Below are positions 1 through 64,000 of a stretch of DNA of 64,000 nucleotides, piece after piece. Location: the NCBI RefSeq assembly GCF_003171675.1, contig NZ_QFZQ01000002.1, positions 124,001 to 188,000 on the forward strand, read 5' to 3'. The position numbers and the translations under genes are program-made. Below the pieces are notes generated by a model that saw nothing but the letters and a program-made list of their open reading frames with translations, was not told the DNA's origin and did no database searches. Every line of letters starts with the position of its first letter. Within the stretch, counting starts at the first letter, position 1. This DNA is from Reichenbachiella versicolor (GTDB lineage Bacteria > Bacteroidota > Bacteroidia > Cytophagales > Cyclobacteriaceae).

Positions 1-1811
1 CCAAATCGTTTCTGAAAACTTGAATTGAAATGGGTCACATTATTGATCCCAACACACTTAGCTACCTCTGAAGGGTTTTGCATGTTTTTTTCCTTTATAA
101 GCTTCAAGGCCAGTTGAAGTCGGATCTCTTTAATGTGTTCAAATGGTGTAGTGTTGGTTAATTTTTTGATCATTCTATAGTACTTTCTTTCACTGACAGA
201 AATTCGGTCAGCCAAAAAAGTTACGGACAGATGCTGATCGTCAATATTTTTTAAAATCACTTGCTCTACTTTCTTCAATAGTGATTTTTCAATATCATCT
301 AATGTCTCTTGATTGTTAATAAATAATGCATCTGGGTTGCCATTATTCCATAAATCCTTCTTCTCAAGAAGATTATCTATTCTAGTTAGTAATTCATTAG
401 GATTGAATGGTTTACATAAAAAATCGTTCACTCCTCTCAGAAGTACTTTTTCCTTATCTTCATCAGAGGTTCTTGCTGACAATACCAGTGCTGGAATTCT
501 CTTTAGCTTTTCATCTTCTTTTAGGTTTTCTAATAGTTCAAAGCCATCCAACCAAGGCATCATAAGATCAGTAATCAATAAATCAACTCTTTCTTTTCTC
601 AATATTTTCAAAGCCTGTATTCCATTACCAGCTAGTAATACATCATGTCTTAGTCCTACTATATCTTTGATATGATCTCGAACCTCTGGATGATCCTCTA
701 CTATGAGTACAGTTCTTCTCTCTTCATTATTGGCAACTTCTATTTTATCTAGATTGACTACTATATCATCTGCAACGGGCTTATCATCTACATCTAGATA
801 TAGATTGCTCTTTTCAGAACTATAGCTGAGCTGTTCGATATGATATATATGTTTCTCTTCTACGTTGTAGGCTATTCTTAAAAAAGACACGAAAGTCGAT
901 CCTTGTCCTAGTTTACTGTAAGCCTCTACATTTCCTCCATGCTGTTCTATTATTTCTTTTACCACAGCTAAGCCAATTCCAAATCCTTCTCTAGCTAAAT
1001 AAGACCGGTCTGGGGACTGATAATATCTTTCGAATATATAGGGAATTTTATCTGGTGATATCCCTTCACCTGTATCTGTTATTGAAATCATCAACTGATA
1101 ATCCACCTGAGTCAGTATCAATTCTATCTTATCTCCATTAACTGTATGTTTCAGTGCATTAGTAAGAAGGTTAAAAAGTACTTTTTCTATCAAATATGGA
1201 TCTGCATGAATAATAGGTGGATCAAAAGATTCATTGGTATAGGTCAACACAACCCCTTTATTTTTCGCTACATCAGTGAACATATCAGTGAATAAACTCA
1301 AGAGTTCTTCCACATTAATATACTTTTTATTCAGCACTAGCTTTCCATCTTCCAATTTAGCCAACTCATTGATCTCATTAGTCATGTGAAGAATTCTCTC
1401 TGTATTTATTTGTGCAATTTTCAATTGTCGTTCAGCCTTAGAATTGAGAAATACTTCATCATTTGATAGTAAATAGTGTAAAGAGCCAGTGATTAAAGTC
1501 ATTGGACTCCTTAGATCATGAGAAATATTGGCTAAAAACCTCGACTTGGCATTATTAATAGCTTTTAGTTTATCAGCCTGTTCTCTATTAACTACTGAAC
1601 GTCGAAATATCATTCCACAAAGCCCAATAATTACCAAAATAAGAAAAAGAATAAACCAGAATTGAGTGTTAATAACCATCTGTTGATCATCACTCGACAC
1701 TACTGGCTGAGCTGTAAGTATCTGAGATGCTAAAAGTAATAGACTAACTACTAAAAATAGATTCCAAGATGAAAGCACGATGGCCTTTAAGGCTAAGACA
1801 ATCTTTTTCAT
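1..1811 (-). CDS. Hybrid sensor kinase / response regulator / AraC-type regulator, 3'-truncated by window edge
   Basis: The minus strand is open from an ATG at 1811 to the left edge, giving 603 residues without a stop. The order is: N-terminal hydrophobic segment or signal (about 13-35), a short loop, a second membrane segment (about 52-70), HisKA with phospho-acceptor His99 in ANISHDLRSP, HATPase_c (N box near 216-223, DTGEGIS, GFGIGLA), a receiver with Asp416 in LLITDLMMPW, and an AraC-type double HTH ending in the SFQKRFG signature. It resembles the one-component-like hybrid kinases of Bacteroidota but lacks their large periplasmic propeller: the region between the two membrane segments is only about 15 residues. 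The input may therefore be sensed in the membrane or by a partner protein. The C-terminal few residues lie outside the window. Confidence 0.9.
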   Translation of the reverse strand, partial: MKKIVLALKAIVLSSWNLFLVVSLLLLASQILTAQPVVSSDDQQMVINTQFWFILFLILVIIGLCGMIFRRSVVNREQADKLKAINNAKSRFLANISHDLRSPMTLITGSLHYLLSNDEVFLNSKAERQLKIAQINTERILHMTNEINELAKLEDGKLVLNKKYINVEELLSLFTDMFTDVAKNKGVVLTYTNESFDPPIIHADPYLIEKVLFNLLTNALKHTVNGDKIELILTQVDYQLMISITDTGEGISPDKIPYIFERYYQSPDRSYLAREGFGIGLAVVKEIIEQHGGNVEAYSKLGQGSTFVSFLRIAYNVEEKHIYHIEQLSYSSEKSNLYLDVDDKPVADDIVVNLDKIEVANNEERRTVLIVEDHPEVRDHIKDIVGLRHDVLLAGNGIQALKILRKERVDLLITDLMMPWLDGFELLENLKEDEKLKRIPALVLSARTSDEDKEKVLLRGVNDFLCKPFNPNELLTRIDNLLEKKDLWNNGNPDALFINNQETLDDIEKSLLKKVEQVILKNIDDQHLSVTFLADRISVSERKYYRMIKKLTNTTPFEHIKEIRLQLALKLIKEKNMQNPSEVAKCVGINNVTHFNSSFQKRF

Positions 1812-2313
1812 TTAATCAAATTCAACAGAACTAACGAGGGGCTCTGTGCTAATTTAATAAATGAAAAGGACAGATTTAGAAGAGTTAGCAGCAATATGTT
1901 ATCAACTTTAACATTGCGTAATGGTAATTGCCAATATTTAAGACTTTGACCTACAGCCTATTGGATTTCTTAAAACAGATATAAGAATATTACCATCCTA
2001 AAGCATAGTAAGAAAAGCTTCTATTATAAGTTTAGTCTAAAGATGACTTAGTGGTTTAAACAATTAATAAATTACAACGGTAAATTGAAGAGAATTACCT
2101 CAAGAGTAGTTCTTAGATAATATTAGAAATATAAGCACCTAAAGGCTATCAAAACCACGCATAATTAATATACTTTGTCCGTAAATTAAGACAATCCGGT
2201 ACTTCAGTATTTTAGGAGTTTTCTACTTATTTATTGAAATTCGATGTTACTAATTTAGATGCGTTCAATTAACAGATCTATTGATGTTTACGAACATACC
2301 AATATAGTTCAAC
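1812..2313. other. Intergenic region, no gene seen
   Basis: About 500 bp of very AT-rich sequence between two minus-strand kinases. It must hold the promoter of the hybrid kinase and the end of the neighbouring transcript. I saw no convincing ORF, strong terminator or repeat. Confidence 0.5.
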
Positions 2314-3894
2314 TTATAACTTGATCGGCAGAGTAAAATAAAAAGAACTCCCCTTTCCTATTTCTGAATCTAACCAAATATCTCCTCCATGAATTTTAAT
2401 AATTTTCATACAGTTTGCTAAACCTATACCAGTACCTTCATACTCACTTCGGTTATGCAGTCTTTCAAACAATTGAAATATTTTATCAAAGTGCTCTTTT
2501 TCAATACCAATTCCATTATCAGAAACACAGAATTTCCACAGACTGATAGTCTTTTCGCAAGAAATATGAATTCGAGGTGCATCACCTACATTTCTGAACT
2601 TTAATGCATTACTTATCAAGTTTTGGAATAGCAGACCTATTTCTAGCTTATAGGCTTTTAAAGTAGGTAAATTTTCAACGGTCACTTGAGCATTAGTTTC
2701 TTTTATTGATTTATCTAAATCTTTCGTTATGTTTTTAATTAATAGTGAGATATCAACCTCTTGCAACTCTCTTTTTTTTCCTATTCTCCCATATTCTAAC
2801 AAATCTTTAACCTTATTACTCATCCTGTCCGCACCTTCCTGTATATGATTTAAGTATTCTTTTAAAGAATCATTATTAGCAGAATCAGCCTCTTGAGAAG
2901 ATAAAGAAATCAACATTTGTATAGTTTTAAGAGGCTCTTGTAGATCATGAGAAACAACATAAGCAAACTGTTCAAGCTCCTTATTCGATTCTTTCAGAAC
3001 TCTTTCATTACTCACTAATCTACCATTGACTTCCTCCAAAGTGTTGTTCATATCCTCCAACATTCTCTCTACTTCTTTTCTAGCATCTATTTCAACCAAT
3101 AGTTGCTCATTGGATGTAGTAGTTTTCTGTAATTCATCTAACATTTTGTTAAAAGAGCGAGCTAGTTGTCCCAACTCATCTTTAGCACCATGATTTATTC
3201 GACAGTTCATATTTCCTTTCGCAATCTCACGGATACATTTCATTAACTTTTCCATAGGGTGATGAATTGATCTCCAGAAGGCAAGAGAAAGCGTAATGAT
3301 GATCAGAATATTTAATGCCAACACAATACCTAAATTAAGATTGGTATGATATATAGCTTTATCAGGTGCTATACTTCTAATTTCAAGTAACCTTATTTCC
3401 TCCAATTTCAGACTATCCATTTGAAGTCTAATTTGCTCCATTAGGGATTTGCCTAAATCAGTATTAATTACTTTCTGAGAAGCTTCAAAACCATCACTCT
3501 TTCTTAATGCTATTGTTTTGTCCAGTTCGGCTATTCTTTGAGCCAATAGATTTTTCACTTCTACGATACGTCGTGTCTGTTTGGCATTATCAGAAGTTAA
3601 CTGTTTGAAATCCTCTAAATCTTGATAGATAATAGCAATGCTCTTGTTGAAAGGTTCCAGATATCTTTCATTACCAGTAATTACAAAGCCTCGTTGCCCC
3701 GTTTCGAGATCTACAATTTCTTTCTCAATACTTGATATCTCACTTAAAGCTTGATGTGTATGAATTATCCAATCTGTACTATGAATAAGGTTTTTAGAAT
3801 TATTATAAAGCAAAATAACAATAGCTATTACAACTAATTGAATTGTGGAAACAAGAATTAGGAGACGTTGATTAATCTTAAGCCTGTAGAACAT
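2314..3894 (-). CDS. CHASE3-HAMP sensor histidine kinase
   Basis: This is a 526-residue inner-membrane sensor kinase. An N-terminal membrane segment (about 10-29) is followed by a CHASE3-type extracytoplasmic helical domain (about 40-185; the DLETGQRGFVITG stretch is characteristic). A second membrane segment (about 188-206), HAMP, a coiled coil, HisKA with His316 in YVVSHDLQEPLKT, and HATPase_c (LISNALKF 426-433, DNGIGI 459-464, GTGIGLA 487-493) follow. The SHDLQEP type is common in kinases related to phytochrome signalling. No receiver or cognate regulator is adjacent; the hybrid kinase next door is a separate gene. The signal it senses is unknown. Confidence 0.93.
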   Translation of the reverse strand: MFYRLKINQRLLILVSTIQLVVIAIVILLYNNSKNLIHSTDWIIHTHQALSEISSIEKEIVDLETGQRGFVITGNERYLEPFNKSIAIIYQDLEDFKQLTSDNAKQTRRIVEVKNLLAQRIAELDKTIALRKSDGFEASQKVINTDLGKSLMEQIRLQMDSLKLEEIRLLEIRSIAPDKAIYHTNLNLGIVLALNILIIITLSLAFWRSIHHPMEKLMKCIREIAKGNMNCRINHGAKDELGQLARSFNKMLDELQKTTTSNEQLLVEIDARKEVERMLEDMNNTLEEVNGRLVSNERVLKESNKELEQFAYVVSHDLQEPLKTIQMLISLSSQEADSANNDSLKEYLNHIQEGADRMSNKVKDLLEYGRIGKKRELQEVDISLLIKNITKDLDKSIKETNAQVTVENLPTLKAYKLEIGLLFQNLISNALKFRNVGDAPRIHISCEKTISLWKFCVSDNGIGIEKEHFDKIFQLFERLHNRSEYEGTGIGLANCMKIIKIHGGDIWLDSEIGKGSSFYFTLPIKL

Positions 3895-4377
3895 TCTTTA
3901 GTTTTATAGTTATTTAATCAAAATTGTCATAAAGATTAATGTTCATTACTTAAACTACTTAAAATCAGACACACCAATTAACTTCATCTAATCACTAAAT
4001 GATTACATAGTTAATTATGAACTTTCTGATTTATTGTGTTTTGAGTCTTTTACACTATTTCCTTTAACAAAATTAGATTTTAAGTTCAGCACAGGTATGG
4101 ACTTTCTTGAAACTAAAATTTAAAACGTGCTGATTTTAAAAGTAGTTCATCAAACCGATATTATAATTATCGATCTACTCATTAGATAAATTGATATAAT
4201 TTAATTTTTTAGTCGAATAGTCATGATTGTACTAATCAAGAATCAACAAAAATTATTCTCTGGACATTGATATTTAGCCATAGACTCAATAAATAGTACA
4301 TATCCTCCCTATTTCCCCTAGTATACTTTACAATAGCTTATCACAAATTTCCAATTGCTTTATTAATATTGAAGATT
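3895..4377. other. Intergenic region between divergent genes
   Basis: About 480 bp separates the minus-strand CHASE3 kinase from the plus-strand greB. It is extremely AT-rich and should contain both divergent promoters. No ORF, RNA gene or repeat could be supported. Confidence 0.5.
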
Positions 4378-4869
4378 ATGAATAAATTAATACGATCTCA
4401 ATTAATCACGCCTACAGGAATGGAACGTCTCAAAGAAGAGCTAGACCACTTATGGCGTATAGAAAGACCTGATGTTACTAATAAAGTCTCTTGGGCTGCA
4501 AGCCTAGGTGACCGATCTGAAAACGCAGATTATCACTATAATAAGAAACGTTTAAGAGAAATTGACAAGCGTCTTCTGTATTTAAGAAAATGTATTGATG
4601 ATTTCAAAGTGATAGACTATCACCCACACATGGATGGCAAAGTACATTTTGGAGCTTGGGTAGACATAGAAAATGAAGATAAAGGTTTCAAGAAAAAACT
4701 ACGCATTGTTGGATACGAAGAACTGATTGGAAATAAGGATTATATCTCTATGGACTCTCCTATGGCCAAGGCTTTGATGGAAAAAGAAGTTGGTGATGAA
4801 GTAGTTGTGGAGACCACTGCTACTAGATTCATATGGAAGATTAAAAGTATTGAATATGAAAAGGACTGA
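4378..4869 (+). CDS. greB: GreA/GreB-family transcript cleavage factor (GreB-type)
   Basis: A 163-residue cytoplasmic protein of typical Gre length. The N-terminal coiled coil carries TPTGMERLKEELDHLW, VSWAASLGDRSENADYHY and KKRLREIDKRLLYLRK, the GreB version of the family signature. The acidic tip residues (D/E around GDRSENAD) are those that reach into the RNA polymerase secondary channel to stimulate cleavage of backtracked RNA. The C-terminal FKBP-like domain follows. The frame is open upstream to a TTG at 4369, but the ATG at 4378 gives the conserved N-terminus (MNKLIRSQLITPTG) and is preferred. It is a single-gene unit; the next gene is 184 bp away. Confidence 0.92.
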   Translation: MNKLIRSQLITPTGMERLKEELDHLWRIERPDVTNKVSWAASLGDRSENADYHYNKKRLREIDKRLLYLRKCIDDFKVIDYHPHMDGKVHFGAWVDIENEDKGFKKKLRIVGYEELIGNKDYISMDSPMAKALMEKEVGDEVVVETTATRFIWKIKSIEYEKD

Positions 4870-5053
4870 ATATTAATTTTATAGTTGTGCTTTTAGAATC
4901 TTTGTTTCAATATTTCAATAATAAAGCAAGGTTAAGACCTTATTATCTTATGTCATGCGAATATTGGAGCGGAACTTAAGACCACATTTTAACACAACCT
5001 TATTTGATTAACTTCGGTAAGAAGAATTTTGATACTTTAAATCATACTGTAGC

Positions 5054-5659
5054 ATGTCCAAAATACTCGTTCTATTTGCTCATCCAACCTATGAACACTC
5101 TCGGGTAAACCAAGCTCTAATTGAAAGCATAAGTAAAAAAAAGGGGGTAATTGTTCATGACTTATATGAAAAATATGCTGACTTCAATATTGATGTCAAG
5201 TATGAACAGGAACTACTTTTGAAGCATCCAATTGTCATTTGGCACCATCCCTTGTATTGGTATAGTTGTCCCCCACTGATGAAACAATGGATTGATATGG
5301 TACTGGAATACAATTGGGCGTATGGTCCAAATGGAAATGTGCTTAAGGGTAAAAAAATTATGAATGCCATTACTACTGGAGGAAGTCGAGAAGTTTATTG
5401 TACCGAAGGATCTAACAATTACACTATTAACACATTTCTAAAACCATTTGAGCAAACCGCAACTTTATGCGGAATGGACTATTTACCTCCTTTTTCTGTG
5501 ATGGGAACCAATTTAATTACAGATGAAGAATTAATAGAAGCTACACAGCAGTATAACGTAGCCATTGACCTGTTACTTCAAGAACAACTTTCTGACAATG
5601 ATCTTGAACAATGCGAATATTTAAATGATTTACCAGAATTAAAAGATATCGAATTATAA
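5054..5659 (+). CDS. kefF: KefF-like NAD(P)H oxidoreductase, ancillary protein of K+ efflux system
   Basis: A 201-residue flavodoxin-fold quinone reductase-like protein. It starts with ILVLFAHPTYEHSRVNQAL, the FMN-binding motif of the NQO1/KefF/KefG family, and carries IWHHPLYWYSCPPLMKQWID, the central flavin/substrate region. In the family these proteins bind and activate the glutathione-gated antiporters KefB/KefC. Here the stop codon TAA overlaps the ATG of a KefC-like gene (TAATG), so the two are translationally coupled, which supports the assignment. The exact KefF versus KefG subclass cannot be decided by eye. Confidence 0.88.
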   Translation: MSKILVLFAHPTYEHSRVNQALIESISKKKGVIVHDLYEKYADFNIDVKYEQELLLKHPIVIWHHPLYWYSCPPLMKQWIDMVLEYNWAYGPNGNVLKGKKIMNAITTGGSREVYCTEGSNNYTINTFLKPFEQTATLCGMDYLPPFSVMGTNLITDEELIEATQQYNVAIDLLLQEQLSDNDLEQCEYLNDLPELKDIEL

Positions 5660-7542
5660 TGAGTGGAGACATACTTTTTAACGCCATTATATTTTTAGCT
5701 GGAGCTATTATATGCGTTCCTATTGCTAAAAAATTCGGTTTGAGTTCGGTTCTTGGATATTTATTCGCAGGTATCATCATAGGTCCTTATGTCCTAGGTT
5801 TTGTAGGTGAAGAGGGCGAAGACATCTTGCATTTTGCAGAATTTGGAGTAGTTATTATGCTGTTCCTAATAGGGTTGGAAATAGAACCGTCAAGTTTTTG
5901 GAAAATGCGAAAGAGCATAGTAGTTATGGGAGGAGCTCAGGTAATTATTACCTTAGTAATGGCTGACATCATATTCATTCTACTAGGATTCGACTGGAAA
6001 GTATCCTTAGTCATTTCCATGGCAGTGGTTCTTTCTTCTACAGCAATAGTGTTACAAACCTTGAAAGAAAAAGGATTAATGGACACGTCCTATGGTGCAG
6101 CTTCATTTTCAATTCTTCTTTTTCAAGATATCATTGTAATCCCGATGCTTGCGATTATACCTCTATTGAGCGACCCTGAAAAAGTAATACATGCAAGTGA
6201 TGATCATGGTATCAATATTTTAGAAGGCTTGCCTTTAGCCGTACAAGGTGGAGCAATTATTCTTTCCGTCGTATTAGTCGTATTAATGGGTAAATACCTG
6301 ATCGTCCCTATGCTAAGATTGGTAGCTATTACTAAACTGAGAGAACTGCTATCAGCCTCTGCTTTACTAATTGTATTCTTACTGGCGCTATCTATGGAGA
6401 TAGTTGGATTAAGTCCGGCTCTTGGAGCCTTTCTAGGAGGCGTAGTACTCGCAACTAGTGAATTCAAACATGAACTTGAAAGTAATCTTGAACCATTCAA
6501 GGGTCTATTATTAGGGCTATTTTTCATGGCTGTAGGAGCCTCTATTAATTTCATAGTGATCAATGAAAACCCGGGTATGATTGCGGGATTGGTGACAGGT
6601 ATCATCATTATGAAAGCAATAGTAATTTATGCTGTAGGCCACCTATTTAAGTTAAAACAAGACCAGAAGTTATTGCTTAGTGTAGGTTTAGCTCAAATCG
6701 GTGAATTTGCCTTCGTATTACTTTCATTTGCTTTTCAACTTAGTATTTTGGATCGAAACCAGCTTGACATGATGCTGGTAGTAACAGCACTAACAATGAC
6801 TTTAGCTCCTATTTTAGGAGTCATCAATGAACGCGTTGTTTTACCACATGTAGGCACAAAGGAAATAGCATCAAGACCAATGGACCATATAGCCAAAGCT
6901 CAAAAAATAATACTTGTTGGTTTCGGACATTTTGGAAGTACTGTTGGCCGTTTTCTGAGATCCTACGGAATAGAGGCCACTGTATTGGATCACAATTCTA
7001 ATCAAGTTGACCTACTTCGTAAGATGGGATTTGAAGTGTACTATGGTGACGCTACCAGAATGGATCTATTAGAGTCTGCTGGTATAGCTGATGCTGAACT
7101 TTTAATTTGTGCTATTGATGATCCTGACACTACCAATACTCTGGTAACTATGGTTCAAGAAAAGTATCCAAAATTGAAATTGATGGTAAGAGCCAAAAGC
7201 CGATATGATGCCTATGAATTGTTGAATATGGGAGTTGAACATGTCTATCGAGAGTCGCTAGAGACTTCTGTAAAACTAGCTGGAGATGTTTTATCGCATT
7301 TAGGGTTTAGGAAATATGGAATAGTACGACAAGCTCAGAACTTTATAAAGTACGATGAAAAGAGCCTGAGAAGACTAGCATCTCAACCAAGAAACACTGA
7401 AGAATATATTTTCAGAGTTAAAGAAGAAATAGCTCAATCAGAAAAGTTGCTTGAGGAAGACCTTAAGCGAGGTTTGATAGACACCAACCATCACTGGAAC
7501 AGTGAATTGATGAGAAAAGATTCTTATACTGGAGAAAGTTGA
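5659..7542 (+). CDS. kefC: KefB/KefC-type monovalent cation:proton antiporter (CPA2) with TrkA-N domain
   Basis: A 627-residue membrane transporter. About the first 390 residues form a multi-span Na+/H+ exchanger (CPA2) domain with conserved LGYLFAGIIIGPYVLG and the SPALGAFLGGVVLA stretch. A cytosolic TrkA-N/RCK domain follows (about 415-530) with the Rossmann motif GFGHFGSTVGRFL and an acidic residue at the end of strand 2 (VLDHNS). It would exchange K+ for H+ and acidify the cytoplasm during electrophile stress. It is translationally coupled to the upstream KefF-like gene and ends 20 bp before a strong inverted repeat that probably terminates the operon. Glutathione gating is inferred from the family. 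Confidence 0.92.
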   Translation: MSGDILFNAIIFLAGAIICVPIAKKFGLSSVLGYLFAGIIIGPYVLGFVGEEGEDILHFAEFGVVIMLFLIGLEIEPSSFWKMRKSIVVMGGAQVIITLVMADIIFILLGFDWKVSLVISMAVVLSSTAIVLQTLKEKGLMDTSYGAASFSILLFQDIIVIPMLAIIPLLSDPEKVIHASDDHGINILEGLPLAVQGGAIILSVVLVVLMGKYLIVPMLRLVAITKLRELLSASALLIVFLLALSMEIVGLSPALGAFLGGVVLATSEFKHELESNLEPFKGLLLGLFFMAVGASINFIVINENPGMIAGLVTGIIIMKAIVIYAVGHLFKLKQDQKLLLSVGLAQIGEFAFVLLSFAFQLSILDRNQLDMMLVVTALTMTLAPILGVINERVVLPHVGTKEIASRPMDHIAKAQKIILVGFGHFGSTVGRFLRSYGIEATVLDHNSNQVDLLRKMGFEVYYGDATRMDLLESAGIADAELLICAIDDPDTTNTLVTMVQEKYPKLKLMVRAKSRYDAYELLNMGVEHVYRESLETSVKLAGDVLSHLGFRKYGIVRQAQNFIKYDEKSLRRLASQPRNTEEYIFRVKEEIAQSEKLLEEDLKRGLIDTNHHWNSELMRKDSYTGES

Positions 7543-7562
7543 ATTTAAGCATTCAAGATAAG

Positions 7563-7602
7563 CTAGAGACTGATTATTACTCTGTAATATATTAGTCTCT
7601 AG
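7563..7602 (+). terminator. Long inverted repeat downstream of the kef operon
   Basis: CTAGAGACT pairs perfectly with AGTCTCTAG, and inner bases TATTAC/GTAATA extend the stem. It sits 20 bp after the kefC stop and is followed by TTCATCTTTT, so it is a plausible intrinsic terminator, although the U-tract is interrupted. Confidence 0.6.
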
Positions 7603-7773
7603 TTCATCTTTTAAATCAATTAATCTTAACTAAGAACACATCTGATAAACACCTCTTAATCAAATGTTTAATCTCTAAATTATCCCAGAGACAGATAAAC
7701 ATCATTCTACATCTATTGAATTGAAGACAAGGTTCTTATATCTTTAAAGTTCTCTTTCATTACACACCTCACT

Positions 7774-9588
7774 ATGTCTGACTCTTTTGCCGCTACTGAA
7801 ACTGGGATTGAAACTATGCCTACAGATTGGATATACAATGACATTCAAATAGCGTTTCCCATAAAAGACTTTCCACACATCAATTCTCTTATTTCGCAGT
7901 ATGCGTTACACATGAAGAGCCATAACGACTCTATTTATCAGTGGGCTAAGACTTTTACTATAGTACAAAAACAGCAAGCTACTAAATCTCTTTCTAATGA
8001 ATTAATCTACCAAACTGGTTCAAACCAAACCAAAAAACGAGTTGTCGAAGATAAGATACTTGAATTAGCAGAGAATCAATTGATCATAGGAGGTGCTGGT
8101 AGTGGAAAAACTACGACTCTCAAAAGATTATACCTTCATCAAAAGACGTCTGACTTAAAAAACAGTAGATATAAGACCGCTATTTTAATCAGGTTAAGAG
8201 AATTAAAGTCTGAAAGTATATCACACGAAATACTTAAAATATTAAATATCAAGACTCACCTCAAAACATTCGAAAGCGTCTATTTTATTAATGACAGTCT
8301 CGGTCAACGAGTTCAAAAAACAAAACTTACGAGATTAGAATATGTTGGTGAGCAAAAAATTGATGAGTTTGTTACGAATATTCTAAATGCTGGGAATACT
8401 ATTCTATTTTTAGATGGGCTAGATCAAACCCCATTGAACGTACAAGCCGACATCAAAAGAAATATCGAACAAATTGCCTCTAGTTTAACAACTTCTAAAA
8501 TAATCCTTACCTCTAAAGGAAATTATGATAAGACTAAAAATAAGGGGTTTAAGACATACCAAATATCGCCATTAGATTCAGTCTCTGCTGCTACTCTGTC
8601 CAAAAACTCTTTGAATGATAATAGTGATCTTTTTTTCAAATTATTAACCCAAAAAACATACGTAGATATAGCCTATAAGCCTCTTATATTTAATTTATTG
8701 GTATATCATTTTGAACATTATCATGAGCTTCCAAATTACTACTTCGAAATATATAATAGAACCTCAACCCTACTAGTCAAAAAATGGCACCAAAACAGTG
8801 AACTTATAGCTTCATTTGATGCAGATCAAAAACTTGATTTTTTAAAAGAAATAGCTTTTTATTTCTCATATCCAGAACAAAAAATCACTTTCTCATTAGA
8901 GAATATTAACGCTGTATATCAACATCTCTACTCAAAGTATGACTTACCAAAAACAGGTATTGAAATCATATTACAAGAAATAGAAATTCATACTGGCTTG
9001 ATCGTAAAAGGATCAGATAGCCATTATGAATTCTCTCATCTTACAATTCAAAAATATTTATTTGCTGAATATTTAGTAAATAAACCTATTGATGCGAAAA
9101 GTATTGAACAGTTTTTACAAGTTCCTGAAGCTTACGCCATTGCAACATGTATAACTTCATCATCAGAAAGTTGGATGGCTAATCTATTACTTAATCCCAG
9201 TTTTGGACGTTCTAAATTTCATGGTAAGAAAAGGCGCAAGGAACTTTTCAACTTATCTCTGTTCACCTATCTCGAAAGATTGATCAATGAATCACCAAGG
9301 TTTTCGGTTTCAATGGATTTAGGGTATGTAGTGATCTATCTATTATTTCATGCGAATGAAAAAAAGACAATTTCATTTAAAAACACACTTAACAAGCTCT
9401 TTTTAACCCCTAACGTTCAAAAGAGTTTTTTATTAGCACTAGAAAACTATGATGTTAGTAATAGAAACACTGACGCTTACTACATTAAGCTAAAGAAGGA
9501 TGTAGAGCAATTTGATGAAGTTAAATATCCTGTAGAAGGCTACTTACCAAAAAACATCGCCATTCAAATCGAGAGACAAAAGTTTTAA
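7774..9588 (+). CDS. NACHT-type STAND NTPase
   Basis: A 604-residue predicted cytoplasmic STAND ATPase. The P-loop is GGAGSGKTT (106-114) and Walker B is LFLDGLDQ (211-218), the NACHT form with two acidic positions. The later FSHLTIQKYLFAEYL block (about 420-434) matches the conserved motif after the NACHT winged-helix region. The first 100 residues and the last 170 show no recognised effector or repeat sensor, so the protein is short for an NLR-like defence protein. It stands alone between a kef operon and a Fur-family gene on the opposite strand. Bacterial NACHT proteins are often antiphage; others are regulatory. A defence role here is inference. Confidence 0.82.
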   Translation: MSDSFAATETGIETMPTDWIYNDIQIAFPIKDFPHINSLISQYALHMKSHNDSIYQWAKTFTIVQKQQATKSLSNELIYQTGSNQTKKRVVEDKILELAENQLIIGGAGSGKTTTLKRLYLHQKTSDLKNSRYKTAILIRLRELKSESISHEILKILNIKTHLKTFESVYFINDSLGQRVQKTKLTRLEYVGEQKIDEFVTNILNAGNTILFLDGLDQTPLNVQADIKRNIEQIASSLTTSKIILTSKGNYDKTKNKGFKTYQISPLDSVSAATLSKNSLNDNSDLFFKLLTQKTYVDIAYKPLIFNLLVYHFEHYHELPNYYFEIYNRTSTLLVKKWHQNSELIASFDADQKLDFLKEIAFYFSYPEQKITFSLENINAVYQHLYSKYDLPKTGIEIILQEIEIHTGLIVKGSDSHYEFSHLTIQKYLFAEYLVNKPIDAKSIEQFLQVPEAYAIATCITSSSESWMANLLLNPSFGRSKFHGKKRRKELFNLSLFTYLERLINESPRFSVSMDLGYVVIYLLFHANEKKTISFKNTLNKLFLTPNVQKSFLLALENYDVSNRNTDAYYIKLKKDVEQFDEVKYPVEGYLPKNIAIQIERQKF

Positions 9589-9625
9589 ATTGGATAAATA
9601 AAGTGATTCCTTCTTTGAAAAAAGG

Positions 9626-10003
9626 TCACAAACAGTCTTTGCAACTTCCAGTCAATAAAATTGACATGGTTTCAATTTTATAATCTTGTATTTGAGGAAT
9701 TTCCATATTTATATCAATACACTCTGTTTTTCCACACTGAGTGCACTGAAAGTGAGGATGAACTTGCGTACAACCCGTATTAGAACAGCATTTGTATTTC
9801 GAATACCATTTAGCTCCATTTTTTCCTATGAAAGAATGAAGCTCCCCATCGTCTTCTAATCGATCAAGTATTCTATACACAGTTGTTCTATTCATTTCAT
9901 CACCTAGCTTATCGAGCAGTTCTTGAATAGAAATTGCTACCGTACTATTCTCAAAGAGTTTTAAAAGAGAATTAACTGATTTTGTCTTTCGGATAACACC
10001 CAT
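9626..10003 (-). CDS. Fur-family transcriptional repressor, probable zinc-responsive Zur
   Basis: A 125-residue Fur-family protein: winged helix (about 8-60) with MNRTTVYRILDRLEDDGEL as the recognition helix region, then a dimerisation domain with HPHFQCTQCGKTECID and a C-terminal GSCKDC. The two CxxC pairs form the structural zinc site typical of Fur/Zur. It is divergent from a MerC-like gene, with two similar palindromes between the start codons. The flanking genes (FolE, COG0523, DUF1826, metal ABC transporter) are those usually found in Zur regulons, so Zur is more likely than Fur or PerR. The metal specificity is inferred from context only. Confidence 0.82.
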   Translation of the reverse strand: MGVIRKTKSVNSLLKLFENSTVAISIQELLDKLGDEMNRTTVYRILDRLEDDGELHSFIGKNGAKWYSKYKCCSNTGCTQVHPHFQCTQCGKTECIDINMEIPQIQDYKIETMSILLTGSCKDCL

Positions 10004-10016
10004 ACCGCAAGTTTAT

Positions 10017-10069
10017 CGCACCTATGTTGCGTTTACAAGCTAGCTGATTATTTTTGCAACCGTGTTGCG
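10017..10069. promoter_or_regulatory. Two palindromic operator-like boxes in the fur-family / merC divergent promoter
   Basis: Box 1 is CGCACCTATGTTGCG at 10017-10031 and box 2 is TGCAACCGTGTTGCG at 10055-10069. Both fit YGCAMC-N3-GTTGCG, a 6-3-6 inverted repeat, with centres 38 bp apart. They fill the 82-bp gap between the start codons of the Fur-family gene and the MerC-like gene, where a self-regulating repressor would bind. The dyad is seen directly; binding by the adjacent regulator is inferred. Confidence 0.6.
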
Positions 10070-10085
10070 ATATTAAAATTCTTTG

Positions 10086-10484
10086 ATGATACGATTACAA
10101 AAAATTACACAACCAGATACACTGGGTGCGACTGCAAGTACACTTTGTATTGCACATTGTCTGGCTACTCCTTTATTATTTATTGCCAGTGCTTCATATA
10201 GCACAGAGTCACCTACATGGTGGAAGGTAATAGACTTAGTGTTTTTAGGCATTTCATTCTTCGCTATACTACAAACAAGTAGAACGACTACAAAAGCATG
10301 GATAGGAAATGCACTCTATGTAAGTTGGGGTATACTCACCGCGGCTATCCTTAATGAAATATTCGAAGTTGTACACTTACCTGAACTAGCAGTTTATATA
10401 CCTGCTATAGCTTTGATTAGTCTTCATATTTACAACCAGAGATATTGTAAATGCGTTGGAGATAACTGTTGTTCAAACTCATAA
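10086..10484 (+). CDS. MerC-domain membrane protein
   Basis: A 132-residue protein with four predicted membrane segments. It has the MerC-type pair of cysteines around the first helix (ASTLCIAHCLATPLLF) and ends in a Cys-rich tail (YCKCVGDNCC). MerC proteins transport mercury, but in zinc-regulated clusters of many bacteria homologues are found next to Zur and are thought to handle zinc. The ATG at 10086 is preferred over the TTG one codon earlier. It is first in the plus-strand operon, directly downstream of the two palindromes, with the folE gene starting 4 bp after its stop. Confidence 0.82.
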   Translation: MIRLQKITQPDTLGATASTLCIAHCLATPLLFIASASYSTESPTWWKVIDLVFLGISFFAILQTSRTTTKAWIGNALYVSWGILTAAILNEIFEVVHLPELAVYIPAIALISLHIYNQRYCKCVGDNCCSNS

Positions 10485-10488
10485 TTTT

Positions 10489-11160
10489 ATGGAAGATAAA
10501 GTACTTGAAGAGATAGAAATCATAGGTGATAATCATGCATCTACTAATGTAGAAACACCTATGCGTGACGATGCCTTCGATAAGTCTAATGATGAAAAAA
10601 TCACCAATATTCAAAAGTATTTTGGTCTAATCATGGAAGAATTGGGCTTAGATATGAATGATGACAGTTTATCTGGAACTCCCTATAGAGTAGCAAAAAT
10701 GTATGTAAAAGAGCTATTTTATGGTCTAGACCCAAAAAACAAACCGAAGTTATCGACCTTCGAAAACAAATATGGGTATGGCAAGATGTTAGTTGAACAG
10801 AATATCACTATTGACTCAGCATGTGAGCATCATTTTTTACCTATCACTGGAAATGCTCACGTAGCATATATACCTAAGGATCGCGTAGTTGGTTTGTCAA
10901 AGATCAATAGATTAGTTAATTATTATGCTCACAGACCCCAAGTACAAGAGAGACTTTGTTTGCAGATTATGAAAGACCTTCAAGAGGCTCTGGGAACTGA
11001 AAGCGTAATGGTGGTTGTGTCAGCCAAACATTTATGTGTTTCCTCAAGAGGAATAAAGGACAAGTCTAGTTTCACCACTACAATGGAATACTCAGGAGAA
11101 TTTGAAAAAGAAGAGGTTAGAAACGAATTTTTCAACTGTCTAAATAATAAGGTAGACTAA
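10489..11160 (+). CDS. folE: GTP cyclohydrolase I (type IA)
   Basis: A 223-residue enzyme converting GTP to 7,8-dihydroneopterin triphosphate, the first step of folate/pterin synthesis. It has an N-terminal extension of about 35 residues, then GTPYRVAKMYVKELFYGL, the zinc site CEHH (two ligands) and KHLCVSSRGI (third Cys ligand). The catalytic motif SSRGIKD is intact, so it is the zinc-dependent IA form rather than zinc-independent FolE2. The true start is taken as ATG 10489; a TTG at 10456 would overlap the preceding gene. Its place behind a Zur-like gene suggests a zinc-limitation paralogue, a known arrangement in Pseudomonas. A second folE elsewhere in the genome is predicted but not visible. 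Confidence 0.93.
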   Translation: MEDKVLEEIEIIGDNHASTNVETPMRDDAFDKSNDEKITNIQKYFGLIMEELGLDMNDDSLSGTPYRVAKMYVKELFYGLDPKNKPKLSTFENKYGYGKMLVEQNITIDSACEHHFLPITGNAHVAYIPKDRVVGLSKINRLVNYYAHRPQVQERLCLQIMKDLQEALGTESVMVVVSAKHLCVSSRGIKDKSSFTTTMEYSGEFEKEEVRNEFFNCLNNKVD

Positions 11161-11200
11161 TTTTCTAAAATAGAGATAGGTTTAAATTAGATCGCTGATT

Positions 11201-11827
11201 ATGCTTAAATGCACCTCTCTGAGTTTTGCATATAGTCCAGAAACTCAATTCCGATTTCCAGATTTCACAATAAATAATGAGGAGCATCTGACTATTCTTG
11301 GTGAATCGGGAATAGGAAAAACTACACTCTTGCACTTGCTCGGAGGTTTGCTTATACCAAAGTCTGGAAAAGTAGAGCTGGATGGAGTTAATCTCAGTAC
11401 TTTACCCAGTAGTCGAAGAGATAATTTTCGAGGACAAAACATTGGAATGATATTCCAGTCGTCCCATTTTATACAGTCATTGTCCATTGGTGAGAACATG
11501 GCTATGGTGCAATACCTTGGAAAGGTAAAGAAAGATAATCATCGTATCAACGACATTCTGACGAGGCTAGGCTTAGAAAATAAAGTCAAAAAACGTCCGA
11601 ACGAACTTAGTCAAGGGCAGCAACAGCGAGCATCGATAGCCATGGCTGTATTAAATAGTCCAAAAGTTATTTTGGCGGACGAACCCACATCTAGTCTTGA
11701 TGATAAAAACTGCAACACTGTAATTGAACTGTTAAGAGAAGAAGCCTCATTATCTAAGGCTAACTTAGTGGTCATTACTCATGATCAAAGACTAAAGAAT
11801 GAGTTTCAAAAGATCATAGAGCTATGA
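11201..11827 (+). CDS. ABC transporter ATP-binding protein (LolD/MacB type)
   Basis: A 208-residue ATPase with Walker A GESGIGKTT, signature LSQGQQQRASIAMA, Walker B VILADEPTSSLD and switch histidine ITHDQR, all intact. Its length and the motif ADEPTSSLD place it with LolD/MacB/FtsE-type ATPases that work with FtsX-like permeases. Its stop overlaps the permease ATG (ATGA). Similar ATPase/permease pairs occur in zinc-regulated operons of other bacteria (Zrg-like systems), consistent with the cluster. Confidence 0.9.
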   Translation: MLKCTSLSFAYSPETQFRFPDFTINNEEHLTILGESGIGKTTLLHLLGGLLIPKSGKVELDGVNLSTLPSSRRDNFRGQNIGMIFQSSHFIQSLSIGENMAMVQYLGKVKKDNHRINDILTRLGLENKVKKRPNELSQGQQQRASIAMAVLNSPKVILADEPTSSLDDKNCNTVIELLREEASLSKANLVVITHDQRLKNEFQKIIEL

Positions 11828-13011
11828 AAATATTCTGGCTGAGCGTAAAAAATGTAATCTCACGACCGATGAGTACGGTTTTGAGTCTTTTACTTCTAGC
11901 TCTGGGTGTAGGTATTATTTCCCTACTTCTTCAACTCAACAGATATCTTGAAGATGAGATGACCAAGAATATAAGAGGTATAGATCTTGTTATTGGAGCC
12001 AAAGGAAGTCCCTTGCAATTAATCCTATCAGCAGTATATCACATAGATGACCCTACAGGAAACATCTCTCAAAAAGAGGCTAATAGAATCTTAAAAAACA
12101 GAATGGTAGATTTTGGTATTCCATTATCCTATGGAGATAATTATGCTGGATACAGAATAGTCGGTACTACTCATGAATACACTGAGCTGTACCATGCAAC
12201 ACTAGCTGAAGGAACACTTTGGAATAAAACATTTGAAGTTACGTTAGGATCAAGAGTCGCCGAAGTTCTAAATCTTAAAATTGGTGACACTTTTAGTGGT
12301 TCTCATGGTCTAATGAATAGTATTGAAGTACATGAAAATGACTCTTATAAGGTAGTAGGTGTACTAAATCCATCAAACTCCGTTCTTGATCAACTCATTC
12401 TTACACCTACGGAAAGCGTCTGGGAAACACATCATGATGAAGAGGAACATCATGAGGGAGATGAAGAAAAAGAAATTACTGCTATGCTCATTGGATTCAA
12501 GAACCCTGCCGCATTGATACAAGTCCCTAGAATGATCAATGAAAAAACCAATATGCAAGCAGCAGTTCCTGCCTACGAAATGGATCGCCTTTACAAGCTC
12601 ATGGGAGTTAGTATTACAGTATTGAAGTATATAGCTGCTGTAATAATTACAGTATCAGGAGTAAGTATATTTTTTAGTCTCATTAGTACTCTTAAAGAAA
12701 GAAAATACGAACTAGCCATCATGCGAACTTATGGAGCCTCTCGCTGGCAATTGTTATTAATGATGCTCTTTGAAGGGCTCGTATTAACAATTGTAGGATT
12801 TTTATTGGGTATATTAATCTCATCAGTTAGTTTGAATTTTATTTCGCTGTTACTTGATTCAAGCTTTCATTATTCATTTAGCACCATGCAATGGACAGCA
12901 CAGGAATACGTTCTTATGGTGTCTACATTAGGGATAGGATTAATAGCTGCATTAATACCAGCGCTAAATGCTTTCAATCTCAATATATCAAAAACGCTCT
13001 CCAATGCTTAG
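11824..13011 (+). CDS. FtsX/MacB-type ABC permease with His/acid-rich loop
   Basis: A 395-residue permease with one N-terminal membrane segment (about 15-37), a large periplasmic MacB-like domain and three C-terminal membrane segments (about 270-385), the standard type VII ABC layout. Within the periplasmic domain lies THHDEEEHHEGDEEKE (about residue 200-216), a loop rich in His, Asp and Glu that could bind Zn2+. Genes overlap on both sides: ATGA with the ATPase upstream and an 8-bp overlap with the next gene. A direct role in metal handling is inferred from the loop and the operon. Confidence 0.87.
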   Translation: MKIFWLSVKNVISRPMSTVLSLLLLALGVGIISLLLQLNRYLEDEMTKNIRGIDLVIGAKGSPLQLILSAVYHIDDPTGNISQKEANRILKNRMVDFGIPLSYGDNYAGYRIVGTTHEYTELYHATLAEGTLWNKTFEVTLGSRVAEVLNLKIGDTFSGSHGLMNSIEVHENDSYKVVGVLNPSNSVLDQLILTPTESVWETHHDEEEHHEGDEEKEITAMLIGFKNPAALIQVPRMINEKTNMQAAVPAYEMDRLYKLMGVSITVLKYIAAVIITVSGVSIFFSLISTLKERKYELAIMRTYGASRWQLLLMMLFEGLVLTIVGFLLGILISSVSLNFISLLLDSSFHYSFSTMQWTAQEYVLMVSTLGIGLIAALIPALNAFNLNISKTLSNA

Positions 13012-13432
13012 ATTAAGTCTTATCATATTGATGTTGTTGGTTTCTCCAGCATTTGCTCAAATCAAAATTACTTGGGAGACACTTGCTGATGTTTCATTCA
13101 CCGATAAATGGAGTGAAGAAGAACAAGGTTATTATTACTATCCTCATTTTGGCCCTCGTGTCAAGGCTATGAGAAATAAAGAGATATTCTTAAGAGGATA
13201 TATGCTTCCACTGGAACCAGAGGAAGGGTTTTATGTACTATCTAAAAACCCGTATGCCTCATGTTTCTTTTGTGGATCAGGTGGACCTGAAACTATTGCA
13301 CAAATAAGATTCAAACCTGGCCACCCAAAATTCAAAATGGATCAAATTGTTACAGTAAAAGGAATCTTAAAACTGAACAAAGATGATGTCTACACTTGTA
13401 ATTATTTAATAGATGAAGCCGAGGTATTTTAA
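13004..13432 (+). CDS. Secreted DUF3299-like protein
   Basis: A 142-residue exported protein. It begins with a clear signal peptide (LRLSLIILMLLVSPAFAQ), then a compact beta-rich domain with IFLRGYMLPLEPEEGF and ASCFFCGSGGPETIAQI, ending TVKGILKL...CNYLIDEAEV. This pattern matches DUF3299 proteins, which accompany LolD/FtsX-type transporters in zinc-regulated operons. The ATG at 13004 is chosen because it places the signal peptide at the N-terminus; an earlier in-frame ATG at 12968 would lie deep inside the permease gene. The two Cys in CFFC may bind metal or form a disulfide. Function is unknown. Confidence 0.75.
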   Translation: MLRLSLIILMLLVSPAFAQIKITWETLADVSFTDKWSEEEQGYYYYPHFGPRVKAMRNKEIFLRGYMLPLEPEEGFYVLSKNPYASCFFCGSGGPETIAQIRFKPGHPKFKMDQIVTVKGILKLNKDDVYTCNYLIDEAEVF

Positions 13433-13447
13433 TGATAATCATCATTA
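13430..13447. promoter_or_regulatory. Fur-box-like inverted repeat upstream of the LCIB-type gene
   Basis: TAATGAT-AATC-ATCATTA is a perfect 7-4-7 palindrome that begins at the stop codon of the DUF3299-like gene. Fifteen of 19 positions agree with the classical Fur box. There is no T-tract after it, so an operator is as likely as a terminator. It lies about 100 bp before the carbonic anhydrase gene and differs from the GTTGC-type boxes at 10017-10069. Confidence 0.4.
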
Positions 13448-13543
13448 ATGAGTAAAACGTTATAAGATCAAAATTTCAAAAACCTATACTAATATATATT
13501 TACAAGACAAGTTGACATTTAAACCTCGATTACAATTCCGACT

Positions 13544-14257
13544 ATGTTACAAAGAAAGTTTGACAAAATAGTCCAAGAACATTATCCTAATGCCATGGAC
13601 GCGAAAGACACATCCATCCATTATTTAGGATTAATGCAGAATGATCATAACATTAATGTATCTCGAGTTTTGATGGCTACATCGGTATGTTCTGACGATA
13701 TTAATGTTCCTTCCACCACTTTTTTCAATGTATTATTTGGCCCATTTATTCTTGGAGGCTTAGGCGGATTACCCTTTGCAGGTATTACAGGTATGACTGC
13801 TTTTGCTCATCACATTCCGGATGAAGGAACAGCTTTCATTTTCTATGGCCCTCATATTGGTGTAACTCATGATGGAGAATTAGGGAAAATGTATAGACCT
13901 CGTCAAGAAGAAACTGGAAACTCCTGTGGTGCATTAATGCTTGCCTTAAGTAGGCTTCAAGATGAAAATTACAAACCGACCATCAGTGAAAATGATTATC
14001 AACAAATGAAACTAGAAGAAAGTTTACTTCCTTATAGAAATGAATTTGTAGATAGTGAAAACCCTCAAAAAGCGATTACTGATACTGCTTACAAGATAAT
14101 CGATCAGAAAGTGCATGAATATGTAAAAGCATGTAAAAACGAATTTAGTGTCGATAAAGTAGCTCTTTTGGGTGGAGTTGTTATCAATACAGACTATGGG
14201 TTAGATGACTATTTCGATGCTCGAAATTTTCAAGTAGTCGATTTAAAAAGTCTTTAA
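13544..14257 (+). CDS. LCIB/LCIC-type (theta-class, beta-like) carbonic anhydrase
   Basis: A 237-residue protein of the limiting-CO2-inducible protein B family. Recognisable blocks are TSVCSDDIN (Cys49, Asp51), GGLGGLPFAGITGMTAFAHHIPD (His89/His90) and ETGNSCGALMLAL (Cys128), which supply the expected Cys-His-Cys metal site in the beta-CA-like fold, and YGPHIGVTHDGELGKM between them. These enzymes interconvert CO2 and bicarbonate; they were first known from algal and diatom plastids and have bacterial relatives. No signal peptide, so cytoplasmic. Its place inside the zinc island parallels the extra carbonic anhydrase in Pseudomonas zinc-starvation loci and suggests a back-up enzyme with low zinc demand or another metal. 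Activity is inferred. Confidence 0.8.
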   Translation: MLQRKFDKIVQEHYPNAMDAKDTSIHYLGLMQNDHNINVSRVLMATSVCSDDINVPSTTFFNVLFGPFILGGLGGLPFAGITGMTAFAHHIPDEGTAFIFYGPHIGVTHDGELGKMYRPRQEETGNSCGALMLALSRLQDENYKPTISENDYQQMKLEESLLPYRNEFVDSENPQKAITDTAYKIIDQKVHEYVKACKNEFSVDKVALLGGVVINTDYGLDDYFDARNFQVVDLKSL

Positions 14258-14448
14258 GAAGAATCTAACTAATATATAACAAGTAGCTTCAGAGACCTCT
14301 GTCATAGCAATGAAACTCTACGTTTAAAATTCCAAAGTATACAGGTAGCCAATTAATATGACCAAAAGACTTATTGATATAATTTAACAGTACGTTAATA
14401 GGTACTTTGCGACCATCTAATAAAGAATATCAAAATTTGAGGCGGAAA

Positions 14449-14480
14449 GTGAACTAGTTCATTTAGATATGCTAGTTCAC
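14449..14480. promoter_or_regulatory. Inverted repeat upstream of COG0523 gene
   Basis: GTGAACTAG (14449-14457) is repeated in reverse complement as CTAGTTCAC (14472-14480). The left arm also forms the 12-bp palindrome TGAACTAGTTCA. It ends 20 bp before the ATG, placing it in the promoter or leader of the GTPase gene, where an operator or RNA hairpin would act. Confidence 0.4.
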
Positions 14481-14499
14481 AAGAAGCGATTGATTTACG

Positions 14500-15411
14500 A
14501 TGGAAGCGATTATTACTGTTGTTGGATTTTTAGGGGCTGGCAAAACAACACTTTTAAAGCGATTATTGGAAAGCTGCCTGAATACTGGCTGGAACCCATT
14601 TATCATTCTCAATGATTACGAAAATGCGAGTCTAGACATACAACAATTTACCGAAAAACTAGATCAAAAATGGGTTCGTGGACTTAGCGGTAGCTGCATA
14701 TGTTGTAGTGGAATAAGTGAACTCAGAGACTTTGTAAATAATATCCCTGAAAGAGAGAATGGTATAACGCTCATTGAAGCAAATGGAACATCTGATGCTT
14801 GTTCTTTGATGGGTTTTTTAGGAGTAGGAATAGATGAACGTTTCCTTCCTCCTATTCAAGTATCTGTCGTTGATGTAAAAAACTGGCAAACAAGAGGTGA
14901 GCATAATGAGCTAGAAGCCAATCAAATTCAAGTATCCTCATTAATCGTTCTTACTCATACTGATAATACCTCTACAGAAAGAATATCTGAAGTAACTGAA
15001 GAATTACTAAAACTAAATCCTAATGCCCAAATATTAGACTTTGATAAGATTGATGTAGCATTGCTGCCATCACTAGTACCCTCATCCAACCAAGCACAAA
15101 AACTTGAACATTTAAAGGCTCATTGGTCTTCTTGTTCGATTGACTTACCAACCCTTCCTGATCTTGAGTGTATCCAAGAGATCTGTAAAAACATCCCAAA
15201 TAGTATTTTAAGAGTAAAAGGCTGTACTGAAGTCAATAATGAAGAACAGTTTACTTACTTCGAAAGAACTCCTGATGGAACTGTCAATATCAGACCCTTC
15301 AATGGTATTCCTATTACTGGAGCTAAACTATTGACTGTAGGTCCTGGCAGTAATTCATCTTCTCTTGAGAATATTGTAAACGAAAGTATAGCACACGCTC
15401 AATCAAGATAA
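14500..15411 (+). CDS. COG0523 G3E-family GTPase, probable zinc metallochaperone
   Basis: A 303-residue G3E P-loop GTPase. Walker A is GFLGAGKTT (9-17). The family's metal-binding CxCC motif is CICC (66-69), followed by an IEANGTSD switch region; the usual guanine-specificity NKxD is THTD (about 153-156), a variant seen in some members. The C-terminal CobW_C-like domain contains RVKGCTEV. COG0523 proteins deliver Zn2+ to client enzymes under zinc limitation (ZNG1/YeiR group). It heads a set with PhoX and DUF1826 genes and lies downstream of an inverted repeat. A second COG0523 gene at 34318-35307 has the canonical NKSD and a His-rich linker, so the two probably differ in client or conditions. 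Confidence 0.87.
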   Translation: MEAIITVVGFLGAGKTTLLKRLLESCLNTGWNPFIILNDYENASLDIQQFTEKLDQKWVRGLSGSCICCSGISELRDFVNNIPERENGITLIEANGTSDACSLMGFLGVGIDERFLPPIQVSVVDVKNWQTRGEHNELEANQIQVSSLIVLTHTDNTSTERISEVTEELLKLNPNAQILDFDKIDVALLPSLVPSSNQAQKLEHLKAHWSSCSIDLPTLPDLECIQEICKNIPNSILRVKGCTEVNNEEQFTYFERTPDGTVNIRPFNGIPITGAKLLTVGPGSNSSSLENIVNESIAHAQSR

Positions 15412-15447
15412 CAAAAGCTAAAAAGTAAATAACTGTATCTAAGCACG

Positions 15448-17136
15448 ATGTCAAAAGAATTAACGAAAGAATATAACCGTAGAAAATTTTTAACCTTCTT
15501 GGGAAAGGCAGGTATTGGAGTAATTGCGTTTCCTACCTTTCTAACCAATTGTGGCACTAAGTCTAATCCTACTATTTCAAATGAACTAGCTGAAGAATAC
15601 CTAGACAAGCTGAAAAAAACACCTCTTAAAGGGTTAATTCCTTCAGATAAGGACGACCTTCTACTAGCTGAGGGTTTGAATTACCAGACTTTGATCAAAT
15701 GGGGTGACAAAATTAGTGACACTGATACTTTTGGGTTCAATAATGATTTTATCTGCTATATCCCATTAGATGAAAATAATCCTAAAGAAGGTCTTTTATG
15801 GGTTAACCATGAATATACCAACCCTTTGTTTGTATCTGGTTTCAACAAGTATGAGTTTGAAAACCCACGAGAGCATCGAAGCAAAGATCAAATCACAAAA
15901 GAATTATACAATGTAGGTGGAAGTATCATCAGAATAAAAGAAGAGAATGGTACGTGGAAAGTAATACCAAACGACGCCTACAATAGAAGAGTGACTGGTC
16001 ATACACCTATCTCTCTCAACTGGGACGAACCTATTGAAGGTAAGACTGAAGTCATAGGTACTAATAGTAATTGTTCTGGAGGAATCACTCCTTGGAATAC
16101 TTTTTTGACTTGTGAAGAAAACTACGCGGATTGCTTTGGTGAATCCGAGTATGACGAAAGCAATGTGAAAAGCCATAAAGAAAGTAGATATGGTTGGGAA
16201 CAATTCTATAACTATCCTCCAGAGCACTACGGATGGGTAGTCGAAATAGAGCCAAAGACTGGTAAGGCACAAAAGCATGTAGCATTAGGTCGATTTGCTC
16301 ATGAATGCTGTACGCTCTTTGAGCTAGAAGATAAAAGAGTAGTTGCGTACAGTGGAGATGACACTAATGATGAGCACCTATATAAATTTGTTTCTTCAAA
16401 GGCAGGCTCTCTGAAAGAAGGCACGCTCTATGTAGCTGATACGATTAATGGAAAATGGCTTTCATTGGACTGGGAAAGTCAACCAATATTAAAGTCAAAA
16501 TTCAAGAACCAAACAGAGGTGCTAGTGAGAGTGAGAGAAGCTGCCAAACTACTTGGAGCTACTGAACTCAATCGACCTGAAGACATTGAAATTGATCCTA
16601 TAACTGGACATATTTTAATCTCATTAACAAATAACAAACCAAAAGGCGACTATCATGGGTCTATTTTAAAAATAGAAGAGACTGATGGAGCTTTTGATTC
16701 ACTTACTTTTAAAGCATCTACGTACTTGGCAGGTGGTGAAGAAAGTGGATTCTCCTGCCCTGATAATTTAGCATTTGATTTATCTGGTAATCTATGGATG
16801 ACTTCAGATATTTCCGGAGACTCTATGAATAGAGAAGACAAACCATATGCTCCATTCAAAAACAATAGTCTTTTCGTAATACCAAGGTATGGAGAAGATG
16901 CAGGTAAAGTAATCAGAGTAGCTTCTGCACCTAGAGACGCTGAGCTTACAGGTCCTTGGTTTTCTCCTGATGGAAAAACATTATTTTTAAGTGTACAGCA
17001 CCCTGGAGAACTTACTAGAGATTTGCAAAACCCAACAAGCAAATGGCCATTTGATGAGGATAACATTCCAAAGCCAGCTGTGGTTGCAATTAAAGGAGAC
17101 TTGATAGAAAAAATGAACTTCTTGAATCAAATTTGA
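15448..17136 (+). CDS. PhoX-family (DUF839) phosphatase, Tat lipoprotein
   Basis: A 562-residue exported protein. The N-terminus has a Tat motif NRRKFLTF (10-17), a hydrophobic stretch and a lipobox LTNC (Cys35), implying folded export and lipid anchoring. The body is a PhoX/DUF839 propeller with NCSGGITPWNTFLTCEEN, a highly conserved PhoX block, plus PEDIEIDPITGHILISLTN and GPWFSPDGKTLF. PhoX alkaline phosphatases use Fe3+ and Ca2+ instead of zinc, which fits a location between a zinc metallochaperone and a DUF1826 gene. It starts 36 bp after the GTPase stop, probably in one operon. Not every DUF839 protein is a phosphatase, so the reaction is inferred from family. Confidence 0.83.
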   Translation: MSKELTKEYNRRKFLTFLGKAGIGVIAFPTFLTNCGTKSNPTISNELAEEYLDKLKKTPLKGLIPSDKDDLLLAEGLNYQTLIKWGDKISDTDTFGFNNDFICYIPLDENNPKEGLLWVNHEYTNPLFVSGFNKYEFENPREHRSKDQITKELYNVGGSIIRIKEENGTWKVIPNDAYNRRVTGHTPISLNWDEPIEGKTEVIGTNSNCSGGITPWNTFLTCEENYADCFGESEYDESNVKSHKESRYGWEQFYNYPPEHYGWVVEIEPKTGKAQKHVALGRFAHECCTLFELEDKRVVAYSGDDTNDEHLYKFVSSKAGSLKEGTLYVADTINGKWLSLDWESQPILKSKFKNQTEVLVRVREAAKLLGATELNRPEDIEIDPITGHILISLTNNKPKGDYHGSILKIEETDGAFDSLTFKASTYLAGGEESGFSCPDNLAFDLSGNLWMTSDISGDSMNREDKPYAPFKNNSLFVIPRYGEDAGKVIRVASAPRDAELTGPWFSPDGKTLFLSVQHPGELTRDLQNPTSKWPFDEDNIPKPAVVAIKGDLIEKMNFLNQI

Positions 17137-17153
17137 ATCTAGATAAGCGAAGG

Positions 17154-17168
17154 TTCCTGATTCAGGAA
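17154..17168. other. Short palindrome in the PhoX-DUF1826 gap
   Basis: TTCCTGA-T-TCAGGAA is a perfect 7-1-7 dyad in the 69-bp gap. No T-tract follows, so it may be an operator or a processing hairpin rather than a terminator. Confidence 0.3.
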
Positions 17169-17205
17169 TTGGAATAAAACCTGATATAAAAGGAATTCAG
17201 CATAT

Positions 17206-17877
17206 ATGAGCTCTAAAAACATTATTCCCTCCCTTGATTCCATCTTGGGAGGGCCTGTTCAAGTATCAAGTAAGTCTTGGGAAAATCATCAGATAATAAA
17301 GCAATCAGATGTTAATTTATTTTGCTGGACAAGAGACTATGATCAATCGATAAGCTCATATATCTATGAAGCAGTAATTAATAATGTATCTGAAATAAAC
17401 GTCAAGGTAGAAACAGCATCTATTGAAGATATTTTAATCACTGCTTCTAATCAATGGAATTCCATTATCAGTACTTCGAATACTTCAGGCAATGACTTTT
17501 GGAATGATATTCTGTTTCTGACTACAGATTTTCTAAAACTAACTGAAAAGCCAGGTTGTAATTTACATTTAGGAATAGTTGATGATGAGACTTGCACTCA
17601 ATTTCATATAGACCAATTCGACTACAAACTATTTTGCACTTATTATGGTTCTGGAATAGAATGGCTTCCTGAGAAAGCCGTAAATCGTGAAGGTTTAGGA
17701 AAATCTAATGAGTTGATTATTAAAGACTCTAGTGAAATTCAGAAAATGGAAACATTCGAAGTAGGGATCTTAAAAGGAGACAAATCTCAACACACACCAG
17801 CTACAAAGGGAATCGTATACAGGTCTCCTTCAATAGAATCAAACAATATGAAGAGGCTCGTTTTCAGACTAGATTAG
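17206..17877 (+). CDS. DUF1826 protein of the zinc-starvation set
   Basis: A 223-residue cytoplasmic protein matching DUF1826 in length and in the diagnostic stretch TQFHIDQFDYKLFCTYYGSG followed by IEWLP. DUF1826 genes occur next to COG0523 GTPases and Zur in many bacteria, as here. Reading the residues, H134-x-D136, H196 and R206 follow the H-x-D, H, R order and spacing of Fe(II)/2-oxoglutarate oxygenases (about 60 residues between H-x-D and the distal His, then Arg ten residues later). This catalytic reading is my inference. It is the last gene of the island; a minus-strand radical SAM gene converges on it with only 5 bp between stops. Confidence 0.8.
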   Translation: MSSKNIIPSLDSILGGPVQVSSKSWENHQIIKQSDVNLFCWTRDYDQSISSYIYEAVINNVSEINVKVETASIEDILITASNQWNSIISTSNTSGNDFWNDILFLTTDFLKLTEKPGCNLHLGIVDDETCTQFHIDQFDYKLFCTYYGSGIEWLPEKAVNREGLGKSNELIIKDSSEIQKMETFEVGILKGDKSQHTPATKGIVYRSPSIESNNMKRLVFRLD

Positions 17878-17882
17878 AACGA

Positions 17883-18974
17883 TCATTGGTAAGATTGAAT
17901 ACATACTAAAATCTCGTTAATCTTTTTAATAGTCTCGGTACTAGCTTCAGAAGTCTTTAGCCAACCTAAATGCTGTCTGAGTTGATCAATCACATGTGTC
18001 TTATTTTCAACATTTTTGATGTGAAACTGATCAGGTCTAGAAAGCATATTAATGTAAATGGAATCAATATCAATTAACCCTTCCTCAACTAGCTGCTTAT
18101 GCAGACTTGTAATCGCTGCAACATTCAAAGCACTAATAGTCGGGGCTATTTCCAACTGAACATGTGGACATTCTGACTTTATCACCTTAAGGTTTTGCTT
18201 GATTGTGCTCCAGTCAGAGTCTCGTCTTATCTTCTCCCCTAGTTCTCCTGCTGCATCTATACTAGCGCTTACCGTTACTTTATGGAATTGCTTCCAATAT
18301 TCTATCACCGATTTGCCTTTAAAGTCTAGTAGAGACAGGTTAGTATTATACCTCAGGTGAACACCCTTTTTTTCTTTCTTCAAAAGAAGTTCCAACACCC
18401 TGTAGTGCTGATCCATCACCAGTGGCTCTCCTCCTGCGAAATAGAACTCCTCCACTCCAGAAACTATACTTTCTAGTTGTTGAAAGAACTCGTCTTCCTT
18501 ATTGATAGCCTTTATAATAGCAGTTTTAGCAACATTGGTTCCAGTGGCTTTCGCTTCTTCAAACCATTTAGAGCTGGCACCGTGCCAGCAAGTGACACAT
18601 CGAAAGTTGCATACGTTCGAGAACCGAATATCTAAGTAGACAGGTTTGGAAACAATATCGTCTTGTATTATATCATTGATCTTATACCCATACTTTTCTA
18701 GTGTTTCTTGTCGAATACTCTTCACTCCACTATCCTCAAGATCATAACATCCTCGACATCGCTTATCCTTCTTGCCAGAAAGTAAATTGGATCTAAACTC
18801 GTTGATCTTTACCCCATTCCAGATTTCACCTATTGTTTGCTTATTGATATCTCCAAAAGTAATAGGTGCTATACAGCAAGCTTGACAAAGTCCTCTGGTG
18901 CTGACATGTAGATGCAACCAAGGCATCAAGCAAAAGGCATCATTTCCTTCTATTTTAGAAGTATTTGTGCTCAT
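17883..18974 (-). CDS. Twitch-domain radical SAM protein
   Basis: A 363-residue radical SAM enzyme. The 4Fe-4S/SAM motif is CNFRCVTC (Cys122, 126, 129), followed by AGGEPLV. Ahead of it is an unusual N-terminal Cys-rich domain: C15, C30, C33, C34, C73 and C76, with GDINKQTIGEIWNG, which resembles a SPASM/twitch auxiliary cluster domain normally found after the radical SAM core. This N-terminal arrangement is known for the twitch-containing subgroup. Such proteins often modify peptides or sugars; no precursor peptide or substrate gene is adjacent. It is probably co-transcribed after the DUF1456 and SPOR genes. Confidence 0.85.
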   Translation of the reverse strand: MSTNTSKIEGNDAFCLMPWLHLHVSTRGLCQACCIAPITFGDINKQTIGEIWNGVKINEFRSNLLSGKKDKRCRGCYDLEDSGVKSIRQETLEKYGYKINDIIQDDIVSKPVYLDIRFSNVCNFRCVTCWHGASSKWFEEAKATGTNVAKTAIIKAINKEDEFFQQLESIVSGVEEFYFAGGEPLVMDQHYRVLELLLKKEKKGVHLRYNTNLSLLDFKGKSVIEYWKQFHKVTVSASIDAAGELGEKIRRDSDWSTIKQNLKVIKSECPHVQLEIAPTISALNVAAITSLHKQLVEEGLIDIDSIYINMLSRPDQFHIKNVENKTHVIDQLRQHLGWLKTSEASTETIKKINEILVCIQSYQ

Positions 18975-18996
18975 AGAATGTATCAGAAAGATTAGT

Positions 18997-19257
18997 CTAC
19001 TCCTTAGGCTTGTATTTACTTAAAATACTCTTTTTAGGTCTTGGTCCACGAAGGTGAATGATCAAGCCATCTAGAAAATTACGAAGGATTTGATCACCAG
19101 CCTCTACATATTTCGGGTGGTTTTCATCCCTAAACATATCTCCCAGTGATCCTTTAGTTATCTCAAAGTCTACCAACTTCAGGATATCTACAATGTTTTC
19201 ATCTCGTAGTTTATGTGCTACTCGAAGCTTTTTTAGAATATCATTATTGGTAAGCAT
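18997..19257 (-). CDS. DUF1456 (YehS-like) protein, single domain
   Basis: An 86-residue protein starting MLTNNDILKKLRVAHKLRDE, the DUF1456 signature. The E. coli homologue YehS contains two such repeats; this one has a single copy plus a basic tail, so it is either a minimal version or half-length. Only 3 bp separate it from the SPOR-domain gene upstream on the same strand. Function unknown. Confidence 0.78.
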   Translation of the reverse strand: MLTNNDILKKLRVAHKLRDENIVDILKLVDFEITKGSLGDMFRDENHPKYVEAGDQILRNFLDGLIIHLRGPRPKKSILSKYKPKE

Positions 19258-19260
19258 ACT

Positions 19261-19872
19261 TTAATATTTCAAAACCCAAGCCTCTTCACCATCTACAGTA
19301 TTGAACGAAGGGGCAGCTGCTACGGCTTCCTCTAGAGAACTATAATCCGCAATAGCGATTCTATAAAACTTGTTGCTTCCGTATGGCTCGATGATTTTAG
19401 ACCCAGAACCTTGATCCGACAACTCATTGGCATAATCCATCGCCAAGTCACCATCCAGACTGCTAGAAACGATTACATAAAATTGTCCTGTAGCGGAGGT
19501 AATATTCTCTATTGTACCTATTTCTGGTTCTTCTAGCTTCTCTTCTACTATACCCAATTGGTCTTGAGGATATTGTTCATTAGGAAAGAGCGTTAGAGCT
19601 TCTCCATAGAGCTTAAGTGATTCTTCCCAGTTTTCAAGTGCAAATGCCTCGTCAGCACTAGATATAATCAACTTATACTCGTTTCGTTTTTGCTCAGCTT
19701 GACGCTTAAGACGTTCTTTTTTCTTCTTTGCAGCATTTCGTTTCGCTATCTGCTCTTGACGAAATTTCTCTTTTGCCTCTTGAGCTGGTACGTGGCTAAA
19801 AAAATACCATGAGGCGACTAGGCCTGACAAAACAACTAATATGATGACTGCTATGATCGCTCCTTTATTCAT
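19261..19872 (-). CDS. Membrane-anchored SPOR-domain protein
   Basis: A 203-residue bitopic protein: N-terminal membrane segment (about 7-27), a highly basic coiled-coil linker (about 32-68), a short TPR-like region with NWEESLKLYGEAL, and a C-terminal SPOR-like domain (about 127-203) with QFYVIVSSSLDGDLAMDYAN and FYRIAIADYSSLEEAVA. SPOR domains bind denuded peptidoglycan glycans, often at division sites. It is first of a three-gene minus-strand run. Confidence 0.75.
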   Translation of the reverse strand: MNKGAIIAVIILVVLSGLVASWYFFSHVPAQEAKEKFRQEQIAKRNAAKKKKERLKRQAEQKRNEYKLIISSADEAFALENWEESLKLYGEALTLFPNEQYPQDQLGIVEEKLEEPEIGTIENITSATGQFYVIVSSSLDGDLAMDYANELSDQGSGSKIIEPYGSNKFYRIAIADYSSLEEAVAAAPSFNTVDGEEAWVLKY

Positions 19873-19976
19873 TTTCTTGTAATCTATTGTCTATGGAATA
19901 GCGAAAATACCATACTTAATGAGGTTTTAACAAGTTTTCACACTCTCCTATTTTTAAATATCAAATAAATTCTTCT

Positions 19977-19993
19977 ACTTTGAATCTCAAAGT
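19977..19993. promoter_or_regulatory. Operator-like palindrome before the membrane protein/winged-helix operon
   Basis: ACTTTGA-ATC-TCAAAGT is a perfect 7-3-7 inverted repeat ending 7 bp before the ATG at 20001. It is identical to the site at 20926-20942, and both are followed by TACTTTT. Adjacent regulator and duplication make it a strong candidate operator. Confidence 0.7.
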
Positions 19994-20000
19994 ACTTTTT

Positions 20001-20618
20001 ATGGAGAAGCAAAAATACTTAGACGACCTACAAGACATTAAGACGATCATGGATCGTTCTTCAAGGTTTATATCCCTCAGTGGTATGTCTGGCGTGATAG
20101 CTGGAATATCTGCACTTGTCGGAGCCTACCTTGCCTATTCCACTGTATATTCTGGGCAAGATTATCTCAACTATCGCCATGCTAACCTTTCTTTTTACAA
20201 TCTTACCATCTTGTTTTCTATAGCAGTCGGTGTGCTTATCACTTCTATCGTGGGTGGAATCTATTTCACGCATCAAAAGAGTAAAAAGACCAACCAAAAC
20301 ATCTGGAATAGTCAATCCAAAAGATTGATCATCAACCTTTTGATCCCATTGGCTACTGGTGGGATTGTCTGTCTTATATTAATAGGAAAAGGGTTAATAG
20401 GAATAATAGCTCCTTTCACACTGATATTTTATGGACTGGGTTTAATCAATGCAAGTAAATACACACTTTCAGAGATAAGGAGCTTAGGTATGATGCAGAT
20501 TCTATTAGGTATAGTTGGATGTCAGTTCATAGGATATGGATTGATACTATGGGCCTTAGGATTTGGGGTTTTACACATCGTATATGGTATAGTGATGTAT
20601 AAAAAGTATGAAGCGTGA
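20001..20618 (+). CDS. Multi-span membrane protein of the wHTH-regulator pair
   Basis: A 205-residue protein with five or six predicted membrane helices after a short cytosolic N-terminus (DIKTIMDRSSRFISLSGMSG is a recognisable start in Bacteroidota homologues). I know of no function. The ATG at 20001 is chosen over an in-frame TTG at 19980 that lies inside the palindrome. Its stop overlaps the GTG start of the winged-helix regulator (GTGA), a widely conserved pairing that suggests the membrane protein controls or is controlled by the regulator. Confidence 0.8.
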   Translation: MEKQKYLDDLQDIKTIMDRSSRFISLSGMSGVIAGISALVGAYLAYSTVYSGQDYLNYRHANLSFYNLTILFSIAVGVLITSIVGGIYFTHQKSKKTNQNIWNSQSKRLIINLLIPLATGGIVCLILIGKGLIGIIAPFTLIFYGLGLINASKYTLSEIRSLGMMQILLGIVGCQFIGYGLILWALGFGVLHIVYGIVMYKKYEA

Positions 20619-20908
20619 AGAATATCCTCGAGGATTTAAACAAAGCATTTGAAAATAAGGTCAGGCTTGGAATTATGTCTGCCCTCATGGTTAATGATGC
20701 CTTGAATTTTAATAGTCTAAAGGAACTCCTTGGTGTCACAGATGGCAATCTTGCATCTCATATCAAGGCACTGGATAAACAACAGTATTTATCAATTAAA
20801 AAGGAATTTTTGAACAACAAACCACATACACAATATTCGGTAACTCAAGCTGGAAGAGATGCTTTCACCAAGCATATCAAGGCTATAGAACAACTTTTAA
20901 AGAACTAA
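20615..20908 (+). CDS. Winged-helix transcriptional regulator (MarR/HTH_27-like)
   Basis: A 97-residue single-domain winged-helix protein: NKVRLGIMSALMVNDALNFN, then LGVTDGNLASHIKALDK as recognition helix and a YSVTQAGRDAF wing. The GTG start overlaps the preceding stop by four bases, indicating translational coupling. Identical 17-bp palindromes lie before this operon and before the VIT/XrtN genes just downstream, so it probably represses or activates both. No effector domain is present; signal input may come through the membrane protein. Confidence 0.85.
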   Translation: MKNILEDLNKAFENKVRLGIMSALMVNDALNFNSLKELLGVTDGNLASHIKALDKQQYLSIKKEFLNNKPHTQYSVTQAGRDAFTKHIKAIEQLLKN

Positions 20909-20925
20909 AAAAATTTTACTCATCC

Positions 20926-20942
20926 ACTTTGAATCTCAAAGT
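20926..20942. promoter_or_regulatory. Second copy of the operator-like palindrome, upstream of the XrtN target
   Basis: The same ACTTTGA-ATC-TCAAAGT dyad, ending 17 bp before the ATG of the VIT/VWA gene and lying 17 bp after the regulator stop. Followed by TACTTTT, as in the first copy. Confidence 0.7.
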
Positions 20943-20959
20943 ACTTTTAATCTAATAAT

Positions 20960-22885
20960 ATGAAAATCAAACTCATCATCTTACTCGTCTGCATGACGCA
21001 AGCTGTTTTTTCTCAAAACTTCGAAAAGGCTGAATCTCCCTACGTAATAGCAACAGACTCAAGCGGACAAAAACTTTCTCTACCTATCCAAAAAGTAGAT
21101 GTAAAAGCTACCATTTCAGGAATTATTGCGGAAGTGACTTCTCGTCAGGTTTATGTAAACGACCAAGATATTCCATTAGGGGCTACCTATGTTTTTCCTG
21201 GTTCTACGAATGCTGCTGTCAATGCCATGACAATGACTGTAGGAGATCGAATCATCGAAGCTCAAATCAAAGAAAAGGAACAGGCGAAAAAAGAATTTGA
21301 AGAAGCGGTAGATGAAGGCAAAACGGCTTCCCTCTTCCAACAGCATAGACCTAATGTCTTTCAAATGGACTTAGGAAACATTCCAGCACATGAGACTGTC
21401 ATCATAGAGATCAAATACACAGAGCTTTTAATTCCTGTAAAAGGTGTCTATGAATTCGTTTATCCTACTATAGTTGGCAGTAGATACAACGCTGAAATAG
21501 AAAAAAAAGAAGAGTGGATAGTAAATCCATATGCTAATCTTGACCATCCCGAAAACCCAATAGTAGAACCCGTATTTGATATTGAAGTTTCTTTAAACGC
21601 TCCTATACCTCTGCATGGCGTCAGTGTAGATTCACACAAGACCTTGATCGAATATAAAAGTGATAAGAATGCGACTATCCTTTTGGACAACAATGGTTTA
21701 AGCAATAAAAAGGATTTTATTCTAAAGTATAAGCTCGCAGGAAATGATATTCAAACTGGAATTACACTTTATGAAGGTGATGAAGAAAACTTCTTTTTAT
21801 ATATCGGACAAAGCCCTAAGAGGATCAAGAAAAGTAAAATTCCGAAAAGGGAATTCTTCTTCATTATAGACGTATCCGGATCGATGAACGGGTTTCCTTT
21901 AGAAGTTTCAAAAACACTCATCAAAGAGATTCTATCCAACCTCAACCCCAATGAGCGATTTAACATACTCCTTTTCTCAGCGTCTTCTTCCGTCTATAGT
22001 CAGGAATCAGTCCCAGCAACTCCTGAGAATATCAGTGACGCCATTAATTACATAGATAGCCAAAACAGCGGTGGAGGAACGAACATGCTTAGCGCATTTA
22101 AACATGCCTTTAGTATGATAAAAGATAAATCTTCGACCTCTATGGTGATTCTTACTGACGGATATGTATCAGTAGAAAAGGAAGCTTTCAATTTCATTGA
22201 GAGCAACTTATCCAAAGCGAACTTTTTCCCTTTTGGAATAGGCTCATCGGTGAATAGACATTTGATAGAGGGAATTGCTCATTTTGGTCAAGCACAGCCA
22301 TTCATTGTGACCAACAAAAAATTTGCAAAACAAACAGCTGCTGATTTCTGCGAATATGTGAGAAGTCCCGTCCTTACCGACGTAAAAGTTAAATTCAAGG
22401 AACTCGACGTCTATGACATTACCCCTGTTCAACAACCTGACTTATTCGCTGAAAAACCAATCGTAGTACTTGGTAAATGGAAAGGAAAAGCTAACGGCAA
22501 AGTCAAACTTACGGGGCATACCTCGGATAATAAGTATGTAAATGAAATCGGTATTAGTGCTAACAATATCGACCCAAACCAACAAGGCTTGAAGTATCTA
22601 TGGGCTAGAAACAAACTTAAATATTTATCTGATTACGAGTCTGTTTCTGGTTTTGAATCAAACAAAGAAGAAATTACAGCTCTTGCTTTGAAGTATTCCC
22701 TATTGAGTGAATACACCTCTTTTGTAGCTATTGACCACGATGGAACGGAAACAGAGCAAAACGATCAACATACTAACAACTCAGGAGCTGTGCCAGAGCC
22801 TCACGAATGGGCATTGATCATGATAGGCATAGGGCTATTAGTATTTATGTATTGGAGATCCCAAAATAGCACAACTACCGCATGA
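20960..22885 (+). CDS. XrtN-system VIT/VWA protein with PEP-CTERM sorting signal
   Basis: A 641-residue exported protein. A signal peptide (about 1-19) is followed by a VIT domain (about 25-155, with DRIIEAQIKEKEQAKKEFEEA) and a VWA domain starting FFFIIDVSGSMNG, whose MIDAS is completed by GGTNML and ILTDGY. The C-terminus reads VPEPHEWALIMIGIGLLVF, then WRSQ: a PEP-CTERM-like signal of motif, helix and basic end. The gene overlaps the exosortase gene (ATGA). This is the known dedicated substrate arrangement of exosortase N. The protein should be cleaved and anchored or released at the cell surface; its partner is unknown. Confidence 0.9.
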   Translation: MKIKLIILLVCMTQAVFSQNFEKAESPYVIATDSSGQKLSLPIQKVDVKATISGIIAEVTSRQVYVNDQDIPLGATYVFPGSTNAAVNAMTMTVGDRIIEAQIKEKEQAKKEFEEAVDEGKTASLFQQHRPNVFQMDLGNIPAHETVIIEIKYTELLIPVKGVYEFVYPTIVGSRYNAEIEKKEEWIVNPYANLDHPENPIVEPVFDIEVSLNAPIPLHGVSVDSHKTLIEYKSDKNATILLDNNGLSNKKDFILKYKLAGNDIQTGITLYEGDEENFFLYIGQSPKRIKKSKIPKREFFFIIDVSGSMNGFPLEVSKTLIKEILSNLNPNERFNILLFSASSSVYSQESVPATPENISDAINYIDSQNSGGGTNMLSAFKHAFSMIKDKSSTSMVILTDGYVSVEKEAFNFIESNLSKANFFPFGIGSSVNRHLIEGIAHFGQAQPFIVTNKKFAKQTAADFCEYVRSPVLTDVKVKFKELDVYDITPVQQPDLFAEKPIVVLGKWKGKANGKVKLTGHTSDNKYVNEIGISANNIDPNQQGLKYLWARNKLKYLSDYESVSGFESNKEEITALALKYSLLSEYTSFVAIDHDGTETEQNDQHTNNSGAVPEPHEWALIMIGIGLLVFMYWRSQNSTTTA

Positions 22886-24189
22886 CTTCATTAAACATAA
22901 ATACGCTGAAGGATTATAAGTTATGGCTGCTAGCTGCAGCCATACCCTTAATCATATTCGGGATTATGTATCCTCATTACTTGAGAGACCATACGTTCTT
23001 TTGGATATGCCTCGTTACTCTACCACTTTCTGCTCAGCCTGCCTATAATAAAGTGAACCTCAACCTCTATTGGATTGGGCTGATAATAGGCGCTGTTTCA
23101 CTGCTGCTACCAACCACCATTGGTATCTACATGATCATGTGCACCCTATTGATATTGCTACTGCGGTCAGCTATGGGAAACATCCAACTGACTTTAATCA
23201 TTCATGCATTCATTGCATCTCCGTTTTTTAGCTATTTCAATAGCTTGGTGAGTTTTCCTCTGCGGCTGAAGCTTTCTCAGATAGTCACCTTTATTCTCGA
23301 AAATGTTGGCCTGGAAGCTCGAATAGAAGGTAATATGGTTTACATGGAAGGGACTTCCTTTCTGGTAGATGAAGCTTGCGCTGGATTGAAGATGCTAGGA
23401 TATGGCCTATTGTTTGGTACTATTATTATAGCCCAGTTATCAAGACATAAGAAAGTGACCTTGCCTCGGTTGTTGGGGTTCTATACGGTCTTGCTTGGTT
23501 TGATAGTATCAGGAAACATTGTCAGGATCACTTTATTGATTTTATTCAAAATCATGCCTGAACACTGGCTACATGAAGTCCTTGGGATTAGTATCTATGC
23601 TATCCAGATTCTTATCCCTTTTTACTTTGTTGTAAACTGGAGCCTTAAAAAGCAGGAAGCTGTCAAAGAATCGGCAGTAGACTTTGTCCGAGTCTTCCCT
23701 ACCCCAAAATATTTCACGCTTTTATCAGTCTTCCTAGTGGTCATATTACTACAACAGACCAAGCGTAATCATCTACCTCATGAGCCAATTCATATCCAAG
23801 GCTTTGTATCTAAACAAGTACATGGTGATGTAACCAAACTAACGAATGACAATGCCCTTATCTATATCAAACCTCCTGTCGCTCCCTATCGTGCAGATCA
23901 CAATCCTATGATTTGCTGGCAAGGGAGCGGCTATTCTTTCAAGAAAATAGACAAATGGAATATGAACCAAACAATAATAAATCATGCTGAACTGATTAAA
24001 GGCAAAGACAAAATTTATACCGCATGGTGGTTTCAAAGCCACCAAAGCATGACAGGAGATCAGATCGAATGGCGCAAGCAAGCTATTATGAACAACGAGC
24101 CATTTTACTTGGTGAATATTACTTGCGACTCTAGAGAAGAACTCAAACGACAAATTCATATTCTACTGGATCAGAACATATTATCATAA
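22882..24189 (+). CDS. xrtN: Exosortase XrtN with C-terminal EpsI-like domain
   Basis: A 435-residue membrane protease/transpeptidase. The exosortase triad is visible: Cys166 in VDEACAGLKML, Arg215 in GNIVRITLL and His231 in WLHEVLG, on successive membrane helices (eight or so spans in the first 255 residues). The last 150 residues form an EpsI-like periplasmic domain (with HNPMICWQGSGYSF). It overlaps the VIT/VWA PEP-CTERM gene by four bases, identifying the sole likely substrate. The XrtN subtype is assigned from this pairing and the phylum. Confidence 0.9.
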   Translation: MTSLNINTLKDYKLWLLAAAIPLIIFGIMYPHYLRDHTFFWICLVTLPLSAQPAYNKVNLNLYWIGLIIGAVSLLLPTTIGIYMIMCTLLILLLRSAMGNIQLTLIIHAFIASPFFSYFNSLVSFPLRLKLSQIVTFILENVGLEARIEGNMVYMEGTSFLVDEACAGLKMLGYGLLFGTIIIAQLSRHKKVTLPRLLGFYTVLLGLIVSGNIVRITLLILFKIMPEHWLHEVLGISIYAIQILIPFYFVVNWSLKKQEAVKESAVDFVRVFPTPKYFTLLSVFLVVILLQQTKRNHLPHEPIHIQGFVSKQVHGDVTKLTNDNALIYIKPPVAPYRADHNPMICWQGSGYSFKKIDKWNMNQTIINHAELIKGKDKIYTAWWFQSHQSMTGDQIEWRKQAIMNNEPFYLVNITCDSREELKRQIHILLDQNILS

Positions 24190-24392
24190 ATCGAAAATGA
24201 AGTTCCTCGCTCCATAGACATGAATTATCTTCGCATTTTTCAAGGCTGTATCTAAGAGTCGGGAAATTAGACCCAATTGGCTATCGCCCTGCGATTGAAA
24301 TTTATATCTAGCCGAAAAGACAATTACGCGGTAACGCTACGTTATAGAAATCAATATCAATGAACCTTTCCATTTGAGAAATATTATATAGA

Positions 24393-24824
24393 ATGAAATC
24401 AAAAATCACAGCATACCTACCCTCAGCGCTATTCTTCACCTTCATAGTCTGGATGATCACCCAAGCAGATACAAATCAAAAAAACTTCATCATGGATATT
24501 GGACATAGTGTCCCTTTTGGTGATAAAATAGGTCATTTCACTCTTTTCGGGATCATGGCACTGCTACTCAATATGGCACTTAGATTCAACCGTGTAAGAG
24601 TTTTCAGCAGAAGTTTTCATCTAGGATCGATCATAGTTTTGGTCTTTGCTATTGGTGAAGAGTTTAGCCAGTTAGCCTTTAGCAATCGTACCTTCGACTT
24701 TGTAGATATGCTATTTGACCTATTAGGAATAGGGATTCTTTCCTCTATTGGATTTAGAAGGTACTTGATTGAAAAGTTCAGAGCATTTATAGACTACTTG
24801 GCTGGTCGCCTATTGGTAGAATAG
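24393..24824 (+). CDS. VanZ-family membrane protein
   Basis: A 143-residue protein with about four membrane helices and VanZ landmarks: DKIGHFTLFGIMALLL, GEEFSQLAF and the DFVDMLFDLLGIGI block, in order. VanZ-like proteins are common near exosortases and in envelope loci. It follows xrtN after 203 bp and may be functionally linked. Role unknown beyond the family. Confidence 0.85.
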   Translation: MKSKITAYLPSALFFTFIVWMITQADTNQKNFIMDIGHSVPFGDKIGHFTLFGIMALLLNMALRFNRVRVFSRSFHLGSIIVLVFAIGEEFSQLAFSNRTFDFVDMLFDLLGIGILSSIGFRRYLIEKFRAFIDYLAGRLLVE

Positions 24825-24930
24825 TGAAGAAGGCTAGAAGCCTGGGGTAGAGATCCAAATAATCAATCCTAGCTGGCATGTTATTGCTTTTTGGGACGAC
24901 GGTTTTAGATGATGTAGGCCGCAAGCATCT

Positions 24931-25034
24931 CGTCATCGCGAGGTACTGCTTGTCCCGACTTTTCGGGAAAGCGATCTATTCAGGTAGGCAGCTGCCTCAC
25001 TTTGACAGATTACTTCACTTCGTTCGTAATGACG
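24931..25034. repeat. REP-like inverted repeat element
   Basis: Ends CGTCATCGCGAGGTACTG and the reverse complement of CTTCGTTCGTAATGACG are imperfect terminal inverted repeats. Inside are a TCCCGA/TCGGGA hairpin and the perfect palindrome AGGCAGCTGCCT (24986-24997). Elements of this CGTCATTGCGAG type are widespread dispersed repeats in bacteria. An open frame covers it by chance. Confidence 0.6.
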
Positions 25035-25136
25035 CAGATTCTTTGATTTTAGCCCCTATCCTACTATACCAACTTCAGCATGGCGATAGGCTCATGCAAT
25101 CTTTGATTTCAGAAGTATTTTTTTCAAAAAAAGCTC

Positions 25137-25313
25137 CTCCGCTGCGGAGCGACCAATTGTTTAGCGTAAAAACCTTCCTCCGCCGCGGAGCGACCAATTG
25201 TTTGGCGTAAAAACCTTCCTCCGCCGCGGAGCGAGGTTTTGTTCAGCGTAAAAAGCTTCCTCCGCGGCGGAGGAAGCTTCCGACGTCAGTAAAAATCGTG
25301 CTCCGCTGCGGAG
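25137..25313. repeat. 41-bp tandem repeat with a 13-bp GC palindrome
   Basis: Five 13-bp palindromes of form CTCCGCYGCGGAG (the fourth reads CTCCGCGGCGGAG) begin at 25137, 25178, 25219, 25260 and 25301, exactly 41 bp apart. The 28-bp intervals are also related, sharing GCGTAAAAA and CAATTGTTT. It is a GC-rich minisatellite inside AT-rich sequence. Confidence 0.85.
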
Positions 25314-25446
25314 CTAGAAATAACTTCCATCTATTTTATCTCAGAATTTCACCCTATTCGCTGTCATCTAGGGTGATTAACCGCATTTTATGTATTGGAA
25401 CATTATAATGAGAGGTGAAATGACTCTACGCTATAATTCTGCCCCT

Positions 25447-25646
25447 ATTCGCTAAAAAAAATGGCGCTACGCACTTTTGGAAGGGGTATTCGCTGTTTTG
25501 GAAGGCCCATTCGCACTTTTTTATAGCCATTCGCATGCGAATACCCCTTCAAAATCAGCGAATGGCACTCAAAAAACCGCGAATGGCTCCTGAAAATGTG
25601 CGAATGACCCCAGAAAATCTCCGTAGACTCATTTTTTTCAGCGAAT
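25447..25646. repeat. Head-to-head array of 20-21-bp ATTCGC units
   Basis: ATTCGC occurs at 25447, 25488, 25509 and 25529 on the plus strand, with a degenerate unit at 25468. GCGAAT occurs at 25537, 25558, 25579, 25600 and 25641, with a degenerate unit near 25621. The two half-arrays face each other at the palindrome ATTCGCATGCGAAT (25529-25542). Unit spacing is 20-21 bp, close to two turns of DNA and half of the neighbouring 41-bp period. The remainder of the unit tends to TTTTNGAAGG. Confidence 0.8.
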
Positions 25647-25768
25647 GGTCATTTTTTCTGGGTTTTTATTACTCAAAACCGCTTAGCGTCATTTCTTGAG
25701 AGATTTGGTGTGTTTTTTCTGGTTTTAATGGCTGTTTTGGGGAATCATTAATAAGGCAAATAGTATAT

Positions 25769-25809
25769 CCCCCGTCGTTTGTAATTGGTTGTTGTCGTTT
25801 ATAGTATTG
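25769..25809 (+). promoter_or_regulatory. Cassette leader sequence, copy 1 (before SIR2-HerA)
   Basis: Contains TTGTTGTCGTTTATAGTATT. Related sequences lie at 29935-29959 and 32931-32968, each at the beginning of a new gene unit. TTG and TATAG spacing suggests a promoter carried by each unit. Otherwise 25647-25979 has no supported gene. Confidence 0.45.
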
Positions 25810-25979
25810 TATATCAATACGAAAAAAAAGGAGTGTTATTACTCGGTCGTTAGGTTTCATGTGGAGAACGAGACAGCCTACGCACATTTGGCACATTTAC
25901 AAGCTTTAACACACAGACTGATTCTTCAGTTTGTAAAAGAGCCTAATTTTTACTGACAAGCAGAGACTGTTAAGACAAG

Positions 25980-27032
25980 ATGGATTTAAATGAATTATAT
26001 CAAGAAATACAGGACAGACTTCGAAAGCAACTTGCTTTAATAATTGGAACTGGAAGTTCAATTTCGGTTGACTTTGATTTTGGTATGGGAGCTTTAGAAT
26101 CTCATCTAAAGTCAGTTATCCCAATGGTTGTAAAAGGTAACAAGCAAGCTGAGAGTGAATGGAAATTAGTTTTGGAAAACCTAGATAGGAAGGTTGATTT
26201 TGAGAACTCTTTAAATGTTGTAAAGTCTGATTTTTTACTTGAAAGTATTATTGCAGAAACTGGAAAACATGTTGCGAAGGTTAGTTATAAAAATATTTCC
26301 AAGATTTCTATTGGTAACATTCCGATAATAGCTCTTTTTGAGCGGCTTAAACATGCATTATCTTATACCAACCCAATAATTGATATTATTACACCAAATT
26401 ATGACTTGATTATTGAGAATGCTTTATCGCATTGTCAAATAGATTACAATGATGGATTTTATGGTGGAATACAAAAGAAGTTCGATTGGGGAGAATCAGA
26501 ACAATTATTCAATAGAATAGAAAATAACAGTAAAACTGGCAAAATTTATCCTAAGGTTTACCCACATATTAGATTACACAAAGTGCATGGTTCGCTTAAC
26601 TATTTTGTAAAAAATGAAAATGTCTATCGGAATGATAGTTTATCTTATTTTGAGAGTATCGATGATTACGAAAGGTTTATTATAACCCCAGGAGAAACAA
26701 AACATAAAAGAATTGTTGAGAATAGGCATTTCTATCTTGAAATGGATAAAGCGATAGATAGAGCTCGTACATATTTATTCATAGGGTACGGCTTTAATGA
26801 TATAGATATTGACAAAAAAATATGCCAAAATATTAATCAAGTGAGTCACAGAGCTGTAATTGTGACTAAAGATTTAATAGGGAATGCAAAAACAATACTC
26901 GATAAGAATCCAGAGATAATTGCAATTAGTGACAATTATAATGGAGGTGCTACAATCAGATACAAAGGAACTGAATTAGAACATAACAAACCGATTTGGC
27001 AGATTGACGAATTTGCAAATGAAATATTATAA
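25980..27032 (+). CDS. SIR2-family NADase of SIR2-HerA defence system
   Basis: A 350-residue SIR2_2-like protein. Rossmann motif GTGSS (23-27), TPNYD (138-142) for NAD-ribose contacts, catalytic His203 in KVHGS, and the GYGFNDIDID block (269-278) are all intact. Such proteins degrade NAD+ on infection and cause abortive infection. The gene is followed after 3 bp by a HerA-type ATPase, the established SIR2-HerA (Nezha-type) pair in which a SIR2 assembly sits on a HerA hexamer. It opens the accessory region and has an AT-rich composition like its neighbours. NADase activity is inferred from the family. Confidence 0.88.
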   Translation: MDLNELYQEIQDRLRKQLALIIGTGSSISVDFDFGMGALESHLKSVIPMVVKGNKQAESEWKLVLENLDRKVDFENSLNVVKSDFLLESIIAETGKHVAKVSYKNISKISIGNIPIIALFERLKHALSYTNPIIDIITPNYDLIIENALSHCQIDYNDGFYGGIQKKFDWGESEQLFNRIENNSKTGKIYPKVYPHIRLHKVHGSLNYFVKNENVYRNDSLSYFESIDDYERFIITPGETKHKRIVENRHFYLEMDKAIDRARTYLFIGYGFNDIDIDKKICQNINQVSHRAVIVTKDLIGNAKTILDKNPEIIAISDNYNGGATIRYKGTELEHNKPIWQIDEFANEIL

Positions 27033-27035
27033 ATA

Positions 27036-28793
27036 ATGGCGAAGCTTTTTGATTTTAATGATGAAACAGATTATGTAGGAAAAGTTGTATATGTTGACAC
27101 AACTAAATTAAGTTTAGATGTAAAACCTAAGGAACTTAAACTTGCCAGAGTCGGTCGTTTGGTTGCTGTGAAAATTTCATCTGTAGTAGAAGAATGGGCA
27201 ATTGCAATTGTAGAACGTGTAATTAAAAATCCTTCAACTGAACAGTTGAAAAATATCGTCCAACCTAATGAAGAGGAAGAAACTAATCCTGTAAGTGCAG
27301 ATTCTATTCTTGAAAGAGTATCGAATATTGTAACAATAGCTATTGTTGCTACATTTAAAGGTAAGAAAGGAACAGAAACCAACTACTTTTCACGTTCTAT
27401 TCAAGAAATACCAGATATAGATGCCAAATCTTTTTCTATTGAAAATGAAAACTTGGAGAATTTTATGGGCTTGCTTTCTGCAAAATCCAAATCTGACGTT
27501 TCTCTTGATTTAGGTAAATATTCATTAAGTGAAAAGGCACGCGCACAATTAAATGGGGATAAGTTTTTTCAGCGTCATGCTGCAATATTAGGAAGTACGG
27601 GTTCTGGTAAATCTTGGACTGTTGCTTCAGTATTAGAAAAGGCAGCAAAGTTACCAACTACCAAAATGATTGTTTTTGACTTACATGGCGAATATTCAAC
27701 TCTAAATTTTGCTAAGCAGTTACGTATTGCGGGTCCTGATGATTTAGAATCTAAAGATGAGAGTATCTTATTCTTGCCATATTGGTTGTTGAATACAGAA
27801 GAAATGCAATCCATGTTTATAGATAGTTCTGAGTTTACAGCTCATAATCAAGTCACTATTTTCCAAAAGCAGGTTGCCGAAGAAAAATTAAAACATCTTG
27901 AAACCAATGGTAAAAAGGAAATTATAAGCTCGTTTACTATTGATAGTCCTGTTCCGTATAATTTGAATTCTGTTATTAGTGAAATAAAAAGGCTGAATGA
28001 AGAAATGGTTCCAGGCAAATCAACACCAAAACAGGGACCTTATTTTAGTAAATTTAGTCGACTATTAACTCGTTTAGATGTCAAGATAACAGATAAGCGA
28101 TATGGGTTTCTTTTTAAACACCCAGCAGAATTAGATAGTTATGATGCATTGACAAAAATAATAGAACAGCTTATTGAGTTTAAGGATAATAATTTGGGTA
28201 TTAAAGTAATTGACTTTTCTGAAGTACCTACAGATGTACTTCCAATAATGATTGGATTAGTTGCTAGGATTTTGTACAACATTCAATTTTGGACGGAGAA
28301 AACGGAGAGACATCCATTAGCTTTGGTTTGTGATGAAGCGCATCTATATCTTCCCAAAAAGGGAGAAAGTAATCCTAATGAGAAAAGAGCATTAGAGAAT
28401 TTCGAAAAAATAGCTAAAGAAGGAAGAAAGTATGGGGTTAGTTTACTTGTAGTTAGCCAAAGACCCTCTGATGTTAGTGAAACGATACTTAGTCAATGTA
28501 ACAATATTATGTCATTAAGACTTTCCAATAAACAAGACCAAAGCACAGTTAAGTCTTTCATGTCTGATAATCTTACTGTTTTTGCGGATATTCTTCCAAC
28601 ATTAGATGTTGGAGAAACTATAGTATTGGGAGATGCTGTACTTCTTCCTTCACGGATTATGCTAGATATGCCAAAAGAGGAAAACAGACCGTTAAGTAGC
28701 ACAATTGATTTTTGGACTGAGTGGAATAAAGAAGAGAAGAAAACAGACTATAATAAAGCTGTAGAAAACTATAGAAAACAAAGTAGGAAATAG
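27036..28793 (+). CDS. HerA-family ATPase of SIR2-HerA defence system
   Basis: A 585-residue hexameric-type ATPase. A HAS-barrel-like N-terminus (about 1-65) precedes the DUF87/HerA core with Walker A GSTGSGKS (186-193), FDLHGEYS, Walker B LALVCDEAH (Asp433, Glu434) and a VVSQRPSDVSETILSQC sensor region. HerA motors usually partner NurA in DNA end resection; here the partner is the SIR2 gene 3 bp upstream and no nurA is present, so the defence form is favoured. The stop codon is followed within 26 bp by the first hairpin-rich repeat. Confidence 0.9.
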   Translation: MAKLFDFNDETDYVGKVVYVDTTKLSLDVKPKELKLARVGRLVAVKISSVVEEWAIAIVERVIKNPSTEQLKNIVQPNEEEETNPVSADSILERVSNIVTIAIVATFKGKKGTETNYFSRSIQEIPDIDAKSFSIENENLENFMGLLSAKSKSDVSLDLGKYSLSEKARAQLNGDKFFQRHAAILGSTGSGKSWTVASVLEKAAKLPTTKMIVFDLHGEYSTLNFAKQLRIAGPDDLESKDESILFLPYWLLNTEEMQSMFIDSSEFTAHNQVTIFQKQVAEEKLKHLETNGKKEIISSFTIDSPVPYNLNSVISEIKRLNEEMVPGKSTPKQGPYFSKFSRLLTRLDVKITDKRYGFLFKHPAELDSYDALTKIIEQLIEFKDNNLGIKVIDFSEVPTDVLPIMIGLVARILYNIQFWTEKTERHPLALVCDEAHLYLPKKGESNPNEKRALENFEKIAKEGRKYGVSLLVVSQRPSDVSETILSQCNNIMSLRLSNKQDQSTVKSFMSDNLTVFADILPTLDVGETIVLGDAVLLPSRIMLDMPKEENRPLSSTIDFWTEWNKEEKKTDYNKAVENYRKQSRK

Positions 28794-28818
28794 CCCCCCT
28801 TCACAACCATACACATTA

Positions 28819-29083
28819 CCCGTTGTTTGAAGTCTTCCGAAGGGTGACTTCAAACTTAAAAATGAAACCCTAGTGTCTCCCGACACGGCCTGCTTATCAA
28901 ATCATCTCTATATCCGACCCCAGCTGATTAGCATAATCTTTTACACTTGGGTAAATAATAGTGCCTAGTATCTCGTTTATTGACACTTTGATTTAAAGAT
29001 AGCTCTAGTAAGGCCGTGTCGGGAGACACTAGAACTTCATCGTCTATTTTAAGTGCCGTTGCACTTACACTTAAAATAACGGG
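28819..29083. repeat. Hairpin-rich intercassette repeat, copy A (long form)
   Basis: Outer arms CCCGTTGTTTGAAGT and ACTTAAAATAACGGG pair at 13 of 15 positions. Within are hairpins GTTTGAAGTC/GACTTCAAAC and TTTTAAGTG/CACTTAAAA and a 163-bp insert with perfect terminal repeats. Related copies follow at 29813, 31514 and 32652. It fills nearly all of the 307 bp between herA and the next gene. Confidence 0.75.
28870..29032. mobile_element. MITE-like 163-bp insert with perfect 21-bp terminal inverted repeats
   Basis: The ends (28870-28890 and 29012-29032) are exact inverted copies beginning CTAGTGTCTCCCGACACGG. No coding capacity. A closely similar element is at 32702-32866. No clear target duplication was seen, so it could instead be an extended stem of the surrounding repeat. 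Confidence 0.6.
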
Positions 29084-29100
29084 AGAATTAACAAGAACTA

Positions 29101-29418
29101 CTATCTCAAATTAAGGCGACTCACTATCTCCCATTCAACTCTTAAAAGTTCATAACACTGTTCGGCTAAAGGAATTAAGTTTTCGCCACTAGCTAAGACT
29201 GCCACTTTATGAGCTTCACACATAAAACTAACATAGATGTCAATCCATCTATTATCAATATTCTCTTCAGGAACACCCATCAACTTAGCAACAATCGATA
29301 AAATATCTAAATCATAATCCCCTCCATGATCCAAACCAATTTGAATTAAACCTTGAGTCAATTGATTATGCTTTAAATCTTGCTGAATTAACTGAATAAT
29401 AAGTTTCTCTTGTTCCAT
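29101..29418 (-). CDS. Hypothetical protein, 105 residues
   Basis: An acidic, mostly helical soluble protein with no family I recognise. It contains LDHGGDYDLDILSIVAKLMG and ends ELLRVEWEIVSRLNLR. It is transcribed on the opposite strand to every other gene in the accessory region and is divergent from a small XRE regulator, with 159 bp between starts. Its stop lies 18 bp from the end of repeat A. The pairing suggests that the regulator controls it. Confidence 0.65.
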   Translation of the reverse strand: MEQEKLIIQLIQQDLKHNQLTQGLIQIGLDHGGDYDLDILSIVAKLMGVPEENIDNRWIDIYVSFMCEAHKVAVLASGENLIPLAEQCYELLRVEWEIVSRLNLR

Positions 29419-29577
29419 ACCTATCGAATTTAGAATAATGATAAAAAACCTTAAAAGTATTTTAACCTCCCTTTAAAGCATTTCAAAGTTACATAAAGAT
29501 TTTTAAAACTCCCATTAAAGCATATTTTCATCCCTCAATGGAGTTATTATTCTTTTATACATTTGAATAAACACTGA

Positions 29578-29796
29578 ATGAATTCAATGGAAAAATTCGT
29601 TTATAACAGAATAAAGGCTGTTTTAGCTGAGAAAGGTAAAACCAACAATTGGTTGGCAGATGAGATAGATATGAATACAAATACGATCTCAAAATGGTGC
29701 CGAAATGATATGCAACCTAGAATTGAGAGTTTGTTTCAAGTTGCTAAAGCTTTGGACGTTGATGTCAGAGAACTATTAGTAAGCACAAAAAACTAA
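29578..29796 (+). CDS. Small XRE/Cro-type HTH regulator
   Basis: A 72-residue protein consisting of one HTH_3 domain: NWLADEIDMNTNTISKWCRN contains helices 2-3, and the C-terminus ends RELLVSTKN. Translation could start at 29578 or at the ATG at 29587 (MEKFVYNRIK); the latter is equally good. Divergent from the 105-residue gene. Similar solo XRE proteins regulate toxin, restriction and phage-derived genes. Confidence 0.85.
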   Translation: MNSMEKFVYNRIKAVLAEKGKTNNWLADEIDMNTNTISKWCRNDMQPRIESLFQVAKALDVDVRELLVSTKN

Positions 29797-29812
29797 TCCT
29801 CTATTAATTAGC

Positions 29813-29917
29813 TACGTTTTCGAAGTCTTGGGAAGAGGGACTTTAAATTTTAAAAGGAGACGCTAGAACTTCATTTTCATCTTCAGGTGCTTTTACACCT
29901 ACTCTGAAAATAATGGG
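29813..29917. repeat. Hairpin-rich intercassette repeat, copy B (short form)
   Basis: Matches copy A at CGAAGTCTT...GGGACTTTAAA, GGAGACGCTAGAACTTCAT and GAAAATAATGGG but lacks the insert. The second hairpin is CAGGTG/CACCT instead of AAGTG/CACTT, so base pairing is kept although the sequence changed. Confidence 0.65.
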
Positions 29918-29934
29918 TAGATGTCACATATTAT

Positions 29935-29959
29935 TGATTGTTCTCGTTTATAGCATTGC
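29935..29959 (+). promoter_or_regulatory. Cassette leader sequence, copy 2 (before SigZ)
   Basis: TTGTTCTCGTTTATAGCATT matches the leaders before SIR2 and before the RCC1 lipoprotein. It ends 11 bp before the sigZ ATG, so if it is a promoter the leader transcript would be very short. Confidence 0.4.
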
Positions 29960-29970
29960 ACTCAATTTAT

Positions 29971-30543
29971 ATGAACACTGAGTGTTATTTGCAACCTGAA
30001 ATAACCAAAATTGTGAAAACTAAAATCGATACTATTTGGACTGACCTTAGTGAAGAACTTTACAAGTTTATTTTGGGAAAAATAAAAGATGAACAAACGT
30101 CAAAAGATATTCATCAAGAGGTTTTCTTGAAAGTTCAAACTAAAATTCATCAATTAAAGCATACTTCTAAACTTACATCTTGGGTCTATCAGATTACAAG
30201 AAATAGTATTATTGATTATTTCAGAAAAGTAAAACGCGACGATATTTCAATAGATGATTTAGATTTCCCAGAAATAGACACTGATAATTTCGATTATTCA
30301 AAATTAACAAGCTGTATAAATCAAAAAATAGAAAGCCTTTCTTCTCAACATAAAGAGGCTATTATTTTAACTTCATTTAAAAATTACTCACAAAAAGAGT
30401 TAGCAGACCATTTAAAAATCTCTTATTCGGGAACGAAATCAAGAGTTCAAAAAGCTAAAGAAATCTTAAAAGAAAAAATTTTAGATTGCCCAAATGTAGA
30501 ATCGGATAGTAGAGGAAATCTAATAGATTTTGAAAATAATTAG
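29971..30543 (+). CDS. sigZ: ECF-type RNA polymerase sigma factor (SigZ-like)
   Basis: A 190-residue sigma-70 family factor: region 2 with KDIHQEVFLKVQTKIHQLK and SWVYQITRNSIIDYFRKVKR, and region 4 with LSSQHKEAIILTSFKNYSQKELADHL and GTKSRVQKAKEIL. The C-terminal CPNVESDSRGNLIDFE extension is typical of the SigZ subgroup. The ATG at 29971 is used; an upstream TTG at 29938 lies inside the conserved leader sequence. No anti-sigma gene is adjacent. It precedes a PhzF-type gene by 61 bp in the same orientation and they probably share a transcript. Confidence 0.87.
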   Translation: MNTECYLQPEITKIVKTKIDTIWTDLSEELYKFILGKIKDEQTSKDIHQEVFLKVQTKIHQLKHTSKLTSWVYQITRNSIIDYFRKVKRDDISIDDLDFPEIDTDNFDYSKLTSCINQKIESLSSQHKEAIILTSFKNYSQKELADHLKISYSGTKSRVQKAKEILKEKILDCPNVESDSRGNLIDFENN

Positions 30544-30604
30544 GATTTACTACGTCTTTTTCTAACACATAGCGTCCATCGGTTGTAACATATCAACAAT
30601 AAAA

Positions 30605-31486
30605 ATGGACAATTCTAAAAAAACAATTAAGGTACAAATCCTTAATGCTTTCGCAGACAAAGGTAAAGGTGGCAATCCTGCTGGTGTAGTCTTAAATGCA
30701 GATAAACTATCTGATGAAAATAAACTTGAAATTTCTAAAAAAATAGGTTTATCAGAAACTGCTTTTGTCTCAAAATCTAAAACGGAAGACTTTAAATTAG
30801 ATTTCTTTACTCCAAACAAACAAATAGCACATTGTGGACATGCTACTGTAGCTACATTTTCCTATCTAAAACAAATAGGAATTCTAAAAAATAATAGTTC
30901 CTCAAAAGAAACCATAGATGGGAAACGAAAAATAGAAATAATAGGAGATTTAGCATTTATGGAACAACTAGCTCCAAAATATACTGATGTAGTTAATAAA
31001 GCGAGTGTGATTCTAAAATCGTTAGGATTAAAGAAAACGGATTTGATTCATAATGCTCCAATTCAAATTGTAAATACAGGAAATTCATTCTTACTCGTTC
31101 CTGTTAAAAGTAGTGAGGTTCTAAAAAATATAATTCCAGATTTTGACTTGATCAGAGAAGTTAGTGATGAATTCGATTTGATTGGTTATTATATATTTTC
31201 TACTGATACAGAACATGATGCTACTTCAAGAATGTTTGGTCCTCGCTATGGAATACTAGAGGAATCAGGAACAGGAATGGCGGCTGGACCTCTTGGATGT
31301 TATTTATTTGACATTTTAAAAATCAAGAAAAAAAGTTTTAACATTCAACAAGGGAAATATATGAAAGAGCCTTCACCAAGTCTAATTATTGTTAAGCTAC
31401 GAACCGAAAACGAAAAAATAAAGGATTTAATGGCCGGTGGAAAAGGAATACTAAATAAGGAATTAGATATTGAAATAAACGTTTAA
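30605..31486 (+). CDS. PhzF-family isomerase/epimerase
   Basis: A 293-residue diaminopimelate-epimerase-fold enzyme. It begins VQILNAFADKGKGGNPAGVV, has the catalytic glutamate Glu51 in IGLSETAFV, and the substrate-loop IAHCGHATVATFSY, then a C-terminal GTGMAAGPLGCYL motif. The family isomerises small acids (PhzF in phenazine synthesis), but most bacterial members have unknown substrates and no phenazine genes are present here. It follows sigZ. Confidence 0.9.
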   Translation: MDNSKKTIKVQILNAFADKGKGGNPAGVVLNADKLSDENKLEISKKIGLSETAFVSKSKTEDFKLDFFTPNKQIAHCGHATVATFSYLKQIGILKNNSSSKETIDGKRKIEIIGDLAFMEQLAPKYTDVVNKASVILKSLGLKKTDLIHNAPIQIVNTGNSFLLVPVKSSEVLKNIIPDFDLIREVSDEFDLIGYYIFSTDTEHDATSRMFGPRYGILEESGTGMAAGPLGCYLFDILKIKKKSFNIQQGKYMKEPSPSLIIVKLRTENEKIKDLMAGGKGILNKELDIEINV

Positions 31487-31513
31487 AAAGTCAGCAAACA
31501 ATCGATTGGACGG

Positions 31514-31626
31514 CTGGTTGTTTGAAATTTGAAGTCTCCTGAAGGGTGACTTCAAACTTAAAAATTAGATATTATTGTCTCATCTTCAATTTTAAGTACC
31601 ATTGCAGTTAGACTTTAAATAACGGG
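31514..31626. repeat. Hairpin-rich intercassette repeat, copy C (short form)
   Basis: Starts GGTTGTTTGAAATTTGAAGT, carries the GAAGTC/GACTTC hairpin and ends TTTAAATAACGGG as copy A does. The 21-bp-ended insert is absent; a TATTGTCTCATCTTC stretch remains at that place. Confidence 0.65.
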
Positions 31627-31716
31627 TAATAAAGCTCCCTGCCCCAAGAGTACGAGGTATCTTTGAGATTTTATTTTTACTCGACCCAACCTCAAAAAAT
31701 CAACAAGATAAAACCA

Positions 31717-32643
31717 GTGAGATACATATATTTAATTGCTCTTATAGTACTTTCCTCTTGTAAAACAGAAGAAGATAAATATCCGGAAATGGCTGTCTTT
31801 AGCCCAGATATGAAAGGAGATTTTGTTTTCGAAAAGATAGACCCTATCCCTACCTATTATAGAGATACAGATGAGTATGTTTTTTTTATAACTGACAATT
31901 CAATACCTCAGAGTAAAGTTTTAATCTACGATAAGGAGTCAAAAGAATTAATAAAGGATCTAGTACTGGCAAATAATCGAATTCATGTTGATACTGGTGG
32001 ATCTATCTATGGTTTTGATGAGAAAAGAGACAAGGCATTTAAGTATGAACCTCCTCGATTCATAAAAACATTTTTAAAAACAGCCTCTTTGAGTTTTGTC
32101 AATAATAAAAGCTTAGAAAAGAGATTCTCTTCTGAAATAGAAGATAGAAAGCTAGAAGGAAGAGAATTGAGTGATTTTTTGACAGCAAAACGATATGAAA
32201 TCCTGAAAAAAGAATTTATCGACTCATTATTATGCTTAACCCAACTAGATGTAATCAAAAGCAATGCTGCCGTAGCTCATTTTAGAAACGAAACAGTTTA
32301 TTTAGAAGAAAGCGATCTACTATATACTGGTACGATTATCAAGTCTGCACTAGCAGGTGTCACAGATTGCAATTCCAGCAATTTTGACTTGGATGGAACT
32401 CAATATTTCGGCGAAAGTCCACTATCTCTTATTGATCAAGTAACGCTAAATTATAGTTTGGATGGAAGTAACCATTATGTAATAGGTGTGACTTCCAAAA
32501 ATTTGTACTACTATGAATTAAACATAGACGGAAAGAGCACAAGGTTTAAGTGCCCTGACCCAATAGAAAATGTAAAAAACTTAGAAGAGCAGGTAATTTT
32601 GAAAACGGTAAATGGATACTACAAAGTATCAATTAAGAAATAG
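31717..32643 (+). CDS. Putative lipoprotein, unknown function
   Basis: About 308 residues. A GTG at 31717 yields RYIYLIALIVLSSC, a compact lipoprotein signal peptide with lipobox LSSC; the frame is open upstream to a TTG at 31663 but that would bury the signal. The mature part is beta-rich with repeated KVLIYDKESKELI, SIYGFDEKR and YYYELNIDGKS elements, suggesting a small propeller. No family recognised. It forms its own unit between repeats C and D. Confidence 0.65.
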   Translation: MRYIYLIALIVLSSCKTEEDKYPEMAVFSPDMKGDFVFEKIDPIPTYYRDTDEYVFFITDNSIPQSKVLIYDKESKELIKDLVLANNRIHVDTGGSIYGFDEKRDKAFKYEPPRFIKTFLKTASLSFVNNKSLEKRFSSEIEDRKLEGRELSDFLTAKRYEILKKEFIDSLLCLTQLDVIKSNAAVAHFRNETVYLEESDLLYTGTIIKSALAGVTDCNSSNFDLDGTQYFGESPLSLIDQVTLNYSLDGSNHYVIGVTSKNLYYYELNIDGKSTRFKCPDPIENVKNLEEQVILKTVNGYYKVSIKK

Positions 32644-32651
32644 AGTTACGC

Positions 32652-32917
32652 TCGTTGTCCGAAGTCTTCCGAAGGGTGACTTCTAACTTAAAAATGAAAC
32701 CCTAGTGTCTCCCGACACGGCCTGCTTATCAAATCATCTCTATATCCGATCCTCCTACTTATTAGCATAATCTTTTACACTTGAGTAAATAATAGTGCTT
32801 AGTATCTCGTTTATTGGCACTTTGATTTAACTATAGCACTAGAAAGGCCGTGTCGGGAGACACTAGAACTTAATCTTCTATCTTAAGTGTCGTTGCACTT
32901 ACACTTAAAATAACAGG
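32652..32917. repeat. Hairpin-rich intercassette repeat, copy D (long form)
   Basis: Nearly the same layout as copy A: CGTTGTCCGAAGTCTTCCG at the start, a GAAGTC/GACTTC hairpin, a 165-bp insert, then AAGTGTCGTTGCACTT and TTAAAATAACAGG at the end. It occupies most of the 411-bp gap before the RCC1 gene; the rest holds a leader sequence. Confidence 0.75.
32702..32866. mobile_element. Second MITE-like insert with the same 21-bp terminal repeats
   Basis: Terminal repeats at 32702-32722 and 32846-32866 are identical to those of the element at 28870-29032. The interior is about 90% alike with small differences, so the two are related but not freshly duplicated. Confidence 0.6.
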
Positions 32918-32930
32918 CACATGTCACATA

Positions 32931-32968
32931 TTCCCGTTTGTAATTGACTGTTGTCATATATAGCATTG
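32931..32968 (+). promoter_or_regulatory. Cassette leader sequence, copy 3 (before RCC1 lipoprotein)
   Basis: TTCCCGTTTGTAATTG and CTGTTGTCATATATAGCATT match the leader at 25769. It begins 13 bp after repeat D and lies about 85 bp before the start codon. Confidence 0.4.
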
Positions 32969-33054
32969 CAGTCATTTTAAAATGAAGACTAAGTTTTATA
33001 TACTCAGTTGTTATCAGTAACATGATTATCAATTAACCAAAGCGATATGAACCT

Positions 33055-34170
33055 ATGAAAAACAAAATTACTACCACACTTATTTTCAGCATTATTTTTC
33101 TGTATTCCTGTGATCAAGATGAAGAAATCAATCGAGCAAAGACATTGAAAATAAAGAATGTAGCTGCTGGCACTTCACATACATTAGTAGTTGACACTAA
33201 TGGATCGCTTTGGGCCAATGGTTTAAATAATAATGGGCAAATCGGAAATAATACCAGAGGGCAATTCAGAGCCAAACCAATTAACCTTATGTCCGATGTT
33301 GCTTTAATTGCTACGGGTTCTCGTCATAATTTGATCGTTAAAACGGATGGCTCCCTTTGGTCCAACGGATATAACCGATCTGGACAACTTGGAGATGGAA
33401 CTACAGACGATTGGTCGACACCTGTTAAAATTATGTCTGATGTAACTTTTGTTTCTGGTGGCGATAATCATTCTCTAATGATTAAGGAGGACAAGTCGCT
33501 TTGGTCTTCAGGCGACAATTATTATGGACAACTTGGAGATGGAACAGAGGAAGACAAATACACGCCAGTAAAGGTTTTGACCAACGTATCCACTGTTTCT
33601 GGTGGAGGACGTCATACATTAATCATCAAAACGGATGGTTCGCTATGGGCGACTGGAGATAATTCAGCAGGTCAACTTGGAGACGGAACTTTAGAGAACA
33701 AGAAAACTCCAGTAAAGGTTATGACAGATGTAGCTTCTGTTTCCGCAGGCGATCGACATTCTTTAATTGTAAAAACTGACGGTTCTCTATGGGTTACTGG
33801 AGATAATTCAAATGGTCAACTTGGAGACGGAACTATTCAGAGCAGGAAGACCCCAGTAAAGATTATGACTGATGTGGCTTCTGTTTCCGCAGGTGATCGA
33901 CATTCTCTAATTGTAAAAACTGACGGTTCTCTATGGGCAACTGGAGACAATGAATTTGGACAGCTTGGCGATAGTAGTACAATCAATAAGAACGTTCCAA
34001 TAGAGATTGCTTATAAAGTTATTTCATCATCGGCCGGTACTTTCCATTCCGTTTTTATAAAAACAGACAGTTCGCTATGGGCGACCGGCCTTAACATGTA
34101 TGGTCAGCTTGGAAATGGCACAACTGATCAAGCGCTTGAACCTATACTAATTCTTGACTCCAATGATTGA
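33055..34170 (+). CDS. RCC1-repeat lipoprotein
   Basis: A 371-residue exported lipoprotein (lipobox YSC, Cys19) consisting almost entirely of seven RCC1-type repeats of about 48 residues. Each has a GSLWATGDNxxGQLGDGT core followed by P(V/I)K(I/V)MTDV and AGxxHSLIVKTDG. Together they should close a seven-bladed propeller. Repeats 5 and 6 are almost identical in DNA (3 differences in about 67 bp, 144 bp apart), showing recent duplication. RCC1 propellers mediate protein-protein binding; the partner is unknown. Confidence 0.88.
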   Translation: MKNKITTTLIFSIIFLYSCDQDEEINRAKTLKIKNVAAGTSHTLVVDTNGSLWANGLNNNGQIGNNTRGQFRAKPINLMSDVALIATGSRHNLIVKTDGSLWSNGYNRSGQLGDGTTDDWSTPVKIMSDVTFVSGGDNHSLMIKEDKSLWSSGDNYYGQLGDGTEEDKYTPVKVLTNVSTVSGGGRHTLIIKTDGSLWATGDNSAGQLGDGTLENKKTPVKVMTDVASVSAGDRHSLIVKTDGSLWVTGDNSNGQLGDGTIQSRKTPVKIMTDVASVSAGDRHSLIVKTDGSLWATGDNEFGQLGDSSTINKNVPIEIAYKVISSSAGTFHSVFIKTDSSLWATGLNMYGQLGNGTTDQALEPILILDSND

Positions 34171-34317
34171 GATTACCAATCATTAAGAAACTGATAACAA
34201 AGAAGAGAATAGCACACACAGATTACTCTATTAAATAAAATTCTTGAAAGAACCAGTTATTTAAAAATGAGGTACTAATATCTCCGGTACTTTTTTACCC
34301 ATATTCAACAAACAGAA

Positions 34318-35307
34318 CTAGAGTCGAGACTCTAAAGGACGGACCATATATTGATTGAACAGCTTTTCAAAATATTCTTTTTTAATATCTCGACCAATAA
34401 AGACCAATTTACCAGTTCGATTTGTCATGTCTTCCCAAGGAGTACCATCCGTCGCGACAAAAGAACTATGAGCTGACTGTAGGATTACTCGATTGGGATA
34501 ATCTGGGATCGCTATAAAACCTTTAACCCGATATACTTGATCACGATAAAGATTCGCTATTCTGTTTAGTTCTAGCGTCAGGCTGTTCAAGTCAAGAGGA
34601 TATTGAAAACTAAGTGTGAAAGTCGTGATCTTATGACTGTTGTTGATTTCATGATTATGATTATGATCTTTCAGTGCCGCAGCTGCACCTGACTCTACAG
34701 TCCTTGGCTTTATGGTTCCTACTTCTAGCACTTGACTAATTGAAAACTTACCATGCTCTCCCTTCCAGACCTTGGCTAGAGGATTGATATAATCAATCGA
34801 TGATTCTACCTCTTTCAGTTCCTGAGGATTGACTAAGTCAGATTTATTGACCAAAATACAATCCGCCAATGCTATTTGCCTAAGAGCTTCCTCTGTCTCT
34901 TTTAGCCATATTTTCAGCTGACTTGCATCTACTAAGCAGACCACTTGTTGAAGATCAAAAAACCTTTCTACTTGCCTATCTTCTAGAAAAACCTGAACGA
35001 TCGAACTAGGGTCAGCGATGCCTGTAGTTTCGATGACCAATCGATCATATTGATCTCTATTTTTAGACGCTTCATACAAAATATCCAATAGGCCATCAGA
35101 CAATGAACAACATAGACACCCTGCGCTCAACTCTATCACTTCTTCTACTCCATCCATGACTAGTCCTCCGTCAACATTCGTCTCTCCACACTCATTTTCT
35201 ACTACCAAAATGCGCTCTGGCAAACGCTCTTTGATGAAATGATTAAGGAATGTTGTCTTACCACTTCCTAAGAAGCCTGTAATAATATGTACTGGTATTC
35301 TGCTCAT
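34318..35307 (-). CDS. COG0523 / CobW-type GTPase metallochaperone
   Basis: A 329-residue G3E GTPase with all motifs: Walker A GFLGSGKTT (11-19), CLCC metal motif (64-67), IETTGIADP and NKSD (154-157). A His-rich linker DHNHNH (214-219) precedes the CobW_C domain, another metal-binding feature. It is unlinked to the zinc island by 16 kb and stands alone, adjacent to the cassette region. Family members deliver zinc or cobalt; metal identity is not determinable here. Confidence 0.9.
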   Translation of the reverse strand: MSRIPVHIITGFLGSGKTTFLNHFIKERLPERILVVENECGETNVDGGLVMDGVEEVIELSAGCLCCSLSDGLLDILYEASKNRDQYDRLVIETTGIADPSSIVQVFLEDRQVERFFDLQQVVCLVDASQLKIWLKETEEALRQIALADCILVNKSDLVNPQELKEVESSIDYINPLAKVWKGEHGKFSISQVLEVGTIKPRTVESGAAAALKDHNHNHEINNSHKITTFTLSFQYPLDLNSLTLELNRIANLYRDQVYRVKGFIAIPDYPNRVILQSAHSSFVATDGTPWEDMTNRTGKLVFIGRDIKKEYFEKLFNQYMVRPLESRL

Positions 35308-35518
35308 TACGCTACTTTGCTATCACTAGAATGAATGAAACTCCCCTACCCAAACGGGTACCAGAGATTTTTGATAGTTAATTTAAAAATCAAACATTCA
35401 AAGATAGATAAGTATCGATCCTAACTACGAGAAGAACATCATCCATTGGAATCAAAGTGGGAATGAAATTGAGCTTAAATCAATTGTGATTAACTATAAA
35501 AGGCGTTTTCTCTTGAAA

Positions 35519-35546
35519 AGTTACTTGATTAGGTTATCAAGTAACT
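35519..35546 (-). terminator. Intrinsic terminator downstream of the acyltransferase gene
   Basis: AGTTACTTGAT and ATCAAGTAACT form a perfect 11-bp stem with a 6-nt loop, followed on the minus strand by TTTTC. It lies 22 bp beyond the stop of the PlsC-like gene. The remaining sequence to 35307 shows nothing else. Confidence 0.75.
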
Positions 35547-35568
35547 CTTTCGAGGTTTTGATAAACAA

Positions 35569-36321
35569 TTAAGAGGCCTGATTAAGTTGGTACTTTATTA
35601 ATTCCTCTAGTTCTACGACTAATTCTTTCACTTCTCTACCTTTCGGATCAATTGGGCTCAAGGCAGTATAGTTAAGCTTTGTACCAAAGGTCAACGGAAA
35701 GCCTTTATTGGGCATTAGTTTATGATTTCCGTCTATGACCAATGGAACAATCACGGCACTAGGAGCCATTTTAAGTAAAGCATCTAATCCCCCTTCTTTG
35801 AATCGTCTCACCTCTCCCGTTTTACTACGAGTTCCTTCCGGAAAAATACTAGCGCAAGTGGATTCAATTTCTATTCGCCTGCCAAGTTTTAATATTTCAG
35901 TAATGGCCTGTCTAGAATTCTTACGATCTATCAATGCCGATCCTCCGTGTCTTAGGTTGTATGAAATACTAGGAATTCCTTTTCCTAGTTCTTGCTTGGA
36001 AACAAACTTTGGAGTGAACTTGCGAAAGCCCCATACTATGGGAGATATATCGAAGTGATTTTGATGATTGGAAACGATGATGAATGGCTTATCACTCGGT
36101 AACTGATCAAAGCCTTTAAATTTAATCTTGGCTCCCAAGATGGTCAGTCCATAAAGCAGCATTGCATTCAATATATCTACTGCCTTTTTTCTAGTCTTAT
36201 CCGTCCTACCAAATGACTTACATATCACCTGAATAGGATGAAAAATCACTAGGAGCAGCCCAAAGTATAACCAAAAGACAGGAGTCAATAGATAACTTAA
36301 AAATTTTCGAATTGGATGCAT
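35569..36321 (-). CDS. 1-acylglycerol-3-phosphate acyltransferase (PlsC family)
   Basis: A 250-residue membrane-associated acyltransferase. An N-terminal membrane segment (about 8-30) precedes the catalytic NHQNHFD (NHx4D) and the FPEGTRSKTG phosphate-binding motif, with VPLVIDG later. These enzymes acylate lysophosphatidic acid in phospholipid synthesis. The ATG at 36321 is chosen; the frame extends to a TTG at 36345. It is a single-gene unit with its own terminator. Confidence 0.9.
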   Translation of the reverse strand: MHPIRKFLSYLLTPVFWLYFGLLLVIFHPIQVICKSFGRTDKTRKKAVDILNAMLLYGLTILGAKIKFKGFDQLPSDKPFIIVSNHQNHFDISPIVWGFRKFTPKFVSKQELGKGIPSISYNLRHGGSALIDRKNSRQAITEILKLGRRIEIESTCASIFPEGTRSKTGEVRRFKEGGLDALLKMAPSAVIVPLVIDGNHKLMPNKGFPLTFGTKLNYTALSPIDPKGREVKELVVELEELIKYQLNQAS

Positions 36322-36544
36322 AGGAATGATGTGATAGTAATCCAATGCAAATTGAACAGAAACTAAATGAGGTAAATTGCTTCAAATTAGTTGGATATAT
36401 GATTTTAGTCAAAGCTCATTCTAACCTTAGCCGGATAGTAATTTTTATTGAGAGAAAAGTCTTAAACTTTGATTGAGCCAATAGTCCGTAAGCCTATTTG
36501 ATCATATCATTTCTCAAATCAATAATGTTTATTACTTTCATTCT

Positions 36545-39355
36545 GTGAGACTTTTCATTCGAATACTTAAGGGCCTATTAAAGCTGGCCTTACTCCCTTT
36601 GATTCTACTGGCATCCTTCGAGTTTGGGCTTAGATACATTTTTCATGACCTATTGTTAAATGAGTTCCAGTCCCAGATTGAGGATCAATTACAAGGTGAG
36701 ATTTCCTTCTCAGATATAGATATTACTACTATCACTAATTTTCCTTTGGCTACAGTAGCCATTGATTCTATGTCTCTCAAAGATGCCAACCATGAATTGT
36801 TGCAAGTGAATCACCTGTCTGTAAAATTGGATCTCAATAAACTGTATCAAGAGACTTTTCCTGTAGAGGAGGTAGACTTATCAGGAGTCGTACTCTACCT
36901 TCCTATAGATTCTACTGGTCAACTACTCACCATAGAATCCACAAAAAAAGAATCTCCTAAGCCATCTGGGTATCCTGAGATAGAAATTCCTCTAATTAAT
37001 ATCAGTGATTTATCGGTTGTCATTGAAAACAAATTTGATAGCAGTAAAATAGAAATGACGCTAGATAGTGGAATATTCGAACAACACTCTACGCATGATT
37101 ATTTCCAGCTTGAAGGAGGTGCTTTTATGACAGTAGACACTCGAACGAGTTCATTCAATATGGATCAACATAATCCAAGGCTTCAGCTATTAGCAATGCT
37201 AAAAAATGCAGAACCAGAAGATTCGATTCAGTCTCCATATATAACCATCAACTTTGGTATCGAAGAGGTAATCAGCTCATCTGTTACAACCAACAAAATT
37301 GACAGTGTGAAACTCAAAGGGTATTACTCCAATGGGGTCAACCGAAACGCTAGTTCCAGCAGAGCGGTAATTGAATATGGCAAATTCAACTATAACCAGA
37401 GCTATTTCGACTTTTCCGGTCAATACATCAATTTCAATAATCCATTTATCGTACTGGATTTAAAGTCAGATATTCATCTCACAGACTTGAAAGAATTACT
37501 TGATCTAGATGAAATAGAAATGACCGGTGACATTAGCCTCGAAACTAACATAAAAGGTGATTTGGAAACGCTAGACCAAGGACTTAAGTCTGCTGATGAA
37601 ATTTCTGATGCTTCATTCGTACTAAATGATGTTAATTACATAGATCGAAATTCAGATTTGGCAATAAAGCACCTGAATGGTAAAGCTTCATTGAAAGAGG
37701 CTTATCTAAATATCCAGCATATCAACGGAATGTATAACCAAACCTCATTTTCTTCTAAAGGAACCTTGGATAATATCTTACCCCTCTTAGGTTATTCAAA
37801 AGGGAGAAATACAATAGCCAACCTTAATATATATGCAAAGGACTTGGTAATACCTAAAACAGAACCTGAGACCGAATCAAAACCTAATTCGATTAACCAA
37901 TCTTTTCTTCCAAAATACTTAGAACTCAATATTGACTTCGCGTCCAACCGAATAATATATGACTCATTATCGGTATCAAACGTAGATATATCCTTATTTG
38001 CTAGTAAAGATTCTATCAACGTATCTAACGCTTCTTGCAATTTCGAAGACGGAAAAGTTACCCTAAATGCCAGTAGTCAAATTATCGATAATGAAATAGT
38101 CAATAAGGTTGATGTAACGGCTGACCTACCTTACATCGATGTGAATAAATACTTAACCTTACAAAACGACTCTTCTGAATCTAAGACCTCATCAAGTACC
38201 AATAATCACTTGGAATTGGTCTCTGATATTAAAGTAGGTAAATTGAAGTACAACAATATTGAGTTAGACAAACTCCACTTAAAAGGCCAACTCGATGACA
38301 CCTTATTTCATGCCAGCGTTTTAGGGTTTGAATTCCCTTTTGGACGAATTCAATCATCACTGAGTGTTGACTTATCTGATTCCATATATGTAGTGAAAGG
38401 AGCATCTACAGCCCGATTGAAGAGATTTAATATCGATTCGATCAAAGCTTATTACAACCAAATGGACTTTGGTAAAAAAGAGCCAAAAGATAATTCTGCT
38501 AGTACTGACAACTCATTACTCATAGAAAAATACACTTTGAATTTTTCTACTCCAGAAGCAACTTATGAGGACTACAGCCTCCAGAGCTTATCCTCTACAC
38601 TTACTATTCGAGACAATGATCTTAGAATCCATAGAGCCAAATTCGACCTTCTTGATGGTACGTTCAAACTCAATGGAGATATCAACTATGATGAACAAAA
38701 ACACATGCATCTAGTCTGCAATGTAAACGCCAAAGAACTTTCATTGAGCGAAGTCATATCAAAATTCGGAACGGATGATCAGGAACTATTTGGCAAGGAA
38801 CATTTCAAAGGTGAAATGGATCTTGATGGGATTATTGTTTTGGATTATGATGAAAGGCTGGATCATCAAGAAGAAAATATGATTGGCAACTTTGATATAT
38901 CACTTAGGGACGGACAAGTAATTAATTATGCCCCTATTTCTGAATCCATGAAGTTCATCAAGCAAGAGAATCTAGAAATAGTCTACTTGGCCAATCCGAG
39001 TTTCAAAGTCCTATTTCAGAACGAAGAACTAGTCATCCCTACAACTATTTTCAAAACTAGTCTCGCTAACATCGAACTATCAGGATATCATACTGGAGCT
39101 ATTGACTACCGATACGATCTCATGATAAGTATCAAAGACCTTCTCTTAAAATCGCAGGAGAAAAAGCTAAAAGAAGTAAAAAGTGATAGTGCAACGTTTG
39201 GAAGACTAAAACACTACCTAGCAGTAGAAACCACCAATGACAGTATGGAAGTGTTTTCAATAAAGAAAAAACATTATGAACAACGCCTTTCTCTACTTCA
39301 AGAAAGAGAATCACAAGTAGACTCTACGCTCAACTTAAGAAAAGCCTCCCTCTAA
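36545..39355 (+). CDS. AsmA-like outer-membrane biogenesis protein
   Basis: A 936-residue protein with a short cytosolic N-terminus, one membrane helix (about 8-32) and a very long beta-rich periplasmic region with an AsmA-family end (GEMDLDGIIVLDYDER, LRDGQVINYAPISES, YRYDLMISIKDLLL). AsmA/TamB-like proteins are thought to be bridges carrying phospholipid to the outer membrane. It starts with GTG at 36545, directly at the hydrophobic N-terminus. Neighbouring the PlsC-like gene on the other strand, it fits an envelope-lipid theme. Confidence 0.82.
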   Translation: MRLFIRILKGLLKLALLPLILLASFEFGLRYIFHDLLLNEFQSQIEDQLQGEISFSDIDITTITNFPLATVAIDSMSLKDANHELLQVNHLSVKLDLNKLYQETFPVEEVDLSGVVLYLPIDSTGQLLTIESTKKESPKPSGYPEIEIPLINISDLSVVIENKFDSSKIEMTLDSGIFEQHSTHDYFQLEGGAFMTVDTRTSSFNMDQHNPRLQLLAMLKNAEPEDSIQSPYITINFGIEEVISSSVTTNKIDSVKLKGYYSNGVNRNASSSRAVIEYGKFNYNQSYFDFSGQYINFNNPFIVLDLKSDIHLTDLKELLDLDEIEMTGDISLETNIKGDLETLDQGLKSADEISDASFVLNDVNYIDRNSDLAIKHLNGKASLKEAYLNIQHINGMYNQTSFSSKGTLDNILPLLGYSKGRNTIANLNIYAKDLVIPKTEPETESKPNSINQSFLPKYLELNIDFASNRIIYDSLSVSNVDISLFASKDSINVSNASCNFEDGKVTLNASSQIIDNEIVNKVDVTADLPYIDVNKYLTLQNDSSESKTSSSTNNHLELVSDIKVGKLKYNNIELDKLHLKGQLDDTLFHASVLGFEFPFGRIQSSLSVDLSDSIYVVKGASTARLKRFNIDSIKAYYNQMDFGKKEPKDNSASTDNSLLIEKYTLNFSTPEATYEDYSLQSLSSTLTIRDNDLRIHRAKFDLLDGTFKLNGDINYDEQKHMHLVCNVNAKELSLSEVISKFGTDDQELFGKEHFKGEMDLDGIIVLDYDERLDHQEENMIGNFDISLRDGQVINYAPISESMKFIKQENLEIVYLANPSFKVLFQNEELVIPTTIFKTSLANIELSGYHTGAIDYRYDLMISIKDLLLKSQEKKLKEVKSDSATFGRLKHYLAVETTNDSMEVFSIKKKHYEQRLSLLQERESQVDSTLNLRKASL

Positions 39356-39618
39356 GTATTCCAAAGTAATCAACTAAAGATAAAATCTATTGCTCTTTGT
39401 TTAAAGCAAACGAGTATTGCTTTATGAATTCATCCTAAATCTTATGTTATAAATCATATTACATATTCATACCTGCTGATCTTCTGCATCTAAGTGCCTA
39501 AAACCTTTTATTTTGAAGCAAAATGATAATCTTTGTGTCGCTTAACGAATTATGAACCGTGCAGAGCACAATCATTTTAATCCATGGTAAACCTGCACAT
39601 GAAAATATTACAATCGAA

Positions 39619-40683
39619 ATGAAATTTAAGCCAGGAGTTTTATCAGGAGAAGAGGTAACTGAGTTGTTGAACTACGCTAATGAAAACAACTTCGCTCTTC
39701 CTGCAGCAAATGTAATCGGAACTAGCTCTGTCAACTCAGTAATCGAAACTGCAAGAGATTTAGAATCGCCAATTATGGTTCAATTCTCAAACGGTGGGGC
39801 GGTATTCAATGCAGGTAAAGGTCTTTCAAACGAAGGTCAAAAAGCGGCTATAGCAGGAGCTGTATCTGGTGCATATCACGTGCATGCAATGGCAGAAGCA
39901 TACGGAGTTACTGTTATTTTGAACACTGACCACTGTGCAAAAAAATTATTGCCTTGGATAGATGGTATGCTAGACGCTGGAGAAGAGTTCTTCGCTAGAA
40001 CTGGCAGATCCCTATTCAGTTCTCACATGATTGATCTTTCTGAAGAACCAATCGAAGAAAACATTGAAACTTGTAAAAAGTATCTTGAGAGAATGTCTAA
40101 AATGGGCATGACTCTTGAAATTGAGCTTGGTATCACAGGTGGTGAAGAGGATGGAGTAGATAACTCTGATGTAGATGAGTCTAAATTATATACTCAACCT
40201 GAAGAAGTAGCATATGCTTACGAAGAGCTTAGCAAAGTATCACATAGATTCACAATTGCTGCTGCTTTTGGTAATGTTCATGGTGTTTATAAGCCTGGTA
40301 ACGTAAAGCTTACTCCAAAAATCTTGAAAAACTCTCAGGATTACATCCAAGAGAAATACGGAACTAAGCCAAATCCAGTAAACTTTGTATTCCACGGTGG
40401 ATCTGGATCATCTACTGAAGAAATCAGAGAGGCTATAGAGTACGGTGCAGTGAAAATGAATATTGATACTGACTTACAGTGGGCATACTGGGATGGAATC
40501 AGAAACTATTACGCTGAAAAGAAAGACTACTTACAAGGTCAAATCGGTAACCCTGAGGGAGCTGATGCACCTAATAAGAAAGTATACGATCCAAGAGTTT
40601 GGACAAGAGAGGCTGAGAAATCTTTTGTTGCAAGACTTAAGAAATCTTGTGAAGATTTGAATAATGTAGGAACTAATAAATAA
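39619..40683 (+). CDS. fbaA: Class II fructose-bisphosphate aldolase
   Basis: A 354-residue zinc aldolase of glycolysis/gluconeogenesis, very close to the E. coli FbaA pattern: NNFALPAANVIGTSSVNSV, the zinc ligands in NTDHCAKKLLPWIDG and NVHGVY, FVFHGGSGS and VKMNIDTDLQWA. The ATG at 39619 (MKFKPGVLSG) fits homologues; an upstream GTG at 39559 adds 20 unconserved residues. A terminator follows. It is a stand-alone gene, and codon use is biased as expected for a highly expressed protein. Confidence 0.95.
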   Translation: MKFKPGVLSGEEVTELLNYANENNFALPAANVIGTSSVNSVIETARDLESPIMVQFSNGGAVFNAGKGLSNEGQKAAIAGAVSGAYHVHAMAEAYGVTVILNTDHCAKKLLPWIDGMLDAGEEFFARTGRSLFSSHMIDLSEEPIEENIETCKKYLERMSKMGMTLEIELGITGGEEDGVDNSDVDESKLYTQPEEVAYAYEELSKVSHRFTIAAAFGNVHGVYKPGNVKLTPKILKNSQDYIQEKYGTKPNPVNFVFHGGSGSSTEEIREAIEYGAVKMNIDTDLQWAYWDGIRNYYAEKKDYLQGQIGNPEGADAPNKKVYDPRVWTREAEKSFVARLKKSCEDLNNVGTNK

Positions 40684-40704
40684 TAGTTTCCTTTTATGAT
40701 ATTG

Positions 40705-40736
40705 AAGGGTTTCGAGAGATCGGAACCCTTTTTTTA
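40705..40736 (+). terminator. Rho-independent terminator of fbaA
   Basis: AAGGGTTTCG pairs with CGGAACCCTT, with one mismatch, and is followed by a run of seven T. It lies 22 bp after the stop. Confidence 0.85.
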
Positions 40737-40745
40737 TATTTATTC

Positions 40746-41798
40746 TTAGATAACAGCGCTGTCCAAAATCTTCAGTTCTTGCTTATCAGTGTCAATACTA
40801 GCCTCAATTCCCATCGGAAGTGTAACATTATCAGCAATGTGACCAATAGGCAATCCATATATTACAGGAATACCCAGTTTGCTAAACCTATCAAATAGTA
40901 CAGCTTTTAAAGTAGCATGCTCGAGATAGCTTGGGTCTTTGGATTTGATTTCACAACCACTAAATACTCCAAGTACAATTCCAGCTGCATTATCAAACTT
41001 CTTAGCATTTAATAATTGAGTAATCATTCGATCAATTCGATAGGTATCCTCTCCTATTTCTTCAATAAAAACCACCTTACCTGAAAAGTCAATATCGTAG
41101 GGTGTACCTACTAGTGAACACATCAAACTTAAATTACCTCCAACCAAAGGTCCCAATCCAAATCCAGAAGTGATTGTATGATAGGTATATTCTGTACTTT
41201 GAAGACGATCCCATGACTTAGGACGACTGACTTTAAATGATTTCTTTCCTTTTCTTACTATCGATTCAAATGAATCTTTAGTAAACGATGAAAAATCCGA
41301 GCTAGCAACTGGTCCATGAAACGTCACCAAACCTGTTTTGTTTTGAATGGCATAATGTAATGCAGTAACATCACTAAAACCACAAAACACTTTAGGGTTA
41401 CTTTTAATCAGATCATAATTAAGAGATTCCAATAGACGACCAGTTCCATAACCACCTCTTCCACAAATGATTCCATCAATATCTGGATCTTCAAACATGC
41501 TATGGATATCTTCTATTCTTTGTTGATCACTTCCTGCTAAAAAACCATTCTTTATATTCAAATTTGAAGAGAGCTTAACTTGATAGCCTAGATTGTCTAA
41601 GTTTTTCAAAGCTTTATCAAAGAGGTTTTTTGACATTGGGCTAGCAGGAGTTATCATACCTACCTGAGCGCCTTTTTTCAACTTAGCGGGTTTGATTAGA
41701 GGCTGATCAGATATTTTGGTAGCATTTGCATTTCCTATGTAAAATGAAGCTCCAGCAGAAGCTAGTATTGTTTTGGATATAAACGAGCGTCTCTTCAT
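40746..41798 (-). CDS. S66-family LD-carboxypeptidase, Tat-exported
   Basis: A 350-residue peptidase with an N-terminal KRRSFISKTILASAGASF that looks like a Tat signal. The S66 nucleophile is Ser142 in CGFSDVTALHYA, with upstream GRGGYGTGRLL; the Glu-His parts of the triad are in VFIEEIGEDTYRIDRM and LPIGHIAD. S66 enzymes remove the terminal D-Ala from muropeptide tetrapeptides during peptidoglycan recycling. Family members are normally cytoplasmic, so the exported form is notable. Convergent with fbaA. Confidence 0.88.
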   Translation of the reverse strand: MKRRSFISKTILASAGASFYIGNANATKISDQPLIKPAKLKKGAQVGMITPASPMSKNLFDKALKNLDNLGYQVKLSSNLNIKNGFLAGSDQQRIEDIHSMFEDPDIDGIICGRGGYGTGRLLESLNYDLIKSNPKVFCGFSDVTALHYAIQNKTGLVTFHGPVASSDFSSFTKDSFESIVRKGKKSFKVSRPKSWDRLQSTEYTYHTITSGFGLGPLVGGNLSLMCSLVGTPYDIDFSGKVVFIEEIGEDTYRIDRMITQLLNAKKFDNAAGIVLGVFSGCEIKSKDPSYLEHATLKAVLFDRFSKLGIPVIYGLPIGHIADNVTLPMGIEASIDTDKQELKILDSAVI

Positions 41799-41895
41799 AG
41801 TTCGAAATTACAAGAGAAAATAATAAACCTAAGCTTCAAATAGCAATGATTGCGTCGAATTATATATATCAAAAACCTCTAAATAGCTTTAAATT

Positions 41896-42733
41896 CTAAC
41901 CAGCCTTAGTTTTAATATGTACATCTCGCTGCGGAAAAGGAATTTCAATATTATTCTTCTGAAATGCCTTATATATTCCTAGCCTTATTTCACTTTTAAT
42001 ATTCTCTATTTCCCACATCCCAAGACTCCAAAAGTGTACTTCAAGGTCTAAAGAACTATTACAAAAATCAACGAACCGAGTAAAAGGCTTTGGATCATTA
42101 ACTACTTTCTCACTTTGCTGAGCAACTTCGAGTATAATCTTTTCAGCGAGTTCAATATTCGAACCATAAGCTACTCCTACCGATACATTAAATCTTGTTG
42201 GTTTACGATTATGAGTCCAGTTTATAACATTGTCACTTACCAGTTTGGAGTTAGGAACTATGATAATAATACCTTCTCGAGCGAGTAATGACTTCACTTG
42301 TACGCATGTTGATCTCTGTGATTTTCCCCACAAGACCGTCTATTTCGATTATATCTCCAACGCTTACGGTACCCTCAAATAGAAGTAGAAATCCTGAAAC
42401 TAAATCATTGAACTGTTGCTGAATACCAAGCCCCAACCCCACCAAAAGTGCAGCAGAACCTGCCAGCAATAAGGTAACGTGAACTCCTACTAACTCGAAC
42501 CCATAAATAATTGCTGCTATAATTACTATGTACTTGGCAAGCTGATAAAAGGCTAATGCTCTTCCCGAATCCATAGCCGACAACTCTATCTGTCGTTTAA
42601 TTATTCGTTTCATCAAAAATAAGATGAAACGAGTCCCTACAAGAAGTGCTACTAGCGCTAGAATATGGTAGACCATAATCTGTAGGCCGCCAATATGAAG
42701 TAACTTAAAATGGAAGAAATCTTGTAAGGTCAT
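41896..42733 (-). pseudogene. Small-conductance mechanosensitive channel (MscS), frameshifted
   Basis: Two overlapping frames together make one MscS. The first frame (42733 to 42251, 160 residues) has three membrane segments and the pore helix GLGLGIQQQFNDLVSGFLL, then GTVSVGDIIEIDGLVGKITEI and TSEVITR before it goes off-family. The second (41896-42333) resumes with REGIIIIVPNSKLVSDNVINW and the C-terminal vestibule. The break falls at a tandem duplication of CGAG (42278-42285): removing one copy restores TSEVITREGIIIIVPN. It is either a young pseudogene, a phase-variable locus or a sequencing artefact. Confidence 0.87.
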
Positions 42734-42751
42734 TGGTACTGTCTTAGAGTA

Positions 42752-43132
42752 TTATTCCTTTTTCTCGAAACCTAAGGAAACAGAATTCACACAATATCTC
42801 AACCCCGTTGGCTCTGGCCCATCAGTAAATACGTGACCAAGATGACCTCCACAGTTAGTACACAGTATCTCTGTTCTAGTCATACCATGAGAGGTATCCA
42901 GTACATTAGTAATTTTAGACTTCTCAGTAGGTTGGTAGAAACTCGGCCATCCACACCCTGAATCAAACTTATGATCGGACTCGAATAGTTTTTCTCCACA
43001 ACCTGCACAGACATATTGTCCTTCTTCTTTATGGCTATTGTATTCTCCAGTAAACGGTCTCTCGGTACCTTTTTGCCTTAGTACTCTATACTGTTCTGGA
43101 GTTAGTTTTTCTTTCCACTCTTGCTCTGTCAT
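42752..43132 (-). CDS. msrB: Peptide methionine-(R)-S-oxide reductase MsrB
   Basis: A 126-residue enzyme repairing oxidised methionine. Zinc-binding CxxC pairs are CAGC and CTNC; the substrate region is [10 protein letters not shown] and the catalytic Cys lies in RYCVNSVSL near the C-terminus. No signal peptide, so cytoplasmic. The ATG at 43132 is preferred to a TTG four codons upstream. It is close to the small membrane protein gene upstream (about 15 bp) and to the mscS remnant downstream, probably one minus-strand operon. Confidence 0.95.
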
Positions 43133-43147
43133 AATTATATTCAATTT

Positions 43148-43519
43148 TTAACTGTAGAAACTTTCTTTCTTCTTTCTAAGGAATAACTGTCTAAAAGAAT
43201 TTCCTGTAAAAGCTCCTAATCCACCTGCAAAGGCTCCAATAATACCAGACAACAATACCAACATGTTAGTATCATCCATCATCAGCAACTCAGCAACTTT
43301 TACTGAAAGAACAGACTCAGTCTCCACATCTATCTTCCATGCCATAATTAGCCAAAGTAGACCTACTCCCAAGAAACCGCTAAGAAATGCGTTGATATTA
43401 TTACTCGGAAATACAAAAGCTATAGCTGCTGCCATCAATATCAAAGACCACCAAGGTGTGTACATAGAAAAGACAAAACCTAAAGTAGACATTAATAATA
43501 GTTTAAGTATAAATAGCAT
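43148..43519 (-). CDS. Small membrane protein of unknown function
   Basis: A 123-residue protein with four predicted membrane helices: two near the N-terminus, FLSGFLGVGLLWLIMAW and VLLSGIIGAFAGGLGAF, and a basic tail. No family assigned. It begins 2 bp after the stop of the penicillin acylase gene and precedes msrB by 15 bp. Confidence 0.7.
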   Translation of the reverse strand: MLFILKLLLMSTLGFVFSMYTPWWSLILMAAAIAFVFPSNNINAFLSGFLGVGLLWLIMAWKIDVETESVLSVKVAELLMMDDTNMLVLLSGIIGAFAGGLGAFTGNSFRQLFLRKKKESFYS

Positions 43520-43521
43520 AA

Positions 43522-45948
43522 TTAGTCTTTTTTAAAGGTTATTGATTTCACAATATTTTTATTACTTGTCCATTCCTTATTCAAAAAATTTATTTGAAAA
43601 TAATGTCCTTTAGCCCAATCTTGAACCAAATTGGCATAAGCTAAGTTTCCTGGATTACCAGTTTGGCTACCTGGGTATACTCCCCAACCTTTTACTCCAT
43701 CCTTTGACAGTTCCACAACCATTCTAAAAGATGGCCCATGGTTTTTAGAGACGGCGTTCACAATATTTCTGTTCCCTCCAACAGGGACATCTTTCACAGA
43801 AAATGGATCTATGTCTAATAAGTGGGTAATTTTTGTCCCTTTATATTTATACCATTCTATTGACCCTTCCTTATCCTTATAGGTCTCTAGCTCTTTCATA
43901 GCATTCTTGTAAGATTGATTGACTAAATCTTCTAAAACCTCTACTTTGTTAGTCTCTTTTATATCAAAATACTTATTTACAGAATCCTCTTTCATTAATC
44001 TAATAGTATTGTAGATATATGGCTTTTTCAATGCGATATCATCGCGGTCAAACTCGTCCCATATTTTATGATACAGGGTATTCCACCACGCTTCATATAT
44101 TGAAGGTGCTTCTCTTTTTGGCTCATTGAAATAATCCCATTTTCTAAGTGTAGAGTAAGCTTTTGTTTCACTTACATTGAGAGCAGCCGTATCCAACAAA
44201 TCCAACATTAAAGGTAAACTCTCAGAAGCTCTAAAGTTATAGTTATCGTTTTGTAACTTCATTGCATCCTTTACTGTAAACTGAGCTAAATACTTCAGTC
44301 TATCATTGATTCTTCTATTGCGATACATCTCGTAGTTATAATCATAAACGTAATAAGGATACAAAGAATCTACAGGATGCTGGTTAGCAGAACTTAAGAA
44401 CCCTTGGGTTGGGTTTTTAATCGAGACTTTGTGTTCGTGAGGAATATCTTGGCCCCATTCGTAATCAGAATTGGCCCCATCCATTACAAATTTCCCTTGT
44501 TCTTCCCATTTCAAAGGAAATCTACCGTTCACCCACATTCCAATATCCCCATTGGCACTTCCAAATGCAAAATTCTGAGCAGGAGCAACAAAATGTCTAA
44601 GTGCTTTCACAAAGTCATCATAATTATTAGCCCTGTTCAATTCATAAAAAGTCATTAATTCCTTGGACTCTTCATGAGCTGTCCACTTCATAGCATAGCC
44701 TGATTGATGTGATTCGTTCTTGTAGTTTCTATCATATACTACTGGTCCATAATGAGTATGAACTATAGTATCATAAAATGGACTACCATCTCTAACTTCA
44801 AACCGTTCAATCACTGTCTCAGTTTTTAGCCATTTATCATCGTATTTATATTCCTTACGATCTGGATTTCTAAACTCAATTTTATACCAATCAACCACAT
44901 CACGTTTAGCGTTGGTCACTCCCCAAGCTATAGAATCATTAAACCCTGTAATTACACCTGGTGCTCCTGGTAACGAAGACCCAAAGACATTCATATCGGG
45001 AGTAGTTAGTTGGTTGAGATACCATATACAAGGTAAGTTCAATGACAGATCCGTTTCGTTGGCAAAAACTACAGTTCCATTCATGGTTCTACTGGGTCCA
45101 ACGACAAAATTATTTGACCCATTTTGTGGATCTACTTTATCTATCAAATCCTTTTCTTTCTTAAAGGTATTCTGATAAATATTTTCAGGCTTATTCACAT
45201 TCATTGGTGTAAAATCCCAGTTTGTCCCTGTTGGAATGACTGGATCTATTCTTTTGAGATTATCTGGAAAAAGCATGTCAAAATCCTCTCTCCCAAATAG
45301 ATTCAATGCATTAGTGTTTTCAAAATCTGCTTCCCATGAAGAAAGCATATCTGCCATGTACTTCAATAGAAGCATTGACCTATAAGGAGACCATTTTTCT
45401 GGAGAATAATCTAGTATTTTATACTCTATCGGATAATTCTTGTATTGAAGTTGATCAATATATGCATTCACCCCATCTGAATATGCTTGAAGCATATTCA
45501 TAAACACCTTGTCATCTTTAGCTTCCTCAAGTGAACGTTTGGCGGCATATTTCAACCCTTTTCTTCTTTGTTCACGATCAAAATCTAAGATCTTCTTTCC
45601 TCTTATCAATTCAGAAATCCTGCCCTCAGTTGCTAAGACTTGAAAGTCCATTTGCCAAAGTCTATCAATAGCAGTAAGATAACCTTGGGCAAAAAACACA
45701 TCATAATCATTTTGAGCCTTAATATGAGGTATAGATTGTTTATCATATTTAATATTTACCTGCTCTTTTAACTCTTTAAATTTTTTATCATTCTTAATTT
45801 GAATTTCTTCCAACTCGCTATTTTGCCAAAAACCACGATACGGATTCATAAACTTAGCAAGAGGAGGAATTTCATCTCTCTTATAATTCATATAAGAAAA
45901 GAATACTGTAGTCAATACAAGGGCAAAAAAGAACCTAATGAATTTCAT
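43522..45948 (-). CDS. Penicillin acylase family Ntn-hydrolase
   Basis: An 808-residue exported or membrane-anchored protein (hydrophobic N-terminus, about 1-20). The Ntn nucleophile is Ser278 in PQNGSNNFVVGPSRT, the cleavage site between alpha and beta subunits. Family blocks FANETDLSLNLPCIWY, SLPGAPGVITGFNDSIAWGV and GNRNIVNAVSKNHGPSFRMVVE are present. Members hydrolyse penicillins, cephalosporins or acyl-homoserine lactones; the natural substrate here is unknown. It is first in a minus-strand run with the small membrane protein and msrB. Confidence 0.9.
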   Translation of the reverse strand: MKFIRFFFALVLTTVFFSYMNYKRDEIPPLAKFMNPYRGFWQNSELEEIQIKNDKKFKELKEQVNIKYDKQSIPHIKAQNDYDVFFAQGYLTAIDRLWQMDFQVLATEGRISELIRGKKILDFDREQRRKGLKYAAKRSLEEAKDDKVFMNMLQAYSDGVNAYIDQLQYKNYPIEYKILDYSPEKWSPYRSMLLLKYMADMLSSWEADFENTNALNLFGREDFDMLFPDNLKRIDPVIPTGTNWDFTPMNVNKPENIYQNTFKKEKDLIDKVDPQNGSNNFVVGPSRTMNGTVVFANETDLSLNLPCIWYLNQLTTPDMNVFGSSLPGAPGVITGFNDSIAWGVTNAKRDVVDWYKIEFRNPDRKEYKYDDKWLKTETVIERFEVRDGSPFYDTIVHTHYGPVVYDRNYKNESHQSGYAMKWTAHEESKELMTFYELNRANNYDDFVKALRHFVAPAQNFAFGSANGDIGMWVNGRFPLKWEEQGKFVMDGANSDYEWGQDIPHEHKVSIKNPTQGFLSSANQHPVDSLYPYYVYDYNYEMYRNRRINDRLKYLAQFTVKDAMKLQNDNYNFRASESLPLMLDLLDTAALNVSETKAYSTLRKWDYFNEPKREAPSIYEAWWNTLYHKIWDEFDRDDIALKKPYIYNTIRLMKEDSVNKYFDIKETNKVEVLEDLVNQSYKNAMKELETYKDKEGSIEWYKYKGTKITHLLDIDPFSVKDVPVGGNRNIVNAVSKNHGPSFRMVVELSKDGVKGWGVYPGSQTGNPGNLAYANLVQDWAKGHYFQINFLNKEWTSNKNIVKSITFKKD

Positions 45949-46337
45949 AGGATTGTATTTGTAGTCAGTTATCTAATATAAAAACAAAGCCTCTACCTAA
46001 TCATAAATGCTAAATCGATTTATGAATTTTTCTATTAACGGTTCCCTTCCTTGATAGAACTATTGACTTGTTTGATAAACAGCATTTCATATTTTCTATT
46101 CTATCGCTCACCGTAGAAATTAATTAAATATGTAATCATGCATATTATCAAAAGCTAACAAGTCTATCAATTTGAATAATTCTTTTTTCTTCAGAACTAC
46201 ATAAACTGCTAATAACTAGACAGGTAAATAGAATTGACTCTATATACTTTCAAAAGAAGTGAAATTACCTCAAACTTTGTCAAAGTAGTAAAGGCAGAAT
46301 TAATAATTGAAATTAATTTTGCCTAAACTTCAATCGA
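45949..46337. other. Divergent intergenic region
   Basis: 389 bp between the penicillin acylase gene and the nucleotidyltransferase gene. A perfect Bacteroidota -7 element, TAATTTTG, lies at 46314-46321, 17 bp before the TTG start, so the mRNA leader would be very short. Nothing else recognised. Confidence 0.45.
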
Positions 46338-47762
46338 TTGAATTTAAAAGAAAATTTAAAACCTGAGGTCGTTTTCGACGCTATTACTGATGCTTCATCA
46401 CAATTAGACCTTGAGACTTATGTCATTGGTGGATTTGTTCGAGATATTTTACTGAAACGACCCAGTAAAGATTTAGATTTCGTATGTGTAGGCAGTGGTA
46501 TCAACCTTGCAAAAAGAGCTGCAAGTATTCTCCAAAGCAAGAAAATCGCTGTTTATAAGAATTTCGGCACAGCCATGGTGAAATTCGAGGATCATGAACT
46601 AGAATTCGTAGGCGCTCGTAAGGAGTCATACCGTAAGGAATCACGTAAGCCAGTTGTTGAAAATGGCACGTTAAGAGATGATCAAAACCGAAGAGACTTT
46701 ACGATCAATGCACTGGCTATTGACCTCAGCAAAAATAACTTTGGAGCGCTTGTAGATCCTTTTGATGGTCAGAAAGATCTTAAAAGAAAAATCATTCGTA
46801 CACCGCTTGACCCTCTCATCACATTTTCTGATGATCCTTTAAGAATGATGCGTGCCATTAGGTTTGCAAGTCAGTTAAATTTTGATATTGATCCTGATAC
46901 CTATTCTGCAATATCTGATCAAAAAGACAGAATCAAAATCGTCTCAAAAGAACGCATTATCATTGAGTTGAATAAGATAATCTTATCCAAAACTCCGAGC
47001 TATGGATTCAAGCTTCTCTTTCAGTGTGGTCTTTTAGAACTAATTTTTCCAGAGATGATGGCGTTATATGGTGTAGAGACCAAAGATGGAAAATCTCATA
47101 AAGACAACTTTTATCATACTCTTCAGGTTCTAGATAATATTTCAGAACATACTGACGATTTATATTTAAGGTGGTCTGCTATATTACATGATATAGCTAA
47201 ACCTCCTACTAAAAGGTTCAATAGAAAGGTAGGTTGGACATTTCATGGACACGAAGATAAAGGTGCTCGAATGGTTCCGGGTATTTTCAAGCGTTTGAAG
47301 CTTCCGCTCAATGAAAAAATGAAGTATGTACAGAAACTTGTCAAGCTTCATTTAAGACCTATAGCACTGGTAAAAGATGAGATCACAGACTCAGCAGTCA
47401 GAAGGTTGTTATTTGAAGCAGGTGATGACATTGAAGATTTGATGACTCTCTGCAAAGCAGACATCACTACAAAAAACTCTAATCGAATGCAGAAATACCT
47501 TTCCAACTTCAAAAAAGTTGAAAAGAAATTAAATGAATTAGAGGAAAAGGATAGGCTTAGAAATTTCCAACCTCCTATTTCTGGGGAAGAAATCATGGAA
47601 ACTTTTGACCTTAAGCCTTCACGCGAAGTAGGTGAAATTAAAAACGAAATAAGAGAAGCTATTCTTGAAGGTCATATTTCAAATGACTCCAATGAGGCAC
47701 GAAAATTGATGTTTGAATTAGCTAAACAAAAAGGATTAACCACAGATAATAGTAAAACATGA
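46338..47762 (+). CDS. CCA-adding / poly(A) polymerase family nucleotidyltransferase with HD domain
   Basis: A 474-residue class II tRNA nucleotidyltransferase-type protein. The head has [19 protein letters not shown] with the catalytic GG and DxD carboxylates, [12 protein letters not shown] and [15 protein letters not shown]. An HD phosphohydrolase-like domain ([11 protein letters not shown] and [10 protein letters not shown]) follows the body. It either adds CCA to tRNA 3' ends or polyadenylates RNA; the families cannot be separated with confidence by eye. No ATG is available near the conserved N-terminus, so TTG at 46338 is taken as start. It overlaps the next gene by four bases. Confidence 0.88.
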
Positions 47763-48478
47763 AAAAGTACATATATACGCTGGTAGTAGTTGCTAGCTTT
47801 TCTGCCGTAGGTTTTGGGCAAGAAAAAGCAGAACCAGACTCTACTAGCTTTATAGATTTTGATTTCAATAAAAACTTTGGGATCTACGAAATAGCAAAAA
47901 GATTCAATGATCCAGCAGTGGCTAGAATGGCACTTTATAATTTACTTTTTATTACCGATAATCAAGTTGCTATTCTTGATTCTCTTGCAGTGAATTACTT
48001 CTCTTCAAGAAACTACATTTCATCTGCTTTAGTGGCTCAAGAAAATGTTGAATTAAATAGTAGAAACGAATTGGCATTGGAGATTGGAGCCATTTCTTTT
48101 AACAATATCGGAGCTAAAACAAAAGCTTTAGAATTTTATGAAGACCTTGCTTTAATTAATGATAAAGTACAAACACATTTTCAAGTAGCACAACTTCAGT
48201 TTGAACTAGGTAGGCTGAATGAAGCTCAGACTACTGCTGAATTTTTAAGTAAAAAGACAGGTATAGAAGAGGCAAAACTTGTTTATCCTAAAGTTGATAA
48301 ATCAAATCAAAATGTGTCAATGAAAGCTGCTATATACAACCTGCAAGGTTTAATCGCAGAAAAACAAGAAGACGCTAATAAGGCTACAGAGCTTTTCCTA
48401 AAGTCTCTTCAAGAAGAACCAAGTTTTGAAGTTGCTCAGTTAAACATCAAAAGGATAAAAGAGGCCAAGAAAAAGTAG
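47759..48478 (+). CDS. Exported TPR-like protein
   Basis: A 239-residue protein with a signal peptide ([19 protein letters not shown]) and several helical repeat units of TPR type, e.g. [20 protein letters not shown] and [20 protein letters not shown]. Translation starts inside the upstream gene (ATGA), so it is coupled to the nucleotidyltransferase. Function unknown. Confidence 0.75.
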
Positions 48479-48491
48479 CTAAGAGTTAAGT

Positions 48492-48538
48492 AAAAAATCC
48501 TTATTGAATCTATAAATAAATTCAACAAGGATTTTTTT
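48492..48538. terminator. Bidirectional terminator between convergent genes
   Basis: AAAAAATCCTTATTGAAT pairs with ATTCAACAAGGATTTTTTT, with A runs on one side and T runs on the other. It serves both the TPR gene and the gliding operon arriving from the other strand. Confidence 0.85.
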
Positions 48539-48541
48539 ATA

Positions 48542-49450
48542 CTATTGGAGTTCGGAGAGGCTAATAAATGATTTATCATAAACTGACTCGTCGTTAAATT
48601 GACTATCAGAATTTATACTCGAGATAACTATATTTAGTGAGTCTTGATTAAAACTAGATAAAGACGAAATTAAGCTCCCATCAGAGCCAATAAATTCAAT
48701 CTTAGACACAGGATTAATTGCTAATAATTCTTCATCATAGAATTTAGAAGAACTCAACCTAGTTATATTATTCAAATAATTTCCAATTTTCACCGAATCT
48801 AAAACTTGACCTGCCGAATACCATTCACCCTTAAGTTTTTCAACGACAAAGGACGAATCACCCTGATAATTAAATTTAACAGTATTTATAGAATCTTTAT
48901 TTAAGAAGTCAGTAATAGTCTTAAATCTGTAGCTGTTGGGATCTGAAGGCACCGAAAAACTCATAAAATCTCTCACTACATAAGTTGCTTCATCTTCATA
49001 TAGCCTTACAAATGATTGAAAACTTCTCTGGCCTACCATACTAAACTTACCAATAATCAAATCCAAAGCGTTTTTACCTTCTTCTTTAACTATAACTCTA
49101 GTACCAGCAGAGTCTACTTGATACTCAGACCATTTTGCTTTCTTTTTACTTGCTAGTCTTGAAGGTTTAACATTTTTCAAAGCTTCAATTGACCTTAAAA
49201 CAGCAGCTTCTTCAGCTCTAACTATCTTACCATTTGGCAATTTTAATGACCATGAATCATCTGATTTAGTAAGTTCGACTTCATTTTGAGGTGATTTCAC
49301 ACTTAGAAAATCAACTTTGTCAAGTTGTAAACTGACCAATTCAGACTTAACACCTTTACTTTTACTCTTGCCACCAAACATATCGATAACAAAATACAGA
49401 CCTACCAAGACTACTAGTGCGCCTGCCAATTTCAATGTAGATATCTTCAT
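48542..49450 (-). CDS. DUF4340 protein of the gliding ABC operon
   Basis: A 302-residue protein with one N-terminal membrane helix (about 7-25) and a periplasmic beta-rich region containing repeated DUF4340-type elements (VDFLSVKSPQNEVELTK, SWSLKLPNG, KFNYQGDSSFVVEKL). It starts 44 bp after gldG. DUF4340 genes commonly follow gldG in Bacteroidota and are thought to function with the ABC complex. Its role is unknown. Confidence 0.83.
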   Translation of the reverse strand: MKISTLKLAGALVVLVGLYFVIDMFGGKSKSKGVKSELVSLQLDKVDFLSVKSPQNEVELTKSDDSWSLKLPNGKIVRAEEAAVLRSIEALKNVKPSRLASKKKAKWSEYQVDSAGTRVIVKEEGKNALDLIIGKFSMVGQRSFQSFVRLYEDEATYVVRDFMSFSVPSDPNSYRFKTITDFLNKDSINTVKFNYQGDSSFVVEKLKGEWYSAGQVLDSVKIGNYLNNITRLSSSKFYDEELLAINPVSKIEFIGSDGSLISSLSSFNQDSLNIVISSINSDSQFNDESVYDKSFISLSELQ

Positions 49451-49494
49451 TATATTTTTTTATTCATCCAATAATCAACTTTCTATTCGCTGAA

Positions 49495-51006
49495 TTAGAA
49501 TTTACCTTCCATCCAATTTTGCTTCTTTCTCAAGTAAAGCTGTCTTCGAATAAAAGCGTATATAAAAACTAGAACGATTGGAAAAGCTACATTGCCATAT
49601 TTTAACATTTCTCTTGTTCCATCCTCTAGTTGCTCTAAAGGTCTCGATGTAATCCCCTTAGTTCTCAAATCAATCAAGCCAGTATCATCAGAAAGCCAAT
49701 CAACAGAGTTTGAAACAAAATTGACATTGTCTTGATTGATTTGCTGTGGAGGATTTCCATTGACAGCAAAAGCTCCATTGGCAACTACTATTAGCTTAGA
49801 GTTCGTAGATCCAACCGCATGTCCCTCAATCGCTACTGCCATATTTTGGGGCCCTTGAACAAAATCATTCTTAGTCCACTGTCTTTCAATATCAAGTCTC
49901 GGCGTAAAATCAATTCCAGACAGTTCTGAAGTTGTCATCAAAGGTGTAAATGATGTAGCTGTATCCGAAGGACTGAAAGTAATTGCACTCACAAAAGGTA
50001 ACATAATGGTCTCTAAACCTTTCGTAACTGGATGATCCGGGAAGGAGTTCACAATTGGGAAATATGGAAATTTCACTTGAGACCTATAGCTTATAAAGCC
50101 TTGCTGTTGCTGAACTGTTACAGAACCACTTTGGCTATCAATCACAAACTGATTGCCTACGTTGACTCCCTTACTAGCTAACCAACCAGTCATTCCAATA
50201 TCATTAGATGGAGACAACTGCCCAACAGAAAGATCTCCATTGACATTACTATAAGCAACATATGCAGAGCCCCCACTTGCCAAATATTGATCAATCTTAT
50301 TGAAATGACCCTGAGGAATAGTATCAATAGGATTCATGATTACAATTGATTTGTAATCCGTTGAAATATCTATTGCTGTATTCAGATCTAAAGGTTCAAA
50401 TTGATATAATACGGATAATTGCTGATATAACTGAGCTACCTCTTGCATAGAAGGCTCTCCATGTCCCTGAATTAAGGCAACCTTAGGTTTATCCAATACT
50501 GCTAATTTCTTTATTGCCGTTGTCAAACCGTATTCCATATCCACACCAGGCTGAATGACTGGTATTACTTCTTGTTGATCTCCAATCATTAATACGGCTC
50601 CCATATATGCCTTTAGCTGTTGTACCTGATCTTTTTCAGAAACATTGATTATCACTGGTTGAATACCGCTTTGTTGAGCTTCTTGCTCTACTTCTTCCTC
50701 CTCATTTGGGCTGATAAATTCATAAACCAAATTTCCCCCAGACCTATTTTCATACTCGATCAATAAATCTTCAAAATCTTGTCGATTACTTAAAAGCTGT
50801 GCTGGAAGGTCTTCTGAGAAGTAAGCTTTTACTGTTACTATGTCTTCTAAATCAGTCAGGACATCATTTGTAGCCCTACTGAGTGTATATCGTTGATCAT
50901 CTGTAAAATCCAACCTAAAATAAAGCTTAGACGAGATCATATTCACCACGATCAAAATGGCTGCGAATATGGCTAAACTGATGATTACAGTGCTTTTCTT
51001 TTGCAT
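49495..51006 (-). CDS. gldG: Gliding motility ABC transporter component GldG
   Basis: A 503-residue protein with membrane helices at both ends (about 7-25 and 478-495) and a large periplasmic domain typical of GldG/ABC_transp_aux: VKAYFSEDLPAQLLSNRQDFE and KPKVALIQGHGEPSM are family blocks. With GldF and GldA it forms an ABC complex required for gliding in Flavobacterium. It starts 24 bp after gldF. Confidence 0.92.
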   Translation of the reverse strand: MQKKSTVIISLAIFAAILIVVNMISSKLYFRLDFTDDQRYTLSRATNDVLTDLEDIVTVKAYFSEDLPAQLLSNRQDFEDLLIEYENRSGGNLVYEFISPNEEEEVEQEAQQSGIQPVIINVSEKDQVQQLKAYMGAVLMIGDQQEVIPVIQPGVDMEYGLTTAIKKLAVLDKPKVALIQGHGEPSMQEVAQLYQQLSVLYQFEPLDLNTAIDISTDYKSIVIMNPIDTIPQGHFNKIDQYLASGGSAYVAYSNVNGDLSVGQLSPSNDIGMTGWLASKGVNVGNQFVIDSQSGSVTVQQQQGFISYRSQVKFPYFPIVNSFPDHPVTKGLETIMLPFVSAITFSPSDTATSFTPLMTTSELSGIDFTPRLDIERQWTKNDFVQGPQNMAVAIEGHAVGSTNSKLIVVANGAFAVNGNPPQQINQDNVNFVSNSVDWLSDDTGLIDLRTKGITSRPLEQLEDGTREMLKYGNVAFPIVLVFIYAFIRRQLYLRKKQNWMEGKF

Positions 51007-51030
51007 TTCAATTTTGATTAATAGTGATAA

Positions 51031-51756
51031 TTAGGATTGCCAATTTCTTTTAGATAAAATAGCTTGAGACATGGTCAAACCACAAAAAATAATAGAGAAG
51101 AAATAAATTAAGTCTCTTGAATCAATTACGCCTCTGGAAATCGAGGCAAAATGCGTTCTCATGCTTAAGTAATTGAAAACACTACCCATAGTACCTCTAA
51201 GGCTGAACCCCATCATATCAAACAATAATTGGAAGAATATTCCAATCAGTAGTGCGATCAAAAAAGCTACAATCTGATTATTAGTCAATGCACTAGCAAA
51301 TATTCCAATACTCACATATCCAGCTGACAGCAATATCAATCCAACATAGCCGCCTATAATGGCTCCATGATCTACGGACCCTAGCTTACTCACTGTAATA
51401 TAGTAAGGTATGGTACAGGTCAAAGCTATGACTACTAATAGTAAGCAGGCCAAAAATTTCCCAGTAACAATTTGCCAATCAGATACAGCTTTCGTACTCA
51501 ATAATTCAATCGTTCCTGATTTAGTTTCCTCTGCCAACATTTTCATCGTAAGAGCTGGAATAAAAAAGAACAAAGTCCAAAACCCTATTTGAAAGAAAAC
51601 TTGTAGACTGGCTTGACCAATCATAAACACATTGTTTCCAAATAGCCAAGTAAAAAAACCACTCAAACCTAGAAACAGAATAATAAGAACATAAGCAATT
51701 AGCGAATCAAAAAATGACGCTAACTCTCGTCTGGTGATTATCCAAATTTTATCCAT
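51031..51756 (-). CDS. gldF: Gliding motility ABC transporter permease GldF
   Basis: A 241-residue ABC-2 type permease with six membrane helices, starting with RRELASFFDSLIAYVLIILFL and containing ALTMKMLAEETKSGTIELLS, the conserved ABC-2 motif. It sits between gldA (4 bp upstream) and gldG. Confidence 0.93.
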   Translation of the reverse strand: MDKIWIITRRELASFFDSLIAYVLIILFLGLSGFFTWLFGNNVFMIGQASLQVFFQIGFWTLFFFIPALTMKMLAEETKSGTIELLSTKAVSDWQIVTGKFLACLLLVVIALTCTIPYYITVSKLGSVDHGAIIGGYVGLILLSAGYVSIGIFASALTNNQIVAFLIALLIGIFFQLLFDMMGFSLRGTMGSVFNYLSMRTHFASISRGVIDSRDLIYFFSIIFCGLTMSQAILSKRNWQS

Positions 51757-51760
51757 CTTC

Positions 51761-52684
51761 TTAATTCGTTAAATCTCTAAATACGTCTTCTAAACTAGTC
51801 TCTGTACCAGTCATTTCCATCAAGTACCATTTCTTATCTACACACATATCAAATATGGCTTTTCTCGATTTCTGTTCTGGTTTACTTTGAACTTGGAAGA
51901 AACCTTCTTTCCCGTCTACTACCGATACCTTCTCTACAGAAGCCAACTCTAATAATCCAGTTTTTATAGACTCCAGCTCTCCTTCAATGTTTACAGTCAA
52001 CACTTCTTGTCCTTGAGCTTGTTGTCTCAAAGTATCGGATGATCCATCTGCCACAATTCTACCACGGTTGATTATCAAAATCCTATCACAAGTAGCTTCT
52101 ACTTCTGAAAGAATATGAGAACTGAGGATAACGGTCTTCTCTTTACCCAATTCCTTTATAAGCTTTCTAATCTCAATAATTTGATTTGGATCGAGTCCTG
52201 TAGTGGGTTCATCGAGAATTAACACTTCTGGATCATGTATCATCGCTTGAGCAATCCCTACTCTCTGTCGATAACCTTTTGAGAGTTCTCCAATCTTCTT
52301 GTGTTTCTCTAAATCCAGTCCACACATGTCTATCATCTCTCCTATCCTTTTTGATATTAAAGATTTTTCGACACCTTGAATCTCCGCAGCAAATCGCAGG
52401 TACTCAACGATTGGCATATCTAGATATAGTGGGTTATGCTCAGGAAGATACCCTATTTTCTTTTTTACCTCTTCAGGTTTGTCTAAGACTGAAAGACCAT
52501 CTAGTCTCACGTCTCCCGAGGAAGGTGCCATGAAACAAGTAATCATCTTCATAGTTGTACTTTTCCCAGCTCCATTAGGTCCTAAGAAACCAACAACCTC
52601 TCCAGTCTTGACCTCGAAAGAAATATTATTAACGGCCTTTTGTACACCGTACTTCTTGGTCAAATTTTCAATGACTATTGACAT
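51761..52684 (-). CDS. gldA: Gliding motility ABC transporter ATPase GldA
   Basis: A 307-residue ATPase: Walker A GPNGAGKST, signature LSKGYRQRVGIAQ, Walker B VLILDEPTTGLDP, switch His in SSHILSE, and a C-terminal extension of about 90 residues typical of ABC-2 exporters. It is the first gene of the gldA-gldF-gldG-DUF4340 operon. The operon supports gliding; the rest of the Gld/Spr machinery is outside the window. Confidence 0.93.
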   Translation of the reverse strand: MSIVIENLTKKYGVQKAVNNISFEVKTGEVVGFLGPNGAGKSTTMKMITCFMAPSSGDVRLDGLSVLDKPEEVKKKIGYLPEHNPLYLDMPIVEYLRFAAEIQGVEKSLISKRIGEMIDMCGLDLEKHKKIGELSKGYRQRVGIAQAMIHDPEVLILDEPTTGLDPNQIIEIRKLIKELGKEKTVILSSHILSEVEATCDRILIINRGRIVADGSSDTLRQQAQGQEVLTVNIEGELESIKTGLLELASVEKVSVVDGKEGFFQVQSKPEQKSRKAIFDMCVDKKWYLMEMTGTETSLEDVFRDLTN

Positions 52685-52829
52685 AATTCGTTTATCGTTT
52701 CAGTAAACAATTAGAATTTAAACCCTGCCCAGTTGCAGGATCGCAATTATATCAAGAGGTTAAAATTATTTCAAGAATGAATTAAAATGTAGCTGTTAAA
52801 TTTTGTTAACAGAGCTTAAGAAAAGCTAA

Positions 52830-54617
52830 TCAACCCAAGTTGTCTTGTACCACCTTTATTGTAAAATAGAAAATAGAACCTTCCCCTTTAATGGATTCTA
52901 CCCATATTTCGCCATTATGCAGTTCTACAATTTTTTTACAATGAGCTAATCCAATTCCTGTTCCTTCATATTCAGTACGAGAATGAAGTCTTTTAAAAAT
53001 TGAGAATATCCTTTCTTGATACTCCACTGGTATTCCAATTCCATTATCATGAATTGCAAACTGCCAGTACTTATTACTTCCTTGTGTAACAGGTCTAGAC
53101 TGGATATCTATTTTCGGGGGAATTCCTTTCTGGCTAAATTTAATGGCATTACTAATTAAATTTTGAAACAATGAGATTAGTTGTGTTTCATGACCATATA
53201 CGTTTGGCATTGGTTGGTATACAATAACAGCGTTCTTATCGTCTATTACTTGTTTCAAGTTAGCTAATACCTGTTCTAAAATTTCAGAACAATCAACTTT
53301 AGTAGGTTTAATCTTGTCTCCTAGCTTAGAATGCTCCAAAAGACCCTTTATCAAATCCCTCATTCTATCAGTAGACTCATCGATAAACCCCATATAAGTA
53401 TTCGTTTCGTCATCAAGTTTATCGCGTTCAATAATTTTAACTAATCCTGTGATCGCATTTAAGGGTTCTTGTAGATCATGGCTTGCTACGTAAGCAAACT
53501 CCTCCATTTCCTTACTCTTTAATTCTATCTGCCTTTTCTGTTCCTGTATTTGCCTGTTTTTTACCTTTAATTGTTTTTCAGACTTATGCTTCAGCACATA
53601 TCCTCTCCAAATTACAAAGCCAATAATTAACAGTAAAACAGAAATACCACTTAGCAGTACTATGTAATTCCTTTGGTAGTTCAACTCATACCCCTGTTCA
53701 CTTAGTGTAATGCGTTGTCTTCTAATTTGATCCAACTGTTTTGAAAATACTTGTTCTTTCTCTTTCAACTGAGAATCTAATTCTGAAATCTCTAACTTTT
53801 TATTAGTGACTTCTGCAGCTTGAGTCTCTAATTCGTTTCTAACCTTTGACAAATAATTTTTCTCTTTCAAATACTCAGTATGTAAGTCTTTATTTTTACT
53901 TACCAACTGATTGTATTCCATAAAAGACTTTTCCAATTCTAAATTCCTATCATCAATTAACCTAACTTGTTCCTCCAATTGCAGCCTTTGATCATTCAAG
54001 AGTTTTTGCTGTTCCTTAAGCTGCATTTTTTGCAGTTCTACTTTTTCTTGTTCCTCTTGAAGGTTTTTTTCAGAACTTTGATATAGTGATTGCCATCTTT
54101 TTGATGTTGTAATTGCAGCGTTTTTTATAGTTCTAGCGATTACAAAACCTTCTTTATTCAGCAAAGTTTGATTGATTTCAAAATGGAAGACATTGTCGAT
54201 TTCTAACATATTGATCATGGATTTATTAAACCCATAATTTTCGCTAATAACCAACAAATTGCTACCTCTTGCTTTACTCAACACCTCATCGATTTCGAAA
54301 TGATAATTCTTGTTGATATAGACCGCTTGCAGGTCAATAATATCTGCAGTTCCAGATATTTCTACAATTTCAATCTTTTTACCTCTTACAGTACGCCCCT
54401 CGCTTTCCATGTCTCTCAATACTGACAAAAGAGGCTCTGATCGAGAAACGCCCAATTTATATACTTGAAACTCATTTTCATTAGACCATCGAACGTGCTG
54501 CATGAAATTGTATATCATTATTCCACGCTGACGTAACTTGATATCATCGGTAATCTCAACAGACTTATACCCCTGACAAATTATAAATAATAGAATTAGA
54601 CAGATTCTATAAAGCAT
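52830..54617 (-). CDS. YfiR-like (DUF4154) sensor histidine kinase
   Basis: A 595-residue fusion. A signal peptide and a periplasmic YfiR/DUF4154 domain (about 22-170, starting IYNFMQHVRWSNE) are followed by a very long Q/E/K-rich coiled coil (about 180-310), one membrane helix (319-339), HisKA with His380 in AYVASHDLQEPLNAI, and HATPase_c (LISNAIKFS, DNGIGIP, GTGIGLA). In other bacteria YfiR is a separate periplasmic repressor of a diguanylate cyclase. Here it is fused to a kinase and encoded 2 bp after a TonB receptor, as a probable coupled sensor. Confidence 0.88.
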   Translation of the reverse strand: MLYRICLILLFIICQGYKSVEITDDIKLRQRGIMIYNFMQHVRWSNENEFQVYKLGVSRSEPLLSVLRDMESEGRTVRGKKIEIVEISGTADIIDLQAVYINKNYHFEIDEVLSKARGSNLLVISENYGFNKSMINMLEIDNVFHFEINQTLLNKEGFVIARTIKNAAITTSKRWQSLYQSSEKNLQEEQEKVELQKMQLKEQQKLLNDQRLQLEEQVRLIDDRNLELEKSFMEYNQLVSKNKDLHTEYLKEKNYLSKVRNELETQAAEVTNKKLEISELDSQLKEKEQVFSKQLDQIRRQRITLSEQGYELNYQRNYIVLLSGISVLLLIIGFVIWRGYVLKHKSEKQLKVKNRQIQEQKRQIELKSKEMEEFAYVASHDLQEPLNAITGLVKIIERDKLDDETNTYMGFIDESTDRMRDLIKGLLEHSKLGDKIKPTKVDCSEILEQVLANLKQVIDDKNAVIVYQPMPNVYGHETQLISLFQNLISNAIKFSQKGIPPKIDIQSRPVTQGSNKYWQFAIHDNGIGIPVEYQERIFSIFKRLHSRTEYEGTGIGLAHCKKIVELHNGEIWVESIKGEGSIFYFTIKVVQDNLG

Positions 54618-54619
54618 GT

Positions 54620-57313
54620 TTAGAGTCTTAGGGTAATTTTTGCGAAATAATGAGCTCCCATCACACCAAATTGTTGTACCCTTCTACTGTATGGAAATCT
54701 TCCATCGGATATATTAGCTGAATGAGTATGCATGTCTGGATACACATTGAAAATATTCTGTCCTCCTATACTTGCTTTAATATTCTTAGTGGCTCTCCAA
54801 GAGAATATTAAGTCAGTTATGACCTTTGGTGAAAAATCTTGATCTCTAGTTTCGATAAGCCCAGTATTAGAATTAATAACCCAATTAGATGGTTCATTAT
54901 CTTCAGGATGACGATAGGTGACCCTTCCAAAATAAGTATTGTTTAATACAATAGTGAAATCGCCTACTTTATATGAGTTCAAAAAAACAACTTTAGCATT
55001 AGGTTGGTTAGACTCTATTCTAGACACTTCTTCTCTATTTAAAAGAACATTTTGTTGACCTTCCAACTCTTCTGAAGTTCGAATCTGTCCATCCACTTGA
55101 GTCTTGTTAAAATTCACTCCAAGTGATGAAGAAAGTTCTCCAAGACCAAATTGACTTCTAAATGTAGTCGTAATATCCATACCAGAAGTTCTAGTATCAA
55201 ACGCATTGGTAAAGAACTGAGCTGCACCAACATTTAATGGATTTAAAATAAACTCAAACCCTTCATCAAATCTGCCAGACATGACAATTCGATTAAGAAT
55301 CTTAATAGTATATAAATTGACTGTAAAAGTAAAATTATAAAAAAGCTTGGATGTTACTCCTGCATTAAAATGCCTAGATAGTTCGGGTCTCAAACTTTCT
55401 ATGCCAAAGGCTTTCGCAACTGTGCTATTATTATTGAAAGTACCTACACTAACGGCATCTCCCTCAAAAAATTGAGTACTTATATTATTGAAGTACAACT
55501 GATGCAACGAAGGAGCTCTAAAACCTGTGGAATACCCTGCATTAATACTCAAATCACTGGTAAACCTATATCTACTAGAGGCTTTCCAAATCCATTCGTT
55601 GCCAAAATCACTATAGGATTCATATCTAGTAGCTAGCCCTGCTAACAATTTATCAGTCAACTTAGCCTCTGTATCTAAATACCAACCATTATTTGTTCTG
55701 TATTCGTTTAATTCGTTTTCAGGTTGAAAGCCTGGAAACACTTGAGAACCAACCTCTCTAGCTTTTAATACACCTCCAACCGAAATCGAATCCATTCCAT
55801 TTATCCAAGATGCCTCTTCACCGGCAGATATTTCATAGTTTTCAATTCGCATTTCAGCACCAAAGGCTATGCTAACGCCATAAAGCCAATTAAATGTTCT
55901 AGAAACATCAAGATTAGTTGTATTCTGGCTGTACCTAAAACCTCCTGAATAAAACCTTGTCGGAGAAGTATCTCCAAGAGAAGCATTATTAGAATTTAAC
56001 ACATTAAAATCAATAGTATTGACACCTAAAGTATTGCTAAAATCAATATTCCAATTGTTTTTCACACCTACAAAACCGATAGTAAAAGCATCATCAACAA
56101 TGTCTGTTCCTATTTTAGGAGAAAAACCATCTGGATATAAACTATATACTACTCTACTACTGTCTTTTGGAAATCGATAAAACCCGCTAGACATTCCATC
56201 TCTAAAGTTCCTACCTCCATGAGCGTAGAAAGAAGTCACTCTTGTCAATGGAATTTCGGAATTAAAGAAAAAACTTATATTTCTGACATCCGAATTTCCT
56301 ACCTCCATCACTCTTTGGCCATCAAATCCAGTCTGTTTGAAAAAATCCCTTTCACTAATTAAAGCTTTATCAATGGCCAAATCAGTAGTGTAAACTGGTC
56401 CTGAATAAGCTCCGGACCGATTAGTTGCAGATCTATCTCTAAACTCTAAGGTAAAATTGACAAACCCTCCATCTCCTACCTCAAAACCAACATTACCACC
56501 AAAATACCTCTGTTTACCATCTCCATCTAAGTTAGATCCTAATTGTGTATCTAAGTAGGTAACTCCAGTCTGTTCTTTTAACACAATATTGATAACACCT
56601 GCAATGGCATCAGACCCATATTGTGCTGCCGCGCCATCACGAAGTATTTCGATTCTATCAACTGCACCAAAAGGTATTGCATTGAAATCAGTGCCTACTG
56701 TCCCTCTTCCAAAAGTTCCATTAACATTCAATAGAGAACTTGTGTGTCTACGTTTACCATCTATCAAGACTAAAACTTGATCTGGACCTAATCCACGAAG
56801 AGACACTGGGTCTATATGATCTGTCCCATCTGATATTGTTTGATAAGTAGAGTTGAAAGAAGGGGCTATATAATTTAAAATTTGACCTAACTCTATTCTT
56901 CCTGATTGAGCTATAGTCTGAGGACTAATAATATCTACGGGAACACTAGATTCCAATAATGACCTTGCTCCTGATCTAGTACCTACTGAAATATTTTGCT
57001 CTATTTCAAAAGCCGACTGAAGCTCAAATTCTAGATGAATAGAATCTCCTGCTGATAGATTGACTTCTTCTTCTTGATCAGCATACATTACAAAACTGGC
57101 GCTGACTATATACTTACCTGGATCAATATCCAATTCGAAATCACCATCTACATTAGTAGCAGTTTCTATAGTAGTACCTTGTAATGCTACTTTAGCCCCA
57201 GGCAAAGCTCCAAATTGATCTGACACTTTACCTGTCACTTTAATGGACTGAGCACTAATAAAATTATTGCCGATTACAAAAATTGATAATAAAATTATGG
57301 ATTTGATGTTCAT
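54620..57313 (-). CDS. TonB-dependent receptor with carboxypeptidase-like N-terminal domain
   Basis: An 897-residue outer-membrane transporter: signal peptide (ending ISAQ), a CarboxypepD_reg-like domain (about 25-110, VTGKVSDQFGALPGAKVALQG), a plug (SVPVDIISPQTIAQSG, LRGLGPDQVLVLIDGKRRH, VDRIEILRDGAAAQYGSDAI) and a 22-stranded-type barrel ending in HYFAKITLRL. The start is ATG 57313; a TTG at 57334 adds seven unconserved residues. No SusD-like gene is adjacent, so the substrate is not an obvious polysaccharide. It precedes the YfiR-kinase gene with 2 bp between, suggesting the kinase senses receptor state or its ligand. Confidence 0.93.
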   Translation of the reverse strand: MNIKSIILLSIFVIGNNFISAQSIKVTGKVSDQFGALPGAKVALQGTTIETATNVDGDFELDIDPGKYIVSASFVMYADQEEEVNLSAGDSIHLEFELQSAFEIEQNISVGTRSGARSLLESSVPVDIISPQTIAQSGRIELGQILNYIAPSFNSTYQTISDGTDHIDPVSLRGLGPDQVLVLIDGKRRHTSSLLNVNGTFGRGTVGTDFNAIPFGAVDRIEILRDGAAAQYGSDAIAGVINIVLKEQTGVTYLDTQLGSNLDGDGKQRYFGGNVGFEVGDGGFVNFTLEFRDRSATNRSGAYSGPVYTTDLAIDKALISERDFFKQTGFDGQRVMEVGNSDVRNISFFFNSEIPLTRVTSFYAHGGRNFRDGMSSGFYRFPKDSSRVVYSLYPDGFSPKIGTDIVDDAFTIGFVGVKNNWNIDFSNTLGVNTIDFNVLNSNNASLGDTSPTRFYSGGFRYSQNTTNLDVSRTFNWLYGVSIAFGAEMRIENYEISAGEEASWINGMDSISVGGVLKAREVGSQVFPGFQPENELNEYRTNNGWYLDTEAKLTDKLLAGLATRYESYSDFGNEWIWKASSRYRFTSDLSINAGYSTGFRAPSLHQLYFNNISTQFFEGDAVSVGTFNNNSTVAKAFGIESLRPELSRHFNAGVTSKLFYNFTFTVNLYTIKILNRIVMSGRFDEGFEFILNPLNVGAAQFFTNAFDTRTSGMDITTTFRSQFGLGELSSSLGVNFNKTQVDGQIRTSEELEGQQNVLLNREEVSRIESNQPNAKVVFLNSYKVGDFTIVLNNTYFGRVTYRHPEDNEPSNWVINSNTGLIETRDQDFSPKVITDLIFSWRATKNIKASIGGQNIFNVYPDMHTHSANISDGRFPYSRRVQQFGVMGAHYFAKITLRL

Positions 57314-57439
57314 CTCAAGTATTGCTGAACACAAATATTAACTAAAAAACCTATAGTATTATGCTTTTTTTTAAATAGGAATTTGAGACAGAGTAATCTA
57401 TTAAACAAGTGTAGCTTCTATTAATTGTAAGTTATTAAG

Positions 57440-57988
57440 CTATGAAGGATTTGAAGTAAAATAGCTTTGAAGCTTAATTAATACCTCCTGAGGATTAGTT
57501 TCACCATCTAGTACTTTCTGACCAAAATGAATGTAATAGAAATCTCTTAAAGCCCTGAAAATCTCCCATTTTTCTTTCTCCTCACCTTGTGGTTTGCTAT
57601 AGTCGTTCCAAAGTTCATAAGTTTTTTGTTCTGTAAACACTCTAGCCTTATCAGAACATTCTTTGTATCTGGCTGTTGACTGATTTACTAAAAGTTGTCT
57701 ATGAAAGGCAAGAGCATCTTGGTGCTGCATTATCTCTGAACCAAAAAGCTGTTCAAAATTGCTGTAGTTTTTCATCAAGTCTCCAAACACTTCAAATCTT
57801 GCAACATGGTGTTCTAGCAGTCTCGTCTCATACATATCCATATCTCCAAAATAATGATAGAAACTAGATCTGTTCAATCCAACCAGATTAGACAACTTTT
57901 CTACGTTCAATGCTAGTGGTCCTATTTCACCAAATAGTTCGTAGCCTGTTTGCAACCATTTATTTCTATTATCATTTGTTTGAGGCAT
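57440..57988 (-). CDS. TetR/AcrR-family regulator
   Basis: A 182-residue protein with N-terminal HTH (LNVEKLSNLVGLNRSSFYHYF, about 27-46, covers the recognition helix) and a divergent helical ligand domain. It lies between the TonB receptor (same strand, 126 bp downstream) and a divergent YiaA-like gene. The target is not known; the receptor operon or the YiaA-like gene are candidates by position. Confidence 0.83.
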   Translation of the reverse strand: MPQTNDNRNKWLQTGYELFGEIGPLALNVEKLSNLVGLNRSSFYHYFGDMDMYETRLLEHHVARFEVFGDLMKNYSNFEQLFGSEIMQHQDALAFHRQLLVNQSTARYKECSDKARVFTEQKTYELWNDYSKPQGEEKEKWEIFRALRDFYYIHFGQKVLDGETNPQEVLIKLQSYFTSNPS

Positions 57989-58049
57989 ATTTAGGAAGAT
58001 TCAATTACCCTGTGTACAGTGCTGTCTACAACGCAATTTGATATTCAAA

Positions 58050-58057
58050 TACTTTTG
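58050..58057 (+). promoter_or_regulatory. Bacteroidota -7 promoter element before the YiaA-like gene
   Basis: TACTTTTG is a perfect TAnnTTTG match, 41 bp before the ATG. A clear -33 TTTG at the usual distance was not found, so support is partial. Confidence 0.4.
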
Positions 58058-58098
58058 ACTTGTAATCTTAAATATTCACATACAAATCATCAAGAACT

Positions 58099-58506
58099 AT
58101 GAATAATAATCAAACTTCAACGGCATTTGTAGCAACATCATGGATTGGATTGCTGACTGGTATGATCGGTTACCTAATTGGGTTATACAGAGCTGAAATG
58201 GAACTAAATGAAAAAGGATACTATTTCACAATACTTATGTTTGGACTATTCTCAGTGATTTCTCTTCAGAAAACTGTACGAGACAAAATGGAAAAAATTC
58301 AAACAACCGACCTTTATTACATGATCTGTTGGTTCTCTACTATTTTATCAATTGTATTACTAGTTATAGGTCTTTGGAATGCTGAACTGCTACCAAGTGA
58401 AAAAGGGTTCTTTGCTTTTGGCTTTTTGATGGCATTATTTGGAGCTATCGCTGTTCAAAAAAATACTAGAGATATGATTCAAAATCATAACATCATAGAT
58501 AAGTAA
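58099..58506 (+). CDS. YiaA/YiaB family inner-membrane protein
   Basis: A 135-residue protein with two YiaA-like repeats of two helices: [22 protein letters not shown] then [20 protein letters not shown], followed by a second half ending in [18 protein letters not shown]. Function of the family is unknown. A terminator lies just downstream. Confidence 0.87.
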
Positions 58507-58517
58507 AAGGTTAAATC

Positions 58518-58539
58518 AAGGAGGAGTAATCCTCCTTTT
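58518..58539. terminator. Terminator between YiaA-like and DUF2911 genes
   Basis: AAGGAGGA-GTAAT-CCTCCTT forms a short GC-rich stem followed by TTTTG. It can serve both convergent genes. Confidence 0.7.
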
Positions 58540-58545
58540 GTCATT

Positions 58546-59130
58546 TTAGATAGGCATAATATAAAACTTGAATCCTATATTTTCCCAAGCAAATTTTACT
58601 TCTCCTGTGTCATCAATAAAAAATTTCATGCGTTCTTCAGTTTTATCTAATCTGTAAGAATAAACTTCAAACCTTAAGGCATCTTTCGTGATGTCATAAT
58701 CATACGCACCCCAAACATCATATTTCTTATTCAAAATCACTGTCCATTTCAACCTGCCCGGTATAGTATACAAAGCATAGTTTCCAGCTTTTAAAGTATC
58801 TCCTTGTACCAATAAATCCGTATCTGACGACAATACAGTTGCTTCATTAGCTCCTGTACGCCATATTTCATCATACTTAACTAAATCTCCCCAGATAGTT
58901 CTTCCTTTCACACCTGGCTGGCTATATGTCAAGTAAACTTTAGATTTTCCAAACTTCAAATTTTCACGTGCTGCAGGGGAAGGTCTATCTTTTGTTTCCT
59001 GTTGATATTGTTTAAACTCCGATGGATCTGATGACACATATTTATCAGAATAACTTGGAGAAAAACATCCAGATAAAGACATAGAAACGAGTAAGAACAT
59101 CACTCTTTTTAACCCAATTTTCTCAATCAT
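58546..59130 (-). CDS. DUF2911 lipoprotein
   Basis: A 194-residue lipoprotein (lipobox LSGC, Cys22). The DUF2911 domain is recognised from VYLTYSQPGVKGRTIWGDLV, YDEIWRTGANEAT and LKAGNYALYTIPG. Family members are Bacteroidota-typical periplasmic proteins of unknown function. Alone on the minus strand. Confidence 0.87.
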   Translation of the reverse strand: MIEKIGLKRVMFLLVSMSLSGCFSPSYSDKYVSSDPSEFKQYQQETKDRPSPAARENLKFGKSKVYLTYSQPGVKGRTIWGDLVKYDEIWRTGANEATVLSSDTDLLVQGDTLKAGNYALYTIPGRLKWTVILNKKYDVWGAYDYDITKDALRFEVYSYRLDKTEERMKFFIDDTGEVKFAWENIGFKFYIMPI

Positions 59131-59302
59131 ACTTCAAATAAAAACTTAAATAAACTTCTCAATGGAAAAACTAGCAACGAAATAGACTATATGTTTATTA
59201 ATTTACTTTAACAGATAATTTCCATTTCAATGAAAATCTGTAACATGAGTTACGAAACTGTATGTTAATATGATTCACATTTGTTTCCAAAAAGAATAAG
59301 AT

Positions 59303-59614
59303 ATGGGATTGTTAGATAAGCTTTTGGGTATAAAAACAGGGAATCTATCAGATTATGTAAAAAAAGGTGCAATAATTATTGACGTACGAACCCCTGCAGA
59401 ATTTCAAGGAGGACATGCATTTGGTTCAAAAAACATTCCTTTAAATTCAGTGAAAAGTAAAATATCTCTGATAAAAGAAATGAACAAACCAATTATTATG
59501 TGTTGTGCTTCAGGAATGAGAAGTGGGCAGGCAACAGCAATTTTAAAAAAAGAAGGCTTAGAATGTATAAATGGTGGTAGTTGGACGAAAGTAAATAGTG
59601 AAATTAAAAGGTAA
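59303..59614 (+). CDS. Rhodanese-like sulfurtransferase
   Basis: A 103-residue single-domain rhodanese: DVRTPAEFQGGHAFGSKNIPL and the active loop CCASGMRS with the catalytic Cys. Soluble and cytoplasmic by lack of a signal. Followed by a very strong hairpin. Confidence 0.9.
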   Translation: MGLLDKLLGIKTGNLSDYVKKGAIIIDVRTPAEFQGGHAFGSKNIPLNSVKSKISLIKEMNKPIIMCCASGMRSGQATAILKKEGLECINGGSWTKVNSEIKR

Positions 59615-59641
59615 GGTGAATATAATTTACCTACCCTATAA

Positions 59642-59674
59642 AGCCCAAAACCCGGCTTCACCGGGTTTTGGGCT
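59642..59674. terminator. Strong hairpin between rhodanese and phosphatase genes
   Basis: AGCCCAAAACCCGG pairs perfectly with CCGGGTTTTGGGCT over 14 bp with a 5-nt loop. There is no T-tract on either side, so it may act as an RNA end stabiliser or a factor-independent stop between convergent genes. Confidence 0.6.
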
Positions 59675-59771
59675 GAGTAAAGATCGTATCTTAAGTTGGA
59701 TCTGGACTCTACCATGCCTACCGCACATCGGCGGCGTGGTTTTAGTAATTTACAGAATATTATTTGGAATA

Positions 59772-60392
59772 TCAATTTAAACCCAAATGTTCTACACTAT
59801 TCTCCAGTAAGATCTCTCCATTCTTCCCATCGTACTTCAGTTTATATAAACAAAGGTTAGAATGTTCATAAAACTCAGCTTGATTTAATGGTCTATTAGT
59901 CATCCAGCAAACGAGAATTCTCATGGCCCTGCCATGAGTAGCTAATAAGATTACGTCATCATTCTCATTCTTCATTATGTACTCTAAAGCTCTTTTCTGC
60001 CGTTCCGCGACTTGTATAGGAGACTCCCCACCAGCTACCGTATAGGAAGAATTACCCATTTTCCATTCTTCAAGACCTTTTAAATAGTCACGATGTCTCA
60101 TCTCATCATATGCCAACCCCTCATTTGCCCCCCAACTTATTTCATCTAAACCTTCCAATGCTTCATAAGGAATTCCTTTATCTATGAATGCTTGTACAGA
60201 CTCTTTAGTTCTCAACAGCGAAGAGGTATATATTTTGTCAAAATGAGTATCCTTATACACCTGATAAAACATGTCTGCTTGTTGTCTTCCTGTGTCGTTC
60301 AAACTAGAGTTAACTCCACGTCCTTGAACCATCTTTTTCAAGTTGTAATCAGTCTGGCCATGACGGATAATATAGAATATTTTGCTTTTCAA
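59772..60392 (-). CDS. Histidine phosphatase (phosphoglycerate mutase-like)
   Basis: A 206-residue protein with the RHGQTDYN catalytic loop near the N-terminus and ATHGRAMRI with the second histidine. A conserved Glu lies in LDEISWGANEG. Substrate cannot be assigned. No ATG is available at the right place; TTG at 60392 gives LKSKIFYIIRHGQ and is taken as start. Confidence 0.87.
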   Translation of the reverse strand: MKSKIFYIIRHGQTDYNLKKMVQGRGVNSSLNDTGRQQADMFYQVYKDTHFDKIYTSSLLRTKESVQAFIDKGIPYEALEGLDEISWGANEGLAYDEMRHRDYLKGLEEWKMGNSSYTVAGGESPIQVAERQKRALEYIMKNENDDVILLATHGRAMRILVCWMTNRPLNQAEFYEHSNLCLYKLKYDGKNGEILLENSVEHLGLN

Positions 60393-60527
60393 GCTAATTG
60401 TAATTTGGTTTGCAAAACGCGAATTTAAGAGGAATTCATAGCCTTATTAATGTTAATCTAAATTTATTGACTAAGGAAATAGGTCTTTGATTACCCTTGT
60501 GATGACTAATAGAAAACTTATAATGGA

Positions 60528-60959
60528 ATGAGCAGCATATTTAGATCCATTTTCACACTTGAGGGAATCAATCTCTTTTCCAAAAACACAATGGTTGATC
60601 ATCTGGGGATTGTATTTACAGAAATAGGCGATGACTATATCAAAGCTACCATGCCTGTAGATTCGCGAACCTTTCAACCTCTAAAACTGCTACACGGAGG
60701 AGCATCTGTAAGCCTTGCAGAAACATTAGGAAGTGTAGCTGCTACTATGACTGTTGACCCGGAAACTCACTACTGTGTTGGTCAAGAAATAAATGCTAAC
60801 CACATCAAAAGTGCCAAGCATGGTTTTGTAGAAGGAATTACACGACCAATACACATAGGAAACAGATCACAAGTTTGGGAAATACGTATAACCAACGAAG
60901 AGAATCAGTTAGTTTGTATTAGTCGAATTACACTAGCGGTAATCGAAAAAAAGAATTAA
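60528..60959 (+). CDS. menI: Hotdog-fold thioesterase, probable DHNA-CoA thioesterase
   Basis: A 143-residue PaaI/YdiI-type thioesterase with KLLHGGASVSLAETLGSVAA, in which the conserved Glu and HGG motif are the catalytic features, and a CVGQEINANHIKSAK block. The stop overlaps the ATG of menF (TAATG). Position at the head of menF-menD supports a role in hydrolysing 1,4-dihydroxy-2-naphthoyl-CoA in menaquinone synthesis. Confidence 0.83.
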   Translation: MSSIFRSIFTLEGINLFSKNTMVDHLGIVFTEIGDDYIKATMPVDSRTFQPLKLLHGGASVSLAETLGSVAATMTVDPETHYCVGQEINANHIKSAKHGFVEGITRPIHIGNRSQVWEIRITNEENQLVCISRITLAVIEKKN

Positions 60960-62164
60960 TGGCAGAGCAAAGAGATACAATTTCAATATTACCCGAATTA
61001 CAACTCAAAAACTTAACAAAGTTTTTTAATACAGCTTTCCATCTCGACATTCCTCTAGCAATTTGGAGACATCCTGAAGAAAAATCTATTAATGGTATCG
61101 CTCAACTGGAAAACATAGAATTCCCCGAGCGTCTAGAGTCAGCTGGAGAAGGCTTTTTATTCAATCCTTTTGAAATAGACGGAAGCCTTCCTAAACATTT
61201 CATTAGTGCAGATATTTTTTACAAAAGTGATGAAGGTACGATCTCTCCTAATCCTAGAAAACATTTAAATGCTAATAAAACTGATGCATTCTTTGAATCT
61301 TTGAATAATGAAGAGTTTACAGACTTCAAGAATAAATTAAGCAAGGCTCCTATTCTTAAAGAATCAAAAAATGAGTTTATTGATTTAGTTAATCAATGCA
61401 AGAAATTAATTAAATCTGGAGCTTATCAGAAAATCGTTCCTGCACGCCAATCTCAATTTAGTTTAAAAGAAGATTTTAACCCAATTCAAGAATTTTTAGC
61501 ATTAGTAAACACCTATACTCATGCGTTTATATCTTTAGTTTACATACCTGATTATGGGCTTTGGATCGGTGCAACTCCTGAGCTTTTAATATCTTTAGAT
61601 AAGAACAGTCAATTTGAGACAGTTTCTTTAGCAGGAACTCAAGGAGTTCCAGAAGATTTCAATTTAAGCAATGCATCTTGGAGACAAAAAGAAATTGAGG
61701 AACAAGCTTTAGTAAGTAGATACATCATTAACTGTTTCAAAAAGATTAGACTAAGAGAGTTTGAGGAATATGGCCCTAAAACTGTGAAAGCTGCTAATTT
61801 GATACACTTGAAAACTACTTTCAAAGTAAATATTGATGAAGTGAATTTCCCTGAACTTGCTAGTGTAATGCTGGATTTACTACATCCTACTTCAGCAGTG
61901 TGTGGAATGCCTATGGAAAAAGCTGCTAGGTTTATCAAAGAAAATGAGACTCCTGATCGTCAATATTTTAGCGGTCACCTAGGACCAGTAAACATCAATA
62001 ACGAAATAAAGATTTTTGTCAATCTTCGTTGTGCTAGGATTTACAAAGATTCTGGAATAGTATTCGCAGGAGCTGGTGTCACAGAAGATAGCGACGCAGA
62101 AAGTGAATGGAATGAAACACAAATCAAATTCCAAACCTTACTAAACATAATCGGTATAAAATGA
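60959..62164 (+). CDS. menF: Isochorismate synthase
   Basis: A 401-residue chorismate-binding enzyme: KIVPARQSQFSL, GATPELLISL, VSLAGTQG, LHPTSAVCGMPMEKA and FVNLRCARIYKDSGIVFAGAG are the conserved Mg2+/substrate blocks. It converts chorismate to isochorismate for menaquinone. The pairing with menD distinguishes it from siderophore EntC. ATGA overlap with menD. Confidence 0.92.
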   Translation: MAEQRDTISILPELQLKNLTKFFNTAFHLDIPLAIWRHPEEKSINGIAQLENIEFPERLESAGEGFLFNPFEIDGSLPKHFISADIFYKSDEGTISPNPRKHLNANKTDAFFESLNNEEFTDFKNKLSKAPILKESKNEFIDLVNQCKKLIKSGAYQKIVPARQSQFSLKEDFNPIQEFLALVNTYTHAFISLVYIPDYGLWIGATPELLISLDKNSQFETVSLAGTQGVPEDFNLSNASWRQKEIEEQALVSRYIINCFKKIRLREFEEYGPKTVKAANLIHLKTTFKVNIDEVNFPELASVMLDLLHPTSAVCGMPMEKAARFIKENETPDRQYFSGHLGPVNINNEIKIFVNLRCARIYKDSGIVFAGAGVTEDSDAESEWNETQIKFQTLLNIIGIK

Positions 62165-63801
62165 ATCTTCAACCTATCTTTGATATTCCTGAAATTTGCA
62201 GTCGACTTGGTATAAAACATGCAGTTATTTCTCCTGGTTCTAGAAACGGAGCACTTACCATTGCTTTTTCAAGATATCCTGACATCAAATGTTTTAGTGT
62301 ACCCGATGAACGTTCTGCTGGTTTTATAGCCTTAGGAATGAGTTTGCAAGACAATCAACCTACAGTATTAATCTGTACCTCGGGGTCAGCAGGCTTAAAT
62401 TACGGACCAGCAGTAGCTGAAGCATTTTTTAACAGAATACCTCTTCTTATTCTTACAGCGGATAGACCAGCAGATTTAATAGGAATAAGAGATGGTCAGA
62501 CCATTTATCAAAAAGAACTTTTTGGAAAGCATGTGAAAGCCTTCTTTGATCTACCCGTAGATAGTTTAAACATAAGCCATCAACAAATTAGTAAAGCTAT
62601 CGAGATAACTAAGAACGGTGTAGCAGGGCCTGTTCATGTGAACATTCCTTTTAAAGAACCTTTCTACCCTTCTCCAAATCACCAGCATTCCATTTCTAAT
62701 CAAATTCAGATAGAAAAAAACACCACTGAATCTCCAGTTGATATTTTTCCAAAAAACGAAATCTTACGATTTAAAAAGGTACTCATTGTATTTGGACAAC
62801 AAAGCTTTAACCTTGATTTAATAGACTTTTTTAAGAGTAAGGTAAAAACAAAGTTTGCATGCCTCGGAGATGTTACTGCCAATTTACATGAAGTAGATGA
62901 CGTCGTTAGACATCATGATTTTTACATTGAGTCAAGCAATAAAGATCTTCAGCCTGAATTAGTTATAACTTTTGGCCTCTCGGTATTGTCGAAAAAACTT
63001 AAACAATTATTAAGGTCTACTGAGGGACTTGAGCACTGGCATGTGGGAATTGAAGGAGATAGTGCAGATACTTTTGGAAAACTTACTAGAACTTTCCGAA
63101 TTGATATACTAAGTTTTCTCCGTGAGCTATGTGAACTAGACCACTTTGATAATTATTATAAAGAAAACTGGTTCAAATCAGAGTTAAAAACTAGAACTAA
63201 CTTATCAATATTTAATCAAGAATATGCCGAACCTTTAGCATATCAACAAGTCCTGTATGCCATCCCTGACTTTGTAGATGTACATTTAGCCAATAGTATG
63301 ACTGTTCGTTATGCCAGTATGCTAGGACTATCTCAAAAAAATTTAAGAGTTTACTGCAATCGTGGCACTAGTGGAATAGACGGTAGCAATAGCACAGCGA
63401 TTGGTTCAGCTATTTCCAGTAGCAAAGCAACAGTTCTTCTGACTGGAGATGTTTCATTTCTTTATGACCGAAACGCTTTCTGGCATAATCATGTTCCTAA
63501 GAATATGCTGATTATTGTATTTAACAATTCAGGTGGTGGTATATTTAGATTAATTGAAGGTCCATCTAATCAACCTGAACTTGAAGAGTTTTTCGAAACT
63601 CAACAAAATTCATCCTCTCTTCATCTTGCTAATGAGTTTGGGTTTGAATACCAACAAATTCGAAATGAAGATGAATTGTCATTAGCTTGTCATATGATTC
63701 AAAATTTCAAATCTGGAAAGCACATTATAGAAGTGTTCACCAATAAGTATACCAACGAAAAGAGTTTTAAAGAGATGGTTAAAATTATAGCTCCTAAGTA
63801 G
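62161..63801 (+). CDS. menD: SEPHCHC synthase MenD
   Basis: A 546-residue thiamine diphosphate enzyme: HAVISPGSRNGALTIAFSR, the ThDP glutamate in PDERSAGFIALGMSL, CTSGSAGLNYGPAVAEA, LTADRP, GDVSFLYDRNAFW and FNNSGGGIFRLIEG (ThDP/Mg2+ site). It joins 2-oxoglutarate to isochorismate, the second step of menaquinone synthesis. Third gene of the overlapping men operon. Confidence 0.95.
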   Translation: MNLQPIFDIPEICSRLGIKHAVISPGSRNGALTIAFSRYPDIKCFSVPDERSAGFIALGMSLQDNQPTVLICTSGSAGLNYGPAVAEAFFNRIPLLILTADRPADLIGIRDGQTIYQKELFGKHVKAFFDLPVDSLNISHQQISKAIEITKNGVAGPVHVNIPFKEPFYPSPNHQHSISNQIQIEKNTTESPVDIFPKNEILRFKKVLIVFGQQSFNLDLIDFFKSKVKTKFACLGDVTANLHEVDDVVRHHDFYIESSNKDLQPELVITFGLSVLSKKLKQLLRSTEGLEHWHVGIEGDSADTFGKLTRTFRIDILSFLRELCELDHFDNYYKENWFKSELKTRTNLSIFNQEYAEPLAYQQVLYAIPDFVDVHLANSMTVRYASMLGLSQKNLRVYCNRGTSGIDGSNSTAIGSAISSSKATVLLTGDVSFLYDRNAFWHNHVPKNMLIIVFNNSGGGIFRLIEGPSNQPELEEFFETQQNSSSLHLANEFGFEYQQIRNEDELSLACHMIQNFKSGKHIIEVFTNKYTNEKSFKEMVKIIAPK

Positions 63802-63834
63802 TATCTATTTTATTCATTCAACTGATTTAACCAT

Positions 63835-64000
63835 ATGATGAACCTATTCACTAGGCTATACATATTACCTTTCCTTATCCTTTTGGGATGTAAACCTTCT
63901 CCCAGAGTAATACACTATTTGAATAATGAATTGTCATTCGGTGAATATTCAACATATAAACTTATCGCTTTAGAAACAGAGAACCCTAACATACCAATTC
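63835..64000 (+). CDS. DUF4136-like lipoprotein, truncated by window end
   Basis: The frame is open from ATG 63835 (or the next ATG, 63838) to the edge, giving 55 residues. The N-terminus is a lipoprotein signal with lipobox LLGC, followed by ELSFGEYSTYKLIALE, reminiscent of DUF4136. It starts 33 bp after menD. The assignment from so short a piece is tentative. Confidence 0.6.
   Translation, partial: MMNLFTRLYILPFLILLGCKPSPRVIHYLNNELSFGEYSTYKLIALETENPNIPI

Follow-up and report, generated by a model that had tools for sequence, protein, structure and literature searches.

A predicted Zur-controlled zinc-starvation operon with an LCIB-type carbonic anhydrase and a PhoX-type phosphatase in Reichenbachiella versicolor

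A compact locus in Reichenbachiella versicolor is very probably a zinc-starvation operon governed by Zur, the zinc uptake regulator, and comprises a Fur-family repressor and nine further genes. It lies at positions 9626-17877 of a 64,000-nucleotide stretch of the genome, the whole of which was analyzed and is here called the window; its gene content, operators and conservation are apparent from the sequence itself. We propose that zinc-loaded repressor (Zur1), perhaps with a paralogue (Zur2), binds two tandem operators between zur1 and merC, and that the bound protein would repress both zur1 and the genes running rightward from merC. We infer that zinc is the signal: when it falls, MerC, a FolE paralogue, an ABC system with a DUF3299-like protein, an LCIB-type carbonic anhydrase, a COG0523 protein, a PhoX-type phosphatase and a DUF1826 protein would be made. 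The logic is likely mixed, with the ABC system and MerC serving metal or metallophore traffic, FolE and LCIB acting as extra copies of zinc enzymes aided by the metallochaperone, and PhoX as one non-zinc enzyme, although the metal given here for each enzyme is presumed.

The ten genes that an earlier note on this DNA had described, and the His/acid-rich loop it had seen in the permease, were confirmed by the open reading frame (ORF) list and Pfam. The repressor gene (9626..10003, minus strand, 125 aa; PF01475, 39 bits against a cut-off of 23.1) is divergent from merC, with a 79-bp gap between them. On the plus strand follow merC, for a MerC-family membrane protein (10086..10484; PF03203, 66 bits); the folE paralogue, for a type IA GTP cyclohydrolase I (10489..11160; PF01227, GTP_cyclohydroI, 197 bits, and TIGR00063); an ABC ATPase of LolD/MacB type (11201..11827; PF00005, ABC_tran, 118 bits) and a permease of LolC/MacB type (11824..13011; PF02687/PF12704, FtsX/MacB_PCD, 52/39 bits); and a gene for a secreted, PA4066-type DUF3299-like protein (13004..13432). 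Beyond these lie lcib, for an LCIB-type (theta) carbonic anhydrase (13544..14257; PF18599, LCIB_C_CA, 176 bits, cut-off 25); a COG0523 metal-chaperone GTPase gene (14500..15411; PF02492, cobW, 92 bits, without a CobW_C match); phoX, whose product has a lipoprotein-like N terminus (15448..17136; PF05787, 327 bits); and, last, a DUF1826 gene (17206..17877; PF08856, 139 bits). Three ORFs are listed from positions upstream of the starts used here: merC from TTG 10083 (start ATG 10086), folE from TTG 10456 (likely ATG 10489) and the DUF3299-like gene from 12968 (likely ATG 13004).

Dyad counting upstream of homologous genes gave a single solution, the predicted operator AAATGCAAC-N3-GTTGCATTT; the GCAAC-N3-GTTGC dyad occurred in 68 of 278 upstream regions (81 sources) against 3.4 expected. 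The window has two copies between the repressor gene and merC, 38 bp apart. Box 1 (TATCGCACCTATGTTGCGTTT, 10014..10034), also found in the genome scan, has one mismatch to the core and scored 20.8 bits with a matrix from which the window had been left out; box 2 (TTTTGCAACCGTGTTGCGATA, 10052..10072) has the exact core and scored 19.1 bits. Close box pairs in relatives are spaced 37-40 bp apart in 15 of 17 cases. Across 80 loci gathered by LCIB similarity alone, the matrix matched 127 sites versus 10 in reversed sequence, and 81 of the 127 single sites fell inside upstream regions that make up 69 kb of 1,462 kb, an enrichment that is partly circular because the matrix was built from the same regions; counted by locus, a box was present in 60/80 versus 4/80 in the reversed control. 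The organism's own genome has eight sites (two in the window and six elsewhere), each upstream of an ORF, versus two for the reversed pattern, and the genes behind them include HisI-COG0523-CysS-MetH-QueD, TonB receptors, His-rich proteins and a second Fur-family, Zur-like gene, zur2. The operon thus shares a predicted palindromic operator with other zinc genes of the genome. A third match in the window (324-344, 15.5 bits) sits within a kinase gene and was rejected as functional. A palindrome upstream of the COG0523 gene, TGAACTAGTTCA, occurs nowhere but in the window and copies of it.

A phylum-wide scan provided an independent test, its sample not having been chosen for island genes. The exact box was present in 48 of 296 genomes and the reversed pattern in 7 (table read by eye). 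We took 29 box loci, in listing order, from 29 of the 47 other matching genomes; 25 had, within 1.5 kb, a homologue of an island gene or of a gene that is boxed in the own genome, such genes being among the queries, compared with 4 of 45 control stretches (p 1e-11). These stretches were chosen by hand, and PhoX and FolE matches were discounted where they were the reason for a stretch's inclusion; two of the four control matches are one gene (window 34318-35307), and another (L141) lies within a PhoX island. A Zur-family gene stood at 15 of the 25 matching loci and in none of the 45 control stretches. The association of the predicted operator with these genes is therefore conserved in other genomes, and its recurrence across the phylum, with the sequence of the locus, strengthens the earlier proposal of a zinc-starvation island in Bacteroidota.

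Each of the other nine island genes had homologues in 9 to 35 of the 80 LCIB loci, versus none for three non-island control genes of the window (5659-7542, 7774-9588 and 17883-18974), and co-occurrence around LCIB is more than chance. Most COG0523 matches were distant (21-35% identity), with island-type genes (at least 64%) in 7 loci; 13 of 19 zur matches were likewise distant (26-31%), with island-type genes (46-60% identical to Zur1) in 6 loci; and 1 of 13 phoX matches was weak (25%). Because the 80 loci include many close relatives, locus counts do not represent independent events. Several genomes also bear two ids: L087 is G181 (L026), L050 is G278 (L143), L053 is G077, L088 is G118, L104 is G097 and L117 is G155. 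Much of the set was found again in L083, L099, L081, L047 and L097, and L087, from a relative of the same family, has only zur, folE, lcib and the COG0523 gene. The set is not fixed: of the 14 LCIB stretches in an initial sample taken at the level of the order, just 4 had another island gene and 10 had none. The scattering that the earlier note had counted against its own reading is partly seen, in that sets in relatives are often split across a few kb or reduced, yet the boxes stay with them.

How far rightward Zur control extends is the point on which the main alternative turns. Zur may govern only merC to the DUF3299-like gene, with lcib, the COG0523 gene, phoX and the DUF1826 gene transcribed from promoters in two longer gaps and answering to other signals, such as CO2 or phosphate. 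Gaps in the island are short except at exactly these places (111 bp upstream of lcib and 242 bp upstream of the COG0523 gene), neither gap contains a box, and the best matrix scores upstream of lcib, the COG0523 gene and phoX in the window are 1.5, -7.1 and -18.3 bits, respectively; 20 of the 80 LCIB loci also lack a box. In relatives, however, boxes stand not only before merC (15/19 homologues) and the ABC ATPase gene (11/19) but also directly before lcib (25/80), COG0523 genes (22/41, most of them distant paralogues) and phoX (3/13, plus L142 and L144), and a simple scan of 9500-18100 found no terminator-like site on the plus strand. Among culturable relatives, Hyunsoonleella ulvae (L099) is boxed at phoX, at merC and at the island, and Hyunsoonleella pacifica (L093) at lcib. 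Among the five further PhoX loci, L142 and L144 (72-75%) are boxed, and L143 (77%, the genome of L050), L145 and L146 (both 50-51%) are not; the subfamily is rare, found at E<=1e-100 in 2 of 395 genomes, our own included, in a phylum search meant as an independent test. We consider a division into two units unlikely and favor one Zur-governed operon, presumably a single merC-to-DUF1826 transcript, and we count LCIB and PhoX, as first suggested in the earlier note, among the likely members of the regulon.

That note had further read the island as a coordinated swap of zinc enzymes for zinc-free ones, a reading that now finds little support and that we judge improbable. PhoX is a non-zinc family of Fe/Ca enzymes, the island's phosphatase matches its profile (PDB match 4amf/3zwu, presumably PhoX from P. 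fluorescens), and a second folE with the same CEHH/HLC motifs (G000:C21:35171-35704) is available for exchange. The island FolE, however, matches the type IA profile, has PDB matches to GTP cyclohydrolase I and retains the CEHH and HLC motifs, which we take to be zinc ligands; because these are kept, we rejected its assignment as a zinc-free isozyme or FolE2 (type IB). In LCIB, C49, D51, H104, R118 and C128 are invariant in 15 sequences, so that the C/H/C site (presumably the zinc ligands, with D/R as the dyad) is retained; by profile, by these predicted zinc-site residues and by its PDB matches (6kfs, PtLCIB4), the protein fits the LCIB/theta carbonic anhydrase family. The earlier suggestion to look for second enzymes yielded the additional folE and, elsewhere than the one LCIB, one alpha-carbonic anhydrase; a search covering beta-carbonic anhydrase and PhoA found neither in the genome; with no PhoA, a phosphatase swap has no obvious partner. 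PhoA was found in 4 of 16 genome ids queried (one genome counted twice), and beta-carbonic anhydrase did not separate boxed (25/30) from boxless (14/20) LCIB genomes (Fisher p 0.31) among 50 of the 80 picked by eye, namely every one of the 20 boxless genomes together with 30 boxed ones out of 60. The COG0523 protein, classed by its predicted G3E GTPase domain and a CxCC motif (CICC at residue 66), would fit metal supply to the zinc enzymes of a Zur operon.

In many relatives, an unnamed family of ∼165 aa adjoins LCIB; none was detected in the window. Modeling predicts a beta-carbonic anhydrase-like fold in which two of the zinc ligands, the His and the second Cys, appear to be missing. Profile-profile comparison with eight beta-carbonic anhydrases (those of 12 stretches that passed a motif filter) and with LCIB was unsupportive (probability 0.4 and 0.3 percent), so the likeness derives from predicted structure. 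We tentatively suggest, as an idea with the odds against it, that Bacteroidota respond to zinc starvation with a carbonic anhydrase system different from the proteobacterial gamma-class one, in which a Zur-controlled LCIB is accompanied in many relatives by the ∼165-aa protein, either as LCIB partner subunit or as a zinc-free carbonic anhydrase, and that a PhoX subfamily likewise under Zur ties phosphorus supply to zinc.

Zur1 is a Fur-family regulator by profile, retains CxxC pairs and HPHFQC, and has as its best PDB sequence match 3mwm, a "putative metal uptake regulation protein." NCBIfam leaves Zur, Fur and PerR undivided: the PerR (28.5 bits) and Fur (23.1) models score above that for Zur (18.4), all weakly and far below cut-off. 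Together with the iron and calcium requirement of PhoX, this could point to a Fur-, PerR- or Mur-type regulator that senses another metal or peroxide, and to an island serving that stress, but genes typical of Zur regulons lie behind this box both in the genome and across the phylum, making such a signal very improbable. All six island-type zur genes adjoin the box. Resistance to mercury or other heavy metals, a role that the MerC family match might suggest for the island, is scarcely credible: the island's Pfam matches include no mer operon partners, and at 8 of the 29 phylum-scan loci (L163-L168, L174 and L175) the box stands between a merC-like gene and a zur gene.

Parts of the Zur operon resemble known systems. 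The DUF3299-like protein had no Pfam match at E<=0.01 (PF11736 was sub-threshold, E 0.053), 6 of 15 homologues matched PF11736 at E<=0.1 (best 0.0022), and sequence and profile searches of the PDB gave nothing useful; the top PDB match of its AlphaFold model (pLDDT 86.4) is 4hsp, which is PA4066 (DUF3299), at E 5.8e-5 and a moderate TM-score of 0.54, so that the earlier label is backed by fold and only sub-threshold by Pfam. In PMC11481552, P. aeruginosa PA4063-PA4066 and the Vibrio Zrg system are described as Zur controlled, and they have in common with the island separate ATPase and MacB-like permease genes and a PA4066-type protein. The island ORFs include no PA4063/ZrgA-like His-rich periplasmic protein, and His-rich proteins stand at other boxes of the genome; instead, the permease itself has a His/acid-rich periplasmic loop, HHDEEEHHEGDEE, and in the 18 listed homologues with a length of 380 aa or more the richest 24-residue stretch has 3-11 His. 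Pyochelin cannot be assumed to be the substrate here.

Zur-regulon members in excerpts of PMC2770081 (Haas et al. 2009) include COG0523 and paralogues of HisI, CysRS and QueD, and DUF1826 appears in a figure of Zur-regulated COG0523 clusters. Zur, COG0523, DUF1826 and zinc-enzyme paralogues are thus in common, and HisI, CysRS and QueD are under the same box elsewhere in this genome; in those excerpts, however, the Zur-regulated carbonic anhydrase and FolE are gamma-class and FolE2, whereas here they are LCIB and type IA. The main text of PMC2770081 uses neither "PhoX" nor "phosphatase." Zur boxes in the sections of PMC6103462 consulted are palindromic operators, with more than one at the S. 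coelicolor znuA promoter and at B. subtilis yciC; the palindrome is shared and the GCAAC-N3-GTTGC core differs, and "Bacteroid" and "Flavobact" have no match in that main text. Likewise, the LCIB/theta enzymes (PtLCIB4 5b5y, 6kfs), which share family match and zinc-site residues with the island protein, are known in the literature sampled from algal CO2 concentration, and PhoX (3zwu, 4amf) shares family and overall alignment, the Zur island being the different setting. Among the matches listed, in a search that mostly did not reach subscription literature, there was no report of LCIB with Zur, PhoX with Zur or Zur in Bacteroidota. Likely new are an operator of this kind for Bacteroidota, the probable membership of LCIB and of a PhoX subfamily in the regulon, and the ∼165-aa family beside LCIB in relatives.

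A testable operator for Bacteroidota would allow regulons to be read from many genomes. It would place LCIB-type carbonic anhydrase, familiar from CO2 concentration in algae, in the physiology of zinc starvation and single out one PhoX subfamily as a candidate for zinc response. Because carbonic anhydrases and PhoA-type phosphatases are both limited when zinc is scarce, the operon may provide a concrete genetic link in heterotrophic bacteria between the use of zinc and that of carbon and phosphorus.

We found all ten genes that the earlier note had assigned to a compact island, at 9626-17877 of the window (G000:C13:124001-188000, in a genome of 5.25 Mb). The repressor gene zur (9626-10003, minus strand) is divergent from merC across a 79-bp gap, and merC is followed by folE, an ABC transporter ATPase and permease, and a DUF3299-like gene, with overlaps or gaps within 40 bp. 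Gaps of 111, 242, 36, and 69 bp precede lcib (for an LCIB-type carbonic anhydrase), the COG0523 gene, phoX, and DUF1826, respectively; the gene beyond DUF1826 is on the opposite strand. A perfect 12-bp palindrome, TGAACTAGTTCA, lies ahead of the COG0523 gene (14447-14480) and was not found in the loci of relatives compared. The window also encodes a second COG0523 GTPase (34318-35307, minus strand), which has a His-rich stretch, no predicted operator nearby, and 27% identity to an operator-associated COG0523 protein on contig C22 of the same genome.

In the window's order, 19 of the 241 genomes searched encode LCIB. In the proposed gene neighborhood search there, 4 of 14 LCIB stretches carry another island gene and 10 carry none. 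Additional genes are zur, folE, and COG0523 in L026; folE in L027; the permease in L031; and merC and folE, plus distant matches to zur and COG0523, in L033. Scanning genome contigs with a closer LCIB alignment gave 138 loci, the best 80 of which were analyzed. Judged by their titles, 76 of them are from Bacteroidota, two are labeled only "bacterium," and two (L076 and L117) are named for other phyla; L117, despite its name, appears to be a genome of the window's order. The genera concerned are marine. Within 10 kb of LCIB (tblastn; E ≤ 1e-3), homologues were counted in these 80 loci for COG0523 (35), DUF3299 (28), permease (26), ATPase (20), zur (19), merC (19), phoX (13), folE (13), and DUF1826 (9), and three non-island window genes used as controls matched in 0 of 80. 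The COG0523 matches are mostly distant (21 to 35% identity), with the island type (at least 64%) in 7 loci; zur matches comprise 13 distant (26 to 31%) and 6 of island type (46 to 60%), and those of phoX 12 at 72 to 77% and one at 25%. In L083 each of the ten genes has a homologue (a distant one for COG0523), and L099 has all except DUF1826.

When every 5-base dyad in 278 upstream regions was counted, with no motif assumed beforehand, GCAAC-N3-GTTGC ranked first (68 observed versus 3.4 expected). The matrix for this box, built without the window sequence, identified 127 sites in the 80 LCIB loci versus 10 in reversed sequence, and 81 of the 127 fall within upstream regions that make up 69 kb of 1462 kb; at 10 bits, 60 of 80 loci have a site, versus 4 of 80 reversed. 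Boxes precede merC (15/19), COG0523 (22/41), ATPase (11/19), lcib (25/80), zur (6/19), phoX (3/13), folE (2/13), and DUF3299 (2/40) but were not detected upstream of permease (0/20) or DUF1826 (0/4). In the window, two strong sites (10014-10034 and 10052-10072) lie between zur and merC, 38 bp apart, and relatives show a similar spacing, 37 to 40 bp in 15 of 17 close pairs. Further window sites are at 324-344 (15.5 bits, inside a kinase gene) and one of 9.0 bits. Because the lcib-to-DUF1826 half of the island has no box of its own, Zur control there would depend on read-through from merC.

Allowing at most one mismatch, the box occurs eight times in the organism's own genome (reversed pattern, 2), and the six sites outside the window each precede genes. 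One heads an operon (L128:9944-16049, contig C16) that encodes an ABC ATPase and a TonB receptor together with two permease-like proteins and may serve in the uptake of zinc or a metallophore. A second Fur/Zur-type gene (L129:9713-10147, minus strand, contig C20) has two boxes, again spaced by 38 bp, and is divergent from genes for a His-rich protein and a TonB receptor (10176-13139), so the two Zur paralogues seem to share one operator. Other boxes precede a His-rich protein gene with dcd; HisI-COG0523-CysS-MetH-QueD (dcd, MetH, and QueD being our own readings); and a flavoprotein gene (Pyr_redox_3, C-terminal CCDGECVC) followed by an SBF-family transporter (L131:10103-12272, contig C21). COG0523 and paralogues of HisI, CysRS, and QueD are Zur-regulon members in PMC2770081.

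In a scan of the phylum, 48 of 296 genomes contain the exact pattern (reversed, 7, as read from the table). Among 29 of these box loci, examined irrespective of LCIB, 25 have within 1.5 kb a homologue of an island gene or of a boxed gene of the own genome, versus 4 of 45 control stretches; a Zur-family gene is a neighbor in 15 of the 25 and in 0 of 45 controls. Family models alone do not assign the repressor to one type. The recurrence of the operator beside such genes, in the own genome and the phylum, makes Zur by far the best reading, with zinc as the putative signal.

The ATPase, permease, and DUF3299 genes resemble PA4064-PA4066 in kind. The predicted DUF3299-like fold matches PA4066 best (4hsp; E = 5.8e-5; TM, 0.54); the next matches, to unrelated proteins that bind nucleic acids, are weaker. 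Unlike PA4063-PA4066, the island lacks a PA4063 gene, and its His-rich loop is inside the permease. According to PMC11481552, PA4064-4065 is of the MacB type, is controlled by Zur, and exports a complex of pyochelin with cobalt.

An unnamed protein of ~165 amino acids (e.g., L097:10824-11321) adjoins LCIB in 31 of the 80 loci, directly after it in 30 and ahead of it in L110. The L067 match scores low (41 bits), and in L070 and L096 the match is fragmented. Thirty of these loci are boxed and one (L067) is boxless (P = 0.0004, with a profile trained on boxed loci and thus not fully independent). No member was detected in the window sequence. Neither one member searched against Pfam nor two against NCBIfam matched at E ≤ 0.01. 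All 50 PDB matches listed for a structural model (pLDDT, 85.1) are carbonic anhydrases (E = 2.8e-6 to 2.0e-5; query TM, 0.58 to 0.73), and the alignment, read by eye, suggests that the first Cys (C9) is retained, with the His and second Cys positions substituted. The family has a predicted beta-carbonic anhydrase fold from which two of the three zinc ligands are apparently absent; a comparison of sequence profiles did not support this likeness. The protein also lies ≤1.5 kb from boxes of the phylum scan in L172 and L173. Separately, 12 LCIB loci (L058:9360-9953 and 11 more) encode, within a Zur-boxed operon, a DinB-family protein with a lipoprotein-like start.

The proposed coordinated swap to zinc-sparing enzymes is mostly not supported. 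PhoX, of a family of iron- and calcium-dependent phosphatases, fits, but FolE (type IA) keeps its zinc-ligand motifs and LCIB its C/H/C zinc site. A second type-IA folE is present on another contig. A search of the alpha, beta, and LCIB classes found one alpha-carbonic anhydrase besides this sole LCIB but no beta-class enzyme; PhoA was not found in the genome, and phoX is single copy. PhoX is thus the only island enzyme that fits zinc sparing. Paralogues of zinc enzymes are a known pattern in Zur regulons, according to PMC2770081, and the island folE and lcib fit this pattern.
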